Part shown: positions 1-64,000 of the stretch, in pieces
Layout: every line of letters begins with the position of its first letter
Position numbering within the stretch: the stretch's first letter is position 1
Assembly (NCBI RefSeq): GCF_013752535.1
Contig: NZ_CP058348.1
Span: 1,736,001-1,800,000, forward strand
Origin: Bdellovibrio sp. KM01
Lineage (GTDB): Bacteria > Bdellovibrionota > Bdellovibrionia > Bdellovibrionales > Bdellovibrionaceae
Direction: 5' to 3'
Length of the DNA stretch: 64,000 nt
Notes under the pieces: model-generated
Told to the model about the DNA's origin: nothing
Seen by the model: the letters and a program-made list of their open reading frames with translations, nothing else
Databases searched by the model: none
Made by a program: the position numbers and the translations under genes

Positions 1-324
1 GAAGGTATGTCTCAAGATGAAATCCTAGAGAAACACGGCGAAGACAACTGGAAACGATGGACCTCTCATGAAACCAAACATTTTGATTTTACGTATCTAA
101 ACGGGGAGTCAGGTGTTGAAGCTGTTGAGCGATTTAAAAAGGGCTTATTAGATTTCTGTGAAGGCGAAGACTTCACTGTTGCCGGTCTTTGCACTCATGG
201 ATTGATGCTGAAAAGATTTTTGCACTCGCTTCGTCCTGATTTACAAGAGCCCCTGCCGATTCCAAACTGTGTCGTTTACAGAATCGAATGGAGCCCGGAA
301 GCAGGCTTCGAATTTAAACTTTAA
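1..324 (+). CDS. histidine phosphatase family protein, C-terminal part
   Basis: The reading frame is open from the first base of the window, so the gene begins upstream and only its last ~107 codons are present. A GESGVEAVERF stretch followed by LCTHGLMLKRFL matches the second half of the phosphoglycerate-mutase-like histidine phosphatase fold, where the GES glutamate and the late histidine (SHG/THG motif) take part in phosphate transfer. The N-terminal RHG motif carrying the phospho-histidine is outside the window, so activity and substrate cannot be judged. It ends one base before the stop of the convergent sensor kinase gene, leaving no room for a terminator between them. Confidence 0.75.
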   Translation, partial: EGMSQDEILEKHGEDNWKRWTSHETKHFDFTYLNGESGVEAVERFKKGLLDFCEGEDFTVAGLCTHGLMLKRFLHSLRPDLQEPLPIPNCVVYRIEWSPEAGFEFKL

Positions 325-325
325 T

Positions 326-1834
326 TTACTGCAGTCGTGGAAGTCGCATCACGAAAGTGGTGTTCGCGGCACCGCGGTCCAAAAACAGACTTCCTTTGTG
401 ATTTTTCATAATCCCCGAGGAAATGCTTAGTCCCAAACCGGTTCCTTTACCAAGTTCCTTGGTTGTGAAAAAGGGTTGCATGATTTTTTCAGCCACATCA
501 TCAGGGATTCTTGGTCCGGAGTCGACCACGCGAATATCGATATAGTCTCCATACTCGACCGCGTCGACACGGATCCATTTTTCCTCTGACTTTTGTGCTG
601 CATCGAATGAGTTATTTAAAAGGTTTAAAAGCACTTGCTCCACTTGAATAACACGGCATTCGATTTCGAAATCTTCGTCGATAGGGGAAACTTCAAGTTC
701 CACACCGTAATTGTAAAAACGCGTTTTACAGAATTCCAAAGTTTCTTCAACCATCGCTTTGGCCGAAACAAACTCAAACGGATCTTGTTCGCCTTCACGG
801 GAAAAGGAACGTAAGGATTTAATGATTCTAGCGATTTTATCGGCGGTCTTGCTGATGCTTTCAGCGGCCTGTTTTATTTTTTCAGGATCTAGTTTTCCTT
901 GCTCCACCATTTGAGCCAGTTGAAAGGAACGCGCCTGAATAACGGTCAAAGGGTTGTTGATTTCGTGAGCGATGCCCCCGGACATTTCACCAAGTGCTGC
1001 CATTTTCGCTGCGGAAATCATTTTCGCTTGGGTTTCCGCAATTTGTGTTTCGTTTTGAATTTCACGTGTTGAATCCCAGGCTACGCCATAAAATCGAGTG
1101 CCCATCTGTGATTCTTGTTTTCGGCCATACATGTTGATGTGATGAACCGAGCCATCATCGTGGCGAACTCGATAGCGAACATAGATTTCGGGATCGTTGC
1201 GATTATAAGCATCCATAAATGATGTATAGGAAGGCTCACGGTCTTCCGGCAATACCCGACGTCGGAAGGTCTCTAAAGGATCGTCATTGGGTTCTTCTCC
1301 GTGAAGCTCAAACATGCGTTTGTCCCAAACACCAATCGGGCCCACCGGGTCGTACTCAAATGTCGCCATCTTTGCAGCTGACAACGAGAGATTTAGTTTC
1401 TCCAAAGTTTGCGAAAGCTGCATTTCGTGTGCTTTTTGATCGTCAATGACCGCTGCAATTCCGACAACGCTGATCGGAACACCTTTATCATCGCGCTTAA
1501 AAACAGAGATACGATCATCAATCCAATGATACTGCCCCCATACATCTTTAAAGCGATACTCAAAGTGCATGACTTGGCCATCGACCATTTTGTTTAAAAC
1601 ATAATCACGGGTTTTCTCCAGTGTTCCCAAATCGTCAGGATGCATCACTGTGGGCCAATAATTTTGGCCCATGGCTCGAAGCTGTTCTTGAGTCCAACCA
1701 AAGCGACTGGCGACATTTTCGTTAAACCACGCCATGGTTCCTGCTTGTAAATCAAACAGATAGACCGCACTCGGCAGGAATTCGAAAACCTGCTCCACAA
1801 GATTTTTTTGATTCTTCAAAATTTCTTCAGCCAT
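326..1834 (-). CDS. PAS-domain sensor histidine kinase
   Basis: This is probably a soluble sensor kinase of about 502 residues. Two PAS/PAC-like modules occupy roughly residues 15-135 and 150-260; HPDD and [11 protein letters not shown] stretches are typical of PAS-fold signalling domains. A HisKA domain follows with the H-box [11 protein letters not shown], then the ATPase N-box ([12 protein letters not shown]), a G1-like VDSGP, and G2 [11 protein letters not shown]. No membrane segment or receiver domain is seen, so a partner regulator must lie elsewhere. The frame is open further upstream to 1903, but the ATG at 1834 begins the recognisable domain and avoids a hydrophobic, unlikely N-terminal tail. 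It diverges from the phosphate importer genes across ~115 bases, which raises the inference that it senses something linked to phosphate; nothing in the PAS domains proves it. Confidence 0.85.
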
Positions 1835-1950
1835 ATGGCTTAAAATGATAGCTTGAACCACCTCATAACGCAAAATGGCTAAATCATAATCAAACCTTAA
1901 CAATACACAAAAAATACCCCGTGCTAGATTCCGTTCGAATGGGAAAGTGT

Positions 1951-2967
1951 ATGAAATACCTTCAGTTACTGTCAGCTTTGCTTATATTTGCAGCATCTTT
2001 GATTTTTAGTTCGCGCGCGCACGCTCAAGTGCCAGTGATTCGTATTGATGGATCCAGCACTGTGTTCCCAATTACTGAAGCCATGGCCGAGGAGTATCAA
2101 ACTTCCAAGCGCGGTAAAGTCCGTGTGACAGTGGGAATCTCCGGTACCGGGGGTGGTTTTAAAAAATTCTGCCGTGGTGAAACGGATATTCAAAATGCCT
2201 CTCGTCCGATTCAAACCGCTGAAATTGAAAAGTGTCGTGCAAAAGGTGTGACGTTTATCGAGCTTCCGATTGCGTATGATGCGACAGCCATTATCGTCAG
2301 TCCTAAAAACACATGGCTTAAATCCATCACAGTCGAAGAGCTTAAAAAAATGTGGCAACCAACAGCACAGGGCAAAGTGATGCTGTGGTCTGATGTGAAT
2401 CCAGCTTGGCCGAAAGAAAAAATGAAACTTTACGGTGCGGGTTCAGATTCAGGGACATTCGATTACTTCACGGAAGCGATCGTGGGTAAAGCCAAAGCTT
2501 CCCGCGGTGATTACACGGCGAGCGAAGACGATAATACGTTGGTCACGGGAGTTGCAAACGACCCCAATGCGTTGGGATATATTCCTTTAGCCTATGCCGA
2601 AGAGAATGTTTCAAAACTTCGCATGGTGCCAGTTGTGGGGGGCGAGAAGTCGCCGAAGAAAATGGAAGCCGTCATCCCGGCTCGCAAAACTGTTGAAACC
2701 GGGGAGTACTTTCCGCTTTCAAGACCGGTTTTCATTTACGTTAATGCAAAATCTTTAGCTAAGCCGGAAATTTTGGAATTCGCTAATTTCTTTCTGCAAC
2801 AATGTCCAACCATCGTGCCTGAAGTTAAGTATGTTCCACTTCCAGGTGCTGCTTATGCGATCGGGCAAGACCATATCAAAATCAAAAAAGTGGGAACCGT
2901 ATTTGGTGGTCACACTGAGATCGGGATTAAGATCGAAGACCTGATGAAGCGTGAAAGCGCACAGTAA
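1951..2967 (+). CDS. pstS: phosphate ABC transporter substrate-binding protein PstS
   Basis: Periplasmic phosphate-binding protein that delivers phosphate to the PstCA permease. The ATG at 1951 opens a good signal peptide ([13 protein letters not shown]... ending SRAHA before Q), so it is preferred over the GTG at 1921 and the ATG at 1939 in the same frame. The mature protein has the family hallmarks [35 protein letters not shown], and [10 protein letters not shown], which form the phosphate-binding pocket, and [12 protein letters not shown]. Length (about 338 residues) is normal for the group. It is the first gene of pstS-pstC-pstA-pstB, with pstC 11 bases downstream. Confidence 0.95.
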
Positions 2968-2978
2968 GAAGTCACACC

Positions 2979-3917
2979 GTGAGTAAAAAACAACTTAAGA
3001 AACTTTCTGAATTTACCTCTGCGGACCATCCTGTCCGCCGCATGCGCCGCTTGAAGGAACGCCTGATTGAGGGCGTTTTGTTCCTGGCGGCGGCAAGCTC
3101 TGTTTTTGTGACCTTGGGGATTGTCGGCATCCTGATTACAGAAAGTATTCCGTTTTTCCAGCACGTGAGCATTTGGGATTTCCTGACAGACCGTGAGTGG
3201 ACTCCGTTATTTGAGAATGCCCATTATGGTATTTTGCCCCTTCTTTGCGGCACGTTCTTAACGACAATCATCGCCTTGATCATCGCAATTCCCTTGGGAA
3301 CAGTGGCAGCAGCATTCTTAAGTGAATATGTACGTCCGAATGTGCGTGAAGTTTTAAAGCCGGTTTTAGAGCTATTAGCCGCGGTGCCAACGGTCGTTTA
3401 TGGTTACTTCGCACTTTTGTTTGTTACTCCACTTTTACAAAAAGTTTTCCCTTCCATGGGGGGCTTTAACGTATTAAGTGCGGGTCTGGTGATGGGCGTG
3501 ATGATTATTCCATACATCAGCAGCTTAAGTGAAGATGCCATGCGTGCAGTACCTGGGCATTTGCGTGAAGCTTCGTTTGCAGTGGGTGCTTCCCGTATGC
3601 AGACGGCATTTCGTGTGGTTATTCCTGCGGCTTTCTCGGGGATCACTTCCGCTTACATCCTGGGGATTTCCCGCGCGCTGGGCGAGACGATGGTCGTTGC
3701 GATCGCAGCCGGCATGCAGCCAAATCTAACTTTAAATCCTCTTGAGCCCTCAGCTACCATCACAGCCTTTATCGTGCAAGTCAGTCTGGGAGATCTTCCG
3801 CACGGATCGATTGGATATCAGTCGATCTATGTCGCGGGATTAAGTCTTCTGTGCTTAACTTTGTGCTTTAACGTGATTGGCTTGTGGCTTCGTAAAAAGT
3901 TTCAGGAGAAGGAATAG
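2979..3917 (+). CDS. pstC: phosphate ABC transporter permease PstC
   Basis: Inner-membrane permease subunit that pairs with PstA to form the phosphate channel. The protein of 312 residues starts at a GTG 11 bases after pstS. It has about six hydrophobic segments and the binding-protein-dependent permease signature (EAsfAVGASRMQTAFRVVIPAAF, split here by the EAA loop around residues 197-220) that contacts the PstB ATPase. The LSEYV...VREVLKPVLELLAAVPTVVYG region is typical of PstC. The gene ends directly against the start of pstA, indicating co-translation. Confidence 0.94.
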   Translation: MSKKQLKKLSEFTSADHPVRRMRRLKERLIEGVLFLAAASSVFVTLGIVGILITESIPFFQHVSIWDFLTDREWTPLFENAHYGILPLLCGTFLTTIIALIIAIPLGTVAAAFLSEYVRPNVREVLKPVLELLAAVPTVVYGYFALLFVTPLLQKVFPSMGGFNVLSAGLVMGVMIIPYISSLSEDAMRAVPGHLREASFAVGASRMQTAFRVVIPAAFSGITSAYILGISRALGETMVVAIAAGMQPNLTLNPLEPSATITAFIVQVSLGDLPHGSIGYQSIYVAGLSLLCLTLCFNVIGLWLRKKFQEKE

Positions 3918-4835
3918 ATGGAATCCAGACAAGACCTTCTTGCCAATATTAAACGTCGTCAGCTGTGGGATTTTTTCTTTGCGCTGGCGGGACTATTGGC
4001 TTTGTTGTTTGCCTTGGTGACGTTGCTTGCGTTGATTGTCGATCTGGCGATGACAGGTGTTCCGCGTATCAACTTTGATTTCTTCACAAACTTCCCATCA
4101 CGTTTCCCGGAAAAAGCAGGGATTTTGTCTGCGTGGGTAGGCTCTTTTTGTATCATGCTGACCACGGCATTCTGTGCGATTCCCTTGGGAGTGGCGGCCG
4201 CCGTTTACCTTGAAGAGTACGCCAAAAAGAACTGGGTTTCCTCTCTTATTGAACTCAATATCGTGAACCTGGCGGGGATCCCATCTATCACTTACGGTTT
4301 GATGGCGCTGGGACTTTTTGTCTACAAATTAAAATTAGGTCAAAGCATTCTGACGGCAGGTCTAACTTTAGGATTATTGGTGTTGCCAATTATCATCGTA
4401 ACCACTCGGGAAGCAATCAGATCCATTCCTAATATCATCCGTGAAGCAAGTTACGCGATGGGTGCCAGTAAATGGCAAACTATCCGCTATCACATTTTGC
4501 CGTACTCTTCGGGTGGTATTTTAACTGGTGTGATTATTTCCCTTTCGCGTGCGATCGGTGAAACAGCTCCCTTGATCACCATCGGTGCCTTGACGTTTAT
4601 CGCATTTTTGCCAACGTCACCGGTGGATACGCACTTACCTTATTTAAATTTTAAATGGCTGATGGATCCGTTCACAGTCATGCCGATTCAAATGTTTAAC
4701 TGGTTGTCTCGTCCTCAAGCCGCGTTCCACACGAACGCCGCAGCCACAGGGGTGGTGCTCCTGTTGATGACGTTGATTATGAATGGTGGGGCTATCTGGC
4801 TTCGTTCACGCTTCCGTAAAAAGATGAAGTGGTAA
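3918..4835 (+). CDS. pstA: phosphate ABC transporter permease PstA
   Basis: Second inner-membrane permease subunit of the phosphate importer, 305 residues. The ATG follows the pstC stop without a gap. Multiple hydrophobic helices are evident, with the PstA-type NLAGIPSITYGLMALGLFV stretch and the EAA loop REASYAMGASKWQTIRYHILP that docks to PstB. The C-terminal region (FNWLSRPQAAFHTNAAATG) is also characteristic of PstA. An 81-base spacer holding a strong hairpin separates it from pstB. Confidence 0.94.
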   Translation: MESRQDLLANIKRRQLWDFFFALAGLLALLFALVTLLALIVDLAMTGVPRINFDFFTNFPSRFPEKAGILSAWVGSFCIMLTTAFCAIPLGVAAAVYLEEYAKKNWVSSLIELNIVNLAGIPSITYGLMALGLFVYKLKLGQSILTAGLTLGLLVLPIIIVTTREAIRSIPNIIREASYAMGASKWQTIRYHILPYSSGGILTGVIISLSRAIGETAPLITIGALTFIAFLPTSPVDTHLPYLNFKWLMDPFTVMPIQMFNWLSRPQAAFHTNAAATGVVLLLMTLIMNGGAIWLRSRFRKKMKW

Positions 4836-4841
4836 AAGGTA

Positions 4842-4884
4842 CGGACACACTTTCTCCATTTGTTTTTACAAAGGAAAATGTCCG
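4842..4884 (+). promoter_or_regulatory. hairpin between pstA and pstB
   Basis: The pstA-pstB spacer folds on paper into a long imperfect stem: CGGACA at 4842-4847 pairs with TGTCCG at 4879-4884, an inner TTTCTCC faces GGAAAA, and TTTGT faces ACAAA around a T-rich loop. There is no T-run after it, so a plain terminator is unlikely. Inference: an mRNA processing or stabilising structure, or an attenuator that sets the PstB level apart from PstSCA. Confidence 0.45.
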
Positions 4885-4916
4885 AAGAAGTTTAGTTTTA
4901 GAGTTTAGGAAGTTTT

Positions 4917-5690
4917 ATGAGTAACGAATTAGTACTAAGAGCCGAAGTGAAAGATCTAGTTTTCTCTTATGGAGAGAAAAAGGTTTTAAACGGTATTACT
5001 TTGCCCATTTACGAAAACCGCGTGACGGCACTGATTGGACCTTCCGGTTGCGGTAAGACGACGCTTCTTCGCTGTTTTAACCGCATGCATGACTTGTACG
5101 CCAATGCTCACTATCAAGGTGAAATCACGCTACACCCTGATGGCATCAACATCCTGGGTAAAGACATTGATCCGATGGAAGTGCGCATGCGTATCGGGAT
5201 GGTTTTTCAAAAACCAAATCCGTTTCCAAAAAGCATTTACGAAAACGTGGCTTACGGTCTAAAAGTTCGCGGTGTGAAAAAGAAAGCCTTCATCGAAGAG
5301 CGCGTTGAAAAGTCCCTTCAACAAGCCGGTCTTTGGACGGAAGTTAAAGATCGCTTGAGTTCTTCAGCAACGGCATTATCCGGCGGTCAGCAGCAACGTC
5401 TGTGCATCGCTCGCGCATTAGCAACAGAGCCAGAAATCTTGCTACTAGATGAACCAACTTCAGCCCTGGATCCGATTTCCACTCGTCACATCGAAGAACT
5501 TATTCAAGAGCTTCGTAAAGACGTGACGATCGCCATCGTCACTCACAGTCTGCATCAGGCAGCCCGTGTTTCAGATTATACGGCGTTTATGTACCTGGGT
5601 GATTTGATTGAATTCGGTGGAAGTGATCAGGTCTTTACAAATCCTAAAGATCAAAAGACAGAAAATTACATCACTGGCCGTTTTGGCTAA
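4917..5690 (+). CDS. pstB: phosphate ABC transporter ATP-binding protein PstB
   Basis: Cytoplasmic ATPase that drives phosphate import through PstCA. The 257-residue protein has Walker [10 protein letters not shown] (residues 41-49), a Q-loop in [10 protein letters not shown] (about 96-104), the ABC signature [15 protein letters not shown] (about 154-168), Walker B ILLLDEP (174-180), and the switch histidine in [19 protein letters not shown] is a PstB-specific stretch. The start follows TTTAGGAAGTTTT, giving an AGGA ribosome-binding site. pstB is the last gene of the run; a rho-independent terminator lies 3 bases beyond it and phoU does not follow. Confidence 0.95.
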
Positions 5691-5692
5691 TG

Positions 5693-5721
5693 AAAAAGGA
5701 AGCTTTAAGCTTCCTTTTTTT
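5693..5721 (+). terminator. rho-independent terminator after pstB
   Basis: A near-perfect inverted repeat (AAAAAGGAAGCTT at 5693-5705 against AAGCTTCCTTTTTT) runs straight into a T-tract, starting 3 bases after the pstB stop. It would end the pst transcript, and because the stem is flanked by A and T runs it may act in both directions. Confidence 0.88.
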
Positions 5722-5818
5722 ATGAATAAAAAAGGAACTCCATGGCGCACCAAATACCAGCCATCGATGCTTCTTGTGAAAAAAAATAGGATCGACTTTT
5801 ATCTGTCCGTTGGCGCAA

Positions 5819-5850
5819 TGCGGAACCGCAGCGGAAATAACATTACAAAG
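5819..5850. repeat. short interspersed repeat, copy A
   Basis: Intergenic copy of a repeat with the core GGAACCGCAGCGGAAA (5822-5837) followed by TAACATTACAAAG. The first half forms a small palindrome (TGCGG-AA-CCGCA). Related copies lie at 11710-11744 and 61410-61450. The surrounding 5723-5925 gap between pstB and the HNH gene holds no convincing reading frame; a small GCTCA/TGAGC hairpin at 5869-5882 sits beyond the HNH gene stop but lacks a T-run. Confidence 0.6.
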
Positions 5851-5925
5851 TGATTATCGGAGGCTGATGCTCACGAATGAGCTTACCCTCAGTCCCCGGA
5901 TCGGCACCCTCAGATTGCTCCTTCT

Positions 5926-6807
5926 TCAATGTTTCTTTATTCCACTCTCAATCTGATATTTGAACTTATTATGAGCCGAGCAAAACGCCTGCAAGTTGTT
6001 AAGTTCATGATTTCCTCCTGCCCATCGGGGAACCCGATGATCAGCTTCCAGGCCATAAGTGCTTTCACATTTTTTTCCTGTTTTTGGATCTATGTACTGA
6101 CAGCTCTGGTCCCGGGTCAAAACCATATTCCTTGTTTTTACGGTCAAGGTTTTGTTTGTTCTTGCTGGGCGTTTCAAACTCAACCGATCAAACAGATAGC
6201 TTTTTGCCAGGATTTCAAAGAATGACGAAAATGAATGATCTCTCCCATTTTCGTTGGTCATTAAATGTGCCGCTTTATCACGAGCTTTTATAACGAGCTC
6301 ATGTTGTGCTCGGGTGAATGTTATCGCCAGATGGACAGACTCGTCTTTCTGCATTCGAACTTGTTCTGGTTTTTTAAGTTTAATATTCAATCCCTGTGCG
6401 ATCTCACGCTGAGTATCTAGAGTGTTTTTTCCAAGGACATTGCGAAGAATATCAATTTTCCTCTCCCTTGAAACCTCTACGCCTAATTTTTCTTTCTCTC
6501 GAAGTGCACGAGAAAGCTCAGACAGTTGTGACAAATTAACGGAGCCTTTATGGATCTGCCCCGCGATACCGGGGATTTCCCGAAGCAAGCGAGCAGCTGA
6601 AAGCCTTCTCATCGCCGCAGCTCCTGAATATTGGAGTTCCTTTGTCAGGTATTCGTACATTGTCGAATGGCCGCGTGCTAAAAATATTCTGCGCGTCTCA
6701 ATTTCATTTATATGAGTGAGAACTAATTGCAAAAGTTCCCGTTCTTTGCCCGCCAAATACTTTAGCCGAGATTCGACCTCGTCATCGCACATTGCATGGA
6801 TATCCAT
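5926..6807 (-). CDS. HNH endonuclease-domain protein (DUF222-like)
   Basis: The 293-residue protein has a mainly helical N-terminal part (to ~residue 215) and a C-terminal HNH nuclease module. The nuclease part shows CQYIDPKTGKKCES with the first zinc cysteines, LEADHRVPRWAGGNH carrying the DH of the HNH motif, and NLQAFCSAHNKFK, the closing CxxH pair. The ATG at 6807 is preferred to the GTG at 6816 because AAAGGTGG sits 7 bases before it. HNH proteins of this shape often occur in several copies per genome; DNA nicking or repair roles are family knowledge, and the target here is unknown. It stands alone between the pst terminator and a minus-strand zinc-ribbon gene. Confidence 0.8.
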   Translation of the reverse strand: MDIHAMCDDEVESRLKYLAGKERELLQLVLTHINEIETRRIFLARGHSTMYEYLTKELQYSGAAAMRRLSAARLLREIPGIAGQIHKGSVNLSQLSELSRALREKEKLGVEVSRERKIDILRNVLGKNTLDTQREIAQGLNIKLKKPEQVRMQKDESVHLAITFTRAQHELVIKARDKAAHLMTNENGRDHSFSSFFEILAKSYLFDRLSLKRPARTNKTLTVKTRNMVLTRDQSCQYIDPKTGKKCESTYGLEADHRVPRWAGGNHELNNLQAFCSAHNKFKYQIESGIKKH

Positions 6808-6852
6808 AAGCACCACCTTTTTTAAAGTCAGTAGTGCGAGAGCCGTGCCAGA

Positions 6853-7227
6853 TTAAGCTTCCTTTTTTTCCATTCGTACTACGCGTGCACAGCTTTGGCA
6901 AATCTCGGTGACGGGCCAGTTGAGTTCACCTTTTCCGACGTTGACAGGGTTGCCACAATGAGGGCAAGTGGTCCTGCCATCCAAGACTTGTCCTTCGGAC
7001 TTAAAGCCCTTCCAGGCAAAGAAAAATCCTAAAAAGAAAAACAGTGGCACTAAAACAAAGTGAACAACTGGCAAAAGAACTGAGATCAAAGATAATCCCC
7101 ACCACAGTGCGAGTTTTTTTAAAGCCGTACGAGTTTTATCAGCTTGATTAAAGACTTTGATTTCCAGTTCACCGGATGTGCGGCGCTCATCCATTACATT
7201 TGATTCGATATTAATTTTTTCACTCAT
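6853..7227 (-). CDS. small membrane protein with C-terminal zinc ribbon
   Basis: About 124 residues from the ATG at 7227; the longer frame to 7293 adds a basic, unlikely tail. A charged N-terminal part is followed by one long or two closely packed hydrophobic segments (LWWGLSLISVLLPVVHFVL and VPLFFFLGFFFAW, about residues 42-75). The C-terminus has a CPHCGNPV...CQSC pair of CxxC knuckles expected to bind zinc. No named family is recognised. It ends 45 bases before the HNH gene start on the same strand and faces the divergent exopolysaccharide unit across ~200 bases. Confidence 0.65.
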   Translation of the reverse strand: MSEKINIESNVMDERRTSGELEIKVFNQADKTRTALKKLALWWGLSLISVLLPVVHFVLVPLFFFLGFFFAWKGFKSEGQVLDGRTTCPHCGNPVNVGKGELNWPVTEICQSCARVVRMEKKEA

Positions 7228-7427
7228 GTCATGAAGCTTACGCCTAACAAATGATAATAGATATACGCGCCGTTTCGATGCAGCGCCCAACAATGAGGGT
7301 TGCTAAGAATTTTGTATTCCAGCAAGTGATTCGGACTTTCACGTTCGTAACTCCTCTTTAGAAATGGCTTCTTTTAACCTCATTTTTCGTCGGAACTTTC
7401 AAATTTCCAACCAACTCGGAGAATGAA

Positions 7428-8249
7428 ATGCATCAGATAAAAGTGGCCTTCATGGTGATGGCACTTGTCGGTTTAACACAGTCAGTGATGGCGCAATCTC
7501 AAGGTGGAAGTGCAGAGGCTGCGGCCCCGGATGTACCCGCAACTATTTCCATGCCCATGGATTCATCCACTACGATTCTGAAAAAAGGCTTTTTCGATTT
7601 TTATTCTGAAAACAGCTATTACTACGACTATGACTTCGTAACGGATTCACGCCTTCGTTATTATCTGCCGGTAACGGAACTGGGCTCGGTCGGCGTTTCT
7701 GCCTATATCGGCGCCAATATTCAGTATCAATCACCCGGTGCGAGCGAAAAATATTACGACAATACTTTTAATCCCAATGTGGGGTTGCAGTTTCAATTTG
7801 TACCAGGAGTGAAACTCAATGCCCAAGTCGGTTATCGCACGGTGACGGGAATGAACGATGAACCGCGCCAGACAACATGGGACCCGCGTCTGGTATTTAG
7901 CGCCGGCGATATTTTAATGTGGGGAATGACGAAAAACTTTACCGAGGGATATCTCGAGTCAGCCTTTGTTCCTCGCTTGGATCGCACACCAGTGACTTTG
8001 GCTTGGATCAAGCAGGGATATCGTTGGTTCCCCCATGCAAAGCTTTCCCTGGATGCCTATGGTGAAGGTTATCAGCGTGTCAGCAACAGTGAAGACTTGG
8101 GGCCGACGATGACAGAGTGGCGCGCCGGGGGACGTTCAACCTGGACTGAAAAAGCCTGGAACGTCAGCGCGCTTATTTACCATCCGTTTCCAAAACATGT
8201 CTCCAGTGGAGAAATTGAAGGCTTAGTAACATTGGGAGGCCAGTTCTAA
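7428..8249 (+). CDS. outer-membrane beta-barrel protein, NfrA C-terminal-like (tentative)
   Basis: The 273-residue product begins with a signal peptide (MHQIKVAFMVMALVGL...SVMAQ). The rest alternates aromatic and polar residues in short strands (RLRYYLPVTELGSVGVSAYIG, NVGLQFQFVPGVKLNAQVGYR) and ends in F, as expected of an outer-membrane barrel. Its stop overlaps by one base the start of an NfrB-like glycosyltransferase, so the pair resembles nfrA-nfrB of E. coli, in which NfrA is the outer-membrane partner. It lacks the long TPR-rich region of E. coli NfrA; assignment to the NfrA barrel family rests on context and strand pattern rather than clear motifs. GGAG 5 bases before the ATG supports the start. 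Confidence 0.55.
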   Translation: MHQIKVAFMVMALVGLTQSVMAQSQGGSAEAAAPDVPATISMPMDSSTTILKKGFFDFYSENSYYYDYDFVTDSRLRYYLPVTELGSVGVSAYIGANIQYQSPGASEKYYDNTFNPNVGLQFQFVPGVKLNAQVGYRTVTGMNDEPRQTTWDPRLVFSAGDILMWGMTKNFTEGYLESAFVPRLDRTPVTLAWIKQGYRWFPHAKLSLDAYGEGYQRVSNSEDLGPTMTEWRAGGRSTWTEKAWNVSALIYHPFPKHVSSGEIEGLVTLGGQF

Positions 8250-9649
8250 TGGAGAACGTGGGACTAGCAGATCTATTTTCAACTCTTACATATTCCGTCG
8301 TCATCGCGACCAGCGTTTTTATTTTGGATGATCTTTTTATCGATCTGATTGCCTTAATTAAACGTCTTCGTCCACTGGCGATTTCAAAACAGACTTTGCA
8401 GCTGATGAAGCAAATGGATCAAAAATCCATCGCCATTATGATCGCAAACTGGAAAGAGGCCGAAGTCATCGGTCCCATGATTCGTGGAAATATCCGAGGT
8501 ATTGATTATCATAACTATAAATTCTTTTTGGGGGTTTACCCTAATGACACCGCAACTTGGGAAGAAGCCGCTCGCTTAGAAAAGCTCTATCCTGATAAAG
8601 TAACGGTGGTTGTGAATTCAGAACCAGGACCCACTTCTAAAGGACAAATGCTGAACGAGATCGCCCGCCAAATTCTGGAATCAGAAAAACAGACGGGTAA
8701 AAGAATGGATCTGTTCTTGCTGCAAGACTCCGAAGACGTTTTGCATCCCCATGCTTTTTCGCTTTTGAATTATTTCAGCCGCGAGGCCGACTTTATTCAA
8801 ATTCCGGTGTTCTCGTTTGATGTTCCAAAAACCTCCTTGGTTGGGGGAGTGTACATTGATGAGTTCAGTGAGTCCCACACCAAAGATCTTTTAGTGCGGC
8901 AGGCTCTCGGTGCAGCAATTCCATCGGCCGGCGTGGGAACGTGTATTTCTCGTGAATTCGTCAAGGCCATGATGCTTCGTCAAGAGGGCCAATTGATGAA
9001 GGAAGACACTTTGACCGAGGACTATCACTTAGGAATCACTGCAAAGCCTATGGGTTTTAAATCGAGATTTGTCTGTGCTCAGTTGGTCGATGAAAATGGC
9101 GGCAGAGAATTCATCGCGACACGCGAGTATTTTCCGAATAAGTTCACGGCCAGCGTTCGTCAAAAATCCCGTTGGACCTTAGGCATCGCCTATCAGGGGC
9201 TTGCAAATCTGCAGTGGTCAGGTGGATTAACGGATCGCTATTTTTTACTGCGTGATCGAAAAGGTCCTGCATGCAGTGTACTGACTGTTTTATCACTGGT
9301 CGTACTTTTGGGGATGATCTCATTGCAAATGGTGGACGGTGAAATTCCACCTCTTTTACGCACGGATTTTTTCTCGGTGCTTTTGTCTTTTAATGCGCTC
9401 GCGATGTTTTTACGAATCATGCAAAGAATGTCTGCCGTGAATCGCGTGAATGATTTCAGTCAGGCCGCCATGGTTCCGGTTCGCTGGCTGGTGGCGAATG
9501 CTGTAAATGTTCTGGCGTCATTGAAAGCGCATTTGCAGTATAGGGAAAGTGTTAAAACAGGAAAGAGACCGGTGTGGATTAAAACTGAACACCAGATGCC
9601 GGCCCATTTTGGAATGGAGCTGTCCGAGGTCGAGGTTCAAGTCAAATGA
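8249..9649 (+). CDS. NfrB-like processive family 2 glycosyltransferase
   Basis: Membrane glycosyltransferase of 466 residues. One N-terminal hydrophobic segment (about residues 12-28) precedes a GT2 catalytic domain with MIANWKEAEVI, the LLQDSED acidic pair (159-163), the TED catalytic base motif (256-258) and QKSRW (305-309), the QxxRW signature of processive enzymes. Two or more hydrophobic segments follow (~320-400). The order and motifs match NfrB, the inner-membrane polymerase of the N4-receptor glycan. E. coli NfrB carries an extra C-terminal MshEN domain that binds cyclic di-GMP; this protein is too short to have it. It overlaps both neighbours (1 and 4 bases), forming a tight three-gene unit. 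Confidence 0.82.
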   Translation: MENVGLADLFSTLTYSVVIATSVFILDDLFIDLIALIKRLRPLAISKQTLQLMKQMDQKSIAIMIANWKEAEVIGPMIRGNIRGIDYHNYKFFLGVYPNDTATWEEAARLEKLYPDKVTVVVNSEPGPTSKGQMLNEIARQILESEKQTGKRMDLFLLQDSEDVLHPHAFSLLNYFSREADFIQIPVFSFDVPKTSLVGGVYIDEFSESHTKDLLVRQALGAAIPSAGVGTCISREFVKAMMLRQEGQLMKEDTLTEDYHLGITAKPMGFKSRFVCAQLVDENGGREFIATREYFPNKFTASVRQKSRWTLGIAYQGLANLQWSGGLTDRYFLLRDRKGPACSVLTVLSLVVLLGMISLQMVDGEIPPLLRTDFFSVLLSFNALAMFLRIMQRMSAVNRVNDFSQAAMVPVRWLVANAVNVLASLKAHLQYRESVKTGKRPVWIKTEHQMPAHFGMELSEVEVQVK

Positions 9650-10332
9650 CGAAATATATCTTCGCTTCGATGTTGATTTTGATGGCGGCCTTCGCGACTC
9701 TTGCGGGGCTTAAGCTTTCAAGTCCATCCGGCGAAAGATGTATTTCCGTGATTTATGATAACGCAAAAGTACTCAGTGGCATGCGCAGCTCCCTCGCGCA
9801 TTTTCCCGAATTTCAAAGCCATATGATTCCCATGGCTGACTATGAAGCTGGAACCATAGAACGTTGTCAGGCCACTTTTATCGTGAATACCGAATTTGAT
9901 AATCAAGTTCCGCGCCGTCTGGTGGAAGACTATCTGGCGGCGGAAAAGCACGTGGTATGGATGGGATATAATATATGGTATTTGGGGGAGCAGTTAAATA
10001 AAAAGCTCGGCCTTCGCTATATTGGATCCCTCTCGAAAGTGCGTAACCAGTCTTGTGCCTATTTTTATATGGGACGTTCGGTTCGCTGTGATGAGGAGGG
10101 ACTTTCCATGCAGCCTGAAATAGTGCCAACCAACGAGGTGCGAATTGAAATCATGGCGGAAAGCCGCACCCGAGGGCGGGAGCTAAGTCCTTATGTGGTG
10201 CGCGCAAAAAACCATTTTTATATGGCCGATGTCAACTTCGGAAATGTCTTTCAGGCATTGCTCACCGAATTTGTGGGCAGTCCAATGCGGGTTAAAACCT
10301 TAAAACCACAGCAAGTCGCTGGCCCCAACTGA
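9646..10332 (+). CDS. secreted or membrane-anchored protein of the NfrB-like unit
   Basis: A 228-residue protein with an N-terminal signal or anchor (YIFASMLILMAAFATLAGL), then a globular part outside the cytoplasm. Its ATG overlaps the glycosyltransferase stop (ATGA), so the two are translationally coupled. CISVIYDNAKVL, followed by VVWMGYNIWYLGEQL and a ~85-residue remainder, is reminiscent of the N-terminal sensing part found ahead of DUF2334-type polysaccharide deacetylases, but no catalytic deacetylase motif is present. I do not recognise the family. Context says it serves export or modification of the glycan made by the upstream gene. Confidence 0.55.
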   Translation: MTKYIFASMLILMAAFATLAGLKLSSPSGERCISVIYDNAKVLSGMRSSLAHFPEFQSHMIPMADYEAGTIERCQATFIVNTEFDNQVPRRLVEDYLAAEKHVVWMGYNIWYLGEQLNKKLGLRYIGSLSKVRNQSCAYFYMGRSVRCDEEGLSMQPEIVPTNEVRIEIMAESRTRGRELSPYVVRAKNHFYMADVNFGNVFQALLTEFVGSPMRVKTLKPQQVAGPN

Positions 10333-10373
10333 ATTGGCCTTGACCTGGTCCTGTCCTTTTTTAGAATAAAGGC

Positions 10374-10679
10374 ATGACATCATTTCACTCAGACAAATAT
10401 TTTATCCGTGATTCTGTTTATAACTTGGTCGAGCTATCTTTGCTGGCAAGAATGTATGAAGAAAACTGTCTGCCAACCTCAGGCAACGGCGTTCTGAATA
10501 AAACCTCTTTGTCCCAGACGCTTTTAAAAATGAAAGCAACTGAAGGCAAAGGTCAATTGCGCGTAGCCATTCACGACACGGATCCTGTCGGCTTTTACTG
10601 GAACTACGAAGGTCATGAAACGCTGTGGGTTCATCCCACGCATCGTGCAGAAGGTGTTGAGCAAGGGCTTCGTGGATGA
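10374..10679 (+). CDS. small hypothetical protein, possible truncated GNAT domain
   Basis: 101 residues. The second half (QLRVAIHDTDPVGFYWNYEG then ETLWVHPTHRAEGVEQGL) resembles the beta4-alpha3 core of GNAT acetyltransferases, where V-x-P-x-x-R-x-x-G binds the acetyl-CoA pyrophosphate; the glycine pattern is poor and the C-terminal half of a GNAT fold is missing. It overlaps the next gene by ATGA, suggesting joint translation with the dehydratase homologue. A GNAT call is only a suggestion. Confidence 0.45.
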   Translation: MTSFHSDKYFIRDSVYNLVELSLLARMYEENCLPTSGNGVLNKTSLSQTLLKMKATEGKGQLRVAIHDTDPVGFYWNYEGHETLWVHPTHRAEGVEQGLRG

Positions 10680-11677
10680 GTTCTGATTTCTGGCGGGGTC
10701 GCAAAGTTTTTATCACCGGTCACACGGGCTTTCGCGGCAGCCACCTGGCACTTGCTTTAAAAAAAGCGGGTGCCGAAGTTTTTGGATTTTCTTTAAGTCC
10801 TTCTACCAATCCGAATTTTTTCGAAGTGGCCAATGTCGGCCAAGGCATGAGCTCCACCTTTGGAGACGTGCGCGACGGCACAGCTTTAAAAGCTTCCCTG
10901 GAATTTTCTCAAGCCGAAGTGGTTTTTCATTTGGCCGGAGGCGGCGGTTTACGGGATTCCTGGGATAAAGTTTCTGAAACTTATTCCTCCCAAGTTATGG
11001 GCTCTGTGAACTTACTTGAATGTCTGCGAGAGACAGCCACAGTTCGCGCGGTCGTGTTTTTATCCTCTGATAAAGTATATCGTCCTTCAAAAACAGAACT
11101 CGTCGAAAGCGATCCTCTGGCCGGGGGAGCTCCCGCTGCGACGGCAAAGGCCTGCGTTGATTTGATTCTCGAATCTTACCTTCAAGGCGTATTTGCGCCT
11201 GAGAAATACAATAAGCATAAAATTGCTCTCGCTTCGGCCCGCATGGGATCCGCGATCGGCGGAGGAGATTTTTCCCCCGAGAGTTTCATCTGGCAGTTAG
11301 CTCAGGCAAATCAAGCAGGCTTGGATTTGCCTTTAAAAAATCCTGATTCTATTCGTCCGTGGATGCATGTGGATGATGCTGTGTCAGCATTGAGGACGCT
11401 TGCTCAGGGTTTGCTAGAGCAGGGGCCAAAATTATCAGGGGCGTGGAACTTAGGTGTTGGAACTTCTCACCAAATGTCTGTGGGGCAAGCTACCGAAATT
11501 TTTAAAGCGCAGTATCGTAATTCCTCAGTGAAGGAATTTACACTGGCGTCTAAAGGCTCCACTCACGGTTTATTAAACAGTGAAAAAGCACTCAATCAGT
11601 TGTCGTGGCAGCCGCATGTTTCCGTGGAAGTGAGTATTCAGAAAACCGCAGACTGGTATAAGCAGTACTTCGCCTGA
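10676..11677 (+). CDS. CDP-glucose 4,6-dehydratase-like SDR lacking the catalytic tyrosine
   Basis: The 333-residue protein follows the RfbG pattern closely: FWRGRKVFITGHTGFRGSHL (NAD-binding glycine motif 15-21), FGDVRD, VFHLAG, FLSSDKVY, ARMGSAIGGGDFSPE, and RPWMHVDDAVSAL. The active-site YxxxK motif is AATAK: the tyrosine position is Ala154 (codon 11135-11137, GCT) while Lys158 remains. Extended SDR dehydratases use that tyrosine as acid-base, so this enzyme may be inactive or have another role. No cytidylyltransferase (RfbF) gene is nearby. It is coupled to the small upstream gene and converges on a toxin-antitoxin pair. Confidence 0.75.
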   Translation: MSSDFWRGRKVFITGHTGFRGSHLALALKKAGAEVFGFSLSPSTNPNFFEVANVGQGMSSTFGDVRDGTALKASLEFSQAEVVFHLAGGGGLRDSWDKVSETYSSQVMGSVNLLECLRETATVRAVVFLSSDKVYRPSKTELVESDPLAGGAPAATAKACVDLILESYLQGVFAPEKYNKHKIALASARMGSAIGGGDFSPESFIWQLAQANQAGLDLPLKNPDSIRPWMHVDDAVSALRTLAQGLLEQGPKLSGAWNLGVGTSHQMSVGQATEIFKAQYRNSSVKEFTLASKGSTHGLLNSEKALNQLSWQPHVSVEVSIQKTADWYKQYFA

Positions 11678-11709
11678 ATGCCCATCTCCCCAAATATAAA
11701 ACGATGCTC

Positions 11710-11744
11710 TGCGGAACCGCAGGGGAAAATGAATTCTACCATAG
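11710..11744. repeat. short interspersed repeat, copy B
   Basis: Copy between two convergent genes. The core GGAACCGCAGGGGAAAA differs from copy A by one G for C, and the tail TGAATTCTACCATAG resembles copy C (TGAAAGTTACCACAAG). The TGCGG-AA-CCGCA palindrome is intact. Confidence 0.55.
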
Positions 11745-11754
11745 CGGCCCCTCG

Positions 11755-12060
11755 TTAAGATGACTTACGAACAGTTATGGCCATTTTTAGTCCTGCGCGC
11801 TTAAGCGCATCCTGAATGACACACTCGACAGCGAGGATTTCGGAAAGGCCGCATCTTTTTGCTATTTTTGCAGCAAGCTCAATACTTACGTTTTGCCGGC
11901 CTTTTTCAATGTCGCAAAGAGTGCTTTTAGAGATTGCAAGAAGTTTCGCCATTTCTGTTTGAGTGAGATCCTTACTCGTTCTTGCAGAACGCAGAAATCC
12001 TCCAAAAGAAAGAGGACCGACATCTTTCTCAAGTAATTTCGTAAGACTTTTAGTACTCAT
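11755..12060 (-). CDS. XRE-family antitoxin of a HigBA/RelE-type module
   Basis: A 101-residue DNA-binding protein. Residues ~24-77 form a Cro/C1-type helix-turn-helix (LTQTEMAKLLAISKSTLCDIEKGRQNVSIELAAKIAKRCG). The ATG at 12060 is chosen over the upstream in-frame TTG/other codon at 12084, because that extension would lie inside the toxin gene. It follows and overlaps by 11 bases the toxin reading frame, giving the toxin-first order typical of higBA. Antitoxins of this class bind the toxin and repress their own promoter. Because the toxin gene upstream is frameshifted, this antitoxin may now be an orphan. Confidence 0.85.
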   Translation of the reverse strand: MSTKSLTKLLEKDVGPLSFGGFLRSARTSKDLTQTEMAKLLAISKSTLCDIEKGRQNVSIELAAKIAKRCGLSEILAVECVIQDALKRAGLKMAITVRKSS

Positions 12061-12318
12061 GATTGACCACCTCAATAACAACAATTTCGATGCCAGATTC
12101 TGCTTCGACGTAAATTGCTCGATAGGAGCGATTAAGTCTTACCGAGCGCTGTCCTTTGCGTGAGCCTTTCAGTGGCTCATCATGATATCCTGGGAGTTTT
12201 CGAGTCTCGCTTAATCCTATAAGTTCAATCGACTTTGCCCAATAAAATAGGCCTCTTTGATATACAAAGGAATTTTCTTAATTTGCTTCTCTGCAAATTT
12301 GGAAATACGTACTTTCAC
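12050..12318 (-). pseudogene. RelE/HigB-type toxin gene disrupted by a 1-base frameshift
   Basis: From a GTG at 12318 the first frame reads VKVRISKFAEKQIKKIPLYI, the start of a RelE/HigB mRNA interferase, and then stops early. After 12244-12247 (an AAAA run on the plus strand) the match continues in another frame: WAKSIELIGLSETRKLPGYH, DEPLKGSRKGQRSVRLNRSY, RAIYVEAESG, ending VVNHEY just inside the antitoxin gene. Adding one base to that run restores a single ~89-residue protein. Total length is 269 bases, one short of a whole number of codons. Either the toxin is inactivated or the base was lost in sequencing. Confidence 0.82.
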
Positions 12319-12498
12319 GAGCGTCTTCCTGTACGGTAATTTGCCGTACTTCGTTTGGGATGTCAAGTGGAGAGAGGGCTTCATGTAAAAGGCCTGGTTT
12401 AAAAGCAATATAACGAGTTTCCGAGTAGGACCTTGACCTTAACTCGGATCGAACAGGATAAAATGATTAAGCTGATTTATATGGATCGACCTAAGCCG

Positions 12499-13209
12499 TT
12501 ATTTAATATATTTTTTGCGAATCTTTAAAATTTCCCAGAACACACGGAAAATTTCCCGACTGATTTTAACTTTAGACCCCGGAACGTCTCTCCAGATGGT
12601 GACGGGATATTCAACGACGTTGTGATTTTTAAGCCGTAATAAGATCTCTACGTCAAAAACCCATTTGCCAATGAATGTTTCTTTAAAGGCCACGGGGACA
12701 ATCGAGGGTCTGAATAATTTAGCACCACATTGAGTGTCGTAACTTTTCACGTGCAAAAGCTCACCCACCAAAGTTGCAAAGCCGCGCCCCAGATAGTGAC
12801 GAAGCGGAGATCTTTTCACATCAGCACCCAGGCGATAAACGCGGCTGCACCAGATGGAGTCTACATTTTCATAAAGATTGGAATACTGAAGCATCTTGGG
12901 GATTTCAGAAAGCGGCGTCGCTAAATCGGCATCCCAAAATCCAATCCACGATCTGTCATCCCAGCTCAGTTTTTTATAAACTTCCAGCATTCCATGGCGA
13001 ACAGCTTCCGCTTTGCCGCGATTTTTATCCATGCGCACCAGATGGATAAAGGTATGCTTTTGTGAGGCCTGTTCGATGATTTCCGCGGTTTTGTCCTTGC
13101 TGCCATCGTCGACAAAGAAAAAATCAATACCCAGATCGTGGTGCTGGATAAAGTTTTCAATGTGCAGACGCTTTTCTTCGTTATAGCAAGGAACAATCAG
13201 TGCAATCAT
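12499..13209 (-). CDS. family 2 glycosyltransferase, polyprenyl-phosphate-hexose synthase-like
   Basis: A 236-residue soluble GT2 with the opening IALIVPCYNEEKRL, FVDDGSKDKT (nucleotide site), and GFWDADLATP (metal-binding DAD, about residues 92-101). The later CGAKLFRPS and WVFDVEILLR stretches match dolichyl-phosphate glucose/mannose synthase (DPM1/ALG5-like) enzymes that load a sugar onto a polyprenyl phosphate. No membrane anchor is present, so the acceptor would be reached at the membrane surface. Such a lipid-linked sugar could feed the nearby GT-C transferases (inference). It is the first surface-glycan gene of the large locus and stands alone on its strand. Confidence 0.8.
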   Translation of the reverse strand: MIALIVPCYNEEKRLHIENFIQHHDLGIDFFFVDDGSKDKTAEIIEQASQKHTFIHLVRMDKNRGKAEAVRHGMLEVYKKLSWDDRSWIGFWDADLATPLSEIPKMLQYSNLYENVDSIWCSRVYRLGADVKRSPLRHYLGRGFATLVGELLHVKSYDTQCGAKLFRPSIVPVAFKETFIGKWVFDVEILLRLKNHNVVEYPVTIWRDVPGSKVKISREIFRVFWEILKIRKKYIK

Positions 13210-13387
13210 GGGCTCTCGATGGTTGTTAAATTATGCTACCACACGTCAGACCTATTTCAACGCATTGGGTAGTGAGGGGCCAGAAGATCGTTCCCGCAAA
13301 GACGTTCCCTACGCGCTGCAGCAGTCTGCGTGAGGTTTGGAAATTACCAAAAGTTCATCTATATTCGGCATCTTTCGAGAGTAAGAA

Positions 13388-14545
13388 ATGAAGACGATTG
13401 AATTCTTTAAAAAAAGCTTTTTCAGTGCGGCAAAGTACCCGGCGTTAACGGGTTTGCGTGCACTTGCGGCTTATCTGGTTTTCACTCGTCATTATCCCGT
13501 CCTTGAAGATGTTTCTCCGACACTTTCTTCGATGCTTACTCAGGGTTACTTGGGTGTGGCGATCTTTTTTGTTCTTAGTGGCTTCTTAATTCATCAGACC
13601 TATGGACTTACGCGCCGACTTTCTGAAGAAGGCCTCTTTGTTTATTTCGGCAGACGTTTTGCCAGAATCTATCCTCTGTACTTTGTGGTTTGTATTGCGA
13701 CGTTTGTGTATGCGAATAACTACGAGCCTTTTGATCTCTTTATTAATCTGACAATGTTAAAGGGTTTCTTTAACGATGTCATCTTCACCGGCGTTGCTCA
13801 GGCTTGGTCCTTAACAACGGAAGAGACCTTTTACTTCTGTGCTCCAATTATTTTCTTTTTCGCCAAGGGCTGGCGACGTCTGGCATTGGCTTTGGGTGCC
13901 ACTTATTGCGTCGGCGGTTTGCTAACGGTTATCGGTTCTCAACTTAATTGGTTGGGCTTCTTCGAAGATATCTACTTCACCTTAGAGTGGAGTTTCTTTG
14001 GTCGAGCCTTTGAGTTCTTTGCGGGCATCGGGCTATCGATGTTTCTTTCAGCGCGTAAATCCGTTCGTTCCTGCAAACTGCCGCTTGCAACCTATATAGG
14101 TGTTGCCGGTGTGATGCTGACTTTGTACTTGTTGGCGCTAGTAGGGCAGGAAAGATCCGATGGACTGGGTATTTTCAGCCCTCAAGGGATTTTCCTGAAT
14201 AATTGGTTCTCGGTGGTTTTTATCGTGTTGCTGATTTATGGACTGGCGACAGAGTCGAGCCTGTTTTCAAAATTGCTTTCCACTCGATTGTTCAGTCTTT
14301 TGGGTAAAAGTTCCTATGCGTTTTATTTACTTCAACAGGGGCCGCTACAGAACATTTGTGACGGCAATGATCTGACCGTCGCTGAAACTTTCGGTGTGAC
14401 TATTTTGGTTTCGATTGTGGTATTCGCTCTGATCGAAGAGCCGATTAATCATGTTATCCGTAGTCAGCTTCTAAAATTTAAGAAAAGACCTGTGCGACTG
14501 ATTCCCACGCCGGTTCCTGCATCAGCTCCATCGCCGGCGACTTAA
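13388..14545 (+). CDS. acyltransferase family 3 membrane protein
   Basis: A 385-residue polytopic protein of the AT3 (OafA/NodX-like) family, which O-acylates surface or lipid-linked glycans across the inner membrane. The N-terminus has YPALTGLRALAAYLVFTRHYP, with the family's LRALAA and the catalytic arginine-histidine pair (RH). LGVAIFFVLSGFL and the RRFARIYPLYFV motif follow, then about ten hydrophobic segments. There is no fused SGNH domain. AGAGTAAG 3-9 bases before the ATG is a modest ribosome-binding site. Neighbours are a GT2 (divergent) and a GT39-like transferase (convergent). Confidence 0.9.
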   Translation: MKTIEFFKKSFFSAAKYPALTGLRALAAYLVFTRHYPVLEDVSPTLSSMLTQGYLGVAIFFVLSGFLIHQTYGLTRRLSEEGLFVYFGRRFARIYPLYFVVCIATFVYANNYEPFDLFINLTMLKGFFNDVIFTGVAQAWSLTTEETFYFCAPIIFFFAKGWRRLALALGATYCVGGLLTVIGSQLNWLGFFEDIYFTLEWSFFGRAFEFFAGIGLSMFLSARKSVRSCKLPLATYIGVAGVMLTLYLLALVGQERSDGLGIFSPQGIFLNNWFSVVFIVLLIYGLATESSLFSKLLSTRLFSLLGKSSYAFYLLQQGPLQNICDGNDLTVAETFGVTILVSIVVFALIEEPINHVIRSQLLKFKKRPVRLIPTPVPASAPSPAT

Positions 14546-14549
14546 TTTC

Positions 14550-16013
14550 CTATCTTGTAAAGGTCTGCTTTTTCGCCTCAATCGGACGATAGCTTTGTAC
14601 CGACGAAGGACATTGTTCTTCAGTCGCAAGGAGGATCAATTCTTCATTCCACAGGCATTTATGGTGAATATCGCCATCTTCTTTTTTAAATGAAAGTTCG
14701 TTAAACGCCTTCGTTTCAACGATCGCTAAAACCTCCGGATGCTGTCTTAAAGTCTCTTTGAATTGACTCGGTTCCACGCGAACTGGCGTTTTATCCAAAT
14801 ACCAGGAAATGAATGACCCCGTAATTTCCCACATATCCTGATCTTCGATAGTGCTTGGGAAGTATATTTCCTGAACTTTACTAAATGAACCCATCGCGGG
14901 CATAAAAGCTCTGAAAGGAACTTCATTTCCAGAGTGAACGCGAATCGGTAGCAGATCGACTGCGACGAAAAAGAATAAAGCAATGCTGGCTAAAACTTTG
15001 GAAATTTTAAGGGAGTTGGCATTTGCAAATTTTGTCGCCAGGAAATAGCCCGCTGTGATCGCAAGCCAAGGGTAAATCGGCAAGGTGTATTGGTCATAGT
15101 GACGGGCACTTGTTGAATAAACCGCAATATGAATAAGCAACTGACCCAGAATCAGAATGCACAAAGGGCGCTGATCTTGCCAAAGTTTTCTAATGGCGAA
15201 AGGGAACAGTAATAAAAGAATGGCCGCTCTTTCCCAAGTCGCGCGGAAATACCAAAATGGCTCGTGCGCAGACTGCTGAACCACGTTTTGACCAAATTGA
15301 CGTTTCAAATAAGCGGACCAAAAAATGAAACCCTCTTGCTGATAATGAAAGAATGTAAAAAGCGACAGGGGAGCAAGAATCCCCACCGCAAACGAAGCTA
15401 AGGCCTTCGGTGTTTTGAAATTATAAATCAGAATGAAAAGCCCAACCGGAATCGTTCCTAAGGCACCTGCTCCTTTGGTCAAAACGGCACAAGATAGCGA
15501 TAGTCCCGCCAGGAAAACGCAAAGGCTGCGATTTTTACGTTCCGCCAAAGTTGCAAAATAAAATCCGCCAAGGGTGAAAGCCACCATGGGCATATCCAGC
15601 CAACCACTCGCCATAAAATTAAAAAATGTCGTTACAGGAATGATGATTAAATAAGTAAAAACAGCATGGCGTTCGTTGCTAAGGTTTTTTACAGCGCCAA
15701 ACATCGCCGCAATTGCCAGGATTCCGGAAATGGAAGAAACCAGACGGATTGTTTGTGCCGAAATTCCAAAAAACTTAAAGACCAAAGCATCAAGCCACAA
15801 TGCCAAGGGCGGGTGATCCACAAAGGGATCATAAAGTCCCGGGCCTAAATTGAAATGAAACAGATTTCCAGTCGACAGAATGTTTTTAGCTAAAGCTCCA
15901 TAAGTGGTGCTGCTGACACCAATGCCGGGCTCCCAGTTCTTCGCAAAAACCAATAAAAAAACACCAGTAACAATATATAAGAACGTGCGAAGACTGTTTT
16001 TACTCTCTGTCAT
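14550..16013 (-). CDS. GT39/ArnT-like membrane glycosyltransferase
   Basis: A GT-C enzyme of about 487 residues with many hydrophobic helices. The first periplasmic loop holds NWEPGIGVSSTTYGALAKNI and DPFVDHPPLALWLDAL; the H-P-P/L motif is typical of ArnT/PMT-type enzymes that move a sugar from a polyprenyl-phosphate donor. MASGWLDMPMVAFTLGG is also conserved in its relative at 56941-58401, a clear paralogue. The ATG at 16013 is used; the frame extends to a TTG at 16049 but that leader is not hydrophobic. The acceptor (lipid A, O-antigen or protein) cannot be read from sequence. Confidence 0.82.
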   Translation of the reverse strand: MTESKNSLRTFLYIVTGVFLLVFAKNWEPGIGVSSTTYGALAKNILSTGNLFHFNLGPGLYDPFVDHPPLALWLDALVFKFFGISAQTIRLVSSISGILAIAAMFGAVKNLSNERHAVFTYLIIIPVTTFFNFMASGWLDMPMVAFTLGGFYFATLAERKNRSLCVFLAGLSLSCAVLTKGAGALGTIPVGLFILIYNFKTPKALASFAVGILAPLSLFTFFHYQQEGFIFWSAYLKRQFGQNVVQQSAHEPFWYFRATWERAAILLLLFPFAIRKLWQDQRPLCILILGQLLIHIAVYSTSARHYDQYTLPIYPWLAITAGYFLATKFANANSLKISKVLASIALFFFVAVDLLPIRVHSGNEVPFRAFMPAMGSFSKVQEIYFPSTIEDQDMWEITGSFISWYLDKTPVRVEPSQFKETLRQHPEVLAIVETKAFNELSFKKEDGDIHHKCLWNEELILLATEEQCPSSVQSYRPIEAKKQTFTR

Positions 16014-16069
16014 GCCGTCATTTAAGCACGCTAAGTTCGGACAAGCCAAGTCAGAACGGGCGCTAAGGA

Positions 16070-17179
16070 TTAGATTTTTTGATAAACTTTTAACGTCTCT
16101 TCTGCGCAGGTTTTCCAGGTGAAACGACGCGAATGCTCTTTGCCAAGTTTGATCATTTTACTGCGAAGTTCTTCAGATTGAATTAACTGTTGCAGCTTTT
16201 CCGCAATTTCTTGGGGGGAGTGAGGGGAGGCATGAAGCGCAGCCTCGCCAGTCACTTCTTTTAATACACCTTCGTTCGAAGTGACCACGGGGCAGCCCAA
16301 GCTCATCGCCTCTAGAACAGGAATTCCAAACCCTTCATACAGACTTGGAAATACAAAGGCTGTGGCATTTTTAAAAAGCACTTCGATTTGTGCATTAGGG
16401 ACATAGCTTAAATGAATCAGTTTTTCTGGAAACGGAAACTTCGCAATAGCCGTTTTGATTTCTTCATCTCCAAAACCCCAAGTCCCGGCTAAGACCAGTT
16501 TGTGATTTGTTCCCTTTTGGCAGAGGATTTTAAAGGCTTCGAGTGCTGCCGTTACGTTTTTGCGTTTCTCAAGTGTTCCTAAAAACAGAATGTATTTTTC
16601 TGTCGCAACCGAGCTGATTTTCTCTGGTGGAGGATACGAGCGATCGCAACCCAAGTAAGTTACATAAGTTTTTGAAGCGAGTTCTGGGAAGTATTTAAGT
16701 ACTTCTTGCTTGGTGAATTCCGAGTTCACGATTACCGCACTCAGATCGCTTCTTAAGACGTCTGTGAGATCGTTGATCCCCTTGTTGTAAAAGGCCGGAG
16801 TGTTATAGGACTTTTCAAAAACAACCATATCGTGAATCGTAACGATCTTAGGAATGCTTGAGCCCATGGATATTTTGAAATCAGGTCCATGATAGACAGC
16901 GTTCTTTGTAGTGGCTCCCGTCCAGGGCCATAATGGTTGAATTTTTCGTCCCAAGTAGGCTTCAAGCTTCTTCCTGTTTTTTAGGCGAGAAAGCTTTATG
17001 ACGGGGATGAATTTTACCCCGGGATGGTCTTTCAAGTGCTGCCACAGTTGATTCATGTACACGCCTATGCCCGTGACCTTGTCTGGGTTTAACGTGCTAA
17101 CGTCAAAGAAGACCGTTCGTGGTACTTGATGCGAGGTGTTGGTTGTCTGTGAATCCATAGGCATATGCTTTGGTATCAT
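16070..17179 (-). CDS. family 4 glycosyltransferase
   Basis: A 369-residue GT-B enzyme. The N-terminal domain includes TGIGVYMNQLWQHL and VYHGPDFKI; the C-terminal nucleotide-sugar domain shows YILFLGTLEKRKNV, VLAGTWGFG, and the EGFGIPVLEAMSLGCPVV motif (E-x7-E) that binds the donor. This arrangement matches mannosyl- or rhamnosyltransferases of O-antigen clusters; the actual sugar is not predictable. Several ATGs lie close together (17179, 17164, 17158), so the exact start is uncertain. It diverges from rfbB. Confidence 0.85.
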   Translation of the reverse strand: MIPKHMPMDSQTTNTSHQVPRTVFFDVSTLNPDKVTGIGVYMNQLWQHLKDHPGVKFIPVIKLSRLKNRKKLEAYLGRKIQPLWPWTGATTKNAVYHGPDFKISMGSSIPKIVTIHDMVVFEKSYNTPAFYNKGINDLTDVLRSDLSAVIVNSEFTKQEVLKYFPELASKTYVTYLGCDRSYPPPEKISSVATEKYILFLGTLEKRKNVTAALEAFKILCQKGTNHKLVLAGTWGFGDEEIKTAIAKFPFPEKLIHLSYVPNAQIEVLFKNATAFVFPSLYEGFGIPVLEAMSLGCPVVTSNEGVLKEVTGEAALHASPHSPQEIAEKLQQLIQSEELRSKMIKLGKEHSRRFTWKTCAEETLKVYQKI

Positions 17180-17295
17180 AGAGATTTGGGGTGCGCCTAG
17201 AAAGAATCTTTCTGCATTGCATTCTAGTACAGCTTAGTAACTAAAAAAGCATAGAGTATTTGCCTGATAAAAAAGTGTAATTCGGGGTTTTTGAC

Positions 17296-18360
17296 ATGAT
17301 TTTTGTTACGGGCGGCGCGGGCTTTATAGGTTCAAATTTTATTCTAAACTGGATCAAGAAACATAACGAACCTGTCGTTAATATTGATAAATTAACTTAT
17401 GCAGGGAATTTGGAAAACCTTAAAGAGGTTCAAGATAATCCCAACTATATTTTCGCCAAAGTAGATCTCCTAGATCTGAATGCTTTGGAAAAATTAGTCA
17501 AAGAACACAAGCCCCGTGCGATTTTAAATTTCGCAGCCGAAAGTCATGTGGATCGTTCGATTCATGGTCCGGGTGAGTTCATCCAAACAAACATCGTTGG
17601 AACGTTCAACCTTCTGCAAGTTGCAAAGGAATACTGGTCACAACTTCAAGGCAGCGAGAAAGAAAAATTCCGCTTCTTGCACGTTTCAACAGATGAAGTT
17701 TACGGAAGCCTTGAGTTAAATGATCCTGCTTTTAGCGAAACGACTCCCTATGCGCCGAACAGTCCCTATTCTGCTTCTAAAGCCGCGAGTGATCACTTGG
17801 TGCGTGCGTATCATCATACATATGGTCTTCCGACGGTGACGACAAACTGCTCGAATAATTACGGTCCGTATCAATTCCCTGAAAAGCTAATTCCTCTCGT
17901 TATTCACAATGCTTTGAATGGTAAAAATTTACCAATCTATGGTGATGGCTCAAACATCCGTGATTGGTTGTATGTGGTTGACCATTGCGAAGCTATTGAG
18001 CTTGCTCTTGAAAAAGGTCGTTTAGGTGAGACCTACAACGTCGGTGGTTGGAATGAAAAAAAGAACATCGAAGTGGTCGACACTATTTGCAAAACGTTGG
18101 ATCAAGTTCGCCCTCGCGCTGATGGTAAGAGTTATTTGACTCAAAAAGTGTTCGTGACGGATCGCCCGGGGCACGACAAACGCTATGCGATTGATGCGAC
18201 AAAAATTGAAAAAGAATTGGGCTGGAAACCGAAAGAGAATTTCGAAACCGGTCTGGATAAAACCATTCGCTGGTATTTAAGCAACGAGACTTGGGTTTCT
18301 AATATTGTTTCAGGCAGCTACCGTGAGTGGTTGGATAAAAACTATGGAGGACGTCAATAA
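17296..18360 (+). CDS. rfbB: dTDP-glucose 4,6-dehydratase
   Basis: Makes dTDP-4-keto-6-deoxyglucose from dTDP-glucose. The 354-residue SDR has the NAD-binding [10 protein letters not shown] (6-15), [11 protein letters not shown] (79-89), STDEVYG (131-137, with the catalytic Asp-Glu pair), and YSASK (Tyr158, Lys162), all intact. [18 protein letters not shown] is diagnostic for RmlB/RfbB. It leads a plus-strand run and its stop overlaps the rfbA start by one base. rfbC and rfbD are not in the window, so the end product (rhamnose or an amino sugar) depends on genes elsewhere. Confidence 0.95.
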
Positions 18361-19232
18361 TGAAGGGAATCATCTTAGCTGGCGGCTCGGGAACGCGTCT
18401 TTATCCTGCAACGACTGTGGTCAGTAAACAGCTTTTACCGATTTACGATAAGCCGATGGTTTACTACCCATTGACGACTCTGATGATGGCGGGGATTCGC
18501 GATATTCTGGTTATTTCCACTCCTCAGGATACTCCTCGCTTTGAACAGCTTTTGGGTGATGGCTCGCAGTGGGGGATCAAAATCTCTTATGCGGTACAGC
18601 CTTCTCCGGATGGTTTGGCTCAAGCATTTATCATTGGTGAAAAGTTTATTGATGGTGATGAGTGTGCTTTGGTTTTGGGTGACAATATTTATTATGGTCA
18701 CGGCTTCATGCAGCTACTTAAAGAAACTGCGAAACAAAAAACTGGTGCGACGGTGTTTGCAATTAAAGTTCCAGATCCTGAAAGATACGGCGTTGTTGAA
18801 TTCGATAAATCTTTTAACGCAGTTTCTCTTGAAGAAAAGCCAGCAAATCCTAAATCCCACTATGCAGTAACGGGTCTGTATTTTTACGACAAGCATGTCG
18901 TTGAATATGCAAAATCACTTAAGCCTTCACCAAGGGGTGAACTTGAGATTACGGATCTAAATCGTATTTATCTAGAAAAAGGCAACCTGGATGTTCAAGT
19001 GATGGGTCGCGGTTTTGCGTGGCTTGATACTGGAACACACGAAAGTCTTCTTGAGGCGAGTATGTTTATTCAAACGATTGAAAAGCGTCAAGGAGTGAAG
19101 ATTGCGGCGCCTGAAGAAGTTGCGGCTCGTATGAAGTACATCAACAAGGAGCAACTATTGAAACTTGCTGAGCCCTTAAAAAAGAATGCATACGGCCAGT
19201 ATCTGATTCAGCTTAGCCAAGAACTTGAGTAA
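18360..19232 (+). CDS. rfbA: glucose-1-phosphate thymidylyltransferase
   Basis: Makes dTDP-glucose from dTTP and glucose 1-phosphate, supplying RfbB. The 290-residue protein carries [20 protein letters not shown] (residues 8-27; nucleotide-binding loop with the catalytic Arg and Lys), [19 protein letters not shown] (metal-binding Asp), and [20 protein letters not shown]. Length is normal for RmlA. It shares a one-base overlap with both rfbB upstream and the GT39-like gene downstream, so all three should be co-translated. Confidence 0.95.
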
Positions 19233-20782
19233 TGGATAAATTGGATTCTATATCCTCTATATTAACTAACTTTGTTCTGGTTTTAATTATTGGAGGTTGG
19301 GCTCAACGTTACCAACCTGTTCGTTTCTTTTTTAAGAAACTTTTGGTGGTCGTGTTGTTTGCCTGCCTAGGCTGGCATTTAGTAACAGCTTTAGCCTACC
19401 TTTGTGTGCCTCAATTCTTCGATCATGTAGAATTAAATATTGCAGCGGTTGCTAGTATCTGGAGGCTGGGAAATCCAATTTATACGCTACCGGATGCTGC
19501 CTCCAGATATTCATTATTGTATGGGCCCTGGCCCTATTTGGTGAATGCCGGCTTTCAATCCTTGGGTGGCTCCGTTTATTTCTTAAGCAAGCTTCCTGGT
19601 GTTTTGAATTTCTTCATTTTGTTTTCGGGATTTTACCTGACAATCAGAAAGCTGAATCTGTTTGATCGTTTGCTCAGCATGGGTATGTTGAGCAGTGTCC
19701 TGTTGGTATTTTACCATTTCAGTTATTGGAATCGACCTGATTCCTTCCTGATGACCTATGCTTTTCTGGCGCTGATGCTCGTTGTCTACAGTGAAAAGGT
19801 CGGAGATCTGGCGACTTATTTGGGAGTGGGGCTTCTTTGCGGATTGGCTGCGAATTGTAAGATTCATGGAGTCGTTTATTTCATTCCGCCAGTGGTTTAT
19901 TATTTTGAAAAATCAGGGAGAAAGATCAATTGGTCTTACCTGTTTTTTGGTGCCTTGCTTGCTGTCGCAGGACTTTTGTTGCCGTTTTTTCTTAAAAACG
20001 TCGGAGAAGAGAACTACCTCGTCTGGCTTAAGCTTGCTTCCAAGCATGGTCTTGATGCTCTGGATTTTGTTAAGACCACAACATTCATTTTTTGCTTCTT
20101 GCTCTTCCTGTTCTTGTTGAAGTTTCATAAGCAGTATCGTTGGACGTATTTATCGTTGTGTATCACCGGATTTCTGGTGGCGATTGTTGCCAGTAAGCCT
20201 GGGGCCGGTACACATCACTTTATGCCATACGTTCCGGCAATAATATTCTTTGCAGTAACAGCGTATTTCGACACTCCAATTGAGGAACGACGTCGTTTGA
20301 ACTACATTTTGGCGGCGTTTGTGATTTCAATGGGTTTGGAAGCTCATCATAGGCAAAGGCGTGTGGTTAAAGAGTTTGGACAAACCAAAAAGGCGAAAGC
20401 TGAGCTTCGAGAGTTTGAGAAACTGCTCAAAGAAACCTCTGGTCCGGTTGAAATGGGTTACTCCAATAGCGATTCTTATGGTGCCACTTTCTTTAGGCTT
20501 GCAGCTATTGCTGGGAAGCGCGCAGGTTTATTGATCGAGGGATCCGCACTCATGGATATGAACGCTAGTGGCTTAAGTATTCCTGATGCAACTTTGGTGG
20601 CTATTAAAAATTGTCAAATTCCAACTTTCGTATTTCCGAATGAGGGAAATCCTTGGGACATCACAAGTTACTACACGCAAAGGCCATTGTATCCCCAGGA
20701 ATTTAAGGATGTCTTTGCTGAGAAGTATAAAAAGGTCCTCGAAGGTGAATACTATGTCATATACAGTTGCATAAATAATTAG
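19232..20782 (+). CDS. multi-pass membrane glycosyltransferase, GT-C type
   Basis: A 516-residue integral membrane protein with about ten hydrophobic segments. The first outer loop contains FFDHVELNIAAVASI and NPIYTLPDAASRYSLLYGP, a pattern of GT-C enzymes in which an acidic residue before the first long loop is catalytic. The C-terminal ~130 residues are hydrophilic (periplasmic or cytoplasmic domain). It fits the GT39/DUF2029 type of polyprenyl-phosphate-sugar-dependent transferase, but no strict family motif is present. Its ATG overlaps the rfbA stop by one base, linking it to dTDP-sugar synthesis. Confidence 0.7.
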   Translation: MDKLDSISSILTNFVLVLIIGGWAQRYQPVRFFFKKLLVVVLFACLGWHLVTALAYLCVPQFFDHVELNIAAVASIWRLGNPIYTLPDAASRYSLLYGPWPYLVNAGFQSLGGSVYFLSKLPGVLNFFILFSGFYLTIRKLNLFDRLLSMGMLSSVLLVFYHFSYWNRPDSFLMTYAFLALMLVVYSEKVGDLATYLGVGLLCGLAANCKIHGVVYFIPPVVYYFEKSGRKINWSYLFFGALLAVAGLLLPFFLKNVGEENYLVWLKLASKHGLDALDFVKTTTFIFCFLLFLFLLKFHKQYRWTYLSLCITGFLVAIVASKPGAGTHHFMPYVPAIIFFAVTAYFDTPIEERRRLNYILAAFVISMGLEAHHRQRRVVKEFGQTKKAKAELREFEKLLKETSGPVEMGYSNSDSYGATFFRLAAIAGKRAGLLIEGSALMDMNASGLSIPDATLVAIKNCQIPTFVFPNEGNPWDITSYYTQRPLYPQEFKDVFAEKYKKVLEGEYYVIYSCINN

Positions 20783-20839
20783 CATCTTTCGCGGGAGTTT
20801 CACATTGCAATTTCAAGGGACGAGGATTAGGTTTTTTGC

Positions 20840-21667
20840 ATGATTTACGACTGTTTTGCCTTTTTCAATGAGCTGGATTTACTAGAGATTCGTTTGAACA
20901 CGCTAAACGATGTAGTAGATCGTTTTGTTTTGGTCGAAGCGACACGAACATTTCAAAAGAAAGAAAAACCACTCTTCTTTGAATTGAACAAAGAACGTTT
21001 TAAGCCTTTCTTGCATAAAATCGAACATGTCGTCGTGGATGAATATCCGAATTTCTTTTCTAAATGGCGTGTTCCAAAAACGTGGGACTACGACGATCAT
21101 CAAAAAGAAGGTATTTTACACGGGTTGAAAAAATGTCAGCCGAACGACGTGATTATCGTTTCGGATGTTGATGAAATTCCTCGTCCTGAGCTTGTTCGTG
21201 AGTACGCTAGTAAGCCGGGCGTTAAAGTATTTCAGCAAAAACTTTACTATTACTATTTAAACTGTTTCATCAAAACATATCCAGAACCAATTCCATTGGT
21301 TGATGGCTATATGCCTTGGTACGGAACTGTCATGTTGAACTATCAAGACATCAAAACGATCAAGAAAACACGTTTATACCGTGAAACTCGTCAAAATACG
21401 GATTTGGTGACAATCGTTCCAAATGGAGGCTGGCATTTCAGTTATCTTGGCGGCGCTAAAAAGGTGATCGAAAAGATCGAGGCGTATGCGCACAAAGAAC
21501 ACAATCGCGATGAGTTCAAGGATCCAAAAAAGGTTGAAGACATCATCCGTAAGGGTGGCAGTCTTTATGGGGATAAGCTTGATTCACAATTTGTGAAGAT
21601 TGATGACAGCTTTCCGAAATATGTTCGCGATCAAAAAGCAAATCTGTCTGAGCTTATACTGGAATGA
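20840..21667 (+). CDS. family 17 glycosyltransferase (GlcNAc-transferase-like)
   Basis: The 275-residue protein matches GT17, the family of eukaryotic bisecting beta-1,4-N-acetylglucosaminyltransferase III. It begins MIYDCFAFFNELDLLEIRLN, has FVLVEATRTFQKKEKPL and the metal-binding VSDVDEIPRPE (residues 107-117), and later GGWHFSYLGGAKKV. Bacterial GT17 proteins occur in surface-glycan clusters; donor and acceptor are unknown here. GAGGATTAGG upstream of the ATG gives a ribosome-binding site. It lies in the rfb plus-strand run. Confidence 0.85.
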   Translation: MIYDCFAFFNELDLLEIRLNTLNDVVDRFVLVEATRTFQKKEKPLFFELNKERFKPFLHKIEHVVVDEYPNFFSKWRVPKTWDYDDHQKEGILHGLKKCQPNDVIIVSDVDEIPRPELVREYASKPGVKVFQQKLYYYYLNCFIKTYPEPIPLVDGYMPWYGTVMLNYQDIKTIKKTRLYRETRQNTDLVTIVPNGGWHFSYLGGAKKVIEKIEAYAHKEHNRDEFKDPKKVEDIIRKGGSLYGDKLDSQFVKIDDSFPKYVRDQKANLSELILE

Positions 21668-21726
21668 CGCCATTCTTAATTTAAAGCGAGTTGATTTGGC
21701 ATGCTATTGAAAGTTAATATTAAGCC

Positions 21727-22893
21727 GTGAAACATATTGTATTTTTAGCGGAACATTTGTCTTTTGGGGGCGCCGAGCGCGCTCTTGTCGAGATTTTGAA
21801 TCACATTGATACTCAAAAGTATAAAGTCACTTTAATTATTAGAGATGACTTTGGTGAAGATAATTACCTTCTTAAACTTGTACCGAATGCGGTCCAGGTC
21901 ATGTTTCTTTATAAGAAGGAAGAAAAGTATATAAATAAAAAGAATTTAAACTGTTTCCAGAGATTCCATAACTATCTCCGTAAAAAGTTTCCGAAGTATG
22001 ATTTAAAAATCCGTTTTGATGAAGCGTTTGATCTAATTGGTCATATCGATTTAATTATCGACTTCACTTCCGTACTTATTAAGCAAGCGTACTATTTCCG
22101 TCGGTATAGAAAAGTATATTGGATCCATGGTCCAAAAACACACATGGATAGAATCGAGCTTGCAAAATTCGGAATGCGTTTAAGAAGTTACGACTTGGTA
22201 GCCGCTGTAAGCGGACATCTAAAGGCGGAAGTTGAACAATTAATTCCTCGACTGCGTGGTCACGTCGTTACGCTATACAATCCATTTGATTTTTCTAGAA
22301 TTGCATCCAGCTCCGTCGATGAAACCGAGCTTTCCCCCGATGATCTAAAGCTACTCAATGAACGATATATTCTGGCGGTGGGGCGTTTTGCGCTCGAAAA
22401 AGACTATCAGAATTTGATCAAAGCATTTCAGATTTTGAAAAGTGAGGGTGTTAACTACAAGCTCTTTATTATCGGAGACGGAACTGAAAAGGGAAATGTT
22501 GAAGAGTTCATAAAGAAGAATGACATGGCTAACGATGTTATTCTACTAGGGCGCAGGAAAAATCCCTATATTTGGATGAAGCATTCTATTCTTTTCGTTC
22601 ATTCTGCAAATGTGGAAGGCTTCGGGCTAGTCATTGTTGAAGCGATGGCATTAGGAAAAGCAGTAGTGGTTACTGACAGTCCAGTTGGTCCACGTGAGAT
22701 CTTGAGTAATGGTGACTACGGCGTTCTTGTTCCGCCAAAAAATCCTGTTGCTATGGCGGAAGGAATTAGAAAGCTAATTAAAGATCCCGGGCTTATGAAC
22801 GAGTATCAGGAAAAGTCACTGCAGCGGGCGGGACAATACTCGACAGATTCCGTTATGCCTGAGTTGTATAAAATGATTGATTCATTAGTCTAA
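21727..22893 (+). CDS. family 4 glycosyltransferase
   Basis: A 388-residue GT-B enzyme starting at a GTG. The N-terminal half has HLSFGGAERALVEILNHID, the glycine-rich motif of GT4; the C-terminal half has ILAVGRFALEKDYQNLIKAF, IIGDGTEKGNV, and NVEGFGLVIVEAMALGKAVV with the donor-binding E-x7-E pair. TTGATT (21691-21696) and TAATAT (21715-21720), 18 bases apart, could be a promoter with its start point almost at the GTG, which would make a near-leaderless message; this is weak evidence. Sugar specificity is unknown. Confidence 0.87.
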   Translation: MKHIVFLAEHLSFGGAERALVEILNHIDTQKYKVTLIIRDDFGEDNYLLKLVPNAVQVMFLYKKEEKYINKKNLNCFQRFHNYLRKKFPKYDLKIRFDEAFDLIGHIDLIIDFTSVLIKQAYYFRRYRKVYWIHGPKTHMDRIELAKFGMRLRSYDLVAAVSGHLKAEVEQLIPRLRGHVVTLYNPFDFSRIASSSVDETELSPDDLKLLNERYILAVGRFALEKDYQNLIKAFQILKSEGVNYKLFIIGDGTEKGNVEEFIKKNDMANDVILLGRRKNPYIWMKHSILFVHSANVEGFGLVIVEAMALGKAVVVTDSPVGPREILSNGDYGVLVPPKNPVAMAEGIRKLIKDPGLMNEYQEKSLQRAGQYSTDSVMPELYKMIDSLV

Positions 22894-22905
22894 GGATGGC
22901 TGTAT

Positions 22906-24069
22906 ATGATCAATCGGAATAGAGAAATATCTAAGTATGCTTTTCTATTCGTTGTTGTTGCAGCCTTTATTAGCAACATCCTGAAACTCGTAGCAAGACC
23001 AACAACAGGATGGGATCACGATATATATTGCAAGGCTGCCGAAGCTTGGAATGCGGGTCTCGATCCATTTATCACTGAAAATCTTGGTTTAAAACTGTCG
23101 TATACTTATCCAGTGCTGTTTCTTTCTCTTTACCAGTATGTATGTGGCATTAGATTTGTATTTATATACATAGATGCGTTACTGCTTATTGCCATAACGT
23201 GGCTTTTGGTTAGAAAGCTATCTAGTGATTGGGTGATTGCAACGCCGTTTATGTTGTTGGGATATAATTCTGCATATTCGAATGTTGAATCTGGAAACCT
23301 AGGCATTATCGAAGCATTTCTATTAGTTTTGGGGATAGTCGCAGCGATCAATCATAAGAAATGGTGTTCGCTATTTTTAGTTCCGATGTCCTTTTTAAAA
23401 GTTGTCCCGGCGGTTATGGTAATACCTTTATGGCTTTCCAACATTAAGTGGAAGGACCGTTTCGTACAGGTTTTCATATTTATTTGTGGGGTAGGAAGTT
23501 TAGTTTTTGCAAACTACTTTCTTTCTCCAGGTCTGTTCTTTTCATTTATTAAGCAGGCGACGGGTGGATATTCGAATCAGCACAGTCCCATTAGTGAGAT
23601 GGATTCGAATGCATCGAATCCAACGGTTATTATATTTTTAAAAAATCTTTCCATTATGATTTACAGTCAATTTTGGTTGCCAGTATTCTTGATCTTTATT
23701 GTAGGGTTGGGTTGCTTAACTTATTGGGTTTGGAAAAGTACGATTCGATTTGAAAAGGAGCCACTTTATAAAATATGTTGGAGTTATCTCCTTATTTTGT
23801 TATGGATTCCTCGCCTTAAGCCCTACGCTCTGATTCTTCTTTGTGTGGTAATGGTGCCGATTTTATCAAAACTGCCTAAGAGGTTTTCTATTTCAATTTT
23901 ATTGCTGACGATTTTTCACCGTGTCATTAACGGAACCAAAACGAATCCTTGGTGGGAGCTCATTTCAAATAACACGGCGATTTATACGATGATTGCCGTT
24001 CTGATTCTTATGACTCTTCGTTGGCGCGAACATCGGTTTTCAATTGCTTCGACTGCTGAAGCCAAATAA
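22906..24069 (+). CDS. GT87 (DUF2029)-like membrane glycosyltransferase
   Basis: A 387-residue polytopic protein. After the first helix it shows RPTTGWDHDIYCKAAEAWNAG, the GT87 pattern in which an acidic residue before a Y/C-x-A stretch lines the active site; LDPF and NVESGNLGIIEAFLLVLGI follow, as in polyprenyl-phosphate mannosyl/arabinofuranosyltransferase-like proteins. About ten hydrophobic segments are evident. Family members use polyprenyl-phosphate sugars, which fits the arabinose-donor genes ~2.4 kb downstream (inference). Its last 62 bases overlap the end of the convergent membrane-protein gene. DNA here looks richer in A+T than the rfb genes. Confidence 0.72.
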   Translation: MINRNREISKYAFLFVVVAAFISNILKLVARPTTGWDHDIYCKAAEAWNAGLDPFITENLGLKLSYTYPVLFLSLYQYVCGIRFVFIYIDALLLIAITWLLVRKLSSDWVIATPFMLLGYNSAYSNVESGNLGIIEAFLLVLGIVAAINHKKWCSLFLVPMSFLKVVPAVMVIPLWLSNIKWKDRFVQVFIFICGVGSLVFANYFLSPGLFFSFIKQATGGYSNQHSPISEMDSNASNPTVIIFLKNLSIMIYSQFWLPVFLIFIVGLGCLTYWVWKSTIRFEKEPLYKICWSYLLILLWIPRLKPYALILLCVVMVPILSKLPKRFSISILLLTIFHRVINGTKTNPWWELISNNTAIYTMIAVLILMTLRWREHRFSIASTAEAK

Positions 24070-25156
24070 GTAACTGCAGTCCTGCGATAGCCGCACACCA
24101 CGCAAAAAATCTCTGATAGTAAGCTGGAAAAAGGGTCATGTGTGCTAGCACGAACCCTGTAATAATAGCAACAAGCCCGTTTGCTTCCAGTGATTTTCTG
24201 TTTCTTTGAAGTTTGAGCCATCCAAAGATGAATAACGCGAAAATGATAAAATGCTTATGCCCAATCATAGTGCTAAAGCCATTTTTATATGCCTCAAGGT
24301 AAGGGGCAATTTCTTTGTGAACATCCATTTCTGCCGGTAATGGATTGTTTGCGATCAGTGTAAAATCAAAAACCTTCAGGTATCCATAGTTTGGAAAAAG
24401 TTTATTAACTAAAAAATATACAACTAGGGGTAGAACAAAGAACAGCGAATGCTTTAATTTGCGTTCAGTCCACAATAGATAAGCAGCAATGAATGCTGGT
24501 AAAATAATAAAGTCCGTTCTGATAGCTGGCAGTATCGTCAGTGGCAATACTGCCCACAAACTTCTTTTCATCGCTAATAAAAGGCCAAGCACGGCAAATA
24601 ATGCCGTTGTTCCATCAGGCGTAGAGAAAGTAGATAGCTCCATAAATCCAGCGATTTTTAGGACATACGGGAAAAGTAGTAAAATCCAAAGCAAATTGGG
24701 TGTCAGTAAAAAGAAAAGAATAAAAATAGTTAGAGCGGTAAATGTAGCACTTACGACATAAGTTGCCTGAGCAAATGAAATTGAGAAATTCTGCGAGACC
24801 GTTCTAATTGCCTGAAGATATACCACTCGTCCTTGATAAAAAGGAATTTGTTGGGTTAGCGCTACGTCGTTGCTATAAATGGTTTTACGATAGTCATTTT
24901 CTTCGGTGAGTGCTCTAAAAGTTTCCGTTGAAGTGTGGGCCTTTACTTCTGCAAATGTTCTTTCGAGAAGCTTCTGATCACGTAGTCCTTCGTTGTAATG
25001 AAGAGTCGCAACATAACCGATTACATCCCAATTCATTTCCGGTTTCACAATGCCGCAGACCAAATAAAAAATCGCGATGGCTGCTCCGAACAGTAGAGCA
25101 ACCTTCCTTTTGACAGGAGTCATCGCAATAATTTTAAGCCTTGCTGATAGTTTCAT
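24008..25156 (-). CDS. multi-pass membrane protein, possible GT-C glycosyltransferase
   Basis: About 382 residues with eight or more hydrophobic segments. The first outer loop has KPEMNWDVIGYVATLHYNEG, where an Asp after the first helix resembles GT-C catalytic loops, but no family-specific motif is seen. It begins 23 bases inside the end of the O-antigen ligase-like gene (an internal ATG at 25123 is an alternative start) and ends overlapping the convergent GT87 gene. Context points to transfer of a lipid-linked sugar; the call is tentative. Confidence 0.6.
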   Translation of the reverse strand: MKLSARLKIIAMTPVKRKVALLFGAAIAIFYLVCGIVKPEMNWDVIGYVATLHYNEGLRDQKLLERTFAEVKAHTSTETFRALTEENDYRKTIYSNDVALTQQIPFYQGRVVYLQAIRTVSQNFSISFAQATYVVSATFTALTIFILFFLLTPNLLWILLLFPYVLKIAGFMELSTFSTPDGTTALFAVLGLLLAMKRSLWAVLPLTILPAIRTDFIILPAFIAAYLLWTERKLKHSLFFVLPLVVYFLVNKLFPNYGYLKVFDFTLIANNPLPAEMDVHKEIAPYLEAYKNGFSTMIGHKHFIIFALFIFGWLKLQRNRKSLEANGLVAIITGFVLAHMTLFPAYYQRFFAWCAAIAGLQLLIWLQQSKQLKTDVRANEES

Positions 25157-26384
25157 CTGTTACTTTCGTGTAGTTCAAGTATCCAAAAGCGGTGCCTAGG
25201 ATAAGGAATAGGTAATTTCGACATTCTTGCAATCTAAAAGGAGTGTCAGTCAACGAAGAAATCATAAATGCACATAGTACGAGAAGTCCGCCTAGAGCTA
25301 CTTTTTGTTCTGGGCCTGAAGATCTTTTGAATGTTTTATAGAAATAAATAAGTCCCATTACTAGTGTCGCTAAATAGCTCACAAACCCAATGATGCCCGC
25401 TCCGGACAAAATCTGAAAATATTGATTGTGTGCATTTCCGACGACCATAGCATCACCATAACCTATAGCTTTGTAGTATTCAGGGTAGAACTTTGCAGCT
25501 CTTTCTAGTCCGACTCCAAAAATCGGGTGATCTAAAAAGATGTGCCAGTTTACTTTCCAGGCTATTAAACGACTTACTTGGGCTCCATTTGTTGAAGTAT
25601 CAAATGAATAGAGAATTCTGTCTTGGATTCCTAGGGTGTTCGTAAAGAACGCGACAACGGCCATGATAGCCATGCCTAAAGAGGCTTTCAGCATTGCCTT
25701 ATGTTTAGTTAATACAAGCGAAATAAATGTGGCTGCGATTGCACCAATCCAAGATGTGCGTGAATAGGTCGCCATTAAAGCTATTGTAACTGACAAGAGG
25801 CTTACTGATGCAAGAATTTGGTTAGTGCGTACTTTCTCGTAAAGTAAATTAGCTAGAATGTAAGACCAAATCAATATAAGCGCTAGTGCTAGGTGGTTCG
25901 TATTGTCGAAATGGCCCTGTAGTCTTTTATCAAAATTGATAAAGGTATTCGTATCGAGATAATGTTTTGTAAATAGATAGATCATGCAGATCAAAATGAC
26001 GATATACGAGAATTTGAAGTCGATCTTGGTTTCATGAAGTTTGAAGCCAATATAAACACAGGCGTAAAAAGAAAATACCCATCGCAATGCTAAGACATTC
26101 TTTAATAAGTTGTCCGTAGCTGGAGTGCCGAAAAAATATCCTAAAGCAGAAGCCAGTATGAATACGATCACAAAAATGTTGAATGTATTCCATGTCAGAA
26201 AGAATTTACGATTCCAAGTCGGATTTCTTTGTTTAATAGCTTCAGCAATACCGACAATGAAGGCCAATGTGAAAATAATGTCCACTGCGTGATAATTCAA
26301 TAAATCCAGAACAATCCCTAAGTTAATGAGGACTAGCCAGAAAAGGGACGACTTAGGGGGAGTTTTTGTTAGTACTGTTGTCAT
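25134..26384 (-). CDS. O-antigen ligase/polymerase family protein (WaaL/Wzy type)
   Basis: A 416-residue protein with about eleven hydrophobic segments and the Wzy_C/O-antigen ligase core: TYSRTSWIGAIAATFISLVL (arginine-bearing helix end) then the large outer loop with HPIFGVGLERAAKFYPEYY and VVGNAHNQYFQILSGAGIIGF. The NAHNxxxxxLxxxGxxG motif with its histidine is typical of WaaL ligases, which attach polymer to lipid A-core, and of some Wzy polymerases and protein O-oligosaccharyl transferases. Sequence alone does not separate these. It is 10 bases downstream of the DprE2-like gene on the same strand. Confidence 0.8.
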   Translation of the reverse strand: MTTVLTKTPPKSSLFWLVLINLGIVLDLLNYHAVDIIFTLAFIVGIAEAIKQRNPTWNRKFFLTWNTFNIFVIVFILASALGYFFGTPATDNLLKNVLALRWVFSFYACVYIGFKLHETKIDFKFSYIVILICMIYLFTKHYLDTNTFINFDKRLQGHFDNTNHLALALILIWSYILANLLYEKVRTNQILASVSLLSVTIALMATYSRTSWIGAIAATFISLVLTKHKAMLKASLGMAIMAVVAFFTNTLGIQDRILYSFDTSTNGAQVSRLIAWKVNWHIFLDHPIFGVGLERAAKFYPEYYKAIGYGDAMVVGNAHNQYFQILSGAGIIGFVSYLATLVMGLIYFYKTFKRSSGPEQKVALGGLLVLCAFMISSLTDTPFRLQECRNYLFLILGTAFGYLNYTKVTDETISKA

Positions 26385-26394
26385 GAAAAATACT

Positions 26395-27132
26395 TTATAG
26401 ACTTAGTTTTTTGAAAATAGATTCTGGAATGGAGCAGATAATCCACATGATATAGCGCCAAAAGAATGGAAGGTAGACTGTATTCTTTTTCTTTTCGATT
26501 GCGGTAACTATCCCGGCACCCACTTGAGGAGCTTTTCCGAAAAGAGGTCCTTTTTTATGGTCTTTAGTCATTGGCGTATCGACAGGGCCTAATTTCAAAT
26601 TTAGGACATGAACCCCTGTTTTGAAAAGCCGATTTCTCAGCCCGTCCACATACGCCGTCATTCCGGCTTTAGCTGATCCATAGACATAGTTAGACTGTTT
26701 GCCACGATCGCCAGCCACTGACGAAATAACGGCGATAGTACCATGACCTTGATGAATCATCTCTGTTGAGATAAATGCCAGTAAAGAGGCGTGGCTAACA
26801 AAATTGCTATTTAGAAGCTTGAAAAGCTCCGACTGAGTCGTTTCAGCTTTTCTTGGGTCACCTAAGACTCCATGGGCTAAAAGTGCGATGTCTATTGTTT
26901 TTGAGTCTTTCCAAATATTCGTAACGAATTCCTCGTGGCGAGAAAAGTCATTTAAATCATGAGCAATAACTGAAACCTTGCTAGCGCCGCGAACTGTGAG
27001 GTCTTGGGAGATTGCTGTTAGCATCTGGGAGTTTCTCCCCCATAAAATCAATTCGTGCTTTTGAGTTGCATATATTTTTGCCACTTCTTGTGCAATTGCT
27101 GATGTGGCACCAATGATTAGGATCTTTTTCAT
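26395..27132 (-). CDS. SDR, DprE2-like keto-reductase of the lipid-linked arabinose pathway
   Basis: A ~245-residue classical SDR with MKKILIIGATSAIAQEVAK (NAD(P)-binding), LLAHGVLGD, an active-site serine in VISSVAGDRG, and YGSAKAG (YxxxK). In mycobacteria DprE2 reduces the 2-keto intermediate made by DprE1 to complete the conversion of polyprenyl-phospho-ribose to -arabinose. The ATG at 27132 is preferred over 27147: GGAGA lies upstream and the ATGA overlap with the DprE1-like gene implies coupling. The DprE1-like and HAD-UbiA neighbours support this role; by itself the SDR could be a general reductase. Confidence 0.82.
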   Translation of the reverse strand: MKKILIIGATSAIAQEVAKIYATQKHELILWGRNSQMLTAISQDLTVRGASKVSVIAHDLNDFSRHEEFVTNIWKDSKTIDIALLAHGVLGDPRKAETTQSELFKLLNSNFVSHASLLAFISTEMIHQGHGTIAVISSVAGDRGKQSNYVYGSAKAGMTAYVDGLRNRLFKTGVHVLNLKLGPVDTPMTKDHKKGPLFGKAPQVGAGIVTAIEKKKNTVYLPFFWRYIMWIICSIPESIFKKLSL

Positions 27133-28433
27133 CTTACACGTCTCCAAAAACTAGATGAGAACTTAGGATCGATATGCTTTTCGAAGCTTTCGATCTGAGG
27201 ATAAAATGTTGAGAAACTTTGTTTCGACATCCGCGCATCCTTCGCTGGATAAACGGAACCATTCGCAGATCTTACGATGCTGTCGCAAGTTTCAAGTACT
27301 TTTAAAAGGGAATCCCCATAGTTTGCAAAATCCAATGCCAGCGTGACGCCTTCTTTCGGAAATGACATAAGGCCTTCGGGTTGAAGGTTTCCAAAAGTCT
27401 TTAAGACGGCAAGGAAGGAACCCATTTGAGATTTTTTTAATACTTGAAAAATTTCATTAAGAGCGGCACCCGCGTCGTTTTTGTAAGGAACAACAAATTG
27501 ATACTGTAAGAATCCACGTTTGCCATAGATGCGATTCCAGTTATGAATTGAATCTAATGGATAAAAGAAAGGTTCATAGTGGACTAGTCCCGCTTTGTGT
27601 GACGAAATATTTTTATGAAAATACAGTTCGTTGAAAGCGCGGATTGAAAAGCGATTTAATGTTTGTTCGGGTAAGAAAACGGGAACATTTTTAAGGCTTT
27701 TTTCTTTGTGAAGTTTAAAATTATCTTCCGATTGAGCATTCGCGAAGTTTCCACGAATGAAAATACCTCTGACATCTGAGCTGCTAACGCAGTCTACCCA
27801 TGAAACCGTATAGTCGAAATTCTCTTCGGACTCTTCGGCAATTGCAAAAAAATCATTCAAATTGTGATATTGAATTTGTTCCTGGTCGACCCAAGAAGAA
27901 TCGATTTTGATCAATTGAAACTCCGCCCATGTGATAAAGCCGGTAAGGCCTAAACCACCAATCGTTGCTTTAAACAACTCTGGGTTACTATTCCTTGAGC
28001 AAAGAAGGCGCTCACCCGTCGAGCGGAGAAGTTCAAACTGAGTGACGTGATTACCAAAGTTGCCAGATTTGTGATGATTCTTTCCGTGAACGTCATTTGC
28101 GATTGCGCCGCCCACAGTGACGAATTTAGTACCCGGGGTGACGGGCAAAAACCATCCTTTGGGTACAGCCAATTTGATGACATCCTCAAATGTAACTCCG
28201 GCCTCACAACGAATAAGTCCTGTCTCGGAACTAAATGAGATAAACTTATTAAGGTAGTTCGAGCAAATTAATGTTCCGCCGTTGTTAAGGCATGAGTCCC
28301 CATACGAGCGCCCAAGGCCTCTTGGTAAAATAGTAGAATCGGGCAGAGGCAAAGATGCAAAACGACTCTCTAGAGCTTGAGATGCCTGATTTTGTACTTT
28401 TGGGTATAGCCCCCAGCTTGGTAAAAGCATCAT
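27129..28433 (-). CDS. FAD-dependent oxidoreductase, DprE1-like (polyprenyl-phospho-ribose 2-oxidase)
   Basis: A 434-residue VAO-type flavoenzyme. Highly specific DprE1 stretches are present: ILPRGLGRSYGDSCLNNGG (FAD pyrophosphate site, ~36-54), HGKNHHKSGNFGNH, and YGKRGFLQYQFVVP. The catalytic lysine of YTAKD is kept (YPAKD, Lys398). The cysteine attacked by benzothiazinone drugs in the mycobacterial enzyme (GWNICVDF) is replaced: GVTLALDF has Ala366 (codon 27336-27338). It would oxidise the 2-position of polyprenyl-phospho-ribose. Both ends overlap neighbours by 4 bases (ATGA), indicating tight coupling with the HAD-UbiA and SDR genes. Confidence 0.87.
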   Translation of the reverse strand: MMLLPSWGLYPKVQNQASQALESRFASLPLPDSTILPRGLGRSYGDSCLNNGGTLICSNYLNKFISFSSETGLIRCEAGVTFEDVIKLAVPKGWFLPVTPGTKFVTVGGAIANDVHGKNHHKSGNFGNHVTQFELLRSTGERLLCSRNSNPELFKATIGGLGLTGFITWAEFQLIKIDSSWVDQEQIQYHNLNDFFAIAEESEENFDYTVSWVDCVSSSDVRGIFIRGNFANAQSEDNFKLHKEKSLKNVPVFLPEQTLNRFSIRAFNELYFHKNISSHKAGLVHYEPFFYPLDSIHNWNRIYGKRGFLQYQFVVPYKNDAGAALNEIFQVLKKSQMGSFLAVLKTFGNLQPEGLMSFPKEGVTLALDFANYGDSLLKVLETCDSIVRSANGSVYPAKDARMSKQSFSTFYPQIESFEKHIDPKFSSSFWRRVR

Positions 28434-29842
28434 ACGGAAATTCCGAGAATTATAGCTAATAGAGCAAAACAGGCCCAGCTCACTTTATCTTTAACGGCGA
28501 AAACGACAGGATCGTCGTGAACTTCATCACGATTTGTTAATATCCAAATGCGCGAAATCCAAAACAAAAGTACGGGCGTCGAAAACCAAAGGTTTTGGGC
28601 ATGAGTATATAATGCGCGAACTTCTTTACTCTGAAGATAAAGTAAAATTATAAGAATTGAGATAAGGCCTGAGCCAACTCCCAATGATTGGATCATTGAG
28701 TAATCAATTTGACGATAGCCACGGCCATCAATCGTTAGTTTGTTTTTGCTGCGAATGATCTCAGTATAACGTTTCACGCAGGCTAAACTGAAAAAGAATA
28801 AAGTCGAAAAGCTCAGAAGCCATTCTGAAACGGGAACACTCGTTGCCTCTGATCCTGCGAAAATACGTAAAGTGTACATCATTGAAAGGATAATGATGTC
28901 TACAACGACAGACTGTTTTAGGTAGAGAGAGTAAGCAACATTTAGTACCAAATAGGTTGCGATCCAAACTGAGTAGAGGGTTGGCAAGGGAGCCGCGAAC
29001 AGTGCTGATCCCACTAACAAACTTGGAAGCAGGATTAGTCCCCATTTGATCGAAAGATTCCCGGAAGCAAATGGGCGGTTCTTTTTTGTGTGATGATTGC
29101 GATCGGAGTTAAGATCTAAAAGATCGTTAAGGACGTATACGAAAGAGGCCGCAAGGCTAAATCCAGCAAAAGCACAAAGGCACTGGATGATTACATTGAT
29201 GTCGAAAATTTTGTGTCCGGCAAGGGCAGGAAGAAAAACTAAGGCATTTTTAATCCACTGGTGTGGACGCATTTGTTTAACGATTAATCGTAGAGTGCTA
29301 ACTTTGTTATCGTAAATATATTGGGTAGGTTTGTTCAGTTGCTCAATTTTTCTACGTAGTCGGGCAGACGGATTTACTGCAATAATTTCTTGAGCGTCCT
29401 TCCAAATTTTCAAATCTGCTTCATGGTCTCCCAAATATGCAAAATTCTGATCTCCCAAGGCTTCTTTGATAGCGGATAGCTTGCCCGTTCCCTTGTAGTT
29501 TTTATGATCTGTGGATCCAAATGAGCGATTAAAAATATCCAGATGGTTGGCAACGTCCTGTACCCAAGAGTTTGGGCTTGCTGAGGCAAGAACAAGCTCT
29601 TTGCCCTCAGATTTTGCCACCTTCAAAAGATCCAAAACGTTTTGGCGGTATGGTAGGAGTTTGGCTTTTACGGGCACATGATGTGCCAACTTGGTTTTGA
29701 AATGAGCCCTACCTTTAAGTAGCCAGAAAAAACTCTTAATAAACAACAGAGGGCTCATTTTGAACAGGATAACCCATTGCTCGTAAAGCAAATCAGTTTT
29801 TATTAGGCAGTCATCCAAATCGCAAACCATCACATTTTTCAT
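28430..29842 (-). CDS. HAD phosphatase-UbiA prenyltransferase fusion (polyprenyl-phospho-ribose synthesis)
   Basis: A 470-residue fusion. Residues ~1-185 form a HAD phosphatase: DLDDCLIKTD with the two catalytic Asp (8 and 10), LASASPNSWV, and GDHEADLKIW. Residues ~190-470 form a UbiA membrane transferase: RPHQWIKNALVFLP, then YVLNDLLDLNSDR (NDxxDxxxDR, Mg-diphosphate site) and several helices. In the DprE route the UbiA enzyme couples phosphoribose from PRPP to polyprenyl phosphate and a phosphatase removes the 5-phosphate; the fusion would do both. The ATG is followed by DprE1-like and DprE2-like genes with ATGA overlaps. GGCAAGC upstream is a weak ribosome-binding site. Confidence 0.87.
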   Translation of the reverse strand: MKNVMVCDLDDCLIKTDLLYEQWVILFKMSPLLFIKSFFWLLKGRAHFKTKLAHHVPVKAKLLPYRQNVLDLLKVAKSEGKELVLASASPNSWVQDVANHLDIFNRSFGSTDHKNYKGTGKLSAIKEALGDQNFAYLGDHEADLKIWKDAQEIIAVNPSARLRRKIEQLNKPTQYIYDNKVSTLRLIVKQMRPHQWIKNALVFLPALAGHKIFDINVIIQCLCAFAGFSLAASFVYVLNDLLDLNSDRNHHTKKNRPFASGNLSIKWGLILLPSLLVGSALFAAPLPTLYSVWIATYLVLNVAYSLYLKQSVVVDIIILSMMYTLRIFAGSEATSVPVSEWLLSFSTLFFFSLACVKRYTEIIRSKNKLTIDGRGYRQIDYSMIQSLGVGSGLISILIILLYLQSKEVRALYTHAQNLWFSTPVLLFWISRIWILTNRDEVHDDPVVFAVKDKVSWACFALLAIILGISV

Positions 29843-29886
29843 GGTGGCAAGCTTATCTATTCATCTCAACTAGAGCAAGGATCTAT

Positions 29887-29912
29887 AAAGCTCCTCGTTT
29901 AGGGGAGCGAAG
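29887..29912 (-). terminator. probable terminator after the minus-strand GT-like gene
   Basis: On the minus strand GCTCC pairs with GGAGC (29890-29894 and 29904-29908 on the plus strand) across a 9-base loop, followed by TTTAT. It lies 3 bases after the stop of the gene at 29915-30640 and ahead of the HAD-UbiA gene, so the arabinose module probably has its own promoter downstream of it. Confidence 0.5.
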
Positions 29913-29914
29913 TG

Positions 29915-30640
29915 TCATCTAAGGATTTGAATCAACTCATTGATCGGCTGTTCGCAAACAATTCCAAGATCCGCTTCAAGTCTATCGATGCTCGAATCTT
30001 GTAGGCCAATATAGTTAATGGATTTCTTTTGATTGTCTAGAAGAGGAATGATGTTCTCTCTAAAGTAACTTGGTTCAACTATAGCCCCAGCAAGAATAAC
30101 AGTCTCAGTGGGGGCATTTATAATTCTCACAGCAGTTTTGTTGTTAGCCGAGATATCATTCATCAGAATGGTTCTTGAGCTCTCTGTGTCGACTAGCGAG
30201 GGGTGGTTATTTAGGCACACTTCTAGGCTGAATGCTGCTTTGCGTGCATCGAAATTATAATAGGATTTAGGTGTTTGCTCCTGAGCATGCTTGAAAAGTA
30301 TGCATTTACGTGGAGCTTTCATCCCAGCGCAAGCTCTGACGTATTTAAAAATGCATTTTACGATTTGAAGGACTCGTCTTTTTCTACCGGCAGAATAGCG
30401 ATAGAAATCCAAATTTACCAGGTGAAAGAAGGAATTTATTGTGAATCCATCGTTAAGAATAATGTCTTTTGATTCAGTGCTGAATTCAGAAAGGGGTTGA
30501 AACGCGCATCGGTTTTCTGGCCAGCGTTCATTTCCGTAAAGGCGGGCAGGCATCCCCGCATCATTGAGGCTGTTGATAAGGAGAATTTTAGCAAATGTGG
30601 CAATGCTGGGCCCAGTATTTGTGGAAATTAATTTAATCAT
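29915..30640 (-). CDS. hypothetical protein, possible GT-B glycosyltransferase
   Basis: About 241 residues from the ATG at 30640; the frame is open to 30703. No strict motif is recognised. The layout (IKLISTNTGPSIATFAKILL, ILNDGF, VRIINAPTETVILAGAIVEP with SYFRENIIPLL, then YIGLQDSSIDRLEADLGIVC) resembles the two-domain pattern of GT-B enzymes, with the VILAG strand and a C-terminal helix, but the donor-binding E-x7-E segment is missing. It is followed by a hairpin terminator, so it forms a one-gene unit diverging from the GT-D-like gene. Confidence 0.5.
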   Translation of the reverse strand: MIKLISTNTGPSIATFAKILLINSLNDAGMPARLYGNERWPENRCAFQPLSEFSTESKDIILNDGFTINSFFHLVNLDFYRYSAGRKRRVLQIVKCIFKYVRACAGMKAPRKCILFKHAQEQTPKSYYNFDARKAAFSLEVCLNNHPSLVDTESSRTILMNDISANNKTAVRIINAPTETVILAGAIVEPSYFRENIIPLLDNQKKSINYIGLQDSSIDRLEADLGIVCEQPINELIQILR

Positions 30641-30728
30641 GATGCCGTACTCTAAAGCATTATCCTTGTTTAAACTAGAAATTTTGTGTGAGATAATTGG
30701 CAATCTTGGATTTTGCAGCGAGAGCCGG

Positions 30729-31511
30729 ATGAAGAATTTTGAGCAAGACTTTTATAGAATTTTAGATTTGTTGAGGAAGAAAGTTCCTTTTGCGTTCAAT
30801 CGTTTTTCAGACGGCGAGCTTTTCATTTTCCAAAATAAGGAACTAATCTTAGGCGACAACCTCATTAAAATTGGGAATGAAAGTCGAGGCGGTCCTTATA
30901 AGAAAGAGGATCACAAGCATTTCGATCCGAATCAGCATTCTTTCTACCGCGACAGGCTACTGGATGCATTCTTGTTTCGTAAAGATAACTATTTCAAAGG
31001 CATCAGTTGTCGTTGTTGTGTTGGTACTGAGAATTTAAATTGGCAGTTGCAACATTTGCAAGAACCTGCTGACGATCAATTTCTTACTTGGGCCAACCTT
31101 CTCGTAAACGGAAACTATCCGAAATTCATGGCAGAGATGCTTCCGCTTTTTGCGTCCTATCCAACAGTTTTCATCTGTAATGAAAAAGCTGAGTTAAAGA
31201 ATTTGCCATACGTAGTGAAGGATTTCCGGGTCGGATATAATGCGATGATTAATGACTATCATAAAATTGAAGAAATCAAATCTTGGATTGAGAGAAACAG
31301 TATTACAGGGCATCTGTTTCTATTCTCTGCATCTTCATACAGTAAAATGGCAATCCACCAACTTTACGATAAGTTCCCGCTAAATACGTATATTGATGTT
31401 GGCACAACAATGAATGCATTTATGAATATGAGTATTGAGCGTGTCTATTTGGGTGATTACTGGTTTGAGAAACCAAGTCCATCCGATATGTATAAAATAT
31501 GTGTATGGTAA
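30729..31511 (+). CDS. GT-D-fold glycosyltransferase-like protein (DUF1792 type)
   Basis: About 260 residues from the ATG at 30729. FNRFSDGELFIF (residues 23-34) matches the R-x-G/S-D-G-E motif of GT-D transferases, in which the DGE acidic pair binds metal and donor. Later FLFSASSYSKMAIHQLY and YIDVGTTMNAFM resemble the C-terminal half of that fold (a G-x-x-a/s then ..DvGs pattern). GT-D enzymes were first described extending a GlcNAc-Glc glycan on streptococcal adhesins; the sugar here is unknown. The frame is open to 30564, but that extension overlaps the opposite gene's start. It leads a plus-strand run into wzx. Confidence 0.62.
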   Translation: MKNFEQDFYRILDLLRKKVPFAFNRFSDGELFIFQNKELILGDNLIKIGNESRGGPYKKEDHKHFDPNQHSFYRDRLLDAFLFRKDNYFKGISCRCCVGTENLNWQLQHLQEPADDQFLTWANLLVNGNYPKFMAEMLPLFASYPTVFICNEKAELKNLPYVVKDFRVGYNAMINDYHKIEEIKSWIERNSITGHLFLFSASSYSKMAIHQLYDKFPLNTYIDVGTTMNAFMNMSIERVYLGDYWFEKPSPSDMYKICVW

Positions 31512-31545
31512 CAAGGTTAATAAATAAATAGGCTGGTAGGTTTTT

Positions 31546-32430
31546 GTGAAAATCGGCATTTTTTCATTAGGGCAAAAGGGTTTTTCTGTTGTTGAGGCTC
31601 TGTCTAAGTGTCTTAAAGATGGACATACCGTCGTTGTGGTAGTCGGAAAAGATCACAACGTTCTGTCAGATTATTCTCTAGAGACAATTACGTTGTGTGA
31701 AAAGCTTGGATTGAGGTTTGAAGTCGGTAATACGTTTAATATGCAAGCTGAGAATTGTGATTTAGTTTTTGCAGCTGGTTGGAGATGGATGATTCGAGAC
31801 ATTCCTCAAGATATATTGATTGTGTTTCATGACTCACTTTTGCCGAGATATCGTGGTTTTGCTCCTTTAGTGAATAGCTTGCTTAATAGAGAGAGCGAGG
31901 TAGGTGTCACTGCATTATACGGCGGTGAAAAGTTTGATACAGGAAACATTATTGCGCAACAGAGAATGAAAATCGAATACCCGACATTCATTCATCACGA
32001 GATCCAAAGAATTAGCAAAATGTACGGTGAGCTAGCGGCACATGTCTATAATATCATGATTATGCAGAATAATAGACCTTCGGGCGTGGTTCAGAATGAG
32101 GATCATGCAACTTATAGTCTTTGGCGTGATGATGACGACTATCGTATCGATTGGTCACTTGACGCAACTGAGATAGCACATTTTGTTTCGTGTGTTGGTT
32201 ATCCGTATTTGGGCGCTTGTTCTAAAGTCGGAGCCGAAAAATATCGGATTTTGGAGGTCGTAGTTGTTCCCGACGTGAAAGTTGAGAATAGATCAAGTGG
32301 AAAAGTTATTTTTATTGAAAGTGGAATGCCGATTGTTGTGTGTGGATCAGGTTTGCTACGAATCGAGAAGATGGTCAGCGAGGATGGGGAACGCGTTAAT
32401 TGGAATAAAATTAGAACGCGATTTACCTAA
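31546..32430 (+). CDS. formyltransferase-family protein, candidate sugar N-formyltransferase
   Basis: A 294-residue member of the methionyl-tRNA/ArnA formyltransferase family, which uses 10-formyl-tetrahydrofolate. The core reads VFHDSLLPRYRGFAP with His95, VGVTALYGG, and KFDTGNII with Asp131, two of the usual Asn-His-Asp triad. The Asn two residues before the His is Val93 (codon 31822-31824). A sugar N-formylase needs an aminotransferase upstream to make the amine, and none is in the window. The start is a GTG at 31546 (MKIGIF). It lies between a GT-D-like gene and a GT4 plus wzx, so a glycan role is likely. Confidence 0.75.
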   Translation: MKIGIFSLGQKGFSVVEALSKCLKDGHTVVVVVGKDHNVLSDYSLETITLCEKLGLRFEVGNTFNMQAENCDLVFAAGWRWMIRDIPQDILIVFHDSLLPRYRGFAPLVNSLLNRESEVGVTALYGGEKFDTGNIIAQQRMKIEYPTFIHHEIQRISKMYGELAAHVYNIMIMQNNRPSGVVQNEDHATYSLWRDDDDYRIDWSLDATEIAHFVSCVGYPYLGACSKVGAEKYRILEVVVVPDVKVENRSSGKVIFIESGMPIVVCGSGLLRIEKMVSEDGERVNWNKIRTRFT

Positions 32431-32465
32431 ATTGATCCCAGTCCTTGTCGAAAGTTAAAGTTTTC

Positions 32466-33665
32466 ATGAATATTGCAATCGTTTCTTTAGATAATTCGGA
32501 TCGTATTCTCGCTGGTGGTAAGCACGTACATCAGCAGTTGCTGAAGAAGGCTTTGCAGAAGCAAGGTCATTCCGTTTTCATGATCTTTCCCAAAAGAACG
32601 TTGGTCTTTTTGGTTGGAAGAATTATTTTGGCAATTTTGACGAAGTTGCATTTATTAAATCGGTCTTTTAGTTACACTTGGACTCTGAAATGTTATTGCA
32701 AAAGCTTAAGTCGGCAGTTGATGTTAGTATCGCAGGAAATTAATGTGGTGTTTGCGCAAGACCCAGTTTCTGCCGTTGCTGCTGGCCATGTCTTAACGAA
32801 TGCAGTTCCAATGGTAATGACATTGCATGGTTACCTAGCTCGTGAGTCGGTAAACTACGGAAATTATTCAGCAGATGAACAGAAAAAGGTGACTAAAGAG
32901 GCACTTTGGTATGAAAGGGAGTCATTGAAATTTGCTAGAAGAGTGATCACCGTTGACAGCAAAATCAAATCTTACTTATCAGAGTTTTTTGACTCCCAAA
33001 AGCCCGTCACAGTCCTGAAAAATGCAGTGAACCCTGAATTGTTCCGATTACTCGATTCAAACTCGTCTAAGATTCTAAAAAACGAACTTGGATTGCCAGA
33101 AAATAAAGAAATTGTATTAGTGCCGCGTCGCCTGGTTCGTAAAAATGGCGTAGACATCGCAATAAGGGCCTGTGCTGAGTTAAAAAAGAAAAATATTTCT
33201 TATTATTTCGTAGTCATTGGTGGTGGCCCTGAACATTCAAACCTATCCGATCTTATTCGACAACTAGGGTTGTCCTCTGAGGACATTGTTCTGAAAGGAG
33301 ACACGAATCACGATCTTGCTATTAAATATTACGAAGTAGCAGACGTGGTCTTGGTTCCTTCGGTTGTTCGAGATGGGGTGGAAGAAGCTACTTCTTTAAG
33401 CATGTTGGAAGGTATGGCTGCCCGAAAAGTCGTCGTTGTATCTGCGATTGGTGGAATGAAAGAAGTTATCGTTAATAAAATCAATGGATTTTCCTTTGAA
33501 CAAGGAAATGTGGGGGAACTCACTAAACTATTGATTGGTTTGAAAAAACTAACTAACGAAGAGAGGTCCAAAATAGCTGATAGGGGCTACCACGATGTGT
33601 GTGAACACCATCACTACGAAAGACATGCTGAGAGCTACCTCCTGGAATTTGAGAAATCAAAATGA
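32466..33665 (+). CDS. family 4 glycosyltransferase
   Basis: About 399 residues from the ATG at 32466 (a TTG at 32445 is in frame but lacks support). N-terminal MNIAIVSLDNSDRILAGGKH with the glycine-rich HVHQQLLKKAL and LTLHGYLARES are followed by the donor domain: IVLVPRRLVRKNGVDIAIRA, VIGGGPE, and EATSLSMLEGMAARKVVV. In the last motif the first glutamate of E-x7-E is in VEEATSLSMLE. Its stop overlaps the wzx start by ATGA, tying it to flippase expression. Sugar specificity is unknown. Confidence 0.84.
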   Translation: MNIAIVSLDNSDRILAGGKHVHQQLLKKALQKQGHSVFMIFPKRTLVFLVGRIILAILTKLHLLNRSFSYTWTLKCYCKSLSRQLMLVSQEINVVFAQDPVSAVAAGHVLTNAVPMVMTLHGYLARESVNYGNYSADEQKKVTKEALWYERESLKFARRVITVDSKIKSYLSEFFDSQKPVTVLKNAVNPELFRLLDSNSSKILKNELGLPENKEIVLVPRRLVRKNGVDIAIRACAELKKKNISYYFVVIGGGPEHSNLSDLIRQLGLSSEDIVLKGDTNHDLAIKYYEVADVVLVPSVVRDGVEEATSLSMLEGMAARKVVVVSAIGGMKEVIVNKINGFSFEQGNVGELTKLLIGLKKLTNEERSKIADRGYHDVCEHHHYERHAESYLLEFEKSK

Positions 33666-35104
33666 GCAAAAACAGTATCAAAATTAATGTAATTGCTCGA
33701 AGTGTTGTAACAATTGTTGAATTGTTGTTTTCGCTCTTCTCATTTCCTTATGTCGCACGTATCTTGGCACCCGAAAGTATTGGACATATTGATTTCGTCA
33801 ATGCGGCTGTGGCCTATTTTATAACTATCGGTTCATTTGGCGTGGCTGAATACGCGGGCCGAGAGATTGCTCAACACAGAGACGACCTTAACGTGGTAAG
33901 TTCCGTGCTGTCGAAATTTCTTGGATTACGACTGAAACTAGCGTCTGTTTTAATTATTATTTACCTTGTTCTGGTTGTCCCATTTTATGGGCACAACACG
34001 CCGTTGTTTTATTGGTCGACAATTCTTATTCTGACGTCTGCATTCAATTTGGTCTGGGCCTTGGAGGCCTTGGAAGATTTTTCTTATCTAGCAACTGCGC
34101 GTGTTTTATCTAAAGTTGGACTTTTAGTTTATCTTCTTACAATGGTAAGAACCAAAGAAGACGTCGTTACCTATTTTCTGGGAATGATACTGTTCGACTT
34201 CATTTATTATATTTTAGCCGTATTTAGATTGAAGGCTACCTATCATGTGAAGTTTGGCTTAAGGGTTCTACGCGACAAAATTGATACTAGTGAGCTTAAG
34301 AACCTGTTCCGAATATTTATAATGGTGCTTATTCAGGGTTCAATTGCGGGAGTACCTTCTCTGGTGATGGGCCATCTGCATTTGTTCCATGATCTCGGAC
34401 TGCTATCGACAGCTATGAGATTTTTTTGGATGGGCTATTATTGTATTACACCGCTCTCAACGGTTTTACTTTCCAGAAGCATGAGCTTTAAGTCACACAT
34501 TCATAAGAATGAAAGATTTGATCATTTAGATGGAGCTGCATTGTCATTGTTGACTCTTGGTGTGCCAGTGACATTTGGTTTGATTGCGACCGCTGCCGAC
34601 GTAATTCCACTACTAGTCGGTGGAGATTATACTGGATCGATTCTTCTTTTGATTATGCTGTCACCGCTGATTTTGCTTTTTGTATTAAATAATTTCTGGA
34701 GTATGCAGGTCGTTTTTTCTCACAGGGGTGATCGTGCCTTGATTATTTCGAATTCCTGCGGATTGGCGACCGTGATACTGTCATCCGTGATATTGATCCC
34801 CTGGTTAAGCGCGACAGGTGCTGCAATTTCGTATTTTTTGACTTACGCAGTTATGTGTGCAATTCCATATTTCTATGGCCGAGAATATTATCGAATGTCA
34901 GGGGTCGTATTGGATATCGGTAAAACCTTAATTGCTGGTATCGTAATGTGTGCTGCAATTTACTTCATTCAGGCGACGTCGTTTGCCAAATTAGGTGGAA
35001 AGATTGCGATGGGGGTTGGAATATATCTCTTGGTTCTATTTGTCTTCCGCCATCGCATGGTCGTCTCGTTTTTAGACAACTTTAAGAGTGCTAAAGCTCA
35101 ATAA
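33662..35104 (+). CDS. wzx: Wzx-type polysaccharide flippase
   Basis: A 480-residue protein with about twelve to fourteen hydrophobic segments, of the MOP/Wzx family that flips undecaprenyl-diphosphate-linked repeat units to the periplasmic face. The N-terminal LLFSLFSFPYVARILAPESI with IGHIDFVNA is the classic Wzx start (P-Y-x-x-R-x-L-x-P-x-x-x-G), and FGVAEYAGREIAQHRDD follows. A single wzx occurs in this locus, so it probably serves the major polymer. The gene is translationally coupled to the GT4 upstream and its last 14 bases overlap the end of the convergent GT4 gene. Confidence 0.9.
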   Translation: MSKNSIKINVIARSVVTIVELLFSLFSFPYVARILAPESIGHIDFVNAAVAYFITIGSFGVAEYAGREIAQHRDDLNVVSSVLSKFLGLRLKLASVLIIIYLVLVVPFYGHNTPLFYWSTILILTSAFNLVWALEALEDFSYLATARVLSKVGLLVYLLTMVRTKEDVVTYFLGMILFDFIYYILAVFRLKATYHVKFGLRVLRDKIDTSELKNLFRIFIMVLIQGSIAGVPSLVMGHLHLFHDLGLLSTAMRFFWMGYYCITPLSTVLLSRSMSFKSHIHKNERFDHLDGAALSLLTLGVPVTFGLIATAADVIPLLVGGDYTGSILLLIMLSPLILLFVLNNFWSMQVVFSHRGDRALIISNSCGLATVILSSVILIPWLSATGAAISYFLTYAVMCAIPYFYGREYYRMSGVVLDIGKTLIAGIVMCAAIYFIQATSFAKLGGKIAMGVGIYLLVLFVFRHRMVVSFLDNFKSAKAQ

Positions 35105-36317
35105 TTTTTTCAGCCTGTTTTAATGGATTGATTGTTGTTGTGTAGGTCTTCAAACTGTTGCGCTGTTCATAAATTGAATAAACTTCGTTGGCGATCGCTT
35201 CAATATTCGAAATATTCGCATGGAAATGACCTTGGGAGACCAATAGCGCTTCTAATTCCTTATTGTTGGTAAGGCCAAGTATTGGCTTACTAGAATTTAA
35301 GTAGTCATAGAATTTATAGGGAATCGTCGTCGCGCTACGTTCGTCAGTATGTTGAATTAAAACACAAACATCATTTTCCTGAATAAAACTAATTGCCTCT
35401 GTGCGTGGGCGAATCGGAAATTGCTTAACATAGCTTTTTTTTAAATAGGACTCTTTATACTCACTATAAATTTCACCTAAGTTAATCAGTTCAATATCGC
35501 TTTCTTTAAGTTTATCGTTTTTAATCAAAAGTTCTAGTGCGGCTATAAGGGTATTGAAGTTTCTATTTGAATAAAGTGTTCCGAGATGAAGGAGTCTAAA
35601 TTTATTATGTGAGATAGGGGGGGCTGAAACTTCAAATTTGCGAGCACCTGGATACACACAAATAATATTGTCAGATTTGTACTTCTCGCGAGCCTCAGTG
35701 GCGGCTTGTTCTGTAACGAAGATAACTTTCTTAGAGAATTTAACGATGAAACGTTCAAGAAGAGCAAGAAGTTGCGCAGATCGAGAGTTTCTACCTATCC
35801 CGCTGCCGCTTAAAGGGTCTTGGAGTTCTACTGTGATATCTTTTCTGAAAATAGTCCCGGCAGCCACAGCAGATAAATGTGAAGACGCCGCTCCGCCTGT
35901 AGAAAAGACAACATCGAATCGGTTAGTTAACAAAAGCCAAATGGACGTCAAAAACGAAGTTACTGCCCAAGAAATTTTTCCTCCGCCCAGTCCATTTGTG
36001 AACGCGATTAATAGCCAATCAATTGGGTAACCGATTAGAAGGATTAACGGGGACCATAGCCATGCAGATACGGGGATTGTGCGGTGAGTACTTTTAAGTT
36101 CACTGCTCTCCGTTTTGAAGTCCGTCGGCGAAAGGCTCGGAATTCGGTAGTGCTTGACGTTCGGGTTGGTATTTTTTGCAGAGGACATTCCTGAAATTAA
36201 AGTCACTTTATGGCCTAGTTTTGTCAAGCTATCGACTTTATCGTCTAGCCATTCAGCAGGACAGCAGCCCGTGATTCCAGCAAAATAAGATACGACTAGG
36301 ATATTTTTTGATGTCAT
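35091..36317 (-). CDS. family 4-type glycosyltransferase
   Basis: About 408 residues from the ATG at 36317 (a TTG at 36323 is the alternative). The N-terminus KNILVVSYFAGITGCCPAEW and TKLGHKVTLISG, a hydrophobic stretch at ~75-110 (WSPLILLIGYPIDWLLI), and the C-terminal RLLHLGTLYSNRNFNTLIAA, ELINLGEIY, and IPYKFYDYLNSSKPILGL follow the GT4 pattern in which K-x-Y/F-x-Y-L contacts the donor. It ends the eight-gene minus-strand run and converges on wzx. Confidence 0.78.
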   Translation of the reverse strand: MTSKNILVVSYFAGITGCCPAEWLDDKVDSLTKLGHKVTLISGMSSAKNTNPNVKHYRIPSLSPTDFKTESSELKSTHRTIPVSAWLWSPLILLIGYPIDWLLIAFTNGLGGGKISWAVTSFLTSIWLLLTNRFDVVFSTGGAASSHLSAVAAGTIFRKDITVELQDPLSGSGIGRNSRSAQLLALLERFIVKFSKKVIFVTEQAATEAREKYKSDNIICVYPGARKFEVSAPPISHNKFRLLHLGTLYSNRNFNTLIAALELLIKNDKLKESDIELINLGEIYSEYKESYLKKSYVKQFPIRPRTEAISFIQENDVCVLIQHTDERSATTIPYKFYDYLNSSKPILGLTNNKELEALLVSQGHFHANISNIEAIANEVYSIYEQRNSLKTYTTTINPLKQAEKIIEL

Positions 36318-36329
36318 GCTCAAGTACCT

Positions 36330-37910
36330 TTAATCTTCAAATTTACCGCGAGCATTGGCATTGATGCCGTACTGGGGGAGAAGTGTCTGAAGTTCTTGTT
36401 TATATTCTTTGAAGTTCCATTTACCTTTTACGATTGCAGTTGCGATGTAGGGGTAAATATTATTATCCCAGTGGTGTGTGCCACGTTTCACGCCATTTCT
36501 ATGCATATATCCACAGCGTAGATTCAATTTGCGGCACGTCTTTTGAGCTTTCTGCTCAAGTTCCCAAATAGTGTTTCCTTTGTGCTTGCTAAGTAGGGCG
36601 ATAAAGGCGTCAATATTCCAAAGCGTCGGTTGTACAGAAAATAGCCATTTTGAAATGGGTAGCATTCGATAAATATTTTTACGACGAAGCACTGGAACTG
36701 AAAAGCTTTGTGAAGCTTTAATTAAGCGGATACTGTCCAAGCCTTTCATTAAAATACGCGGGTGTTTTCTGCGGATTAATAAGTTTATTGCCGTTTCAAT
36801 CTGCTTATAGTCTATGTCCGCAACTAGTGGCATATCTTCATGTTCAAAAAGGCAATATTCAAATCCTCTTTTTTTGAGCTCACCAAAACAATGAAGTAGA
36901 CGTTCAGGATACGATTGCTTGTCGTCAAATATGACTTGCTCAAAACCTTCAGGAACTAGATCCGAATGTTTATTCACGAACACGAAATTAGTGCCCAAAT
37001 TTGGACGATGCTTTTTTAGTTGTCCGAAATAAAGGGGCCATACATCTGAATAGTCCGTATGACTATACATAACTGTACAAACAGTGGTGGAAGGACGACC
37101 AAGAAATTTTGATTTTTCGTAAAGGCCTGAATCCATAAAAAACCATTTGTGTAAAAGATGGTTGTTCAATCCTTGGGATGGAGAGAACGTGACTAATGTT
37201 TTAGGTGATTTATCACTTTCAGAGAGCATTTCGTTGCTGAAAGGATTGTCACGATTGCTGTCAGGTAGTCCGATCTCAATTGTTTTTAAGAACTTGCTAT
37301 CCGGGGCAAGGTATTCCAAAGATCGCTGGTACATTTCACCAAGGGTGTCTATGTTTTCGCTAGAGGAATAGAACCACATATCTGCATATCCCTCATTAAG
37401 CTGGTTCCACATCGCGGAATAAACAAATTTCATGTCTTTGTTCACATCGAATACAATTTCAGATACTTTGTAAGGCTGATACTGATTGTATTTGTCCATT
37501 TGGCCAAGATCAAATCGCGACACCACGACGACATCATATTTGAAGTTGTTTTTCTGCTCGTATTCAGCCTTTAAAGAAATAGATTCCTTACGCGAGAAAA
37601 AAAAACTTAAGGAATTTTCAACGGTGCGAAAAGCTTGTCCTCCAGGAGGAATAAAAAATTCTTCGGTCACGCCCGCGGATGTCATATCTTGTTTAAAGGA
37701 CTTCTGTTGCTCAAATGTTGAGGTTTTTAGATAAGCGCCATAGCACTTTTTAATAACATTTTCGTTTTCAAGATCCCACGAGTGAATAAAGACATCGACA
37801 TTCTGATTATTTAGAATGTGTTCTTTGATATATTCGAAGCCATCCATGCCGGAGTTTTTAGACAAACGATTGTTGAATTTTCCATAGAGGCAAAGTGCAA
37901 TTCTTTTCAT
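36330..37910 (-). CDS. large uncharacterised protein, possible two-domain glycosyltransferase
   Basis: A 526-residue soluble protein. The N-terminal ~250 residues (RIALCLYGKFNNR, NVDVFIHSWD, VVVVSRFDLGQMDK with an R-F-D) resemble bacterial proteins annotated as surface-polysaccharide GT-A-like domains, in which SRFD sits where a metal-binding acidic motif would be. The C-terminal half has a separate alpha/beta unit (NFVFVNKHSDL, GFEYCLFEHEDMPLVADID), with FEHEDM again acidic. Both halves could be GT-A folds, but no named family is recognised. It lies 5 bases before the NTase triplet on the minus strand and 12 bases after it begins the next GT4, consistent with one operon. Confidence 0.55.
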   Translation of the reverse strand: MKRIALCLYGKFNNRLSKNSGMDGFEYIKEHILNNQNVDVFIHSWDLENENVIKKCYGAYLKTSTFEQQKSFKQDMTSAGVTEEFFIPPGGQAFRTVENSLSFFFSRKESISLKAEYEQKNNFKYDVVVVSRFDLGQMDKYNQYQPYKVSEIVFDVNKDMKFVYSAMWNQLNEGYADMWFYSSSENIDTLGEMYQRSLEYLAPDSKFLKTIEIGLPDSNRDNPFSNEMLSESDKSPKTLVTFSPSQGLNNHLLHKWFFMDSGLYEKSKFLGRPSTTVCTVMYSHTDYSDVWPLYFGQLKKHRPNLGTNFVFVNKHSDLVPEGFEQVIFDDKQSYPERLLHCFGELKKRGFEYCLFEHEDMPLVADIDYKQIETAINLLIRRKHPRILMKGLDSIRLIKASQSFSVPVLRRKNIYRMLPISKWLFSVQPTLWNIDAFIALLSKHKGNTIWELEQKAQKTCRKLNLRCGYMHRNGVKRGTHHWDNNIYPYIATAIVKGKWNFKEYKQELQTLLPQYGINANARGKFED

Positions 37911-37915
37911 AAGAC

Positions 37916-38617
37916 CTAATGAAATAATAGACTAAGGTTTACGACGTCAGTGACATCATGGTTTATGACTTTTAATTTATCGTCGATAAGAAAGTTAAAT
38001 GACGGACAAAGGAAAAGGCTGTTCTTAAATGCCACTCGTTCAGGATTCTTAACGCTGCCCATAGCGGCGTGCAAAAATGTTGGTAAGTTTCGAAAGAAAT
38101 AGGTACCAGCTGAGGCAACGTCAGAAATGACTTTTTTTTCTGCGCACTCAAGAACTACATTGTTTTTCATTTTAAGATAACTGAACTTTGGGTTCGAATC
38201 TTTGAATGTAGGAATGATTCCAAACAGTGTTGGATCCAAAGCAAACAGATTGCCTGGTGAAAAGCCCGGGGCCGAATAATCAATATCGACAAGATCTACG
38301 GCGATTGGCTTCTCGAAATCTTTAATTAGAGATACTCCGGCCAGGGCTGTGTTTAGTGCACCACGTGTCAGTTCATTAAGTATGACTTGTTTTGATCCTG
38401 GAAAAATACTTTTTAAATAATCTTGGAGTTCAGATAGTTTTTCAACCTCACGAAGTACAAAGATAAGATCTTCTGCTTTAGTTTCTCCAGATTTGAACCA
38501 AGGGCGGCTATTGATTATTTGTGCAATCATAGGCTTTCCTTGATATGGAAAAAACGGGCGGAATGTCCCGTCTTTTAATACTAGATCCGGTCCTGCTAAA
38601 GGGACAATGATATTCAT
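37916..38617 (-). CDS. nucleotidyltransferase homologue with degenerate nucleotide loop
   Basis: A 233-residue protein, third of three tandem sugar-nucleotidyltransferase homologues. It keeps the overall pattern (NIIVPLAG, QGKPMIAQIIN, NPKFSYLKMKNNVVLEC, then VISDVASAGTYFF) shared with its two neighbours, but the GxGxR loop is replaced by GPDLVLKDG and the catalytic P-K is R-P (FRPFFPYQGK). The Asp of the usual S/GDQ motif is in VDLVDIDY. It may bind a sugar nucleotide without catalysis, or act on a special substrate. The start overlaps the stop of the canonical paralogue by one base. Confidence 0.72.
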   Translation of the reverse strand: MNIIVPLAGPDLVLKDGTFRPFFPYQGKPMIAQIINSRPWFKSGETKAEDLIFVLREVEKLSELQDYLKSIFPGSKQVILNELTRGALNTALAGVSLIKDFEKPIAVDLVDIDYSAPGFSPGNLFALDPTLFGIIPTFKDSNPKFSYLKMKNNVVLECAEKKVISDVASAGTYFFRNLPTFLHAAMGSVKNPERVAFKNSLFLCPSFNFLIDDKLKVINHDVTDVVNLSLLFH

Positions 38618-39351
38618 TAAGTAGTCTCTTTAAGTAATTTCAGGTAAACATCTAGATCTTGAGGTGTACCGGTGCCGTGCATTTTGTGTTTATCGATTTC
38701 GTAAATACCAATTTTAGCACCGTCGTTGATGCAATAGTTGTAAGTCGGGCAAACATAGAATTCGTTATTTACGCGATCGTTTTGAGTGATCATGTCGATT
38801 GATGCGTCTACAAACATTTTTCCAGATTTATATAGGTAAATGCCCACAGTTGCTTGATCGCTGATAACTTCCTTTTCTCGTACCATAGTTACATGGTTTT
38901 TAGCATCGAGCTTTGCATAACTCCATTTTGGATCGTTATCGACGAAAGTCATAATTGATCCATCTAAAGAACGATCAAACATATCATCAACATAGGCTTG
39001 GATGTCGACGTCGACGATTTGATCACTGTTTGCGATTAACAATGGTGAGTCGTTGTTGATATGTTTTCTGGCGTGAAGAACTGTGATTGCAGCGCCTTCG
39101 GTAAGGCGATCAATAGTTACAAAGCTGGCATTGTAGTTTTGTTGGATTTTATTGGCAAGCTCGCGCTCCTGCTCAAGATGTTCCTTACGAGCAATCAAAA
39201 TGTAACGAGCATCTTTGACCTTAAGGTTGTTCATGACTCTCTCGATCATTGGAACACCCATAACGTCAATAAATGGTTTTGGCTTTTTATAACCAGCATT
39301 TGCGAAACGGGAACCGGCACCTGCCATGGGAATCAAAACATTAATGCTCAT
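38617..39351 (-). CDS. sugar-phosphate nucleotidyltransferase (canonical member of the triplet)
   Basis: A 244-residue enzyme with intact MAGAGSRFANAGYKKPKPF (GxGxR and P-K loop, residues 9-27), GVPMIERVMNNL, and IANSDQIVDVDI (the metal-binding Asp). DPKWSYAKLDAKNHVTMV and EKEVISDQATVGIYLY match the other two genes of the triplet. It should make an NDP-sugar or NDP-polyol from NTP and a phosphate, but the substrate is unknown. The gene abuts neighbours on both sides: it starts at 39351, directly after the stop of the first paralogue. Confidence 0.8.
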   Translation of the reverse strand: MSINVLIPMAGAGSRFANAGYKKPKPFIDVMGVPMIERVMNNLKVKDARYILIARKEHLEQERELANKIQQNYNASFVTIDRLTEGAAITVLHARKHINNDSPLLIANSDQIVDVDIQAYVDDMFDRSLDGSIMTFVDNDPKWSYAKLDAKNHVTMVREKEVISDQATVGIYLYKSGKMFVDASIDMITQNDRVNNEFYVCPTYNYCINDGAKIGIYEIDKHKMHGTGTPQDLDVYLKLLKETT

Positions 39352-40074
39352 TTACTTTTCTGCCTTTGCGTAAGTGTCGTAAGCGCGAGCACCTTCAACG
39401 GTTGCTAGCGAATGATATTGGTTGCGGTCGATTTTGAAGGTGCCCAGTTTCTTCTGTTCTAGGATGAGCTCATTGAATACTGGGCATACATAGTAATTCC
39501 CATTTACATGGGCATCTTTTTTGATCATTGCAGAGGCACCAGATACGAAGTCCTTACCTTTTTTGAAGTAATAAACACCGGCGGTAGCATTGCGACTGAT
39601 GGGACGCTTTTCTTCTGCCTGAACAATGTAGCCATTCGAATCTAGGCTTACGTAAGACCAACGTGGGTGAACGGAATCGAAAATAACAGTGCCGCCGTCA
39701 TATGAACGGATCGCTGTTACAAACTCCTTTAGGTTGATGTCCAAGATCTGGTCGCCATTAGTGATCAAAAGTTCTTCGTCGTTATTTATGCTATCGATAG
39801 CATAAAGCGCAGAACAAGCTGCGCCTTTCGTGCTTCCTTCGACAACCATTACTTCCGCTGTAGGACATAGCAATTTAATAACGTTGTCCATATGCCAGCG
39901 TTGTGCGTCTTCCTTGTTGATTAAAAAGATGAACTTGGAAGCGACTGATGAAAGGTTTTTGACCACGCGTTCAACAAGGGGAGTTCCATTTACTTCAAAT
40001 AGGTATTTCGGGTACTTTAAGCCTTCTTTAAAAAATTCTTCAGAATTTCCGGCCATTAGAACTACGATATTCAT
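39352..40074 (-). CDS. nucleotidyltransferase homologue with altered nucleotide loop
   Basis: About 240 residues from the ATG at 40074; the frame is open to 40140 but that part lies inside the HAD gene, and the ATG follows the HAD stop by one base. It keeps YPKYLFEVNGTPLVERVV (P-K retained) and ITNGDQILDINL, HPRWSYVSLDSNGYIVQ and AEEKRPISRNATAGVYYF. The GxGxR loop is changed to GNSEEFFKEG. It is the first of the triplet and closest to the HAD phosphatase. Function as an NTP transferase is plausible but not certain. Confidence 0.75.
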   Translation of the reverse strand: MNIVVLMAGNSEEFFKEGLKYPKYLFEVNGTPLVERVVKNLSSVASKFIFLINKEDAQRWHMDNVIKLLCPTAEVMVVEGSTKGAACSALYAIDSINNDEELLITNGDQILDINLKEFVTAIRSYDGGTVIFDSVHPRWSYVSLDSNGYIVQAEEKRPISRNATAGVYYFKKGKDFVSGASAMIKKDAHVNGNYYVCPVFNELILEQKKLGTFKIDRNQYHSLATVEGARAYDTYAKAEK

Positions 40075-40075
40075 T

Positions 40076-40711
40076 TTACATCTTTCCCGCTGCTGAGTTA
40101 ATCTCGTTGATGCGTTGACGGATTTTTTCATACGAAACATCGTAAACAGTCTCGATTTTCATAAGGTGAGCACCACTTGCTAACGCGGCCTTGATCCCGT
40201 TCTCATTATCTTCCAAAATCAAACACTCTTCGGGCTTCAATTCGAAGTGCGCCATCATTTTTTCATAGATTTCAGGATGTGGTTTCGAGTGAGTAACGTC
40301 TTGATTACTTAATGTGCGATCAAGATATTTTGCTAAGTCACTTTTTTCCATCATCAAATCGATTGTCTGGCGAATCGAGTTGGAGCATACGCCTAGCTTG
40401 TAATTTTCAGACTTCAATGTCGATAAAGCACGTTGATGGCAAAACATAGGCTTACAACGTTGATAGATCATTTCCATGGTGTAGATTTGCTTCAAATTAT
40501 TGATTAAGCCGTGCAAACCTTTGGGAAGTGCTCTTTCCATGCTAAGCATTTCAAGTTTCTTTTTGGTCGGAAGTCCATCGTACGTTACTAAGTGATCATA
40601 GCGGCTGATTTGAAAGCCAAACACGTCCAAAGCTTTGTTCAAAGACTCGTAGTGCCAGTCTTTTGCATCGATGAGTACGCCGTCCATGTCGAAAATAATG
40701 GCCTTAATCAT
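40076..40711 (-). CDS. HAD superfamily phosphatase/phosphomutase-like protein
   Basis: A 211-residue HAD-IA protein. IFDMDGVLIDAKDWHYESLN gives the DxDG nucleophile region and a cap domain, GVCSNSI the second motif, HSKPHPEIYE the lysine motif, and LILEDNENGIKAALASGAH the acidic loop. It resembles beta-phosphoglucomutase-type or phosphoglycolate-type enzymes; the substrate cannot be told. In an NTase cluster a HAD usually dephosphorylates or isomerises the sugar phosphate that the nucleotidyltransferase will activate (inference). It lies 11 bases after the GDPD-like gene and 1 base before the NTase triplet. Confidence 0.85.
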   Translation of the reverse strand: MIKAIIFDMDGVLIDAKDWHYESLNKALDVFGFQISRYDHLVTYDGLPTKKKLEMLSMERALPKGLHGLINNLKQIYTMEMIYQRCKPMFCHQRALSTLKSENYKLGVCSNSIRQTIDLMMEKSDLAKYLDRTLSNQDVTHSKPHPEIYEKMMAHFELKPEECLILEDNENGIKAALASGAHLMKIETVYDVSYEKIRQRINEINSAAGKM

Positions 40712-40722
40712 TCCAATTCCTT

Positions 40723-41352
40723 TTATTCTTTAATAGCCAATTGAAGATCTTCCGGGATGTCGGTGCAGATCCATAAGTTTTCTTGTTTATGCATGTTGTT
40801 TTGAATGAGCTCACTCCAGAAGGGTTTATGGTCTCGGCCATGAAGTTCGGGAGATACGAGACATACTGTTTTATTCTGTCCCAGGTAGGAGTGAATGCGT
40901 TCAAGATTTAAATAGCTTTTGCTAAAGTGATCGTACCAAATTCCTTTCACACCTTGAAGCAAGGTTGGAGTGGGAACTTCGTATTCGCTTTCTCTTGCGA
41001 AACAAGTCAGGCCTTTTGCCAAGCTTTTTACCGTATCTGGAATAGACATATCGAAAAGAAAGTAGTTTTCTATCGCATACTCATTCAACGCTTTTTTCAG
41101 AATATCCTGTAAACCGTCTGATTTGATGTTGATAGCTAAAGGCAAATTTTTAAACGGTTTAAAAATTTCTAGAAATTGCTCGAGTGGCATTTCTCCGCCA
41201 GTTGGTAAATCGTGGCAGATAACTAATTTGCCGTTTGCATCTCTGAAGTCGGTTTCAGTTCCATACCCCAGTTCGAAAGATCTACGAAAGGCCACTTCCG
41301 TATTCTTTTCGGACGCAATTTTCCAATAGCCTCTATGACTTAAAATTTTCAT
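40723..41352 (-). CDS. glycerophosphodiester phosphodiesterase-family protein
   Basis: About 209 residues from the ATG at 41352 (ATG at 41367 is an alternative). MKILSHRGYW opens with the GDPD HRG, followed by NTEVAFRRSFELGYGTETDF (E-x-D metal site) and KLVICHDLPT (the second histidine); PLAINIKSD and ICTDIPED continue the TIM-barrel pattern. It lacks a signal peptide, so it is cytoplasmic. GDPD enzymes cleave glycerophosphodiesters; sitting ahead of HAD and NTase genes it might release a glycerol- or polyol-phosphate building block (inference). It is short for the family, which usually exceeds 240 residues. Confidence 0.78.
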   Translation of the reverse strand: MKILSHRGYWKIASEKNTEVAFRRSFELGYGTETDFRDANGKLVICHDLPTGGEMPLEQFLEIFKPFKNLPLAINIKSDGLQDILKKALNEYAIENYFLFDMSIPDTVKSLAKGLTCFARESEYEVPTPTLLQGVKGIWYDHFSKSYLNLERIHSYLGQNKTVCLVSPELHGRDHKPFWSELIQNNMHKQENLWICTDIPEDLQLAIKE

Positions 41353-41444
41353 GCAGCCAAAATACATTGCCCGATTAAGTTTCTCAAGAGATCTAGATGC
41401 TTTATGATTGTTTTAGTGACGTCTTTGCGCCTGGCGTAAATAGG

Positions 41445-42437
41445 TTATGGGTTTTTATTAAGGAACGCCACTACCGCCGTCGCGATGCTCTCTGTCGACA
41501 TGGGGTCAAACGTTTCTTGAGGATCGCAAACGTCTCTGACGAACTCGCGATCTGAAGCAACAATCGGAGCGTTCAGTTGATTAGCCTCAACCAATGGTAA
41601 TCCAAATGATTCAAATAGTGACGGATAAATAGTGACTGAATTAGCTATAGCATTGAGCAAATTTGAATGTTCCATTTCATCTACGATGCGGACATTGAGA
41701 CGTTTTTGACTTGCAATGTCGACAAGTGTCTTGTGAAGGATGGGGTAGTTTTCTGCATTTAAAATAAGCACTAATTCAGGATGTAGTCCGAATTTTGAGG
41801 ATAGTGCTTCCCAGGCCATGATCAGATTTAAATGATTTTTATGTGGTTCGCCGGACGCCACATAAAGGAATGGCTTTTGATTGTTAGGCTTGTTTTCAAA
41901 TCTAATTTTCTCCCAGGAAATTTTTTCGGTAAAGGGTAAGACCTTTAACATGGGAGAAAAGTGAAGAGATTGTTTTACCAATGCTGCCATCGTTTTTGTT
42001 TGAACAATGAAGGTATGTTCTTTTCTACTGCAAAGTTTGAATAGCGTTTTCTGAAGTGCAACTTTGATGGCGAAGATTTTGGATACTTTTAGGTCAAGTG
42101 GTCCGACGATATAGCGGTTCTGGCAGAATACGTAAGTTTTAATCGGTAAGGGAAGAAGTGGTGGGAAGTTGCCAAAATATAAGGCCGCCGTGTTGGGTGT
42201 GTTGTAATTTTTAAGAATGACTAGGTCTATCTTCAAACGAGCAAAAATCGAACGAGGCATTCTTATAAATTCAACCCCCGGGAGTGGCTCTATTTGAAAA
42301 GTGTCGTTAATTATGCAAACTACACTCTTCTTGGTAGAGGCTTGTCTGAGTGTCTGTTTAAGTAAAACGGCGCCGCCACCTGAACTAATATTTTGGGCGA
42401 CGATAACTATATTTTCTTGTGGCAATTCTTCTAACAT
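41445..42437 (-). CDS. family 4-type glycosyltransferase
   Basis: A 330-residue GT-B enzyme. N-terminal ISSGGGAVLLKQTLRQ has the glycine-rich acceptor loop; the C-terminal domain has FLYVASGEPHKNHLNLIMAW, LVLILNAEN, and SLFESFGLPLVEANQLNAPI with the E-x7-E donor motif. It begins the eight-gene minus-strand run, 92 bases upstream of the GDPD-like gene, and diverges from the WbuB-like gene across 67 bases. Sugar specificity is unknown. Confidence 0.84.
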   Translation of the reverse strand: MLEELPQENIVIVAQNISSGGGAVLLKQTLRQASTKKSVVCIINDTFQIEPLPGVEFIRMPRSIFARLKIDLVILKNYNTPNTAALYFGNFPPLLPLPIKTYVFCQNRYIVGPLDLKVSKIFAIKVALQKTLFKLCSRKEHTFIVQTKTMAALVKQSLHFSPMLKVLPFTEKISWEKIRFENKPNNQKPFLYVASGEPHKNHLNLIMAWEALSSKFGLHPELVLILNAENYPILHKTLVDIASQKRLNVRIVDEMEHSNLLNAIANSVTIYPSLFESFGLPLVEANQLNAPIVASDREFVRDVCDPQETFDPMSTESIATAVVAFLNKNP

Positions 42438-42504
42438 AGCGTAATCTTGGCGATCGGCAGAGTATTGGTCAATTATATATATTAAGTGGCCAACGGAGGC
42501 ATTT

Positions 42505-43716
42505 TTGAGAGTTGCAATTCATTCCTATGTTTACTATCCAGAATCATTTTTAGTGAATGAGCTAGCTGCAGAGTTAGTTGCAAGGGGTTATATCGTTCAG
42601 GCTTACACGGGCTTACCCAATTATCCAAAAGGTGAGTTCTTTGCGCCATATTCTTTGTTGTCCGGACCGTACACTGAGGAACACGAAGGTGTTGAAATTA
42701 TTCGCTACCCAATCGTTCCGCGAAAAAAAGGTTTTTTTTGGCTTGCACTTAACTATTTGTCCCATCTCGTGAGTGGATTGTTATGCAGTTTTCGCTTAGA
42801 AAAAGTAGATGCTCACATTGTGTTTGCAACGTCGCCCATTATCACTGCAATCCCCGCTATTATAAAAGCGCGTTTTACAGGAGCAAAGGTGATTATTTGG
42901 TTGCAGGATTTGTGGCCGGAAAGTGTTTCTGCGGTCGGTGCTCTCGGCAAGAAATCAATACCATATAAAATTATCGGTAGTATGGTTCGATGGATTTACA
43001 AAAATACTGACGTTATGTTGATTCAATCTCCCGCTTTTAGGTCGAATTTGAATGAATTTGGCTTCAAAGGTCAGATAGTCGATGTGCCGAATTGGGCTCC
43101 TTCAGAAATTGAGCAGACGCAAAAAGAAGAACCTTCCTGGCTTAAAGAATTTCCTCAAAATGAATTAACTATTACTTTTGCTGGTAATATTGGAAAGGCG
43201 CAAGCTGTTTCGACGGTCCTGAGTGCAGCCAACTCCTTGAAGCATCATCAGGAAATTAAATTTGTTTTTGTTGGTGACGGAAGTCAGAAAGAATGGGCAG
43301 AGAAGTATGTTCGTGATCGCGAGCTACCAAATGTAATCTTTTTTGGAAGAAGGGCGGTAGCGGACATGCCAGCATTGTTTCGTAGATCCAGTGCTTTATT
43401 GGTGAGTCTTTCCGATGAACCCATTTTTTCTATGACAATTCCGTCTAAAATTCAGGCCTATATGGCCGCGGGACGTCCCATCGTTGGCTGTTTAAATGGG
43501 GCTGGTGCCGACGTTATCAGACAGTCTGGTTGCGGCCTCGTCGCATCAGCAATGAATAGCGAGGAATTGAGTCAGGTAATTTTAAATTTCAAGAATTCGT
43601 CGAAAGATCAGGTTAGCGAGTTTGCTGCAAATGCTAAAAGTTACTATCAAAAACATTTTGCCAAGGAAGTTGCTATTAATGCGATTGAAGGTGTTTTGAA
43701 ATTAGGGAGTTCTTAA
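42505..43716 (+). CDS. WbuB-like family 4 glycosyltransferase (candidate L-FucNAc transferase)
   Basis: A 403-residue GT-B enzyme. The N-terminus YVYYPESFLVNELAAELVAR with YTGLPNYPKGEFF and IIRYPIVPRKKG are hallmarks of the WbuB/WcaI group; the C-terminus has ITFAGNIGKAQAVSTV, FVGDGSQKEW, and PSKIQAYMAAGRPIVGCLNG. The start is a TTG at 42505, supported by GGAGG at 42495-42499 five bases upstream. WbuB proteins add FucNAc-type sugars, so it fits the UDP-L-FucNAc operon at 46564, now separated from it by pseudogenes. A remnant of a second copy of its C-terminus lies at 44688-44960. Confidence 0.85.
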   Translation: MRVAIHSYVYYPESFLVNELAAELVARGYIVQAYTGLPNYPKGEFFAPYSLLSGPYTEEHEGVEIIRYPIVPRKKGFFWLALNYLSHLVSGLLCSFRLEKVDAHIVFATSPIITAIPAIIKARFTGAKVIIWLQDLWPESVSAVGALGKKSIPYKIIGSMVRWIYKNTDVMLIQSPAFRSNLNEFGFKGQIVDVPNWAPSEIEQTQKEEPSWLKEFPQNELTITFAGNIGKAQAVSTVLSAANSLKHHQEIKFVFVGDGSQKEWAEKYVRDRELPNVIFFGRRAVADMPALFRRSSALLVSLSDEPIFSMTIPSKIQAYMAAGRPIVGCLNGAGADVIRQSGCGLVASAMNSEELSQVILNFKNSSKDQVSEFAANAKSYYQKHFAKEVAINAIEGVLKLGSS

Positions 43717-44523
43717 AAATTTGCGCATTTTAAATTGAATTCTATCAGCAAAATGTAAAATTGGCCCCCGAGGTGCGCAGTCTTCGATAGTTTTAATGTT
43801 TAATAAATTCAGTACTGTATCACGTTTCAAAAAATCTTTTAATGAAGTGATTTCTCCCGCGGCAGACGAACGTATTAGGTAAGGGGAGAAGTTTTCAACG
43901 TTAATGATTTTGAATTCATTTTTCATTATTTCAAATGCTCGTGTTTCCGGGCAATTCAAAAGTAAATCAAGTTCGTAGTTAGAATTCAGAAGGTATAGAA
44001 GTCTAATTTTTGCCTCAGCTTGTGTTCTGTCTGTCTAGATTGGGTACGGTACTTTAGACGTATCCTCGAGTACCTCGCGGAGTCGCTGAAACGTCTGAGT
44101 TAGCTTTACGGTTGTTCCGCCAAATAGATGGTCCGAAATATGATATCGTTTGTAGCTAACATCACGGACAAAAATATTGCTATATGCAAGTTTTGATGGA
44201 TCAAGTTCTTCAATGAACTTATTTAAATTCGAGTAAAATTCATCCGTTCGTGTTTTTACAACTAACGGCGTGGTAACAAATTCAAGACCCAGCAGCGTGC
44301 TTCGTGTTTGATAGTGAATATTTTGGGCATTGTGAATTTGGATAATTTTCGGATGTTCTTGATGAACTATCTGCACGTTGGGAAGATTTGCCGATGGCAC
44401 TGCGTTAGACCAAGCTGAAACTATAATGTGCTTAAAATGATCGGCGTTTTTCTCAATCATTTTCATTGTATTTACGTGCCAAGGGCCGGCGAACAACAGC
44501 GTGCAATCATTAATCGTATTCAT
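43702..44523 (-). pseudogene. WavE-family LPS biosynthesis gene stopped by an in-frame amber codon
   Basis: From ATG 44523 the frame encodes 162 residues (CTLLFAGPWHVNTMKMIE, LVVKTRTDEFYSNLNKFIE, YHISDHLFGGTTVKLTQ), typical of WavE-like proteins with their K-T/S-R-T-D and ISD-x-x-x-G motifs. A TAG at 44035-44037 stops it, yet the same frame runs on for 110 codons to 43702 (TDRTQAEAKIRLLYLLNSNY and on to HFADRIQFKMRKFLRTP), which looks like the true C-terminus. Removing the stop gives one protein of ~273 residues. Probably a pseudogene, unless the stop is a sequencing error. Its 3' end overlaps the WbuB-like gene by 15 bases. Confidence 0.82.
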
Positions 44524-44687
44524 GAATATCCTAAATCGGTTTCAAAGATATTCCGGATGTTAAGAAGTTCGTGCCACACAATTCATTCAAGAAATAAAAA
44601 AATGACCGCTGCGTTGCGCGGTTTTGCTTTATGGGCTAACTAACACTGAGTGAACTCTTGTTATGAGGGTAAATTCGAATTTTTAAG

Positions 44688-44960
44688 TTCACCATCAAAA
44701 TTGGTTCGGCTTTGATTATCGGTAGCTCAATTGGCGTTGGCGTAGGTTTATTAGACCGATCCAAGTGCGGTTTCTCTGCAAAAGCTGCTGATGATCTCAG
44801 TAAAATTATTTTGAATATTAAGGAAAGTCCTCAAGACCAGGTTGACGCATTTGCCCTTAATGCGAAGAATTTTTTTGACCAGTACTTTTTGAAAGAGGTT
44901 GCGATTGCGACTATTGAAAAGAGCTTAGTTTATTTCAGGTGTCACGATCAAATAGACTGA
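44688..44960 (+). pseudogene. C-terminal remnant of a second WbuB-like glycosyltransferase
   Basis: The frame reads CGFSAKAADDLSKIILNIK then DQVDAFALNAKNFFDQYFLK and EVAIATIEKSL. This aligns with the C-terminus of the intact transferase 1 kb upstream (CGLVASAMNSEELSQVILNF, DQVSEFAANAKSYYQKHFAK, EVAINAIEGVL). The N-terminal ~330 residues of the protein are missing and no proper start is present. It is best read as the scar of a deleted or recombined glycosyltransferase gene. A small ACCGC/GCGGT hairpin with a T-rich tail (44605-44630) lies just before it. The 44961-45107 stretch shows nothing further. Confidence 0.75.
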
Positions 44961-45107
44961 TCCGAGAAATGCAAAAACTTGATAGCGTCGGACATTTGTT
45001 ATAAAAATACGGCCAGCCCAGTTTTAAAAATTAAGATTTCTTCGTGACAGTCATTGGGTGCGCACGCTGTTTTAACCTTACTGGTGGGAAGATCGAAATT
45101 CACGAAT

Positions 45108-46190
45108 TCATCTAAATTTTTGTTTTAACCGTAAGAATCTTTTCTCGATAATATCGTAAGACAATTTTGCGACTAGAACCGTTAGAGTTAAGCTTGTGAT
45201 AAAAAGAAGATATATATTCTTATTTAAGATTTCTAATTGTGTACAACCGTATATAATTACAGCATGCCAGACGTATAGGCCGTAAGTATATTTTCCAAGA
45301 GTTGTCAGTATTTTTGAGCTGAAAAAGACATTTGATAGGCTCTTGTCTATATTGGCACTAATAATGAGAATTCCAAATGCAACTCCATTAATGAGATAGA
45401 TATATATATTGCTATCTCCAGCAGTCGGGTGTGGCCAATGCCGTATGGACCAAAAAATTAGTATCGGAACTAAAATCCATATATTTCGATTAAAGAATCT
45501 GAAGATAGGATTATTCATAACGCTTTTTGAGAAAATCGCGAGGAGGATTCCGAGCATGAATGGCTCAATTCTCGTCGGAAGATTTAGATATGCAGCAAGC
45601 ATATCTTTTCTATTTTGAAGCATAATATATTTAAAAAGTATGGAAAGCGCTATTGAAGTGACTGCGAACTGTAATATAAATGTTTTATTGAATCCTTTTC
45701 GGGAAAACCAAATAATTATAAACGGGAATATTACGTAAAACTGTTCTTCAGTGGCAATACTCCAGAGTGGTGCCAGCATGTTCCCAGTTTTGACTTGCGA
45801 TATACTTGTTGAAATATTTTGTGAGAATGTAAGAAAATATTTGAAATGCTGAAAAAGTTGCGAATATTCGTTTGATGGAGCTATTGGACCTAGCCTCACT
45901 GCGAAATATGGAAAGACAAAAAAACCAAAAAAAAGTGCAATAAAATAGAGCGGCCAAATTCTAAGGCAACGGCGCACAAAAAAATGTTTTAAATTGATAG
46001 AACCAGTTCGATTGATTTCTAAAAGCATTATCGAAGTCAGAAGATACGCACTCAAAATAAAGAACAGGTCTACTCCAATCCATCCAATATTTTGAAGGGC
46101 ATCAATGCCCATTCCTCTAGGTGTATGCGCCAAAAAAACCAAAAAAAATGCAAAGAATCTAATTCCATCTAACTGTGGGCTGTGAGCCAT
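45108..46190 (-). CDS. acyltransferase family 3 membrane protein
   Basis: About 360 residues from the ATG at 46190; the longer frame to 46361 adds a polar tail not seen in this family. The N-terminus HSPQLDGIRFFAFFLVFLAH carries the AT3 LDGIR and catalytic histidine, IGVDLFFILSAYLL follows, then RRCLRIWPLYFIALFFGF and SIATEEQFYVIFPF. About ten hydrophobic segments are present. It should O-acylate a glycan at the inner membrane, and is unlike the other AT3 protein at 13388 outside these motifs. The gene is by eye among the most A+T-rich in the window, in keeping with later acquisition. Confidence 0.87.
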   Translation of the reverse strand: MAHSPQLDGIRFFAFFLVFLAHTPRGMGIDALQNIGWIGVDLFFILSAYLLTSIMLLEINRTGSINLKHFFVRRCLRIWPLYFIALFFGFFVFPYFAVRLGPIAPSNEYSQLFQHFKYFLTFSQNISTSISQVKTGNMLAPLWSIATEEQFYVIFPFIIIWFSRKGFNKTFILQFAVTSIALSILFKYIMLQNRKDMLAAYLNLPTRIEPFMLGILLAIFSKSVMNNPIFRFFNRNIWILVPILIFWSIRHWPHPTAGDSNIYIYLINGVAFGILIISANIDKSLSNVFFSSKILTTLGKYTYGLYVWHAVIIYGCTQLEILNKNIYLLFITSLTLTVLVAKLSYDIIEKRFLRLKQKFR

Positions 46191-46563
46191 GGTTGTGATC
46201 CCTAGGTGGTACGTAGTAGCAGACTGTTTTGTTGTAATGGTTGAAATATTAGTTTGTTTTCTAAAAGTCCGTGCCTGTTTGAGTTTATCTCTCCAGAACG
46301 AAGTGACAGACTCGATGAGCGAAATCGGGTGCAAGTTAGATATCGTACAAGGCTTATGCATTGAAGTACATAAGGTTGTTTGTTTGTTTTTGTAAACTTA
46401 AAAATTCTAATGATGATATTGTGAGCACATTTAACTGGCCTCATGTGGAAAAAAGTTTTGGGCTGTATCTTCAGGGTAATAAAACTCCATGAAGCATTGA
46501 GTTAAAACTATCTAAAATGCTAAAAACACTGAAATATCGTCCAGAATTGATGAGGTTTATCGA
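46191..46563. other. intergenic region upstream of the fnl operon
   Basis: About 370 bases between the acyltransferase and the fnlB-like gene, which diverge. No credible gene is seen; the short frames here have no homology-like motifs. The stretch is A+T-rich, especially 46381-46520, and must hold the promoters for both directions, but no promoter pair is clear enough to mark. GAGG 9 bases before 46564 is the fnlB ribosome-binding site. Confidence 0.6.
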
Positions 46564-47445
46564 ATGAAAATACTAGTGCTAGGTGCTGCCGGAATGTTGG
46601 GGCATCAAGTTTGGTTGAAATGTTTGAAGTCCTTCGGGGTTGGAAATGTTGCTGCGACTCTTCGCAAGTCTAAATCTCATTACGAAAAGTTCGAGATTTT
46701 TAAAGACGGTGAAGTATTTGATGGTGTCGATGCCTCTGATTTTGATTCTCTTTCTAAAGTTCTCTCAAAGATTAAACCAACGGTTGTTGTAAATTGTATT
46801 GGCCTGACACTGCGTAAAGAAGAGCTGGGTAATATCGAAAAGTGCATTGAAGTGAATTCGATGCTGCCCCATAAACTTACATTATGGGGAAATGAGAATG
46901 CATGTCGCGTAATTCATTTTAGTACCGACTGTGTTTTCGATGGCACAAAAGGAAACTACTCAGAGACTGATGTTCCTACTGCGAACGAACTTTATGGCAA
47001 GTCGAAATTCTTAGGTGAGGTCGGCGGCCCAAACGCTCTAACTTTGCGCCTATCCATTGTTGGTCGTGAGCTTGAAGGTAAAACGGAACTGATCGAATGG
47101 TTTTTGTCTCAATCCGGACGCAAAATTAATGGTTACAGTCGCTTTATGTACTCTGGTTTGACGACCAACTTTGTCGCAGACGAAGTCGTGCGATTGATTC
47201 GCGATTTCCCTCAGCTAAGTGGGGTATATCAAGTCTCTAGCGAATACATTTCCAAATATGACTTATTAGGGAAAGCAAATGAGATTTATCATTGTGGCGT
47301 AGAGGTGATGCCCTACGATGGTTATGTCGGCAATAAAACTTTAAATTGTGAGCGTTACGCGAAGGCCACTGGATTTATTAAGCCAAGCTGGGATCAAATG
47401 TTGCGTGCGATGAATCAAGACAGTTCAGTGAATTACGGAGTGTAG
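46564..47445 (+). CDS. fnlB: SDR-family reductase of UDP-L-FucNAc synthesis (FnlB/WbjC-like)
   Basis: A 293-residue RmlD-like reductase. MKILVLGAAGMLGHQVWL is the NAD(P)-binding loop, VVVNCIGLTLRKEE and HFSTDCVFDGTKG (the serine-threonine site) follow, and YGKSKFLGEV carries the YxxxK catalytic pair. In the FnlA-FnlB-FnlC pathway it reduces the 4-keto product of FnlA to UDP-2-acetamido-2,6-dideoxy-L-talose. It is first of a three-gene operon with fnlA 1 base downstream. The UDP-L-QuiNAc route uses closely related enzymes and cannot be excluded. Confidence 0.84.
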   Translation: MKILVLGAAGMLGHQVWLKCLKSFGVGNVAATLRKSKSHYEKFEIFKDGEVFDGVDASDFDSLSKVLSKIKPTVVVNCIGLTLRKEELGNIEKCIEVNSMLPHKLTLWGNENACRVIHFSTDCVFDGTKGNYSETDVPTANELYGKSKFLGEVGGPNALTLRLSIVGRELEGKTELIEWFLSQSGRKINGYSRFMYSGLTTNFVADEVVRLIRDFPQLSGVYQVSSEYISKYDLLGKANEIYHCGVEVMPYDGYVGNKTLNCERYAKATGFIKPSWDQMLRAMNQDSSVNYGV

Positions 47446-47446
47446 T

Positions 47447-48517
47447 ATGTATTTTGATGGCAAAGTTATTTTAGTTACAGGTGGAACTGGCTCGATGGGT
47501 AAAACGTTCGTGCGCAGGGTCTTAACCGGCGAAATGGGTGTTCCAAAGAAACTTATCGTCATGTCACGTGACGAAGGTAAGCAGCATAATATGCGTCTTT
47601 CCTATCTACATAAGACGGTGTCCACTGATGAGGTCGTGTATAATAACTTTAAGAATGTATTGGAGTTCCGCATTGGTGACGTTCGCGACTACGCTGATGT
47701 TTGTGCTTCCGTAAAAAATGCTGACATCGTGATTAATGCGGCGGCTCTAAAGCAAGTACCTACGTGTGAGTATTTCCCAGAGCAAGCAATTATGACTAAC
47801 TGTCTTGGAGCATATAATATTTCGCGCGCTATTCGAGAGCATGACTATCCGGTACATACTGTTGTTGGTGTTTCGACTGATAAGGCTTGTAAACCAATCA
47901 ACGCTATGGGGATGTCTAAAGCTCTTCAAGAGCGTGTCTTTATTTCTGCTAATGTTTCTGCACCTAAAACACGATTCATCTGTGTTCGATACGGTAACGT
48001 TCTTGCTTCGCGCGGCTCAGTTATCCCGTTATTTCATGAACAAATAAAAACGGGCGGTCCAGTAACAATTACTGATACGCGTATGACACGTTTCTTATTA
48101 AGCCTGGATCAAGCGGTTGATACCGTCTTTAATGCATTGAAATATGCAAATGCAGGAGAGATCTTCGTTCCCCGTGCCCCCGCTGCCTTGATGACTGACG
48201 TTGCTAAATGCTTAATCGGCAACCGCAAGATCGAAGTGAAAGTCACGGGAATCCGCCCAGGTGAAAAGCTTCATGAGATTATGATTTCCGATGAGGAAGC
48301 TCCTTATGTTGAGCCTCGTGGGGACTATTATGCAATACGTTCGATGCTTCCTGAGTTGAATGGTGGGAGTATTGATGTGCGCAATTCACAATTAAAAAAA
48401 GAGTTTGCATCGACTGATACTTTGCTGGACTTCGAAGGGACTCTTGCTTTGCTGAAAAAGCATAATCTTATGATTGATGATGTGCCAAATTTTACAGATG
48501 ATGAAATGTTGAGGTAG
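47447..48517 (+). CDS. fnlA: UDP-GlcNAc 4,6-dehydratase/epimerase (FnlA/WbjB/CapE type)
   Basis: A 356-residue SDR starting the conversion of UDP-GlcNAc to UDP-L-FucNAc. The N-terminus VILVTGGTGSMGKTFVRRVL is the NAD site; FRIGDVRDYADVC, NAAALKQVPTCEYFP, VSTDKACKPINAMGMSKALQ, and VRYGNVLASRGSVIPLF are hallmarks of the WbjB/CapE/PseB group, in which the YxxxK tyrosine is a methionine (MGMSK), so that change is normal here. It lies between fnlB (1-base gap) and fnlC (3-base gap). UDP-L-FucNAc is a common O-antigen and capsule sugar. Confidence 0.9.
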   Translation: MYFDGKVILVTGGTGSMGKTFVRRVLTGEMGVPKKLIVMSRDEGKQHNMRLSYLHKTVSTDEVVYNNFKNVLEFRIGDVRDYADVCASVKNADIVINAAALKQVPTCEYFPEQAIMTNCLGAYNISRAIREHDYPVHTVVGVSTDKACKPINAMGMSKALQERVFISANVSAPKTRFICVRYGNVLASRGSVIPLFHEQIKTGGPVTITDTRMTRFLLSLDQAVDTVFNALKYANAGEIFVPRAPAALMTDVAKCLIGNRKIEVKVTGIRPGEKLHEIMISDEEAPYVEPRGDYYAIRSMLPELNGGSIDVRNSQLKKEFASTDTLLDFEGTLALLKKHNLMIDDVPNFTDDEMLR

Positions 48518-48520
48518 ATC

Positions 48521-49633
48521 ATGAAAGTAATGACGATTGTTGGGACAAGACCTGAGCTTATTAAACTCTCTAGAGTCATTGCAGTTTTAGATCAAAACCT
48601 TGAGCACGTACTTGTCCATACAGGTCAAAATTACGACTACGAGCTCAATGAAGTATTTTTTAAGGATCTGGAAATCAGAAAGCCCGACGTATTTATGAAT
48701 GCTGCGGGGGAGACCCCAATTCAGACTATTGCCAATATATTGGTAGAGTCTGAAAAGTTGATGCAGCTTCAGAAGCCTGATGCCTTATTGTTATATGGTG
48801 ATACAAATTCATGCTTGGCAGTTATTGTAGCAAAACGAATGAAAATTCCGGTATTCCATATGGAAGCCGGGAACAGATGTTTTGATCAACGTGTGCCGGA
48901 AGAGATTAATCGAAAAATAGTTGATCATCTTTCAGATATTAATATGCCACTTTCCGAACATGCCAGGCAGTATTTGATAGCAGAAGGTCTTCCAGCACAA
49001 CAGGTGATAAAGACAGGTTCATGCATGAAGGAGATTTTCTCGTACTATATGCCAAAGATAGAGAAGTCGAATGTTCTCGAAAGTCTTTCGGTGAAGCCTA
49101 ATGATTACGTTCTCGTAAGCCTCCATCGCGAAGAGAATGTCGACTTTCCTGAAAACCTAAACTCAATTCTTCAGAGTTTTGATTTGATAGCAAAAACCTT
49201 TAAAAAGAAGGTTTTAGTATCCACTCATCCTAGAACTAGGAAAAAACTGGATGAAATGGATTTTTCAAGCTCAAGTCAGGATGTGTATTTTCTGAAGCCT
49301 TTCGGATTCTGTGATTATATTAAGCTGCAAATGAATGCCTTCTGTGTTGTTTCCGACAGTGGAACAATTACAGAGGAATCCAGTTTATTGGGGTTTCCCG
49401 CGATTACTATTCGAAATGCTCATGAGAGACCAGAAGGGAATGATGTCGGTGCGCTGATAATGTCTGGAACAGATAAAGAGGACATTGTTCATTCTATCAA
49501 GGTTGCTGTGTCTCTGGGTAAGCCGCCTATCGTGCCAGATTACGACATTGACAGTGTGTCTTCGGTAGTACTGAAAAACATCCTAAGCTATACGCATTAT
49601 GTGAATAGATATGTGTGGCGCAAAAATATTTAA
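48521..49633 (+). CDS. fnlC: UDP-GlcNAc 2-epimerase family enzyme (FnlC/CapG type)
   Basis: A 370-residue GT-B-fold epimerase. MTIVGTRPELIKLSRVI opens the family, followed by VHTGQNYDYELNEVFF, LLYGDTNSCLAVI, FHMEAGNRCFDQRVPEEINR (catalytic Asp/Glu region), SLHREENVD, and SDSGTITEESSLLGFPAI. The GNRCFDQRVPEE form of the motif is typical of the FnlC/CapG subgroup that epimerises C2 of the L-talose intermediate to give UDP-L-FucNAc. GAGG stands nine bases before the ATG. The stop overlaps the Wzy-like gene start by one base. Confidence 0.88.
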   Translation: MKVMTIVGTRPELIKLSRVIAVLDQNLEHVLVHTGQNYDYELNEVFFKDLEIRKPDVFMNAAGETPIQTIANILVESEKLMQLQKPDALLLYGDTNSCLAVIVAKRMKIPVFHMEAGNRCFDQRVPEEINRKIVDHLSDINMPLSEHARQYLIAEGLPAQQVIKTGSCMKEIFSYYMPKIEKSNVLESLSVKPNDYVLVSLHREENVDFPENLNSILQSFDLIAKTFKKKVLVSTHPRTRKKLDEMDFSSSSQDVYFLKPFGFCDYIKLQMNAFCVVSDSGTITEESSLLGFPAITIRNAHERPEGNDVGALIMSGTDKEDIVHSIKVAVSLGKPPIVPDYDIDSVSSVVLKNILSYTHYVNRYVWRKNI

Positions 49634-50703
49634 TGAATAAACCCAAAGGCGGTTTTCTTTCGATAACTGGATTGCGGGAGGTGGTCTCATCTGAATGCCT
49701 GATGAAGATCGCTGTGCATTTAATTGTTATACTTTTGGCATATCAGTATTCGTTTAACATCAGACCTTGGCTTAATAGTCTGACGTTAAATAATGGATAT
49801 CCGCCGTATCCAAATTTTATTTCGGCAGATCCCTTTGTATATTGGAAGTATGCTACAACGTATGGCTGGAGCGAAATACCTCTAAATATCTTTGGGCCGG
49901 TGTATTTTGCAAAAATATTCTTTTGTAACTTTGATGCTATTTTTATAGCTAACTTGGCTATATTGATTTTGAGTATAAAATGTTTTGCCCAAAGAATTTC
50001 GCAGAGTAATTACCTTGTATTAATTGTTTTGTTAATCAACCCAGCGATTTCATCTCAAGTGTTCTTTGTTAATAAAGAGCTATACATGATCATTTCCGCA
50101 TTACTATTTCTGTCCACAACTCGAACGAAATCCTGGATTTTCGCTGCTGCTTGCCTAATGGCTTTATTCACAAAAATAGAGTTTTTGGCTGTCGTCGGAC
50201 TTTGGTTAGTGTTGCGAAAGCAATCTTATTTGGTAATTGTTTATTCTTTATTTGCTCTGATTGGGGCGATTTCCATATTTTATAGTTTTATTCCTGGAAT
50301 GGCTGATAAAGAATCTGTCCTAACCTACGCCAGCAAGAACTCGCAAAGTATTGGGTTATCGAGTTTGTGGCAATACTTGGCCACGGAGTACCACCTGTTT
50401 TTTTTAGTTATCGTTCCTAGAGTGCTCCAAGCATCTTCTGCCGGAATTGTAGAACTGTTTAGGGGTGGTATTTCCGTATTAAAAAATGGCTGGGTAACGG
50501 TGATTTCAAGTTTTATTTTTACGAGTATGTTAGCTTGGATAGTTACCTTGAAGCGAAAAGTAACTGCTGAAGTCATTTTCTTATCGCTTTGGTTTGTGGT
50601 GTCAGCCACTTTGCCGTTTGCTATCCATCGATATTTATTTCCATGTTATCCCTTTATGTATTTTATTATCCTTAAAAGAGAACAGATCTATGAAAAGGGT
50701 TAG
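49633..50703 (+). CDS. multi-pass membrane protein, candidate Wzy polymerase
   Basis: A ~356-residue membrane protein from the ATG at 49633, which overlaps the fnlC stop by one base. About nine hydrophobic segments alternate with short loops and one larger loop (FIPGMADKESVLTYASKNSQ, ~225-250), followed by a helix pair. Wzy polymerases have little sequence conservation, so the call rests on topology, on its place behind sugar synthesis genes, and on a Wzz-like gene after it. No ligase-type H-N motif is seen. A membrane glycosyltransferase is the alternative. Confidence 0.55.
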   Translation: MNKPKGGFLSITGLREVVSSECLMKIAVHLIVILLAYQYSFNIRPWLNSLTLNNGYPPYPNFISADPFVYWKYATTYGWSEIPLNIFGPVYFAKIFFCNFDAIFIANLAILILSIKCFAQRISQSNYLVLIVLLINPAISSQVFFVNKELYMIISALLFLSTTRTKSWIFAAACLMALFTKIEFLAVVGLWLVLRKQSYLVIVYSLFALIGAISIFYSFIPGMADKESVLTYASKNSQSIGLSSLWQYLATEYHLFFLVIVPRVLQASSAGIVELFRGGISVLKNGWVTVISSFIFTSMLAWIVTLKRKVTAEVIFLSLWFVVSATLPFAIHRYLFPCYPFMYFIILKREQIYEKG

Positions 50704-51256
50704 ATTCTATTTCTGTGCACTGTCTTTTGTTGTGATTGCGGCGGTACTAAAGAATTACTTTCATTCTACAGAATATGTCACTCGAGTTTACATTTCTCCC
50801 CTGTTGAAGGCTTCAGGTGAGATAAATCCTGATTCCAGAAAAGACATTAAACGTATTGCGGGCGAAATTAATTCAAGGAACCTTAAAAGTCTTTTGACTT
50901 CGAAAGATGATAGGAATCTATTAAGTGTTTATCTTTGGAATACGGATGATGAGAAAGATTTCCTTGTTGAAGTAAAGACGGAACTACCCAACACAAGCTC
51001 CAAGTACGTTGAGGAGATATATTGGTATCTCTATGCAGTACAAAGCCGTTATGAGGGATCTTTAGTTACGAAACATACAGACGAGAAGGTGTTTTCTATG
51101 CCTTATTGTTGGAGTGAAAAAATCGAATTGCGGTCAAACGAGGAAGTTTATAGTGCGCCCTGCATTCAATTCGAGCGACAAGATGCATCGCCTTCCATTT
51201 TTCCGTCAAGCGCAATGTTTGTGACTAGTTCGGCGATAATAATTCTATTTTTGTAA
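50690..51256 (+). CDS. short Wzz/PCP-like chain-length determinant candidate
   Basis: A 188-residue protein from the ATG at 50690, overlapping the previous gene by 14 bases. It has one hydrophobic segment at each end (FYFCALSFVVIAAVL and AMFVTSSAIIILFL) around a helical, charged periplasmic part, the topology of polysaccharide co-polymerases that set chain length with Wzy. The proline- and serine-rich stretch before the last helix (DASPSIFPSSAMF) also fits. It is short for Wzz (usually over 300 residues), so either it is a minimal form or another type of anchored protein. Confidence 0.48.
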   Translation: MKRVRFYFCALSFVVIAAVLKNYFHSTEYVTRVYISPLLKASGEINPDSRKDIKRIAGEINSRNLKSLLTSKDDRNLLSVYLWNTDDEKDFLVEVKTELPNTSSKYVEEIYWYLYAVQSRYEGSLVTKHTDEKVFSMPYCWSEKIELRSNEEVYSAPCIQFERQDASPSIFPSSAMFVTSSAIIILFL

Positions 51257-51293
51257 AATATGAATTTCATAAGATCTGATCCTTTAGAGCGCA

Positions 51294-53084
51294 TCAGAGC
51301 TTCGTTTTAAGTATAAATCTAATTCTTCCCAGTTCTGTTTCAAGAGCGAAAATGCCATCAGTTTTTGCATCAAACATTTCACCAAATTCGTTCCAAAATT
51401 GCTCGTCGCTGCCTTTTAATAATAAATAGTTAAATCCAGAAAGAGATTTATATATTTCATCATTGCTTAATATTTTTCGTGTCCAATAGTCTTGAGGCTT
51501 AACCTCTTTTGCTATCGCCCAAAACGGCTCTGTTTGGATCCAATTTGGCAGAAGTTCGTTTCTGAGGATGTAAAATTCAAAGCCATTGCTATGTTGCCAA
51601 AGTAGAAACACTTTATTTTTACCTTGGGGCAGACTTTCGATTACGGATTTAGCCGTTGCCCGTATTGGCTTAATATTTTCTGAATCAACTATTGCGGCTG
51701 AACGCTCCTTGCTCAGAATAATTAACGTTATTAGTGCTAGGGACAAGGTTTTGAAATAAAAATGTTTTTCCGAAACCAAAGAAAAATATTTGGCAGGCTT
51801 TGTGCTCAATATGAATATTTTCGCAACGAAGAATAAGATCCACGCGGTGAAAATCGGGAAGATGTATCGGTCAAAACTTGCGAGTGCCTCGGCTTCTTGA
51901 GAACCGAATAAAAATGAATAAGTTAAGTAAAGTATACCTAGGTACGCTGCAAGAGTAAGAAGAGCTGTGGTTATGAGTGTTTTGGAAAGATCCCTTTTGC
52001 GAGAAAAAACGTAGAGGAGAGTTAGTGCGAGTAAAATTAAAAATGGTTGAGAACCTATAGTGGAAAGAACAAAATTCTTTAAGATAACTGTTTCGTGCGG
52101 AGTTAAATTGAAAGTTAAAAATCTTTTAACGAATGCACCTACCGAAATATTATTGTCGTCAAAGTTTTTTCGGATATCTAAAGCTCGAAGGCGGTAGTCC
52201 CAAAATATTTTTGTCGACAGAGTAATGCTTCCCACGATCACGGCGCCGAGTATATTTTTCCAGACGTTGTCCTTGTATCTATATACAACCCATCCCAAGA
52301 TAGCCGTGAACGCAAAAACTACACCAATATGTTTTGAAACTACGAGCAGTATTGATTGCATCAATAAAAGGGCCAAAGAAGTTCTATAGTCTTTAACAGT
52401 ATAGGCTATAAAACCCAGGCATAAAAAAGATGCCATGTTGATGTCGACATAAAGGGCAAAAAGATTCTGTTTCGTGATGTGGATTAATGCAATAAAAGTC
52501 AAAAGAACAGTGAAGCAGGAAATAATTTGTTCTTTTTTACTTAGATGCGAATCAATTTTAAGAACTTTCAAGAAAATCCAAATTGGTATCAAACTTATAA
52601 TTAAACTGGCTGCATACCATTCGGATTGATTTATTGATCCTGGCCAACTTAAGAAATCGATCCAGAGGCTCATTCCCATATAATAGCTGGGGAAGTTCAC
52701 GATATTTCCATCTTTTGGAATTGCGTGATAAGTTTTTATAAAGGTCTCTACCAGGCCCCAATGGCTAAATTCGTCCCAGAGGTGTAAGGTCATTCCAGAT
52801 GAGGCGCCGACAAAAAGAATAGCAGTGCCAAGTAATATGAAATCTTCGACCTCAAATAGGTTTTTCTTAATTTTGTTGTAGCGAATGATGAAATAGCCAA
52901 ATGGAATGAAGCAAATAAGATAAAGAAAAATTTTGAATTGGTTCAAGACTTCAAAACAGGAAGAGTAGAATAGTCCTAAAGTTATTAGGGTCATCACTAA
53001 GCATACGGCTTGAATCTTGCTTTTTGAATTTTGAAAAATGCATTGAAACAGAATCAGAGAAAAAAGAATTAATACGCCAACCAT
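51294..53084 (-). CDS. large multi-pass membrane protein, candidate GT-C glycosyltransferase
   Basis: A 596-residue protein with about eleven hydrophobic helices and a hydrophilic C-terminal domain (~residues 470-596). After the early helices comes HLWDEFSHWGLVETFIKTYH, where D-E-F-x-H-W after a helix resembles the catalytic loop of GT39/GT-C enzymes using polyprenyl-phosphate sugars, followed by FPSYYMGMSLWIDFLSW. The closing domain is unlike ligases. It overlaps by one base the stop of the GT2 gene upstream (TAATGG on the minus strand), so that GT2, which resembles a polyprenyl-phosphate-sugar synthase, could supply its donor. Confidence 0.62.
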   Translation of the reverse strand: MVGVLILFSLILFQCIFQNSKSKIQAVCLVMTLITLGLFYSSCFEVLNQFKIFLYLICFIPFGYFIIRYNKIKKNLFEVEDFILLGTAILFVGASSGMTLHLWDEFSHWGLVETFIKTYHAIPKDGNIVNFPSYYMGMSLWIDFLSWPGSINQSEWYAASLIISLIPIWIFLKVLKIDSHLSKKEQIISCFTVLLTFIALIHITKQNLFALYVDINMASFLCLGFIAYTVKDYRTSLALLLMQSILLVVSKHIGVVFAFTAILGWVVYRYKDNVWKNILGAVIVGSITLSTKIFWDYRLRALDIRKNFDDNNISVGAFVKRFLTFNLTPHETVILKNFVLSTIGSQPFLILLALTLLYVFSRKRDLSKTLITTALLTLAAYLGILYLTYSFLFGSQEAEALASFDRYIFPIFTAWILFFVAKIFILSTKPAKYFSLVSEKHFYFKTLSLALITLIILSKERSAAIVDSENIKPIRATAKSVIESLPQGKNKVFLLWQHSNGFEFYILRNELLPNWIQTEPFWAIAKEVKPQDYWTRKILSNDEIYKSLSGFNYLLLKGSDEQFWNEFGEMFDAKTDGIFALETELGRIRFILKTKL

Positions 53085-54034
53085 TATTTTGGCTCCCGGG
53101 CCACATCATATGCTAAAAATGATGAAATCGAGTGAACGCCTATGAACACTGAGAGTACTCCAACCATTATGGTGCCTGTGGGGGTTGGTATATGCGCGGG
53201 TGCATTGTTTATCCAGAAATATAGACTCCACAATGATCCAAACGTTAGAGAGGCTACTCCAAATAACAGATACACAGTTCCAATTGAAAATTCCCTCAAG
53301 AAGTAGCTGTAAGATAATCTCTTAAGGTAATTCTTAAGGTGTGATTTCAAAAATAGAGGAATGACTTTCATTTCGTTTAGATTGCTCTTCTCATTGTTGT
53401 AAATGGGAGGCATTGGAACGTCTTTAACCTTGGCTCCAATTAAATTGAGTCGGAACAAGAGGTCTGACTCAAAAAAGTAATTGCTTTTGAGTTTTTGGTA
53501 TTGCAGCTGTTCGAGAGCCTGGCGTTTAATTGCAATGTAACCATTGGTTGGATCGAAAACGGAGTAATATCCGCTGGAAAACTTACTCATGAAACTTAGA
53601 AATGAATTTCCAATGATTCTCAGTAGAGGCATTTTGAAAACGGTTTCAGGGTGATAGAAGCGATTGCCCTTTGTGTAGTCATAGCCACCTTTTATAATCG
53701 GAGACAGTAGGGATTCTAAGTATTTTGAATCCATTTGATCATCACCATCCATTTTCACGATTATATCAAAATTTTGTGAAATTGCTTTTTCAAAGCCAGT
53801 TTTCATGGCAGCGCCCACTCCACCATTTTGCTTGTGAAAAAGAACTTCAACTCGCGAGTCGCGGTTGTTTTCTACTACATACTTTCCAGTTTCATCGGGG
53901 CAACAATCATCAACGATGAAAATTTTCGAAGGTAAGGGACTCATCTTTTTAATAACATTTAAAATATGTGCCTTACACTTGTAAGTTGGAATAACTACGC
54001 AAATATTTATGTTGGAAGTATGTTCTTTAGTCAA
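53084..54034 (-). CDS. family 2 glycosyltransferase with C-terminal membrane anchor (DPM1/GtrB-like)
   Basis: A 316-residue GT2. CVVIPTYKCKAHILNV, FIVDDCCPDETGKYV (nucleotide site), VKMDGDDQMD (metal-binding DGDD, ~94-103), and FDPTNGYIAIKRQAL define the catalytic part. About residues 235-300 hold two hydrophobic helices (GTVYLLFGVASLTFGSLWSL and MVGVLSVFIGVHSISSFL), as in GtrB- and DPM-type enzymes that load glucose or mannose onto polyprenyl phosphate. It is coupled to the downstream GT-C-like protein and lies below the WecA gene on the same strand. Confidence 0.84.
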   Translation of the reverse strand: MTKEHTSNINICVVIPTYKCKAHILNVIKKMSPLPSKIFIVDDCCPDETGKYVVENNRDSRVEVLFHKQNGGVGAAMKTGFEKAISQNFDIIVKMDGDDQMDSKYLESLLSPIIKGGYDYTKGNRFYHPETVFKMPLLRIIGNSFLSFMSKFSSGYYSVFDPTNGYIAIKRQALEQLQYQKLKSNYFFESDLLFRLNLIGAKVKDVPMPPIYNNEKSNLNEMKVIPLFLKSHLKNYLKRLSYSYFLREFSIGTVYLLFGVASLTFGSLWSLYFWINNAPAHIPTPTGTIMVGVLSVFIGVHSISSFLAYDVAREPK

Positions 54035-54154
54035 AATTATGCTGTCCGTGTTGAGGCTTAGTCGTTCAAATGTTTAAAGCTTATTAATGAATATTTAAAA
54101 CAATAAAATGGTAAACTGAGTATGATTGCAGACTTCTCCATGTCATTGTCAGGC

Positions 54155-55231
54155 TTATTTAGTCGCCGTTTTTCTTTTAGCACAACAACGGGTGCGATAG
54201 CGTAATGTCGCGACTTTAATAGTCATAAAAGTAACTATCAGGATAATAACCAAATCCATGGAGCGCATTTGACGCAATAATAGACTCAATGCGATTGCAA
54301 AAATTGATGCGGTATAAAGAATTAAAGATATTTTTACATGGGACATCTTTAGGTCGAGAAGAGCATGGTGAATATGATTTCGATCCGCAGTAAATGGACT
54401 TCTTTTTCTTAAAATTCTGAAAAAGAAAACACGAACCATATCAAGTAGCGGAATAATCACGGCCGCAACGGCCACTCCTGGCGCCGCTTTAATGTAATAA
54501 GGTGAAGTTTCAAATCCTGGAATTCGATTCGCCTCGATAAAGCGAAGTGCCAGAATGGCAATAATAAATCCAAGAATCATAGATCCGGTATCGCCCATAA
54601 AGATTTTTGCTTTTCTAAAATTATAAATCAAGAAGCCTAACAGTGATCCAGCCAATGAAAATGAGAGAATTGTCATCGTCGGAGAGGACGCGATAGTGAA
54701 CCAAATTCCAAAAAATATCGCTGCAATTATGCCGAGGCCTCCTGCGAGCCCATCTACTCCATCAATTAAATTGAATGCATTGATAAGTGCGACAATTACT
54801 AGTGAGCTTAATGTGATACCAACAAGAGGCGCTATTTCCGAAATTCCGAACATTCCCCAAAGACTGGTTAGTCGCAAATCGCCCAATATTGTGATTAGCA
54901 TGGCGCAAAATATTTGTGTTCCAAGTTTTTTGAACGGACTTAAAATCAGAATGTCATCTTTCATTCCAGCGAAGAACAAAAGAACTAATGCCGGAATCAT
55001 AAACTTAACTTCAGATGTCGAAAGGTAGTCAGTAAAAGCGGAGAATGAAAATAAAGTTCCGGCAAAAATAGCAATTCCACCAAGAGTGGGAGTTCTGTTG
55101 GAATGAAGTTTTCTGTCTGAGTCAGGTTCGTCCATTAGGTGTTTCAAATCGGCAACCTTAATTATGGCTGGAATTGAAAAGGAAGCAATTAGCATAGATA
55201 CAACAAATGGCCCGAAAACAAGAAATAACAT
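54155..55231 (-). CDS. wecA: polyprenyl-phosphate N-acetylhexosamine-1-phosphate transferase (WecA type)
   Basis: A 358-residue integral membrane enzyme that begins lipid-linked glycan assembly by moving a HexNAc-1-phosphate from UDP to undecaprenyl phosphate. Typical motifs are present: the Asp-Asp pair in GMKDDILILSPFKK (92-93), NAFNLIDGVDGLAGG (151-165), FMGDTGSMILGF (211-222), and DRNHIHHALLD (283-293). About eleven helices match WecA/MraY topology. The last motif (H-I-H-H) marks the WecA/TagO subgroup, not MraY. Substrate is likely UDP-GlcNAc or a derivative such as UDP-FucNAc made by the fnl operon. Confidence 0.9.
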   Translation of the reverse strand: MLFLVFGPFVVSMLIASFSIPAIIKVADLKHLMDEPDSDRKLHSNRTPTLGGIAIFAGTLFSFSAFTDYLSTSEVKFMIPALVLLFFAGMKDDILILSPFKKLGTQIFCAMLITILGDLRLTSLWGMFGISEIAPLVGITLSSLVIVALINAFNLIDGVDGLAGGLGIIAAIFFGIWFTIASSPTMTILSFSLAGSLLGFLIYNFRKAKIFMGDTGSMILGFIIAILALRFIEANRIPGFETSPYYIKAAPGVAVAAVIIPLLDMVRVFFFRILRKRSPFTADRNHIHHALLDLKMSHVKISLILYTASIFAIALSLLLRQMRSMDLVIILIVTFMTIKVATLRYRTRCCAKRKTATK

Positions 55232-55372
55232 AGGACAAATCTTAATATAAATTAGGTACAGTTCAAGGGTATGCAGTGGCGCGCCCCATCAACATGGCCA
55301 TTTAGTCTCGTTGCAACCGTTGAGTGCGGACACTGAATTAAATGTTTTGTATTAACGAATGGCACGATAATT

Positions 55373-55402
55373 AAGGAGAGAGTGGATTGCCATTCACTCC
55401 TT
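55373..55402 (-). terminator. weak hairpin after the tail-collar gene
   Basis: AAGGAG (55373-55378) can pair with CTCCTT (55397-55402), with an inner TGG/CCA, 19 bases beyond the stop of the tail-collar gene on the minus strand. There is no T-run, only AATTA, so it is a doubtful terminator. The rest of the 55232-55420 gap shows nothing else. Confidence 0.3.
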
Positions 55403-55420
55403 AATCGACTGAAACGTTGC

Positions 55421-56149
55421 TTACCTTTTGATGATATAATTAACGTTTAGGTTTACTGGACGTGTCTCTTGTCCGCCTGTTGATCCCGTAACATAGCTTT
55501 GACCAAGAGGTCCCCCTGTAAAGTTCCAAGAGCCGCTGCCACCGTAGTTAATGGTTGCTTGCGTTGAATGGAAGTGGGTCTTAAGTAGATCGCCTTGCGC
55601 TGAACCTACCATATTTCCAGTGTTTCCGTTGCCGCCTGTGATCATAGATTCTCTTGATGTCTTATCTGGATCTAGAGTCGACGAGCCAGCTACACCACGC
55701 ATGAAACGGCCACGCATGTCAGGTACATTGAAAGCCTGTCCAGGTGTATATCCTGTCGAAGCTCCCGTGGGAGTTTTTGTGCCATCGCCAAACGAAGTTC
55801 CAATGGCTGCATGAAGATCTTCATTTCCTGCAATTGGGTATGCTGATCCATCCGCCAAATAATATCCGCCTGGAGCAGTTGAGCCCCCGAATGGCAAAAT
55901 CACACCAGCAGGTATAAGGGACGCAACTGATGAAAGCGGTTCCCAGGTGTTGTTTGTTCTTCCGTAAAACCTTTTGTCTCCGGAGGCATTGGATTCATAG
56001 ACGATTTCGCCTTCTTCAGGATTTAAAATTTTAGTTTTATCTTCGACCCCTGGTGCAACAAATCTTAAACCCATTGTTTTTAAATCATTTTTATGTGTGA
56101 AGCCTAAGGCAGAAATTGCGATCAACGACAGAACAATATACTTTTTCAT
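55421..56149 (-). CDS. exported phage tail-collar domain protein, possible host-recognition fibre
   Basis: About 242 residues from the ATG at 56149, preceded by AAGGATG. A signal peptide (KKYIVLSLIAISALGFTHK) leads into a short N-terminal strand region. Residues ~80-160 are a phage tail-collar domain: GVILPFGGSTAPGGYYLADG, AIGTSFGDGT, FNVPDMRGRFMRG. The glycine-, serine- and asparagine-rich tail ends HFHSTQATINYGGSGSWNF and NVNYIIKR, close to tail-fibre tips. Bdellovibrio species are known to display chimeric trimeric fibres (mosaic adhesive trimers) with phage-tip-like ends for prey recognition; this could be a short form (inference). It faces the glycan genes on the same strand as WecA. Confidence 0.82.
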   Translation of the reverse strand: MKKYIVLSLIAISALGFTHKNDLKTMGLRFVAPGVEDKTKILNPEEGEIVYESNASGDKRFYGRTNNTWEPLSSVASLIPAGVILPFGGSTAPGGYYLADGSAYPIAGNEDLHAAIGTSFGDGTKTPTGASTGYTPGQAFNVPDMRGRFMRGVAGSSTLDPDKTSRESMITGGNGNTGNMVGSAQGDLLKTHFHSTQATINYGGSGSWNFTGGPLGQSYVTGSTGGQETRPVNLNVNYIIKR

Positions 56150-56332
56150 AAACATCCTTTTTTTTACTTAAATTTCCAGAACCTAAAAATTAAGTAAAAA
56201 GAAAACTATGTGATGTTTATAAAACTAGAAGGTGTTTGTTTGATATTTGACGACGGCGTCTTTACCGGTGGAACGTGACGCGTTTGAGGATGAAATTGGA
56301 TTTTTTTGTTAAGAAAGCTTGTTGCCCAAGGA

Positions 56333-56367
56333 GGAAGACGAAGACACGTATAGTATTTTCGTCTTTC
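56333..56367 (-). terminator. possible terminator below the outer-membrane protein gene
   Basis: AAGACGAA (56335-56342) pairs perfectly with TTCGTCTT (56358-56365) across a 15-base loop, extended by GG/CC pairs. It begins 16 bases after the stop of the outer-membrane protein gene. No T-run follows on that strand, so a stem that stabilises or rho-dependently ends the message is as likely. Confidence 0.38.
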
Positions 56368-56382
56368 CCATCAAACTAATAT

Positions 56383-56853
56383 TTAAAATCTAAATCTCGC
56401 CCCAGCCCCAATATCCAGATCCGCATCCACTTTCGGAGACACATCCAGAACCAAAGCCGCCTCGGCAAAAAACTCAACCTTAGGATCCGCCCACATATAA
56501 GTCATACCGACCGGTGCGCGAGGTCCAAAAGCGACATCCCCATCGTATTTACCATCGTTGATAAAGATCATGCGAGCACCAATACCCAAGTAAAGGTTCA
56601 TCGGGCCTTCTTTAGCCATTTCCCAAGATTGGAATTTATCAAACAAGAAAGTTGAGTGAAGTTGCAAGCCACGGTATGTGCCGCCAGATGCTCCGAGGAA
56701 TGCATCCACTGAATTTTGATCATTCAAAGACATGCGACCGGAAAAACCGATCGGATCACCGATCATTGCACCCAATGCATATTCCGCACGGGCATAAGAA
56801 GTTGAAAATAGAGAAGCAGAAAGAAGTAGTCCTGCGATTAACTTGTTGCTCAT
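56383..56853 (-). CDS. small outer-membrane beta-barrel-like protein
   Basis: About 156 residues from the ATG at 56853; GGAGGG stands 10 bases upstream, and the longer frame to 56904 is not supported. A signal peptide (NKLIAGLLLSASLFSTSYARA before EYALG) is followed by short alternating strands (SGRMSLNDQNSVDAFLGASG, LYLGIGARMIF, VEFFAEAALVLDVSP, ADLDIGAGARFRF) and a final F, all typical of a small barrel such as OmpA/OmpW-like proteins. The GxGxxxxF ends repeat. No more specific family is seen; it stands alone on its strand. Confidence 0.75.
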   Translation of the reverse strand: MSNKLIAGLLLSASLFSTSYARAEYALGAMIGDPIGFSGRMSLNDQNSVDAFLGASGGTYRGLQLHSTFLFDKFQSWEMAKEGPMNLYLGIGARMIFINDGKYDGDVAFGPRAPVGMTYMWADPKVEFFAEAALVLDVSPKVDADLDIGAGARFRF

Positions 56854-56940
56854 GAGTATAAACCCTCCGCGATAAATTCTGGAGGGCGCGTCCGGGATTG
56901 TCAATTGATCGTGTCCAGGATTCTCGCAATAGCAATCTGC

Positions 56941-58401
56941 TTAATTGGTCGGCACTTTTCTGAATTTTCGGTCCACACTTGAGCAGTTTTCCCTAGTGGA
57001 AATTAGAATCCAAGCGTCATTCCAGGCGCAAACCAGTTCAGGTGTCTGCAGGTAGTGATTGTTCGCGCCATTAAGCGCCAATAAGATCGCGTCGCTGTTT
57101 GTAAGTGATAAAATCACCCGAGGTAATTCGGGAGTGGTAAACATCACCGGTACAATTTGCCAATACCAGGTAAAATAAGAGCTTCTTAGCTCACCAGTCG
57201 CTTTTTCTTCTTCAGTGACCTCAAAATAGACATTTTTAATGGGCGAGTTCTTTATCACGGAAGTGAACGCGTAAAACTCCGCACCACTCATCGAGTGAAC
57301 CGTAACGGGCAGAACGGAAACCGTAAAGAAATAAATGACACTTAAATAGAAAAGACCTTTTGACCACTTTTCCGCATTGAGCTTCCAGCGAAGAGAGATA
57401 AGAAATCCCGCGGCTAATGCGAACCACGGAAAGATTGGCAGTAAGTATTGTCGGTTCTGACGTATACTGAATGCGTAGACGGCAAGGTGAATTAAAAATT
57501 CAAATGCTGCGACGAATGCGAGCCAACGAAAATTTCTTTTCCAAAGCATAACCAAGCCAGGAATAAACAGCAGTGCAACTAAGTGTGCGTGGGATACAGC
57601 GTCCTGGATATACCAGGTCCATCCAACGGAATCGGGACTGGCTTCGCGAGGATCGTTATGAATAACAAATTGCTTGTGAAAGTACTCCTTCCAAAAGAAA
57701 AAACCTTGCGATTCATAATGAGCCATTGAAAAGGCGGCAATTGGTGCGATCAGTCCCACACTCAAAACCAACAGCGGACGCCAACGCCAATGACATCGAG
57801 AAGCAGTAAATAACAGAATCGGAAAAATTCCTACCGCGGCAGCGCCCTTCGTAAGAACCGCAAAACTTAAAAAAAGTCCAGTCAGGAAAACTATGATCAG
57901 ATCATCGCCGTCTGAAATTCTGCTTGAAAAATAAAATCCAATTAACATGAACGCAACCATCGGCATATCGAGCCAACCACTGGACATAAAGTTCATGAAC
58001 ACGTTGATGGTCATTAAAAGTATCGTTGCTAACAACGCCGTATTTTCGTCAATGAGCCTGCGAATGGCGCAGAAGAAAGCAATGACACCCAGGATGCCTA
58101 ACACCGATGCCGTAAAATGAATCCCCAAAGCTGTTGATCCCCATAGCTTTAGCGAGAAGGCGTCAAGCCAAAGCGCCAAATACGGGTGTTCAACAAAAGG
58201 ATCAAAAATCTGCGGTGCAAGTTTTGGATTAAACCACGTGCCGTTGTGAAGAATATCCAGCGCGATAGATCCATAAGTCGCACTATCGAGCCCAACGCCA
58301 GGTTCCCAACTTTTGCCGAATACAAAAAGGATCAAAGCAAATGCCAGCCATTTAATACGAGAGTCTATTTGTGCAAGATTCTGAAATGGATTTTTGCTCA
58401 T
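56941..58401 (-). CDS. GT39/ArnT-like membrane glycosyltransferase, paralogue of 14550-16013
   Basis: A 486-residue GT-C enzyme with about eleven hydrophobic helices. The first outer loop has KSWEPGVGLDSATYGSIALD and DPFVEHPYLALWLDAFSLKL, then SSGWLDMPMVAFMLIGFY. These match the enzyme at 14550-16013 nearly residue for residue in places (WEPG-G, DPFV-HP-LALWLDA, SGWLDMPMVAF). Such transferases move a sugar from polyprenyl phosphate to lipid A, core, or protein on the periplasmic side. It lies outside the tightly packed glycan block, after a phosphohexomutase on the same strand. Confidence 0.82.
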   Translation of the reverse strand: MSKNPFQNLAQIDSRIKWLAFALILFVFGKSWEPGVGLDSATYGSIALDILHNGTWFNPKLAPQIFDPFVEHPYLALWLDAFSLKLWGSTALGIHFTASVLGILGVIAFFCAIRRLIDENTALLATILLMTINVFMNFMSSGWLDMPMVAFMLIGFYFSSRISDGDDLIIVFLTGLFLSFAVLTKGAAAVGIFPILLFTASRCHWRWRPLLVLSVGLIAPIAAFSMAHYESQGFFFWKEYFHKQFVIHNDPREASPDSVGWTWYIQDAVSHAHLVALLFIPGLVMLWKRNFRWLAFVAAFEFLIHLAVYAFSIRQNRQYLLPIFPWFALAAGFLISLRWKLNAEKWSKGLFYLSVIYFFTVSVLPVTVHSMSGAEFYAFTSVIKNSPIKNVYFEVTEEEKATGELRSSYFTWYWQIVPVMFTTPELPRVILSLTNSDAILLALNGANNHYLQTPELVCAWNDAWILISTRENCSSVDRKFRKVPTN

Positions 58402-58499
58402 TAAATTAGTCCTCGATCGTAAATTCTTACGGCAAGGGATTAAAATGTCTAATTGCGATATTGTTACAATTGCCTAGCGAAGGTGTCGCGTTGGCGACC

Positions 58500-59939
58500 T
58501 TAGCCCTGAATCATCGCCAAGATCTTTTCAAGCGCAGCCGCACCTAAAAGATCAGCATCTTTCTGCGAATCAGATTCCGTATAACATCGAAACTCTGGCG
58601 CATTCCCTGAAGGACGCAGGTGAATCACCTTATTTTTATCTGTAGTCATACGCAGTCCATCTTGAGTGTTAATCGACTGAATCTTTGAGCCGGGGATTAT
58701 TTTGTTCACAAAATCTTCAGGTGCAGCTCCGGCTGTTTGGAGTATCTTTTGACTTTTCTCCAGCGGACAGTTTTTAGCGAGCACACTTGAGGTGAATCTG
58801 TTGGGAAGTTTATCAACCACACTGGCCACGCTGCAGTTGTGCTTTTTAGCAGAAGCGATGATTGCAAGTGCTGGTAAAACTGAATCCCTTGTTGGAAGTG
58901 GTTTCAAAACACTAGCGCGCTGAACAGGTGTCGCAAGAATAAATCCGCCGTTGGCTTCAAACCCCGCGACAGACTTAAATTCCTTCATCAGGTTATTCAA
59001 AGCTTCCACCACGTAAGGTGAGCCAATTTTTGTAAAATTAATTTTCTTAAAACTAGAGATGCCGGAAATTCCAGAGTTGCAGCTGATAGGTAAAGCAACA
59101 GCATCGATAGCTAAAAACTCAGAACAAATAATTCCAAGCTTATCACCTTGTACCAAACGGCCCTGGTTATCAATCACGAGAGGACGGTCACCATCTCCGT
59201 CGGTACTTACCAAAATATCAGCATTATTTTCTTTGATCCATTTGCTGAAAAGATCCAAGGATTCAACGGCCTCAGTATCCACTGGGACAAATTTATCACT
59301 GTAACCTAAGCGAATGACCTGCGCGCCCAGTTTTTCTAAAATAGCGGTGAATATGTCACGAGCCGCAGACGAGTGTTCGTAAAAAAGCACTTTCATGCCG
59401 CTAAACGAGGTATCCGCGAATGCATTAACATAGCGCTGAATGAAAAGATCACCTGCTTCTTTGGAGCAATCTAAAGATTTGGGGGTTGTGCTTTGAAGGA
59501 ACTCACCTTTGTCGTTAAAGAGTTCCTTTTTATAGTTCTCTTTTTGCAAGTTTTCGTAGTTGTTAAAAATCTTCTCATCATCACTTTTCAGTGTTTCACC
59601 AGAAGTCAGATAAAACTTGATCCCATTGCGATCGGCAGGAATATGACTCCCGGTAATCATCACAGCCATCGACCCTTTTTCTGCAGAAAAATACGCTAGT
59701 GCAGGCGTCGGCAAAACACCGCAATACTGAACGGTCTTGTTATGATCTTGAAGAGCTTTTTGAACAGCGGCCGTGATCTTTGGACTGCTCTCGCGCAAAT
59801 CCATTCCAACAGCCACAGTTTGAGAAGGGGAGACGAGGTCAGCATGCTTTAAAAAAGCGCACGTCAAAAGGTACGCTTCTCTATCAGTAAACTCAGTAAC
59901 CAATCCACGAACACCACTTGTCCCAAACTTCAATGCCAT
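58500..59939 (-). CDS. phosphoglucomutase/phosphomannomutase family protein
   Basis: A 479-residue phosphohexomutase with all key loops: active-site serine in TGSHIP (Ser98), the metal loop DGDGDR (residues 247-252), sugar-binding EANGG (328-332) and a phosphate-binding RPSGNAPEFR near the C-terminus. The usual TASHNP is TGSHIP here, a tolerated change. Such enzymes interconvert hexose 6- and 1-phosphates for nucleotide-sugar synthesis (glucose-1-phosphate for RfbA, or mannose/glucosamine); the exact substrate is not decided. A GTCGC/GCGAC hairpin (58485-58498) sits at the stop without a T-run. Confidence 0.88.
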   Translation of the reverse strand: MALKFGTSGVRGLVTEFTDREAYLLTCAFLKHADLVSPSQTVAVGMDLRESSPKITAAVQKALQDHNKTVQYCGVLPTPALAYFSAEKGSMAVMITGSHIPADRNGIKFYLTSGETLKSDDEKIFNNYENLQKENYKKELFNDKGEFLQSTTPKSLDCSKEAGDLFIQRYVNAFADTSFSGMKVLFYEHSSAARDIFTAILEKLGAQVIRLGYSDKFVPVDTEAVESLDLFSKWIKENNADILVSTDGDGDRPLVIDNQGRLVQGDKLGIICSEFLAIDAVALPISCNSGISGISSFKKINFTKIGSPYVVEALNNLMKEFKSVAGFEANGGFILATPVQRASVLKPLPTRDSVLPALAIIASAKKHNCSVASVVDKLPNRFTSSVLAKNCPLEKSQKILQTAGAAPEDFVNKIIPGSKIQSINTQDGLRMTTDKNKVIHLRPSGNAPEFRCYTESDSQKDADLLGAAALEKILAMIQG

Positions 59940-60007
59940 AAAGCCCTCAATAAGGGCTCGATTGAATCAAATCTGAACGGAAAAGTCTTGTCGAGGTGCG
60001 TATAGGG

Positions 60008-61246
60008 TTAAATGACTCGTTGGTTTCTGACTTTGGTTTCAAGGATGATGGCTCTGCCGTCGGCTCCATTTTTGCCGTCAGCCCCCGGAGCGCCATTTTT
60101 GCCATCGCTTCCAGCTGCCGCACCCTCAGTGCAGGCAGATGGTCGATTTCCAGGAGCGCCACCTTTTCCACCAAGTTGACCAGCTGATCCTTTGCCGCCA
60201 AGGCCACCTTTGCCAGGTTTTTGATAGATTTCTAAAAAGAACTCAGAATCATCAGTGACTTCGATTTTAACAAATCCAGCATCGCCACCATTTTCGCCGT
60301 CCTGCCCTGGGAAGCCATTAGCACCATCTGCGCCATTGGTTCCATTTGTAGGTTTAGCTTTGCATTTATCACCTGTGTTAACGCAAGTATCAGGATTTTT
60401 TTTGCCAGCACAGCTTTGACCGCGCTCAATTATGCCATCCGCACCTTTTGCTCCATCAGCAGCACGGGGAGACAATAGAGATAATCCCTGTTCAACAGCA
60501 TAGTCGTTGCCGTCTTTTCCATTGTGTCCATCTTTTCCAATCATCGCGATTTGAAGTTTTCCGATGGCACGATCGGCTTTGATTTTGATGTTTGAGCTTC
60601 TATTTGTTTTGGAAGGCTCATGTGTAGGATGTGTGACTATTTGAGAATATTGACCTGGCTTGCCATTTTGGGTCCCCACCACGTCTTCTACAATTAAAGT
60701 ACGAGCTATAATCGTGAGATCAAAGCCGTTTGTGATAATTTTAGTATCAGTTCGGAAGTACGCGCGGTTGACATTCAACATTTTTAGATCGGCATTTAGA
60801 GACCGACTATTATAAACTAGCAAATCAACGGGGGCGGTGGCGATATTTTCGTATTCTCCGATTAAAACTCCGCCGTTTGCTATTGATGCATATGCTCTGA
60901 TTCGATAAGAGATCTGTTCACCTTGTGAAACGATTCTTTTGAAATAGTTTTTTCCAGTAACCGTTTCCTGGTATTGATTGTTCAGATAAATTTCAACCGA
61001 CCCAATAGAATCGGGCCACTGAATTTTGAATTCGTAGTCGCCAAGATCCTTCTCTTCAAAAGTAACCGGAACAGTAGATTCCTTAAGCTCCACAACCGAA
61101 TTCTTCTGATCCTCTTGAATTTTCTTAGCGACGTCGTCAGCCAAGTCTTGACGTTGTTTATCCTCAGCATCTTCCTTCTTAAACGCACAAGCGCCCAAGG
61201 AAACACACAATCCAATGATCAAAATATTTCGCATCGAAATCGGCAT
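60008..61246 (-). CDS. collagen-like surface lipoprotein
   Basis: A 412-residue exported lipoprotein. MPISMRNILIIGLCVSLGAC ends in a lipobox (LGAC), placing a lipidated Cys at residue 20. A charged coiled-coil-like stretch (~25-60) and a beta-rich region (~65-225) follow. Residues ~235-400 contain several runs of G-x-y triplets (IGKDGHNGKDGND, NGTNGADGANGFPGQDGENG, SDGKNGAPGADGKNGADG), interrupted by a cysteine-bearing segment. G-x-y runs can form collagen-like trimers seen in bacterial adhesins. The ATG at 61246 has GGAG 7 bases upstream. Four cysteines near 280-300 may form disulphides. Surface display is inferred. Confidence 0.8.
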   Translation of the reverse strand: MPISMRNILIIGLCVSLGACAFKKEDAEDKQRQDLADDVAKKIQEDQKNSVVELKESTVPVTFEEKDLGDYEFKIQWPDSIGSVEIYLNNQYQETVTGKNYFKRIVSQGEQISYRIRAYASIANGGVLIGEYENIATAPVDLLVYNSRSLNADLKMLNVNRAYFRTDTKIITNGFDLTIIARTLIVEDVVGTQNGKPGQYSQIVTHPTHEPSKTNRSSNIKIKADRAIGKLQIAMIGKDGHNGKDGNDYAVEQGLSLLSPRAADGAKGADGIIERGQSCAGKKNPDTCVNTGDKCKAKPTNGTNGADGANGFPGQDGENGGDAGFVKIEVTDDSEFFLEIYQKPGKGGLGGKGSAGQLGGKGGAPGNRPSACTEGAAAGSDGKNGAPGADGKNGADGRAIILETKVRNQRVI

Positions 61247-61354
61247 AAAAAGACTCCACCCACCACGGGCTAGAATAAAAAATCACATTCTTTATAACCG
61301 AAAATCAGTTTGCAGGCGGTCTCAAAGCAAGTGCCAGAAATATCTACTAAGGTT

Positions 61355-61494
61355 GTCTGAGTTTTAGACAGGGGCCGAGGGATTGGAGCAATTTGGCGGC
61401 ATCCTGGAATGCGGTGAGGAACCGCAGCGGAAATGAAAGTTACCACAAGGTCCGCAATAAAAATGCCGAGCGACAACCTGTCTAAAAACTCGAC
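61355..61494. repeat. inverted-repeat element enclosing repeat copy C
   Basis: TGTCTGAGTTTTAGACAGG (61354-61372) is matched in inverse orientation by CCTGTCTAAAAACTCGACA (61477-61495), with two one-base gaps. The arms enclose about 105 bases with repeat copy C in the middle. The size and shape resemble a miniature inverted-repeat element, but no target-site duplication is clear and no other copy of the arms was noticed. Confidence 0.5.
61410..61450. repeat. short interspersed repeat, copy C
   Basis: The core GGAACCGCAGCGGAAAT (61418-61434) is identical to copy A over 16 bases, and the tail GAAAGTTACCACAAG resembles copies A and B. The left part reads TGCGGTGAGGAACCGCA, so the palindrome arms are separated by seven bases rather than two. 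Confidence 0.6.
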
Positions 61495-61642
61495 ATCCGT
61501 GCTCGCCCAAACCCAAATAAACCTTACGAGCGCAAAAACTCCCCAGACCCCCGAATCTTCCCTAGAAACACCTCCAAACCAGGAGTAGAATGGACATCTA
61601 CTCTCCAGTCCGAGGAGACCAACAAAAAAGGACATTTCAGCA

Positions 61643-62632
61643 ATGAGAATCTATTCAGATATCACCAAAACCATCGGAAAAACCCCGCTCGTACAAATGC
61701 AACGCCTGGGTAAAGATCTGCCCGGAAAACTTCTTTTAAAACTCGAGTTTTTTAATCCACTTGCTTCGGTAAAAGACCGCATCGGTCTGGCGATGATTGA
61801 AACCGCCGAACTTCAAGGCAAACTAAAAAAAGGCATGGAGATCATCGAGCCCACAAGTGGTAATACGGGTATTGCACTTGCCTTCGTCGCAGCTGCAAAA
61901 GGTTATTCCATTACTCTGACAATGCCAGAAACAATGTCCCAAGAACGCAGAACCTTGCTTTTGATGTTGGGAGCAAAAATCATCCTGACACCAGGTCCAT
62001 TGGGCATGAAAGGCGCCATCGCAAAAGCCATGGAACTTCATGAGGCCAATAAAAATTCCTGGATGGCAGGTCAATTCGATAATCCTGCGAATCCAGCAGT
62101 CCACGCTGAAACAACAGCCTTGGAAATCTGGCAAGATACTGACGGCCAAGTCGACATGGTCATCAGTGGGGTCGGAACATCGGGAACTATCACAGGTGTC
62201 GGCAGAGTATTGAAAGCAAAAAAGCCCTCTGTAAAAATGATCGCAGTGGAGCCCACAGAAAGCCCCGTCCTATCCGGCGGTAAGCCCGGCCCTCATAAAA
62301 TTCAAGGTTTGGGAGCGGGCTTCATTCCATCCGTGATGGATCGCTCTGTGGTTGACGGTGTTGAACAAGTATCTTCTGAAGAGTCCATGAAGATGGCTCG
62401 TGAAGTGATTAAAACTGAAGGCATTCCGGTAGGTATCTCTTCAGGGGCGGCGATCCTAGCAGGTCTTCGTCAGGCCGCTAAAGAAGAAAACCGCGGTAAA
62501 AATATCGTGGTCATCATACCAAGTACAACCGAGCGCTATCTTTCAACGCTTCTTGCAGAACAGGAGCGCACTGAATCTCAGGCGTTGAAAGTCCACGAAG
62601 TGGATGAAAAATACTTGGCGCGAGTGAAATAA
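61643..62632 (+). CDS. cysK: cysteine synthase (PLP-dependent, CysK/CysM type)
   Basis: Makes L-cysteine from O-acetylserine and sulphide (or a related donor). The 329-residue protein has FFNPLASVKDRIG with the PLP-binding Lys44, EPTSGNTGIALAF (71-76 binds the substrate carboxylate), GGVGTSGTITGVGR-type phosphate loop (SGVGTSGTITG), and GIPVGISSGAAI near the C-terminus. All key parts are intact and length is normal. Next gene starts 8 bases downstream, suggesting a two-gene unit. Confidence 0.93.
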   Translation: MRIYSDITKTIGKTPLVQMQRLGKDLPGKLLLKLEFFNPLASVKDRIGLAMIETAELQGKLKKGMEIIEPTSGNTGIALAFVAAAKGYSITLTMPETMSQERRTLLLMLGAKIILTPGPLGMKGAIAKAMELHEANKNSWMAGQFDNPANPAVHAETTALEIWQDTDGQVDMVISGVGTSGTITGVGRVLKAKKPSVKMIAVEPTESPVLSGGKPGPHKIQGLGAGFIPSVMDRSVVDGVEQVSSEESMKMAREVIKTEGIPVGISSGAAILAGLRQAAKEENRGKNIVVIIPSTTERYLSTLLAEQERTESQALKVHEVDEKYLARVK

Positions 62633-62639
62633 GGAGTCT

Positions 62640-63386
62640 ATGGTTCCTTTTAAAATTCCAGATATGGAGAAAGTTTTAATGAAGATCGGGGAGGCCGGCC
62701 AGCTGCTGGCTCCCACGTCGGAGTTAAACATCTTTGTCTGGAATGTGTATAAGGGGCAGGGCGCGAAGATCTTTGAAAATGATTTTCGTAAACACGGTAG
62801 CGGTAAAGACTTTATCATGCTGCAAGAGGCCCTTGTCGATAACAAGATGCCGCTTTTATGGACCAAGGACTTTTCCACTTACGAGTGGCATTTGGCCCAA
62901 AGTTTTCACTATAAGAAAAATCAAAACAGCACCGGCGTTGCGATCGGATCGAAATACACTCCGAGTGCTGTGGATTTTATTCGTTCAAGTTCGAGAGAGT
63001 TTTTTTGGCTGACGCCGAAACTTACCCTTTTTAGTGAGTATGATTTTGAAGGAAAAAAAATCTTAGTTGTCTGCACCCATGTCTTAAATTTCGTAACGAC
63101 GGGTGCTTTCACAACATCTCTTTACGAAATCGCCGAGCGCATCGCAAAATTCGATGGCCCCGTGGTGCTCGCCGGAGATTTCAACACTTGGAATGTAAAA
63201 CGCCATCTGATCATGAAAAGTATTTTCCGAGATTTAGGCTTAGAACATATCGATTTAGAAAACGACGGACGCCTGTTGAAACTAGATCACGTCTTTGTCC
63301 GAGGCTTTGAAGTTCTAAAAGCAGAAGTGCATAGCTCCGTTATTAGCTCTGATCACTTCCCCTTAGAGATTAAATTGAAACTTTAA
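62640..63386 (+). CDS. endonuclease/exonuclease/phosphatase (EEP) family hydrolase
   Basis: A 248-residue protein of the DNase I-like EEP fold, with VWNVYKGQG (the Asn), IMLQEALVD (the catalytic Glu), STGVAIGSKY, CTHVLNF, AGDFNTWNVK (D-x-N), LDHVFVRG, and the final SDHFPL (D-H pair); the metal and catalytic residues are complete. Members act on nucleic acids, inositol phosphates or sphingomyelin; none of these can be chosen from the sequence. No signal peptide is visible. AAGGAG lies just 3 bases before the ATG at 62640, so an internal ATG (62664 or 62679) is a possible start. Confidence 0.85.
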   Translation: MVPFKIPDMEKVLMKIGEAGQLLAPTSELNIFVWNVYKGQGAKIFENDFRKHGSGKDFIMLQEALVDNKMPLLWTKDFSTYEWHLAQSFHYKKNQNSTGVAIGSKYTPSAVDFIRSSSREFFWLTPKLTLFSEYDFEGKKILVVCTHVLNFVTTGAFTTSLYEIAERIAKFDGPVVLAGDFNTWNVKRHLIMKSIFRDLGLEHIDLENDGRLLKLDHVFVRGFEVLKAEVHSSVISSDHFPLEIKLKL

Positions 63387-63398
63387 GTAGAGACACAC

Positions 63399-63704
63399 TT
63401 AAACAGCTTTTTTCAAGATGTCGTTAATAAGGCTCTGGTAAGGAATTCCCTGTTTCTTAGCTTTCTTTTTAATTTTACTAAGAACGTCTTCATCAATGCG
63501 GATAGAAATAGCCTTCCTGGGGAATCCGGAAATCAACGGACGCCCTAGTGGTTTTAGCTTCTTTAGTTGTTCATCGGTAAGTGCTGGGATGTCCGAGTAG
63601 TCAATCTCGGAGTCTTTGACGATTCTCCCTATACCGACTTTTTTCGCCCGCGTTAGCACTTCGTGCATTGATAATACGACAGTATTGGATTTCTTTTTCT
63701 TCAT
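63399..63704 (-). CDS. brnA: BrnA-type antitoxin
   Basis: A 101-residue protein. The N-terminal, lysine-rich part is followed by DYSDIPALTDEQLKKLKPLG and a C-terminal ribbon-helix-helix-like domain (KAISIRIDEDVLSKIKKKAK, GIPYQSLINDILKKAV), as in BrnA antitoxins that bind BrnT and the operator. The ATG at 63704 has TAGGAG 8 bases upstream; an ATG at 63668 is an alternative. It begins inside the 3' end of the toxin gene. Confidence 0.85.
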   Translation of the reverse strand: MKKKKSNTVVLSMHEVLTRAKKVGIGRIVKDSEIDYSDIPALTDEQLKKLKPLGRPLISGFPRKAISIRIDEDVLSKIKKKAKKQGIPYQSLINDILKKAV

Positions 63705-63936
63705 AAGTTGAACTCCTAGCAGTAAAGACGACGGTAATCAGTCGATCATTAATGGACATTCCGATAGCGATAAATCGACTCTCCAAGGCAGAGTGCTTTT
63801 GATCAATGTCAGTGAGGATGTAGTTATCCAGCCAAATTGTGCCAGCCTCACTAAAATCAATTCCATGCTTTTGAATGTTCTTAATGCTTTTGTCGGGATC
63901 CCACTGAAATAGCATCCCTGATTTATGTATATACAT
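63601..63936 (-). CDS. brnT: BrnT-type RelE-fold toxin
   Basis: A ribonuclease toxin of the BrnT family (RelE-like fold). FQWDPDKSIKNIQKHGIDFS, EAGTIWLDN, DQKHSALESRFIAIGMS, LITVVFTAR, and CRIINARSANAGEKSRYRE match the family, including the W-D-x-x-K-x-x-x-N start and R-I-I-x-A-R end. The ATG at 63936 is chosen because GGGGA precedes it (111 residues); ATG at 63915 and 63990 are alternatives. A ~9-residue stretch before the last motif is longer than usual. Its 3' end overlaps brnA by about 104 bases in another frame, much more than the small overlaps usual for this pair. Confidence 0.84.
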   Translation of the reverse strand: MYIHKSGMLFQWDPDKSIKNIQKHGIDFSEAGTIWLDNYILTDIDQKHSALESRFIAIGMSINDRLITVVFTARSSTYEEKEIQYCRIINARSANAGEKSRYRENRQRLRD

Positions 63937-64000
63937 AAATATTCCCCAAGTAAAGACAATAGGGGATAAGACATGTGCAATTTTAGACACACGGTAATCA

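Follow-up and report, generated by a model that had tools for sequence, protein, structure and literature searches.

A predicted route to lipid-linked D-arabinofuranose within a surface-polysaccharide locus of Bdellovibrio

Three adjacent genes in Bdellovibrio sp. KM01 very probably make a lipid-carried D-arabinose that decorates the sugars of the cell surface. They lie in the stretch of 64,000 nucleotides analysed here, which we call the window. By analogy with characterized systems, and from the sequence of the encoded proteins, PRPP would be converted to polyprenyl-phosphate-ribose and then to a polyprenyl-phosphate-D-arabinofuranose donor, from which a periplasmic GT-C enzyme would transfer the sugar to a surface polysaccharide of the same locus. 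We give this reading a probability of about 0.8. The D-arabinose donor pathway is of a known, widespread kind and, as far as could be found, is new for Bdellovibrio predators; we found no paper that treats arabinofuranose and Bdellovibrio together. The features central to the argument are as follows.

19232..20782, plus strand: PMT_2-related GT-C-like protein, second candidate pentofuranosyltransferase (PF13231, 27.2 bits, cut-off 26.1)
22906..24069, plus strand: GT87-like GT-C protein, convergent with the module (PF09594, 30.6 bits, cut-off 25)
24008..25156, minus strand: membrane protein of GT-C-like topology without a Pfam match, candidate pentofuranosyltransferase (first-loop motif, co-occurrence)
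25134..26384, minus strand: Wzy_C membrane protein, O-antigen ligase/polymerase-like (PF04932, 87 bits)
26395..27132, minus strand: DprE2-like SDR reductase (best solved relative M. tuberculosis DprE2, S-x12-YxxxK, tree)
27129..28433, minus strand: DprE1-like FAD oxidase, predicted to carry out 2'-oxidation of polyprenyl-P-ribose (best solved relative M. tuberculosis DprE1, residues)
28430..29842, minus strand: HAD-UbiA fusion, a predicted polyprenyl-phosphate phosphoribosyltransferase with an N-terminal 5-phosphate phosphatase (profiles, solved relative, residues)
33662..35104, plus strand: Polysacc_synt (Wzx/MATE-like) membrane protein, possible flippase (PF01943, 38 bits)

The original prediction described three coupled genes on the minus strand, and their coordinates, strand and joints are all as it gave them: an ATGA overlap is read in the sequence at both module joints (28433-28430 and 27132-27129). 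The DprE2-like open reading frame extends upstream to a TTG at 27147, with an ATG at 27132; because the latter forms the overlap with the DprE1-like gene, we take it as the likely start, giving a protein of 245 amino acids. The Wzy_C gene follows on the same strand 10 bp downstream of the DprE2-like gene and is overlapped in turn by the gene for the 382-residue protein at 24008-25156, which is probably the last of the run (HAD-UbiA, DprE1, DprE2, Wzy_C, 24008-25156). The whole run may be read as one transcript. Beyond the other end of the module lie two divergent open reading frames that overlap by 140 bp (29915-30703, minus strand; 30564-31511, plus strand), both without a Pfam match at an E value of 1.

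The HAD-UbiA protein scores 576 bits against NCBIfam NF006088 (cut-off 351, E 5e-173), and its sole solved relatives are structures of the M. tuberculosis DPPR synthase (8j8j, E 2.7e-28). The source genome encodes five UbiA-family proteins, and the only other match to NF006088 in it reaches 22 bits. The fused HAD domain is recognized by PF12710 (33.8 bits, cut-off 27), and in an alignment of 13 homologues its D8, D10, D139 and D143, which include the nucleophilic aspartate, are invariant, as is the NDxxDxxxD motif of the UbiA domain (N239, D240, D243, D247). By motif, these last four align with N247, D248, D251 and D255 of Citrobacter youngae ORF15, residues shown to matter in that protein (PMC11127046), and R358 and E361 align with ORF15 R366 and E369. 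The protein is thus predicted to be a polyprenyl-P-ribose synthase of the ORF15 type (a PPPRS with a PRP domain) that would use PRPP and polyprenyl phosphate.

The oxidase and reductase likewise have their best solved relatives in mycobacteria. Against solved proteins, the DprE1-like sequence scores 239 bits with M. tuberculosis DprE1 and 47 bits with the next family, cytokinin dehydrogenase; the DprE2-like sequence scores 106 bits with M. tuberculosis DprE2 and 48 bits with the next. Both fall under the strict equivalog cut-offs, as may be the case in distant orthologues: 362 bits against NF053785 (cut-off 500) for DprE1 and 191 bits against NF053786 (cut-off 250) for DprE2, which also scores above the cut-off of NF005489 (287 bits, cut-off 267). 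These DprE1 and DprE2 scores top those of all other families, except for one uncharacterised SDR model in the case of DprE2. The DprE1-like protein keeps the equivalents of Y60, H132, K134, Q334, Q336, K367 and K418, and the DprE2-like protein has the invariant S-x12-YxxxK (S143, Y156-x3-K160, numbered on the 250-residue open reading frame). At the position of Cys387, the benzothiazinone adduct site, the window protein has alanine; of the 12 other Gram-negative rows aligned, 11 share this alanine and one has cysteine. Covalent inhibition of the window protein by benzothiazinones is therefore not expected. To our knowledge Cys387 is not required for DprE1 catalysis and is therefore not family-defining.

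In quick trees made without bootstrap, the DprE1-like rows and M. tuberculosis DprE1 form one group apart from the FAD paralogues of the genome (SH-aLRT 83). In the second tree, for which 16 SDR paralogues from the source genome served as outgroup, M. tuberculosis DprE2 groups with the DprE2-like proteins encoded by relatives of the window and by two proteobacterial plasmids (SH-aLRT 99). The one long-branch warning in the DprE2 tree concerns 11-beta-HSD1, which is placed outside the DprE2 group. Grouping with non-DprE families, which would have spoken against the pathway, was not seen. The profile searches with UbiA, DprE1 and DprE2 models gave family matches that exclude chance, and the proposed correspondence with the mycobacterial route holds in that, among solved families, the mycobacterial enzymes are by a wide margin the best match of all three proteins, which also keep the catalytic residues tested.

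From family membership, catalytic residues and gene order, which are read from the sequence, we infer the identity of the product, the flippase, the transferase and the acceptor. The HAD-UbiA protein would convert PRPP to polyprenyl-P-ribose, DprE1 and DprE2 would together convert this to polyprenyl-P-D-arabinofuranose, the lipid-linked sugar would reach the periplasm through a flippase, and D-arabinofuranose would be attached to the polysaccharide of the locus by a GT-C transferase, most likely that at 24008-25156, that at 19232-20782 or both. The chemistry is borrowed from other organisms in which it has been shown: the first steps from the HAD-UbiA protein of Citrobacter, and the DprE1 and DprE2 steps from mycobacteria. 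A D-arabinofuranose donor, as originally proposed, is favoured by family membership, by residues and trees, by the gene order found in other classes of bacteria and by the HAD-UbiA biochemistry of PMC11127046.

The acceptor is most likely a surface polysaccharide, such as O antigen. The window encodes RmlA, RmlB, an RmlD-like protein, a WecB-type epimerase, a WecA-like protein (PF00953), many GT4 transferases and the Wzx/MATE-like protein, whereas its annotated parts yielded neither a pilin nor a flagellin gene. Surface, pili and flagellum had all been named as possible destinations of the sugar; because the Wzy_C gene follows the module and the locus is of Rml and WecA-like character, we retain the surface polysaccharide and regard pilin and flagellin as less likely targets. 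Use of the same donor to glycosylate flagellin or a type IV pilin, on the model of TfpW in Pseudomonas paraeruginosa, is unlikely: pilin glycosylation with D-arabinofuranose from a related donor pathway is established in that species, and the Wzy_C protein weakly matches a model of putative O-glycosylation ligases (TIGR03097, 63 bits, cut-off 188), but the module lies amid Rml, WecA-like and Wzx-like polysaccharide genes. The Wzy_C protein was considered as an enzyme specific to the module and rejected, as its homologues occur in 18 of 24 genomes of the genus, 11 of which lack DprE1. Elsewhere in the window, three adjacent paralogous genes (37916-40140), two of them nucleotidyltransferase-like by Pfam, stand beside a beta-phosphoglucomutase-like HAD gene.

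Candidates for the transferase emerge from co-occurrence across the genus. The family of 19232-20782 is present at full length in five genomes and that of 24008-25156 in three only, all of them with DprE1, and the union of the two families corresponds exactly to the seven DprE1 genomes among the 24 (Fisher p 3e-6, a value inflated by linkage within one locus, by shared ancestry and by choice of the union after the data were seen). As a control from the same locus, the flippase-like protein at 33662-35104 occurs in only two genomes of the genus. This co-occurrence makes the two families candidate arabinofuranosyltransferases. In the protein at 24008-25156 the first transmembrane helix is followed by a loop with an invariant NWDxIGY, and the first loop of 19232-20782 has an invariant D64xxE67; judged by their sequences, these acidic first-loop residues appear to resemble those of GT-C enzymes. 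Profile searches of the PDB with the two families gave no match, their predicted structures were unusable (pLDDT 43-44), and profile-profile comparisons, whether between the two families or against further GT-C-like proteins, gave nothing significant. A search of plasmids found no homologue of either family, and a distant relative of 19232-20782 is present in a genome without HAD-UbiA.

The GT87-like and other GT-C neighbours in the original prediction do exist, the latter as PMT_2 proteins. The GT87-like protein occurs in three genomes of the genus, all with DprE1, and was rejected as the sole transferase since it is missing from four of the seven module genomes; because it covers three of these seven, against all seven for the union of the other two families, it is not the best candidate. 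For the flippase, a genome-wide search found no GtrA-family protein. The Wzx/MATE-like protein at 33662-35104, whose one other occurrence in the genus is in a module-bearing genome, is a possible flippase of either the repeat unit or the lipid-linked pentose.

Several GT-C-like proteins in one locus would also suit polymerization of the lipid-linked sugar to an arabinan in place of single side-chain residues, as mycobacterial arabinan synthesis employs several GT-Cs. We consider this quite improbable, given that single side-chain pentofuranoses are the precedent in Gram-negative O antigens and that Pfam scans gave no Emb/Aft match among the proteins scanned. Hardly probable at all is an end product that is polyprenyl-P-ribose or a 2-keto sugar, with another role for the DprE1 and DprE2 relatives: two genomes of the genus encode HAD-UbiA but no DprE1, which leaves room for use of the ribose form by itself, but here DprE1 and DprE2 are intact, adjacent and conserved in their residues, and they are co-present in the loci examined.

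The distribution of the module within Bdellovibrio is patchy. High-scoring HAD-UbiA proteins occur in 9 of the 24 genomes, seven of which also have DprE1; two (G013 and G016) have HAD-UbiA alone, and 15 have neither. In G013 and G016 (loci L039 and L042, respectively), HAD-UbiA has as neighbours an acyltransferase and a membrane protein with several helices, which would fit predicted ribofuranose systems like that of C. youngae O1. More widely, 13 of 100 genomes searched, including the source genome, passed the NF006088 family cut-off, and when named genomes were scanned with the HAD-UbiA protein, the only matches were a single Bdellovibrio contig and a distant one. Among plasmid records, 102 carry HAD-UbiA relatives and 89 carry DprE1 relatives.

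Comparison of positions 17296-35104 of the window with the corresponding locus of one relative (L036 of genome G012) revealed flanks that are 87-95% identical (87% at 19232-20782, 95% at 33662-35104) around a module that is 71-77% identical, and in the relative the Wzy_C gene lies on the opposite side of the module. This contrast in identity, together with the moved Wzy_C gene, suggests modular exchange within the locus. In Bdellovibrio sp. MAG_58, a gene for an AAA_14/DUF4143 ATPase lies between HAD-UbiA and DprE1 and splits the module (L037, 10568-11833). We could imagine that Bdellovibrio switch their surface among D-arabinofuranose, ribofuranose and neither by gain and loss of cassettes, and that the two GT-C-like families are new families of arabinofuranosyltransferases; we offer this combined proposal tentatively and at less than even odds.

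The original prediction expected a new glycan feature, and here its novelty must be lowered, as three-component pentofuranose systems have been described as widespread in Gram-negative bacteria (PMC11127046). In C. youngae O1/O2 such a system comprises the ORF15 PPPRS, a MATE flippase and a GT136 GT-C (PMC11127046). The HAD-UbiA reaction has been proven there, and DprE1/E2 homologues were reported in candidate systems with arabinofuranose-containing glycans (PMC11127046). The KM01 module shares with C. youngae a HAD domain N-terminal to the UbiA phosphoribosyltransferase, adjoining epimerase genes, a candidate GT-C partner and a polysaccharide locus. It differs in that epimerization would proceed through DprE1/DprE2 to arabinofuranose, whereas C. 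youngae O2 uses an SDR epimerase to form xylofuranose, and in its partners, which are candidate GT-C-like proteins and a possible flippase in place of the GT136 GT-C and MATE flippase.

With the mycobacterial DPA pathway (Rv3806c, Rv3807c, DprE1, DprE2 and Rv3789), Bdellovibrio sp. KM01 has in common homologues of the UbiA DPPR synthase, DprE1 and DprE2. Unlike mycobacteria, it has its predicted phosphatase as a fused HAD domain, a genome without the GtrA family, no Emb/Aft match in the proteins scanned and alanine in place of Cys387. Pilin arabinosylation in P. paraeruginosa (PSPA7_6245-6251, TfpW; PMC12369383) shares the synthesis of a D-arabinofuranose donor in a Gram-negative bacterium; there, in contrast to Bdellovibrio, the UbiA protein lacks a HAD domain (PMC11127046), the target is pilin and a genomic island carries the donor genes. 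Closest in arrangement are plasmids of Burkholderia stagnalis (NZ_CP156687.1) and Rhizobium tumorigenes (NZ_CP117262.1), where HAD-UbiA, DprE1 and DprE2 occur in the same order as in Bdellovibrio, followed by an SDR/epimerase, an FAD oxidoreductase and GtrA, none of which stands beside the Bdellovibrio module.

What is new here is modest: the patchiness within Bdellovibrio and the two GT-C-like families tied to DprE1 genomes. One more lineage and a set of candidate enzymes are gained rather than a new principle, the pathway having already been described in Gram-negative bacteria. The attribution to a predator stands by way of the genus Bdellovibrio only: G008, a genome placed in the same genus as the source genome, includes a contig identical to Bdellovibrio sp. 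MAG_58 JABWCO010000066.1. Two unstudied membrane protein families can now be named for testing as arabinofuranosyltransferases. If the reading is true, some Bdellovibrio predators would display at their surface D-arabinofuranose, a sugar best known from mycobacterial walls. A defined set of genes would specify it, and species with and without that set could be compared for effects on self-recognition, phage resistance and prey attachment.
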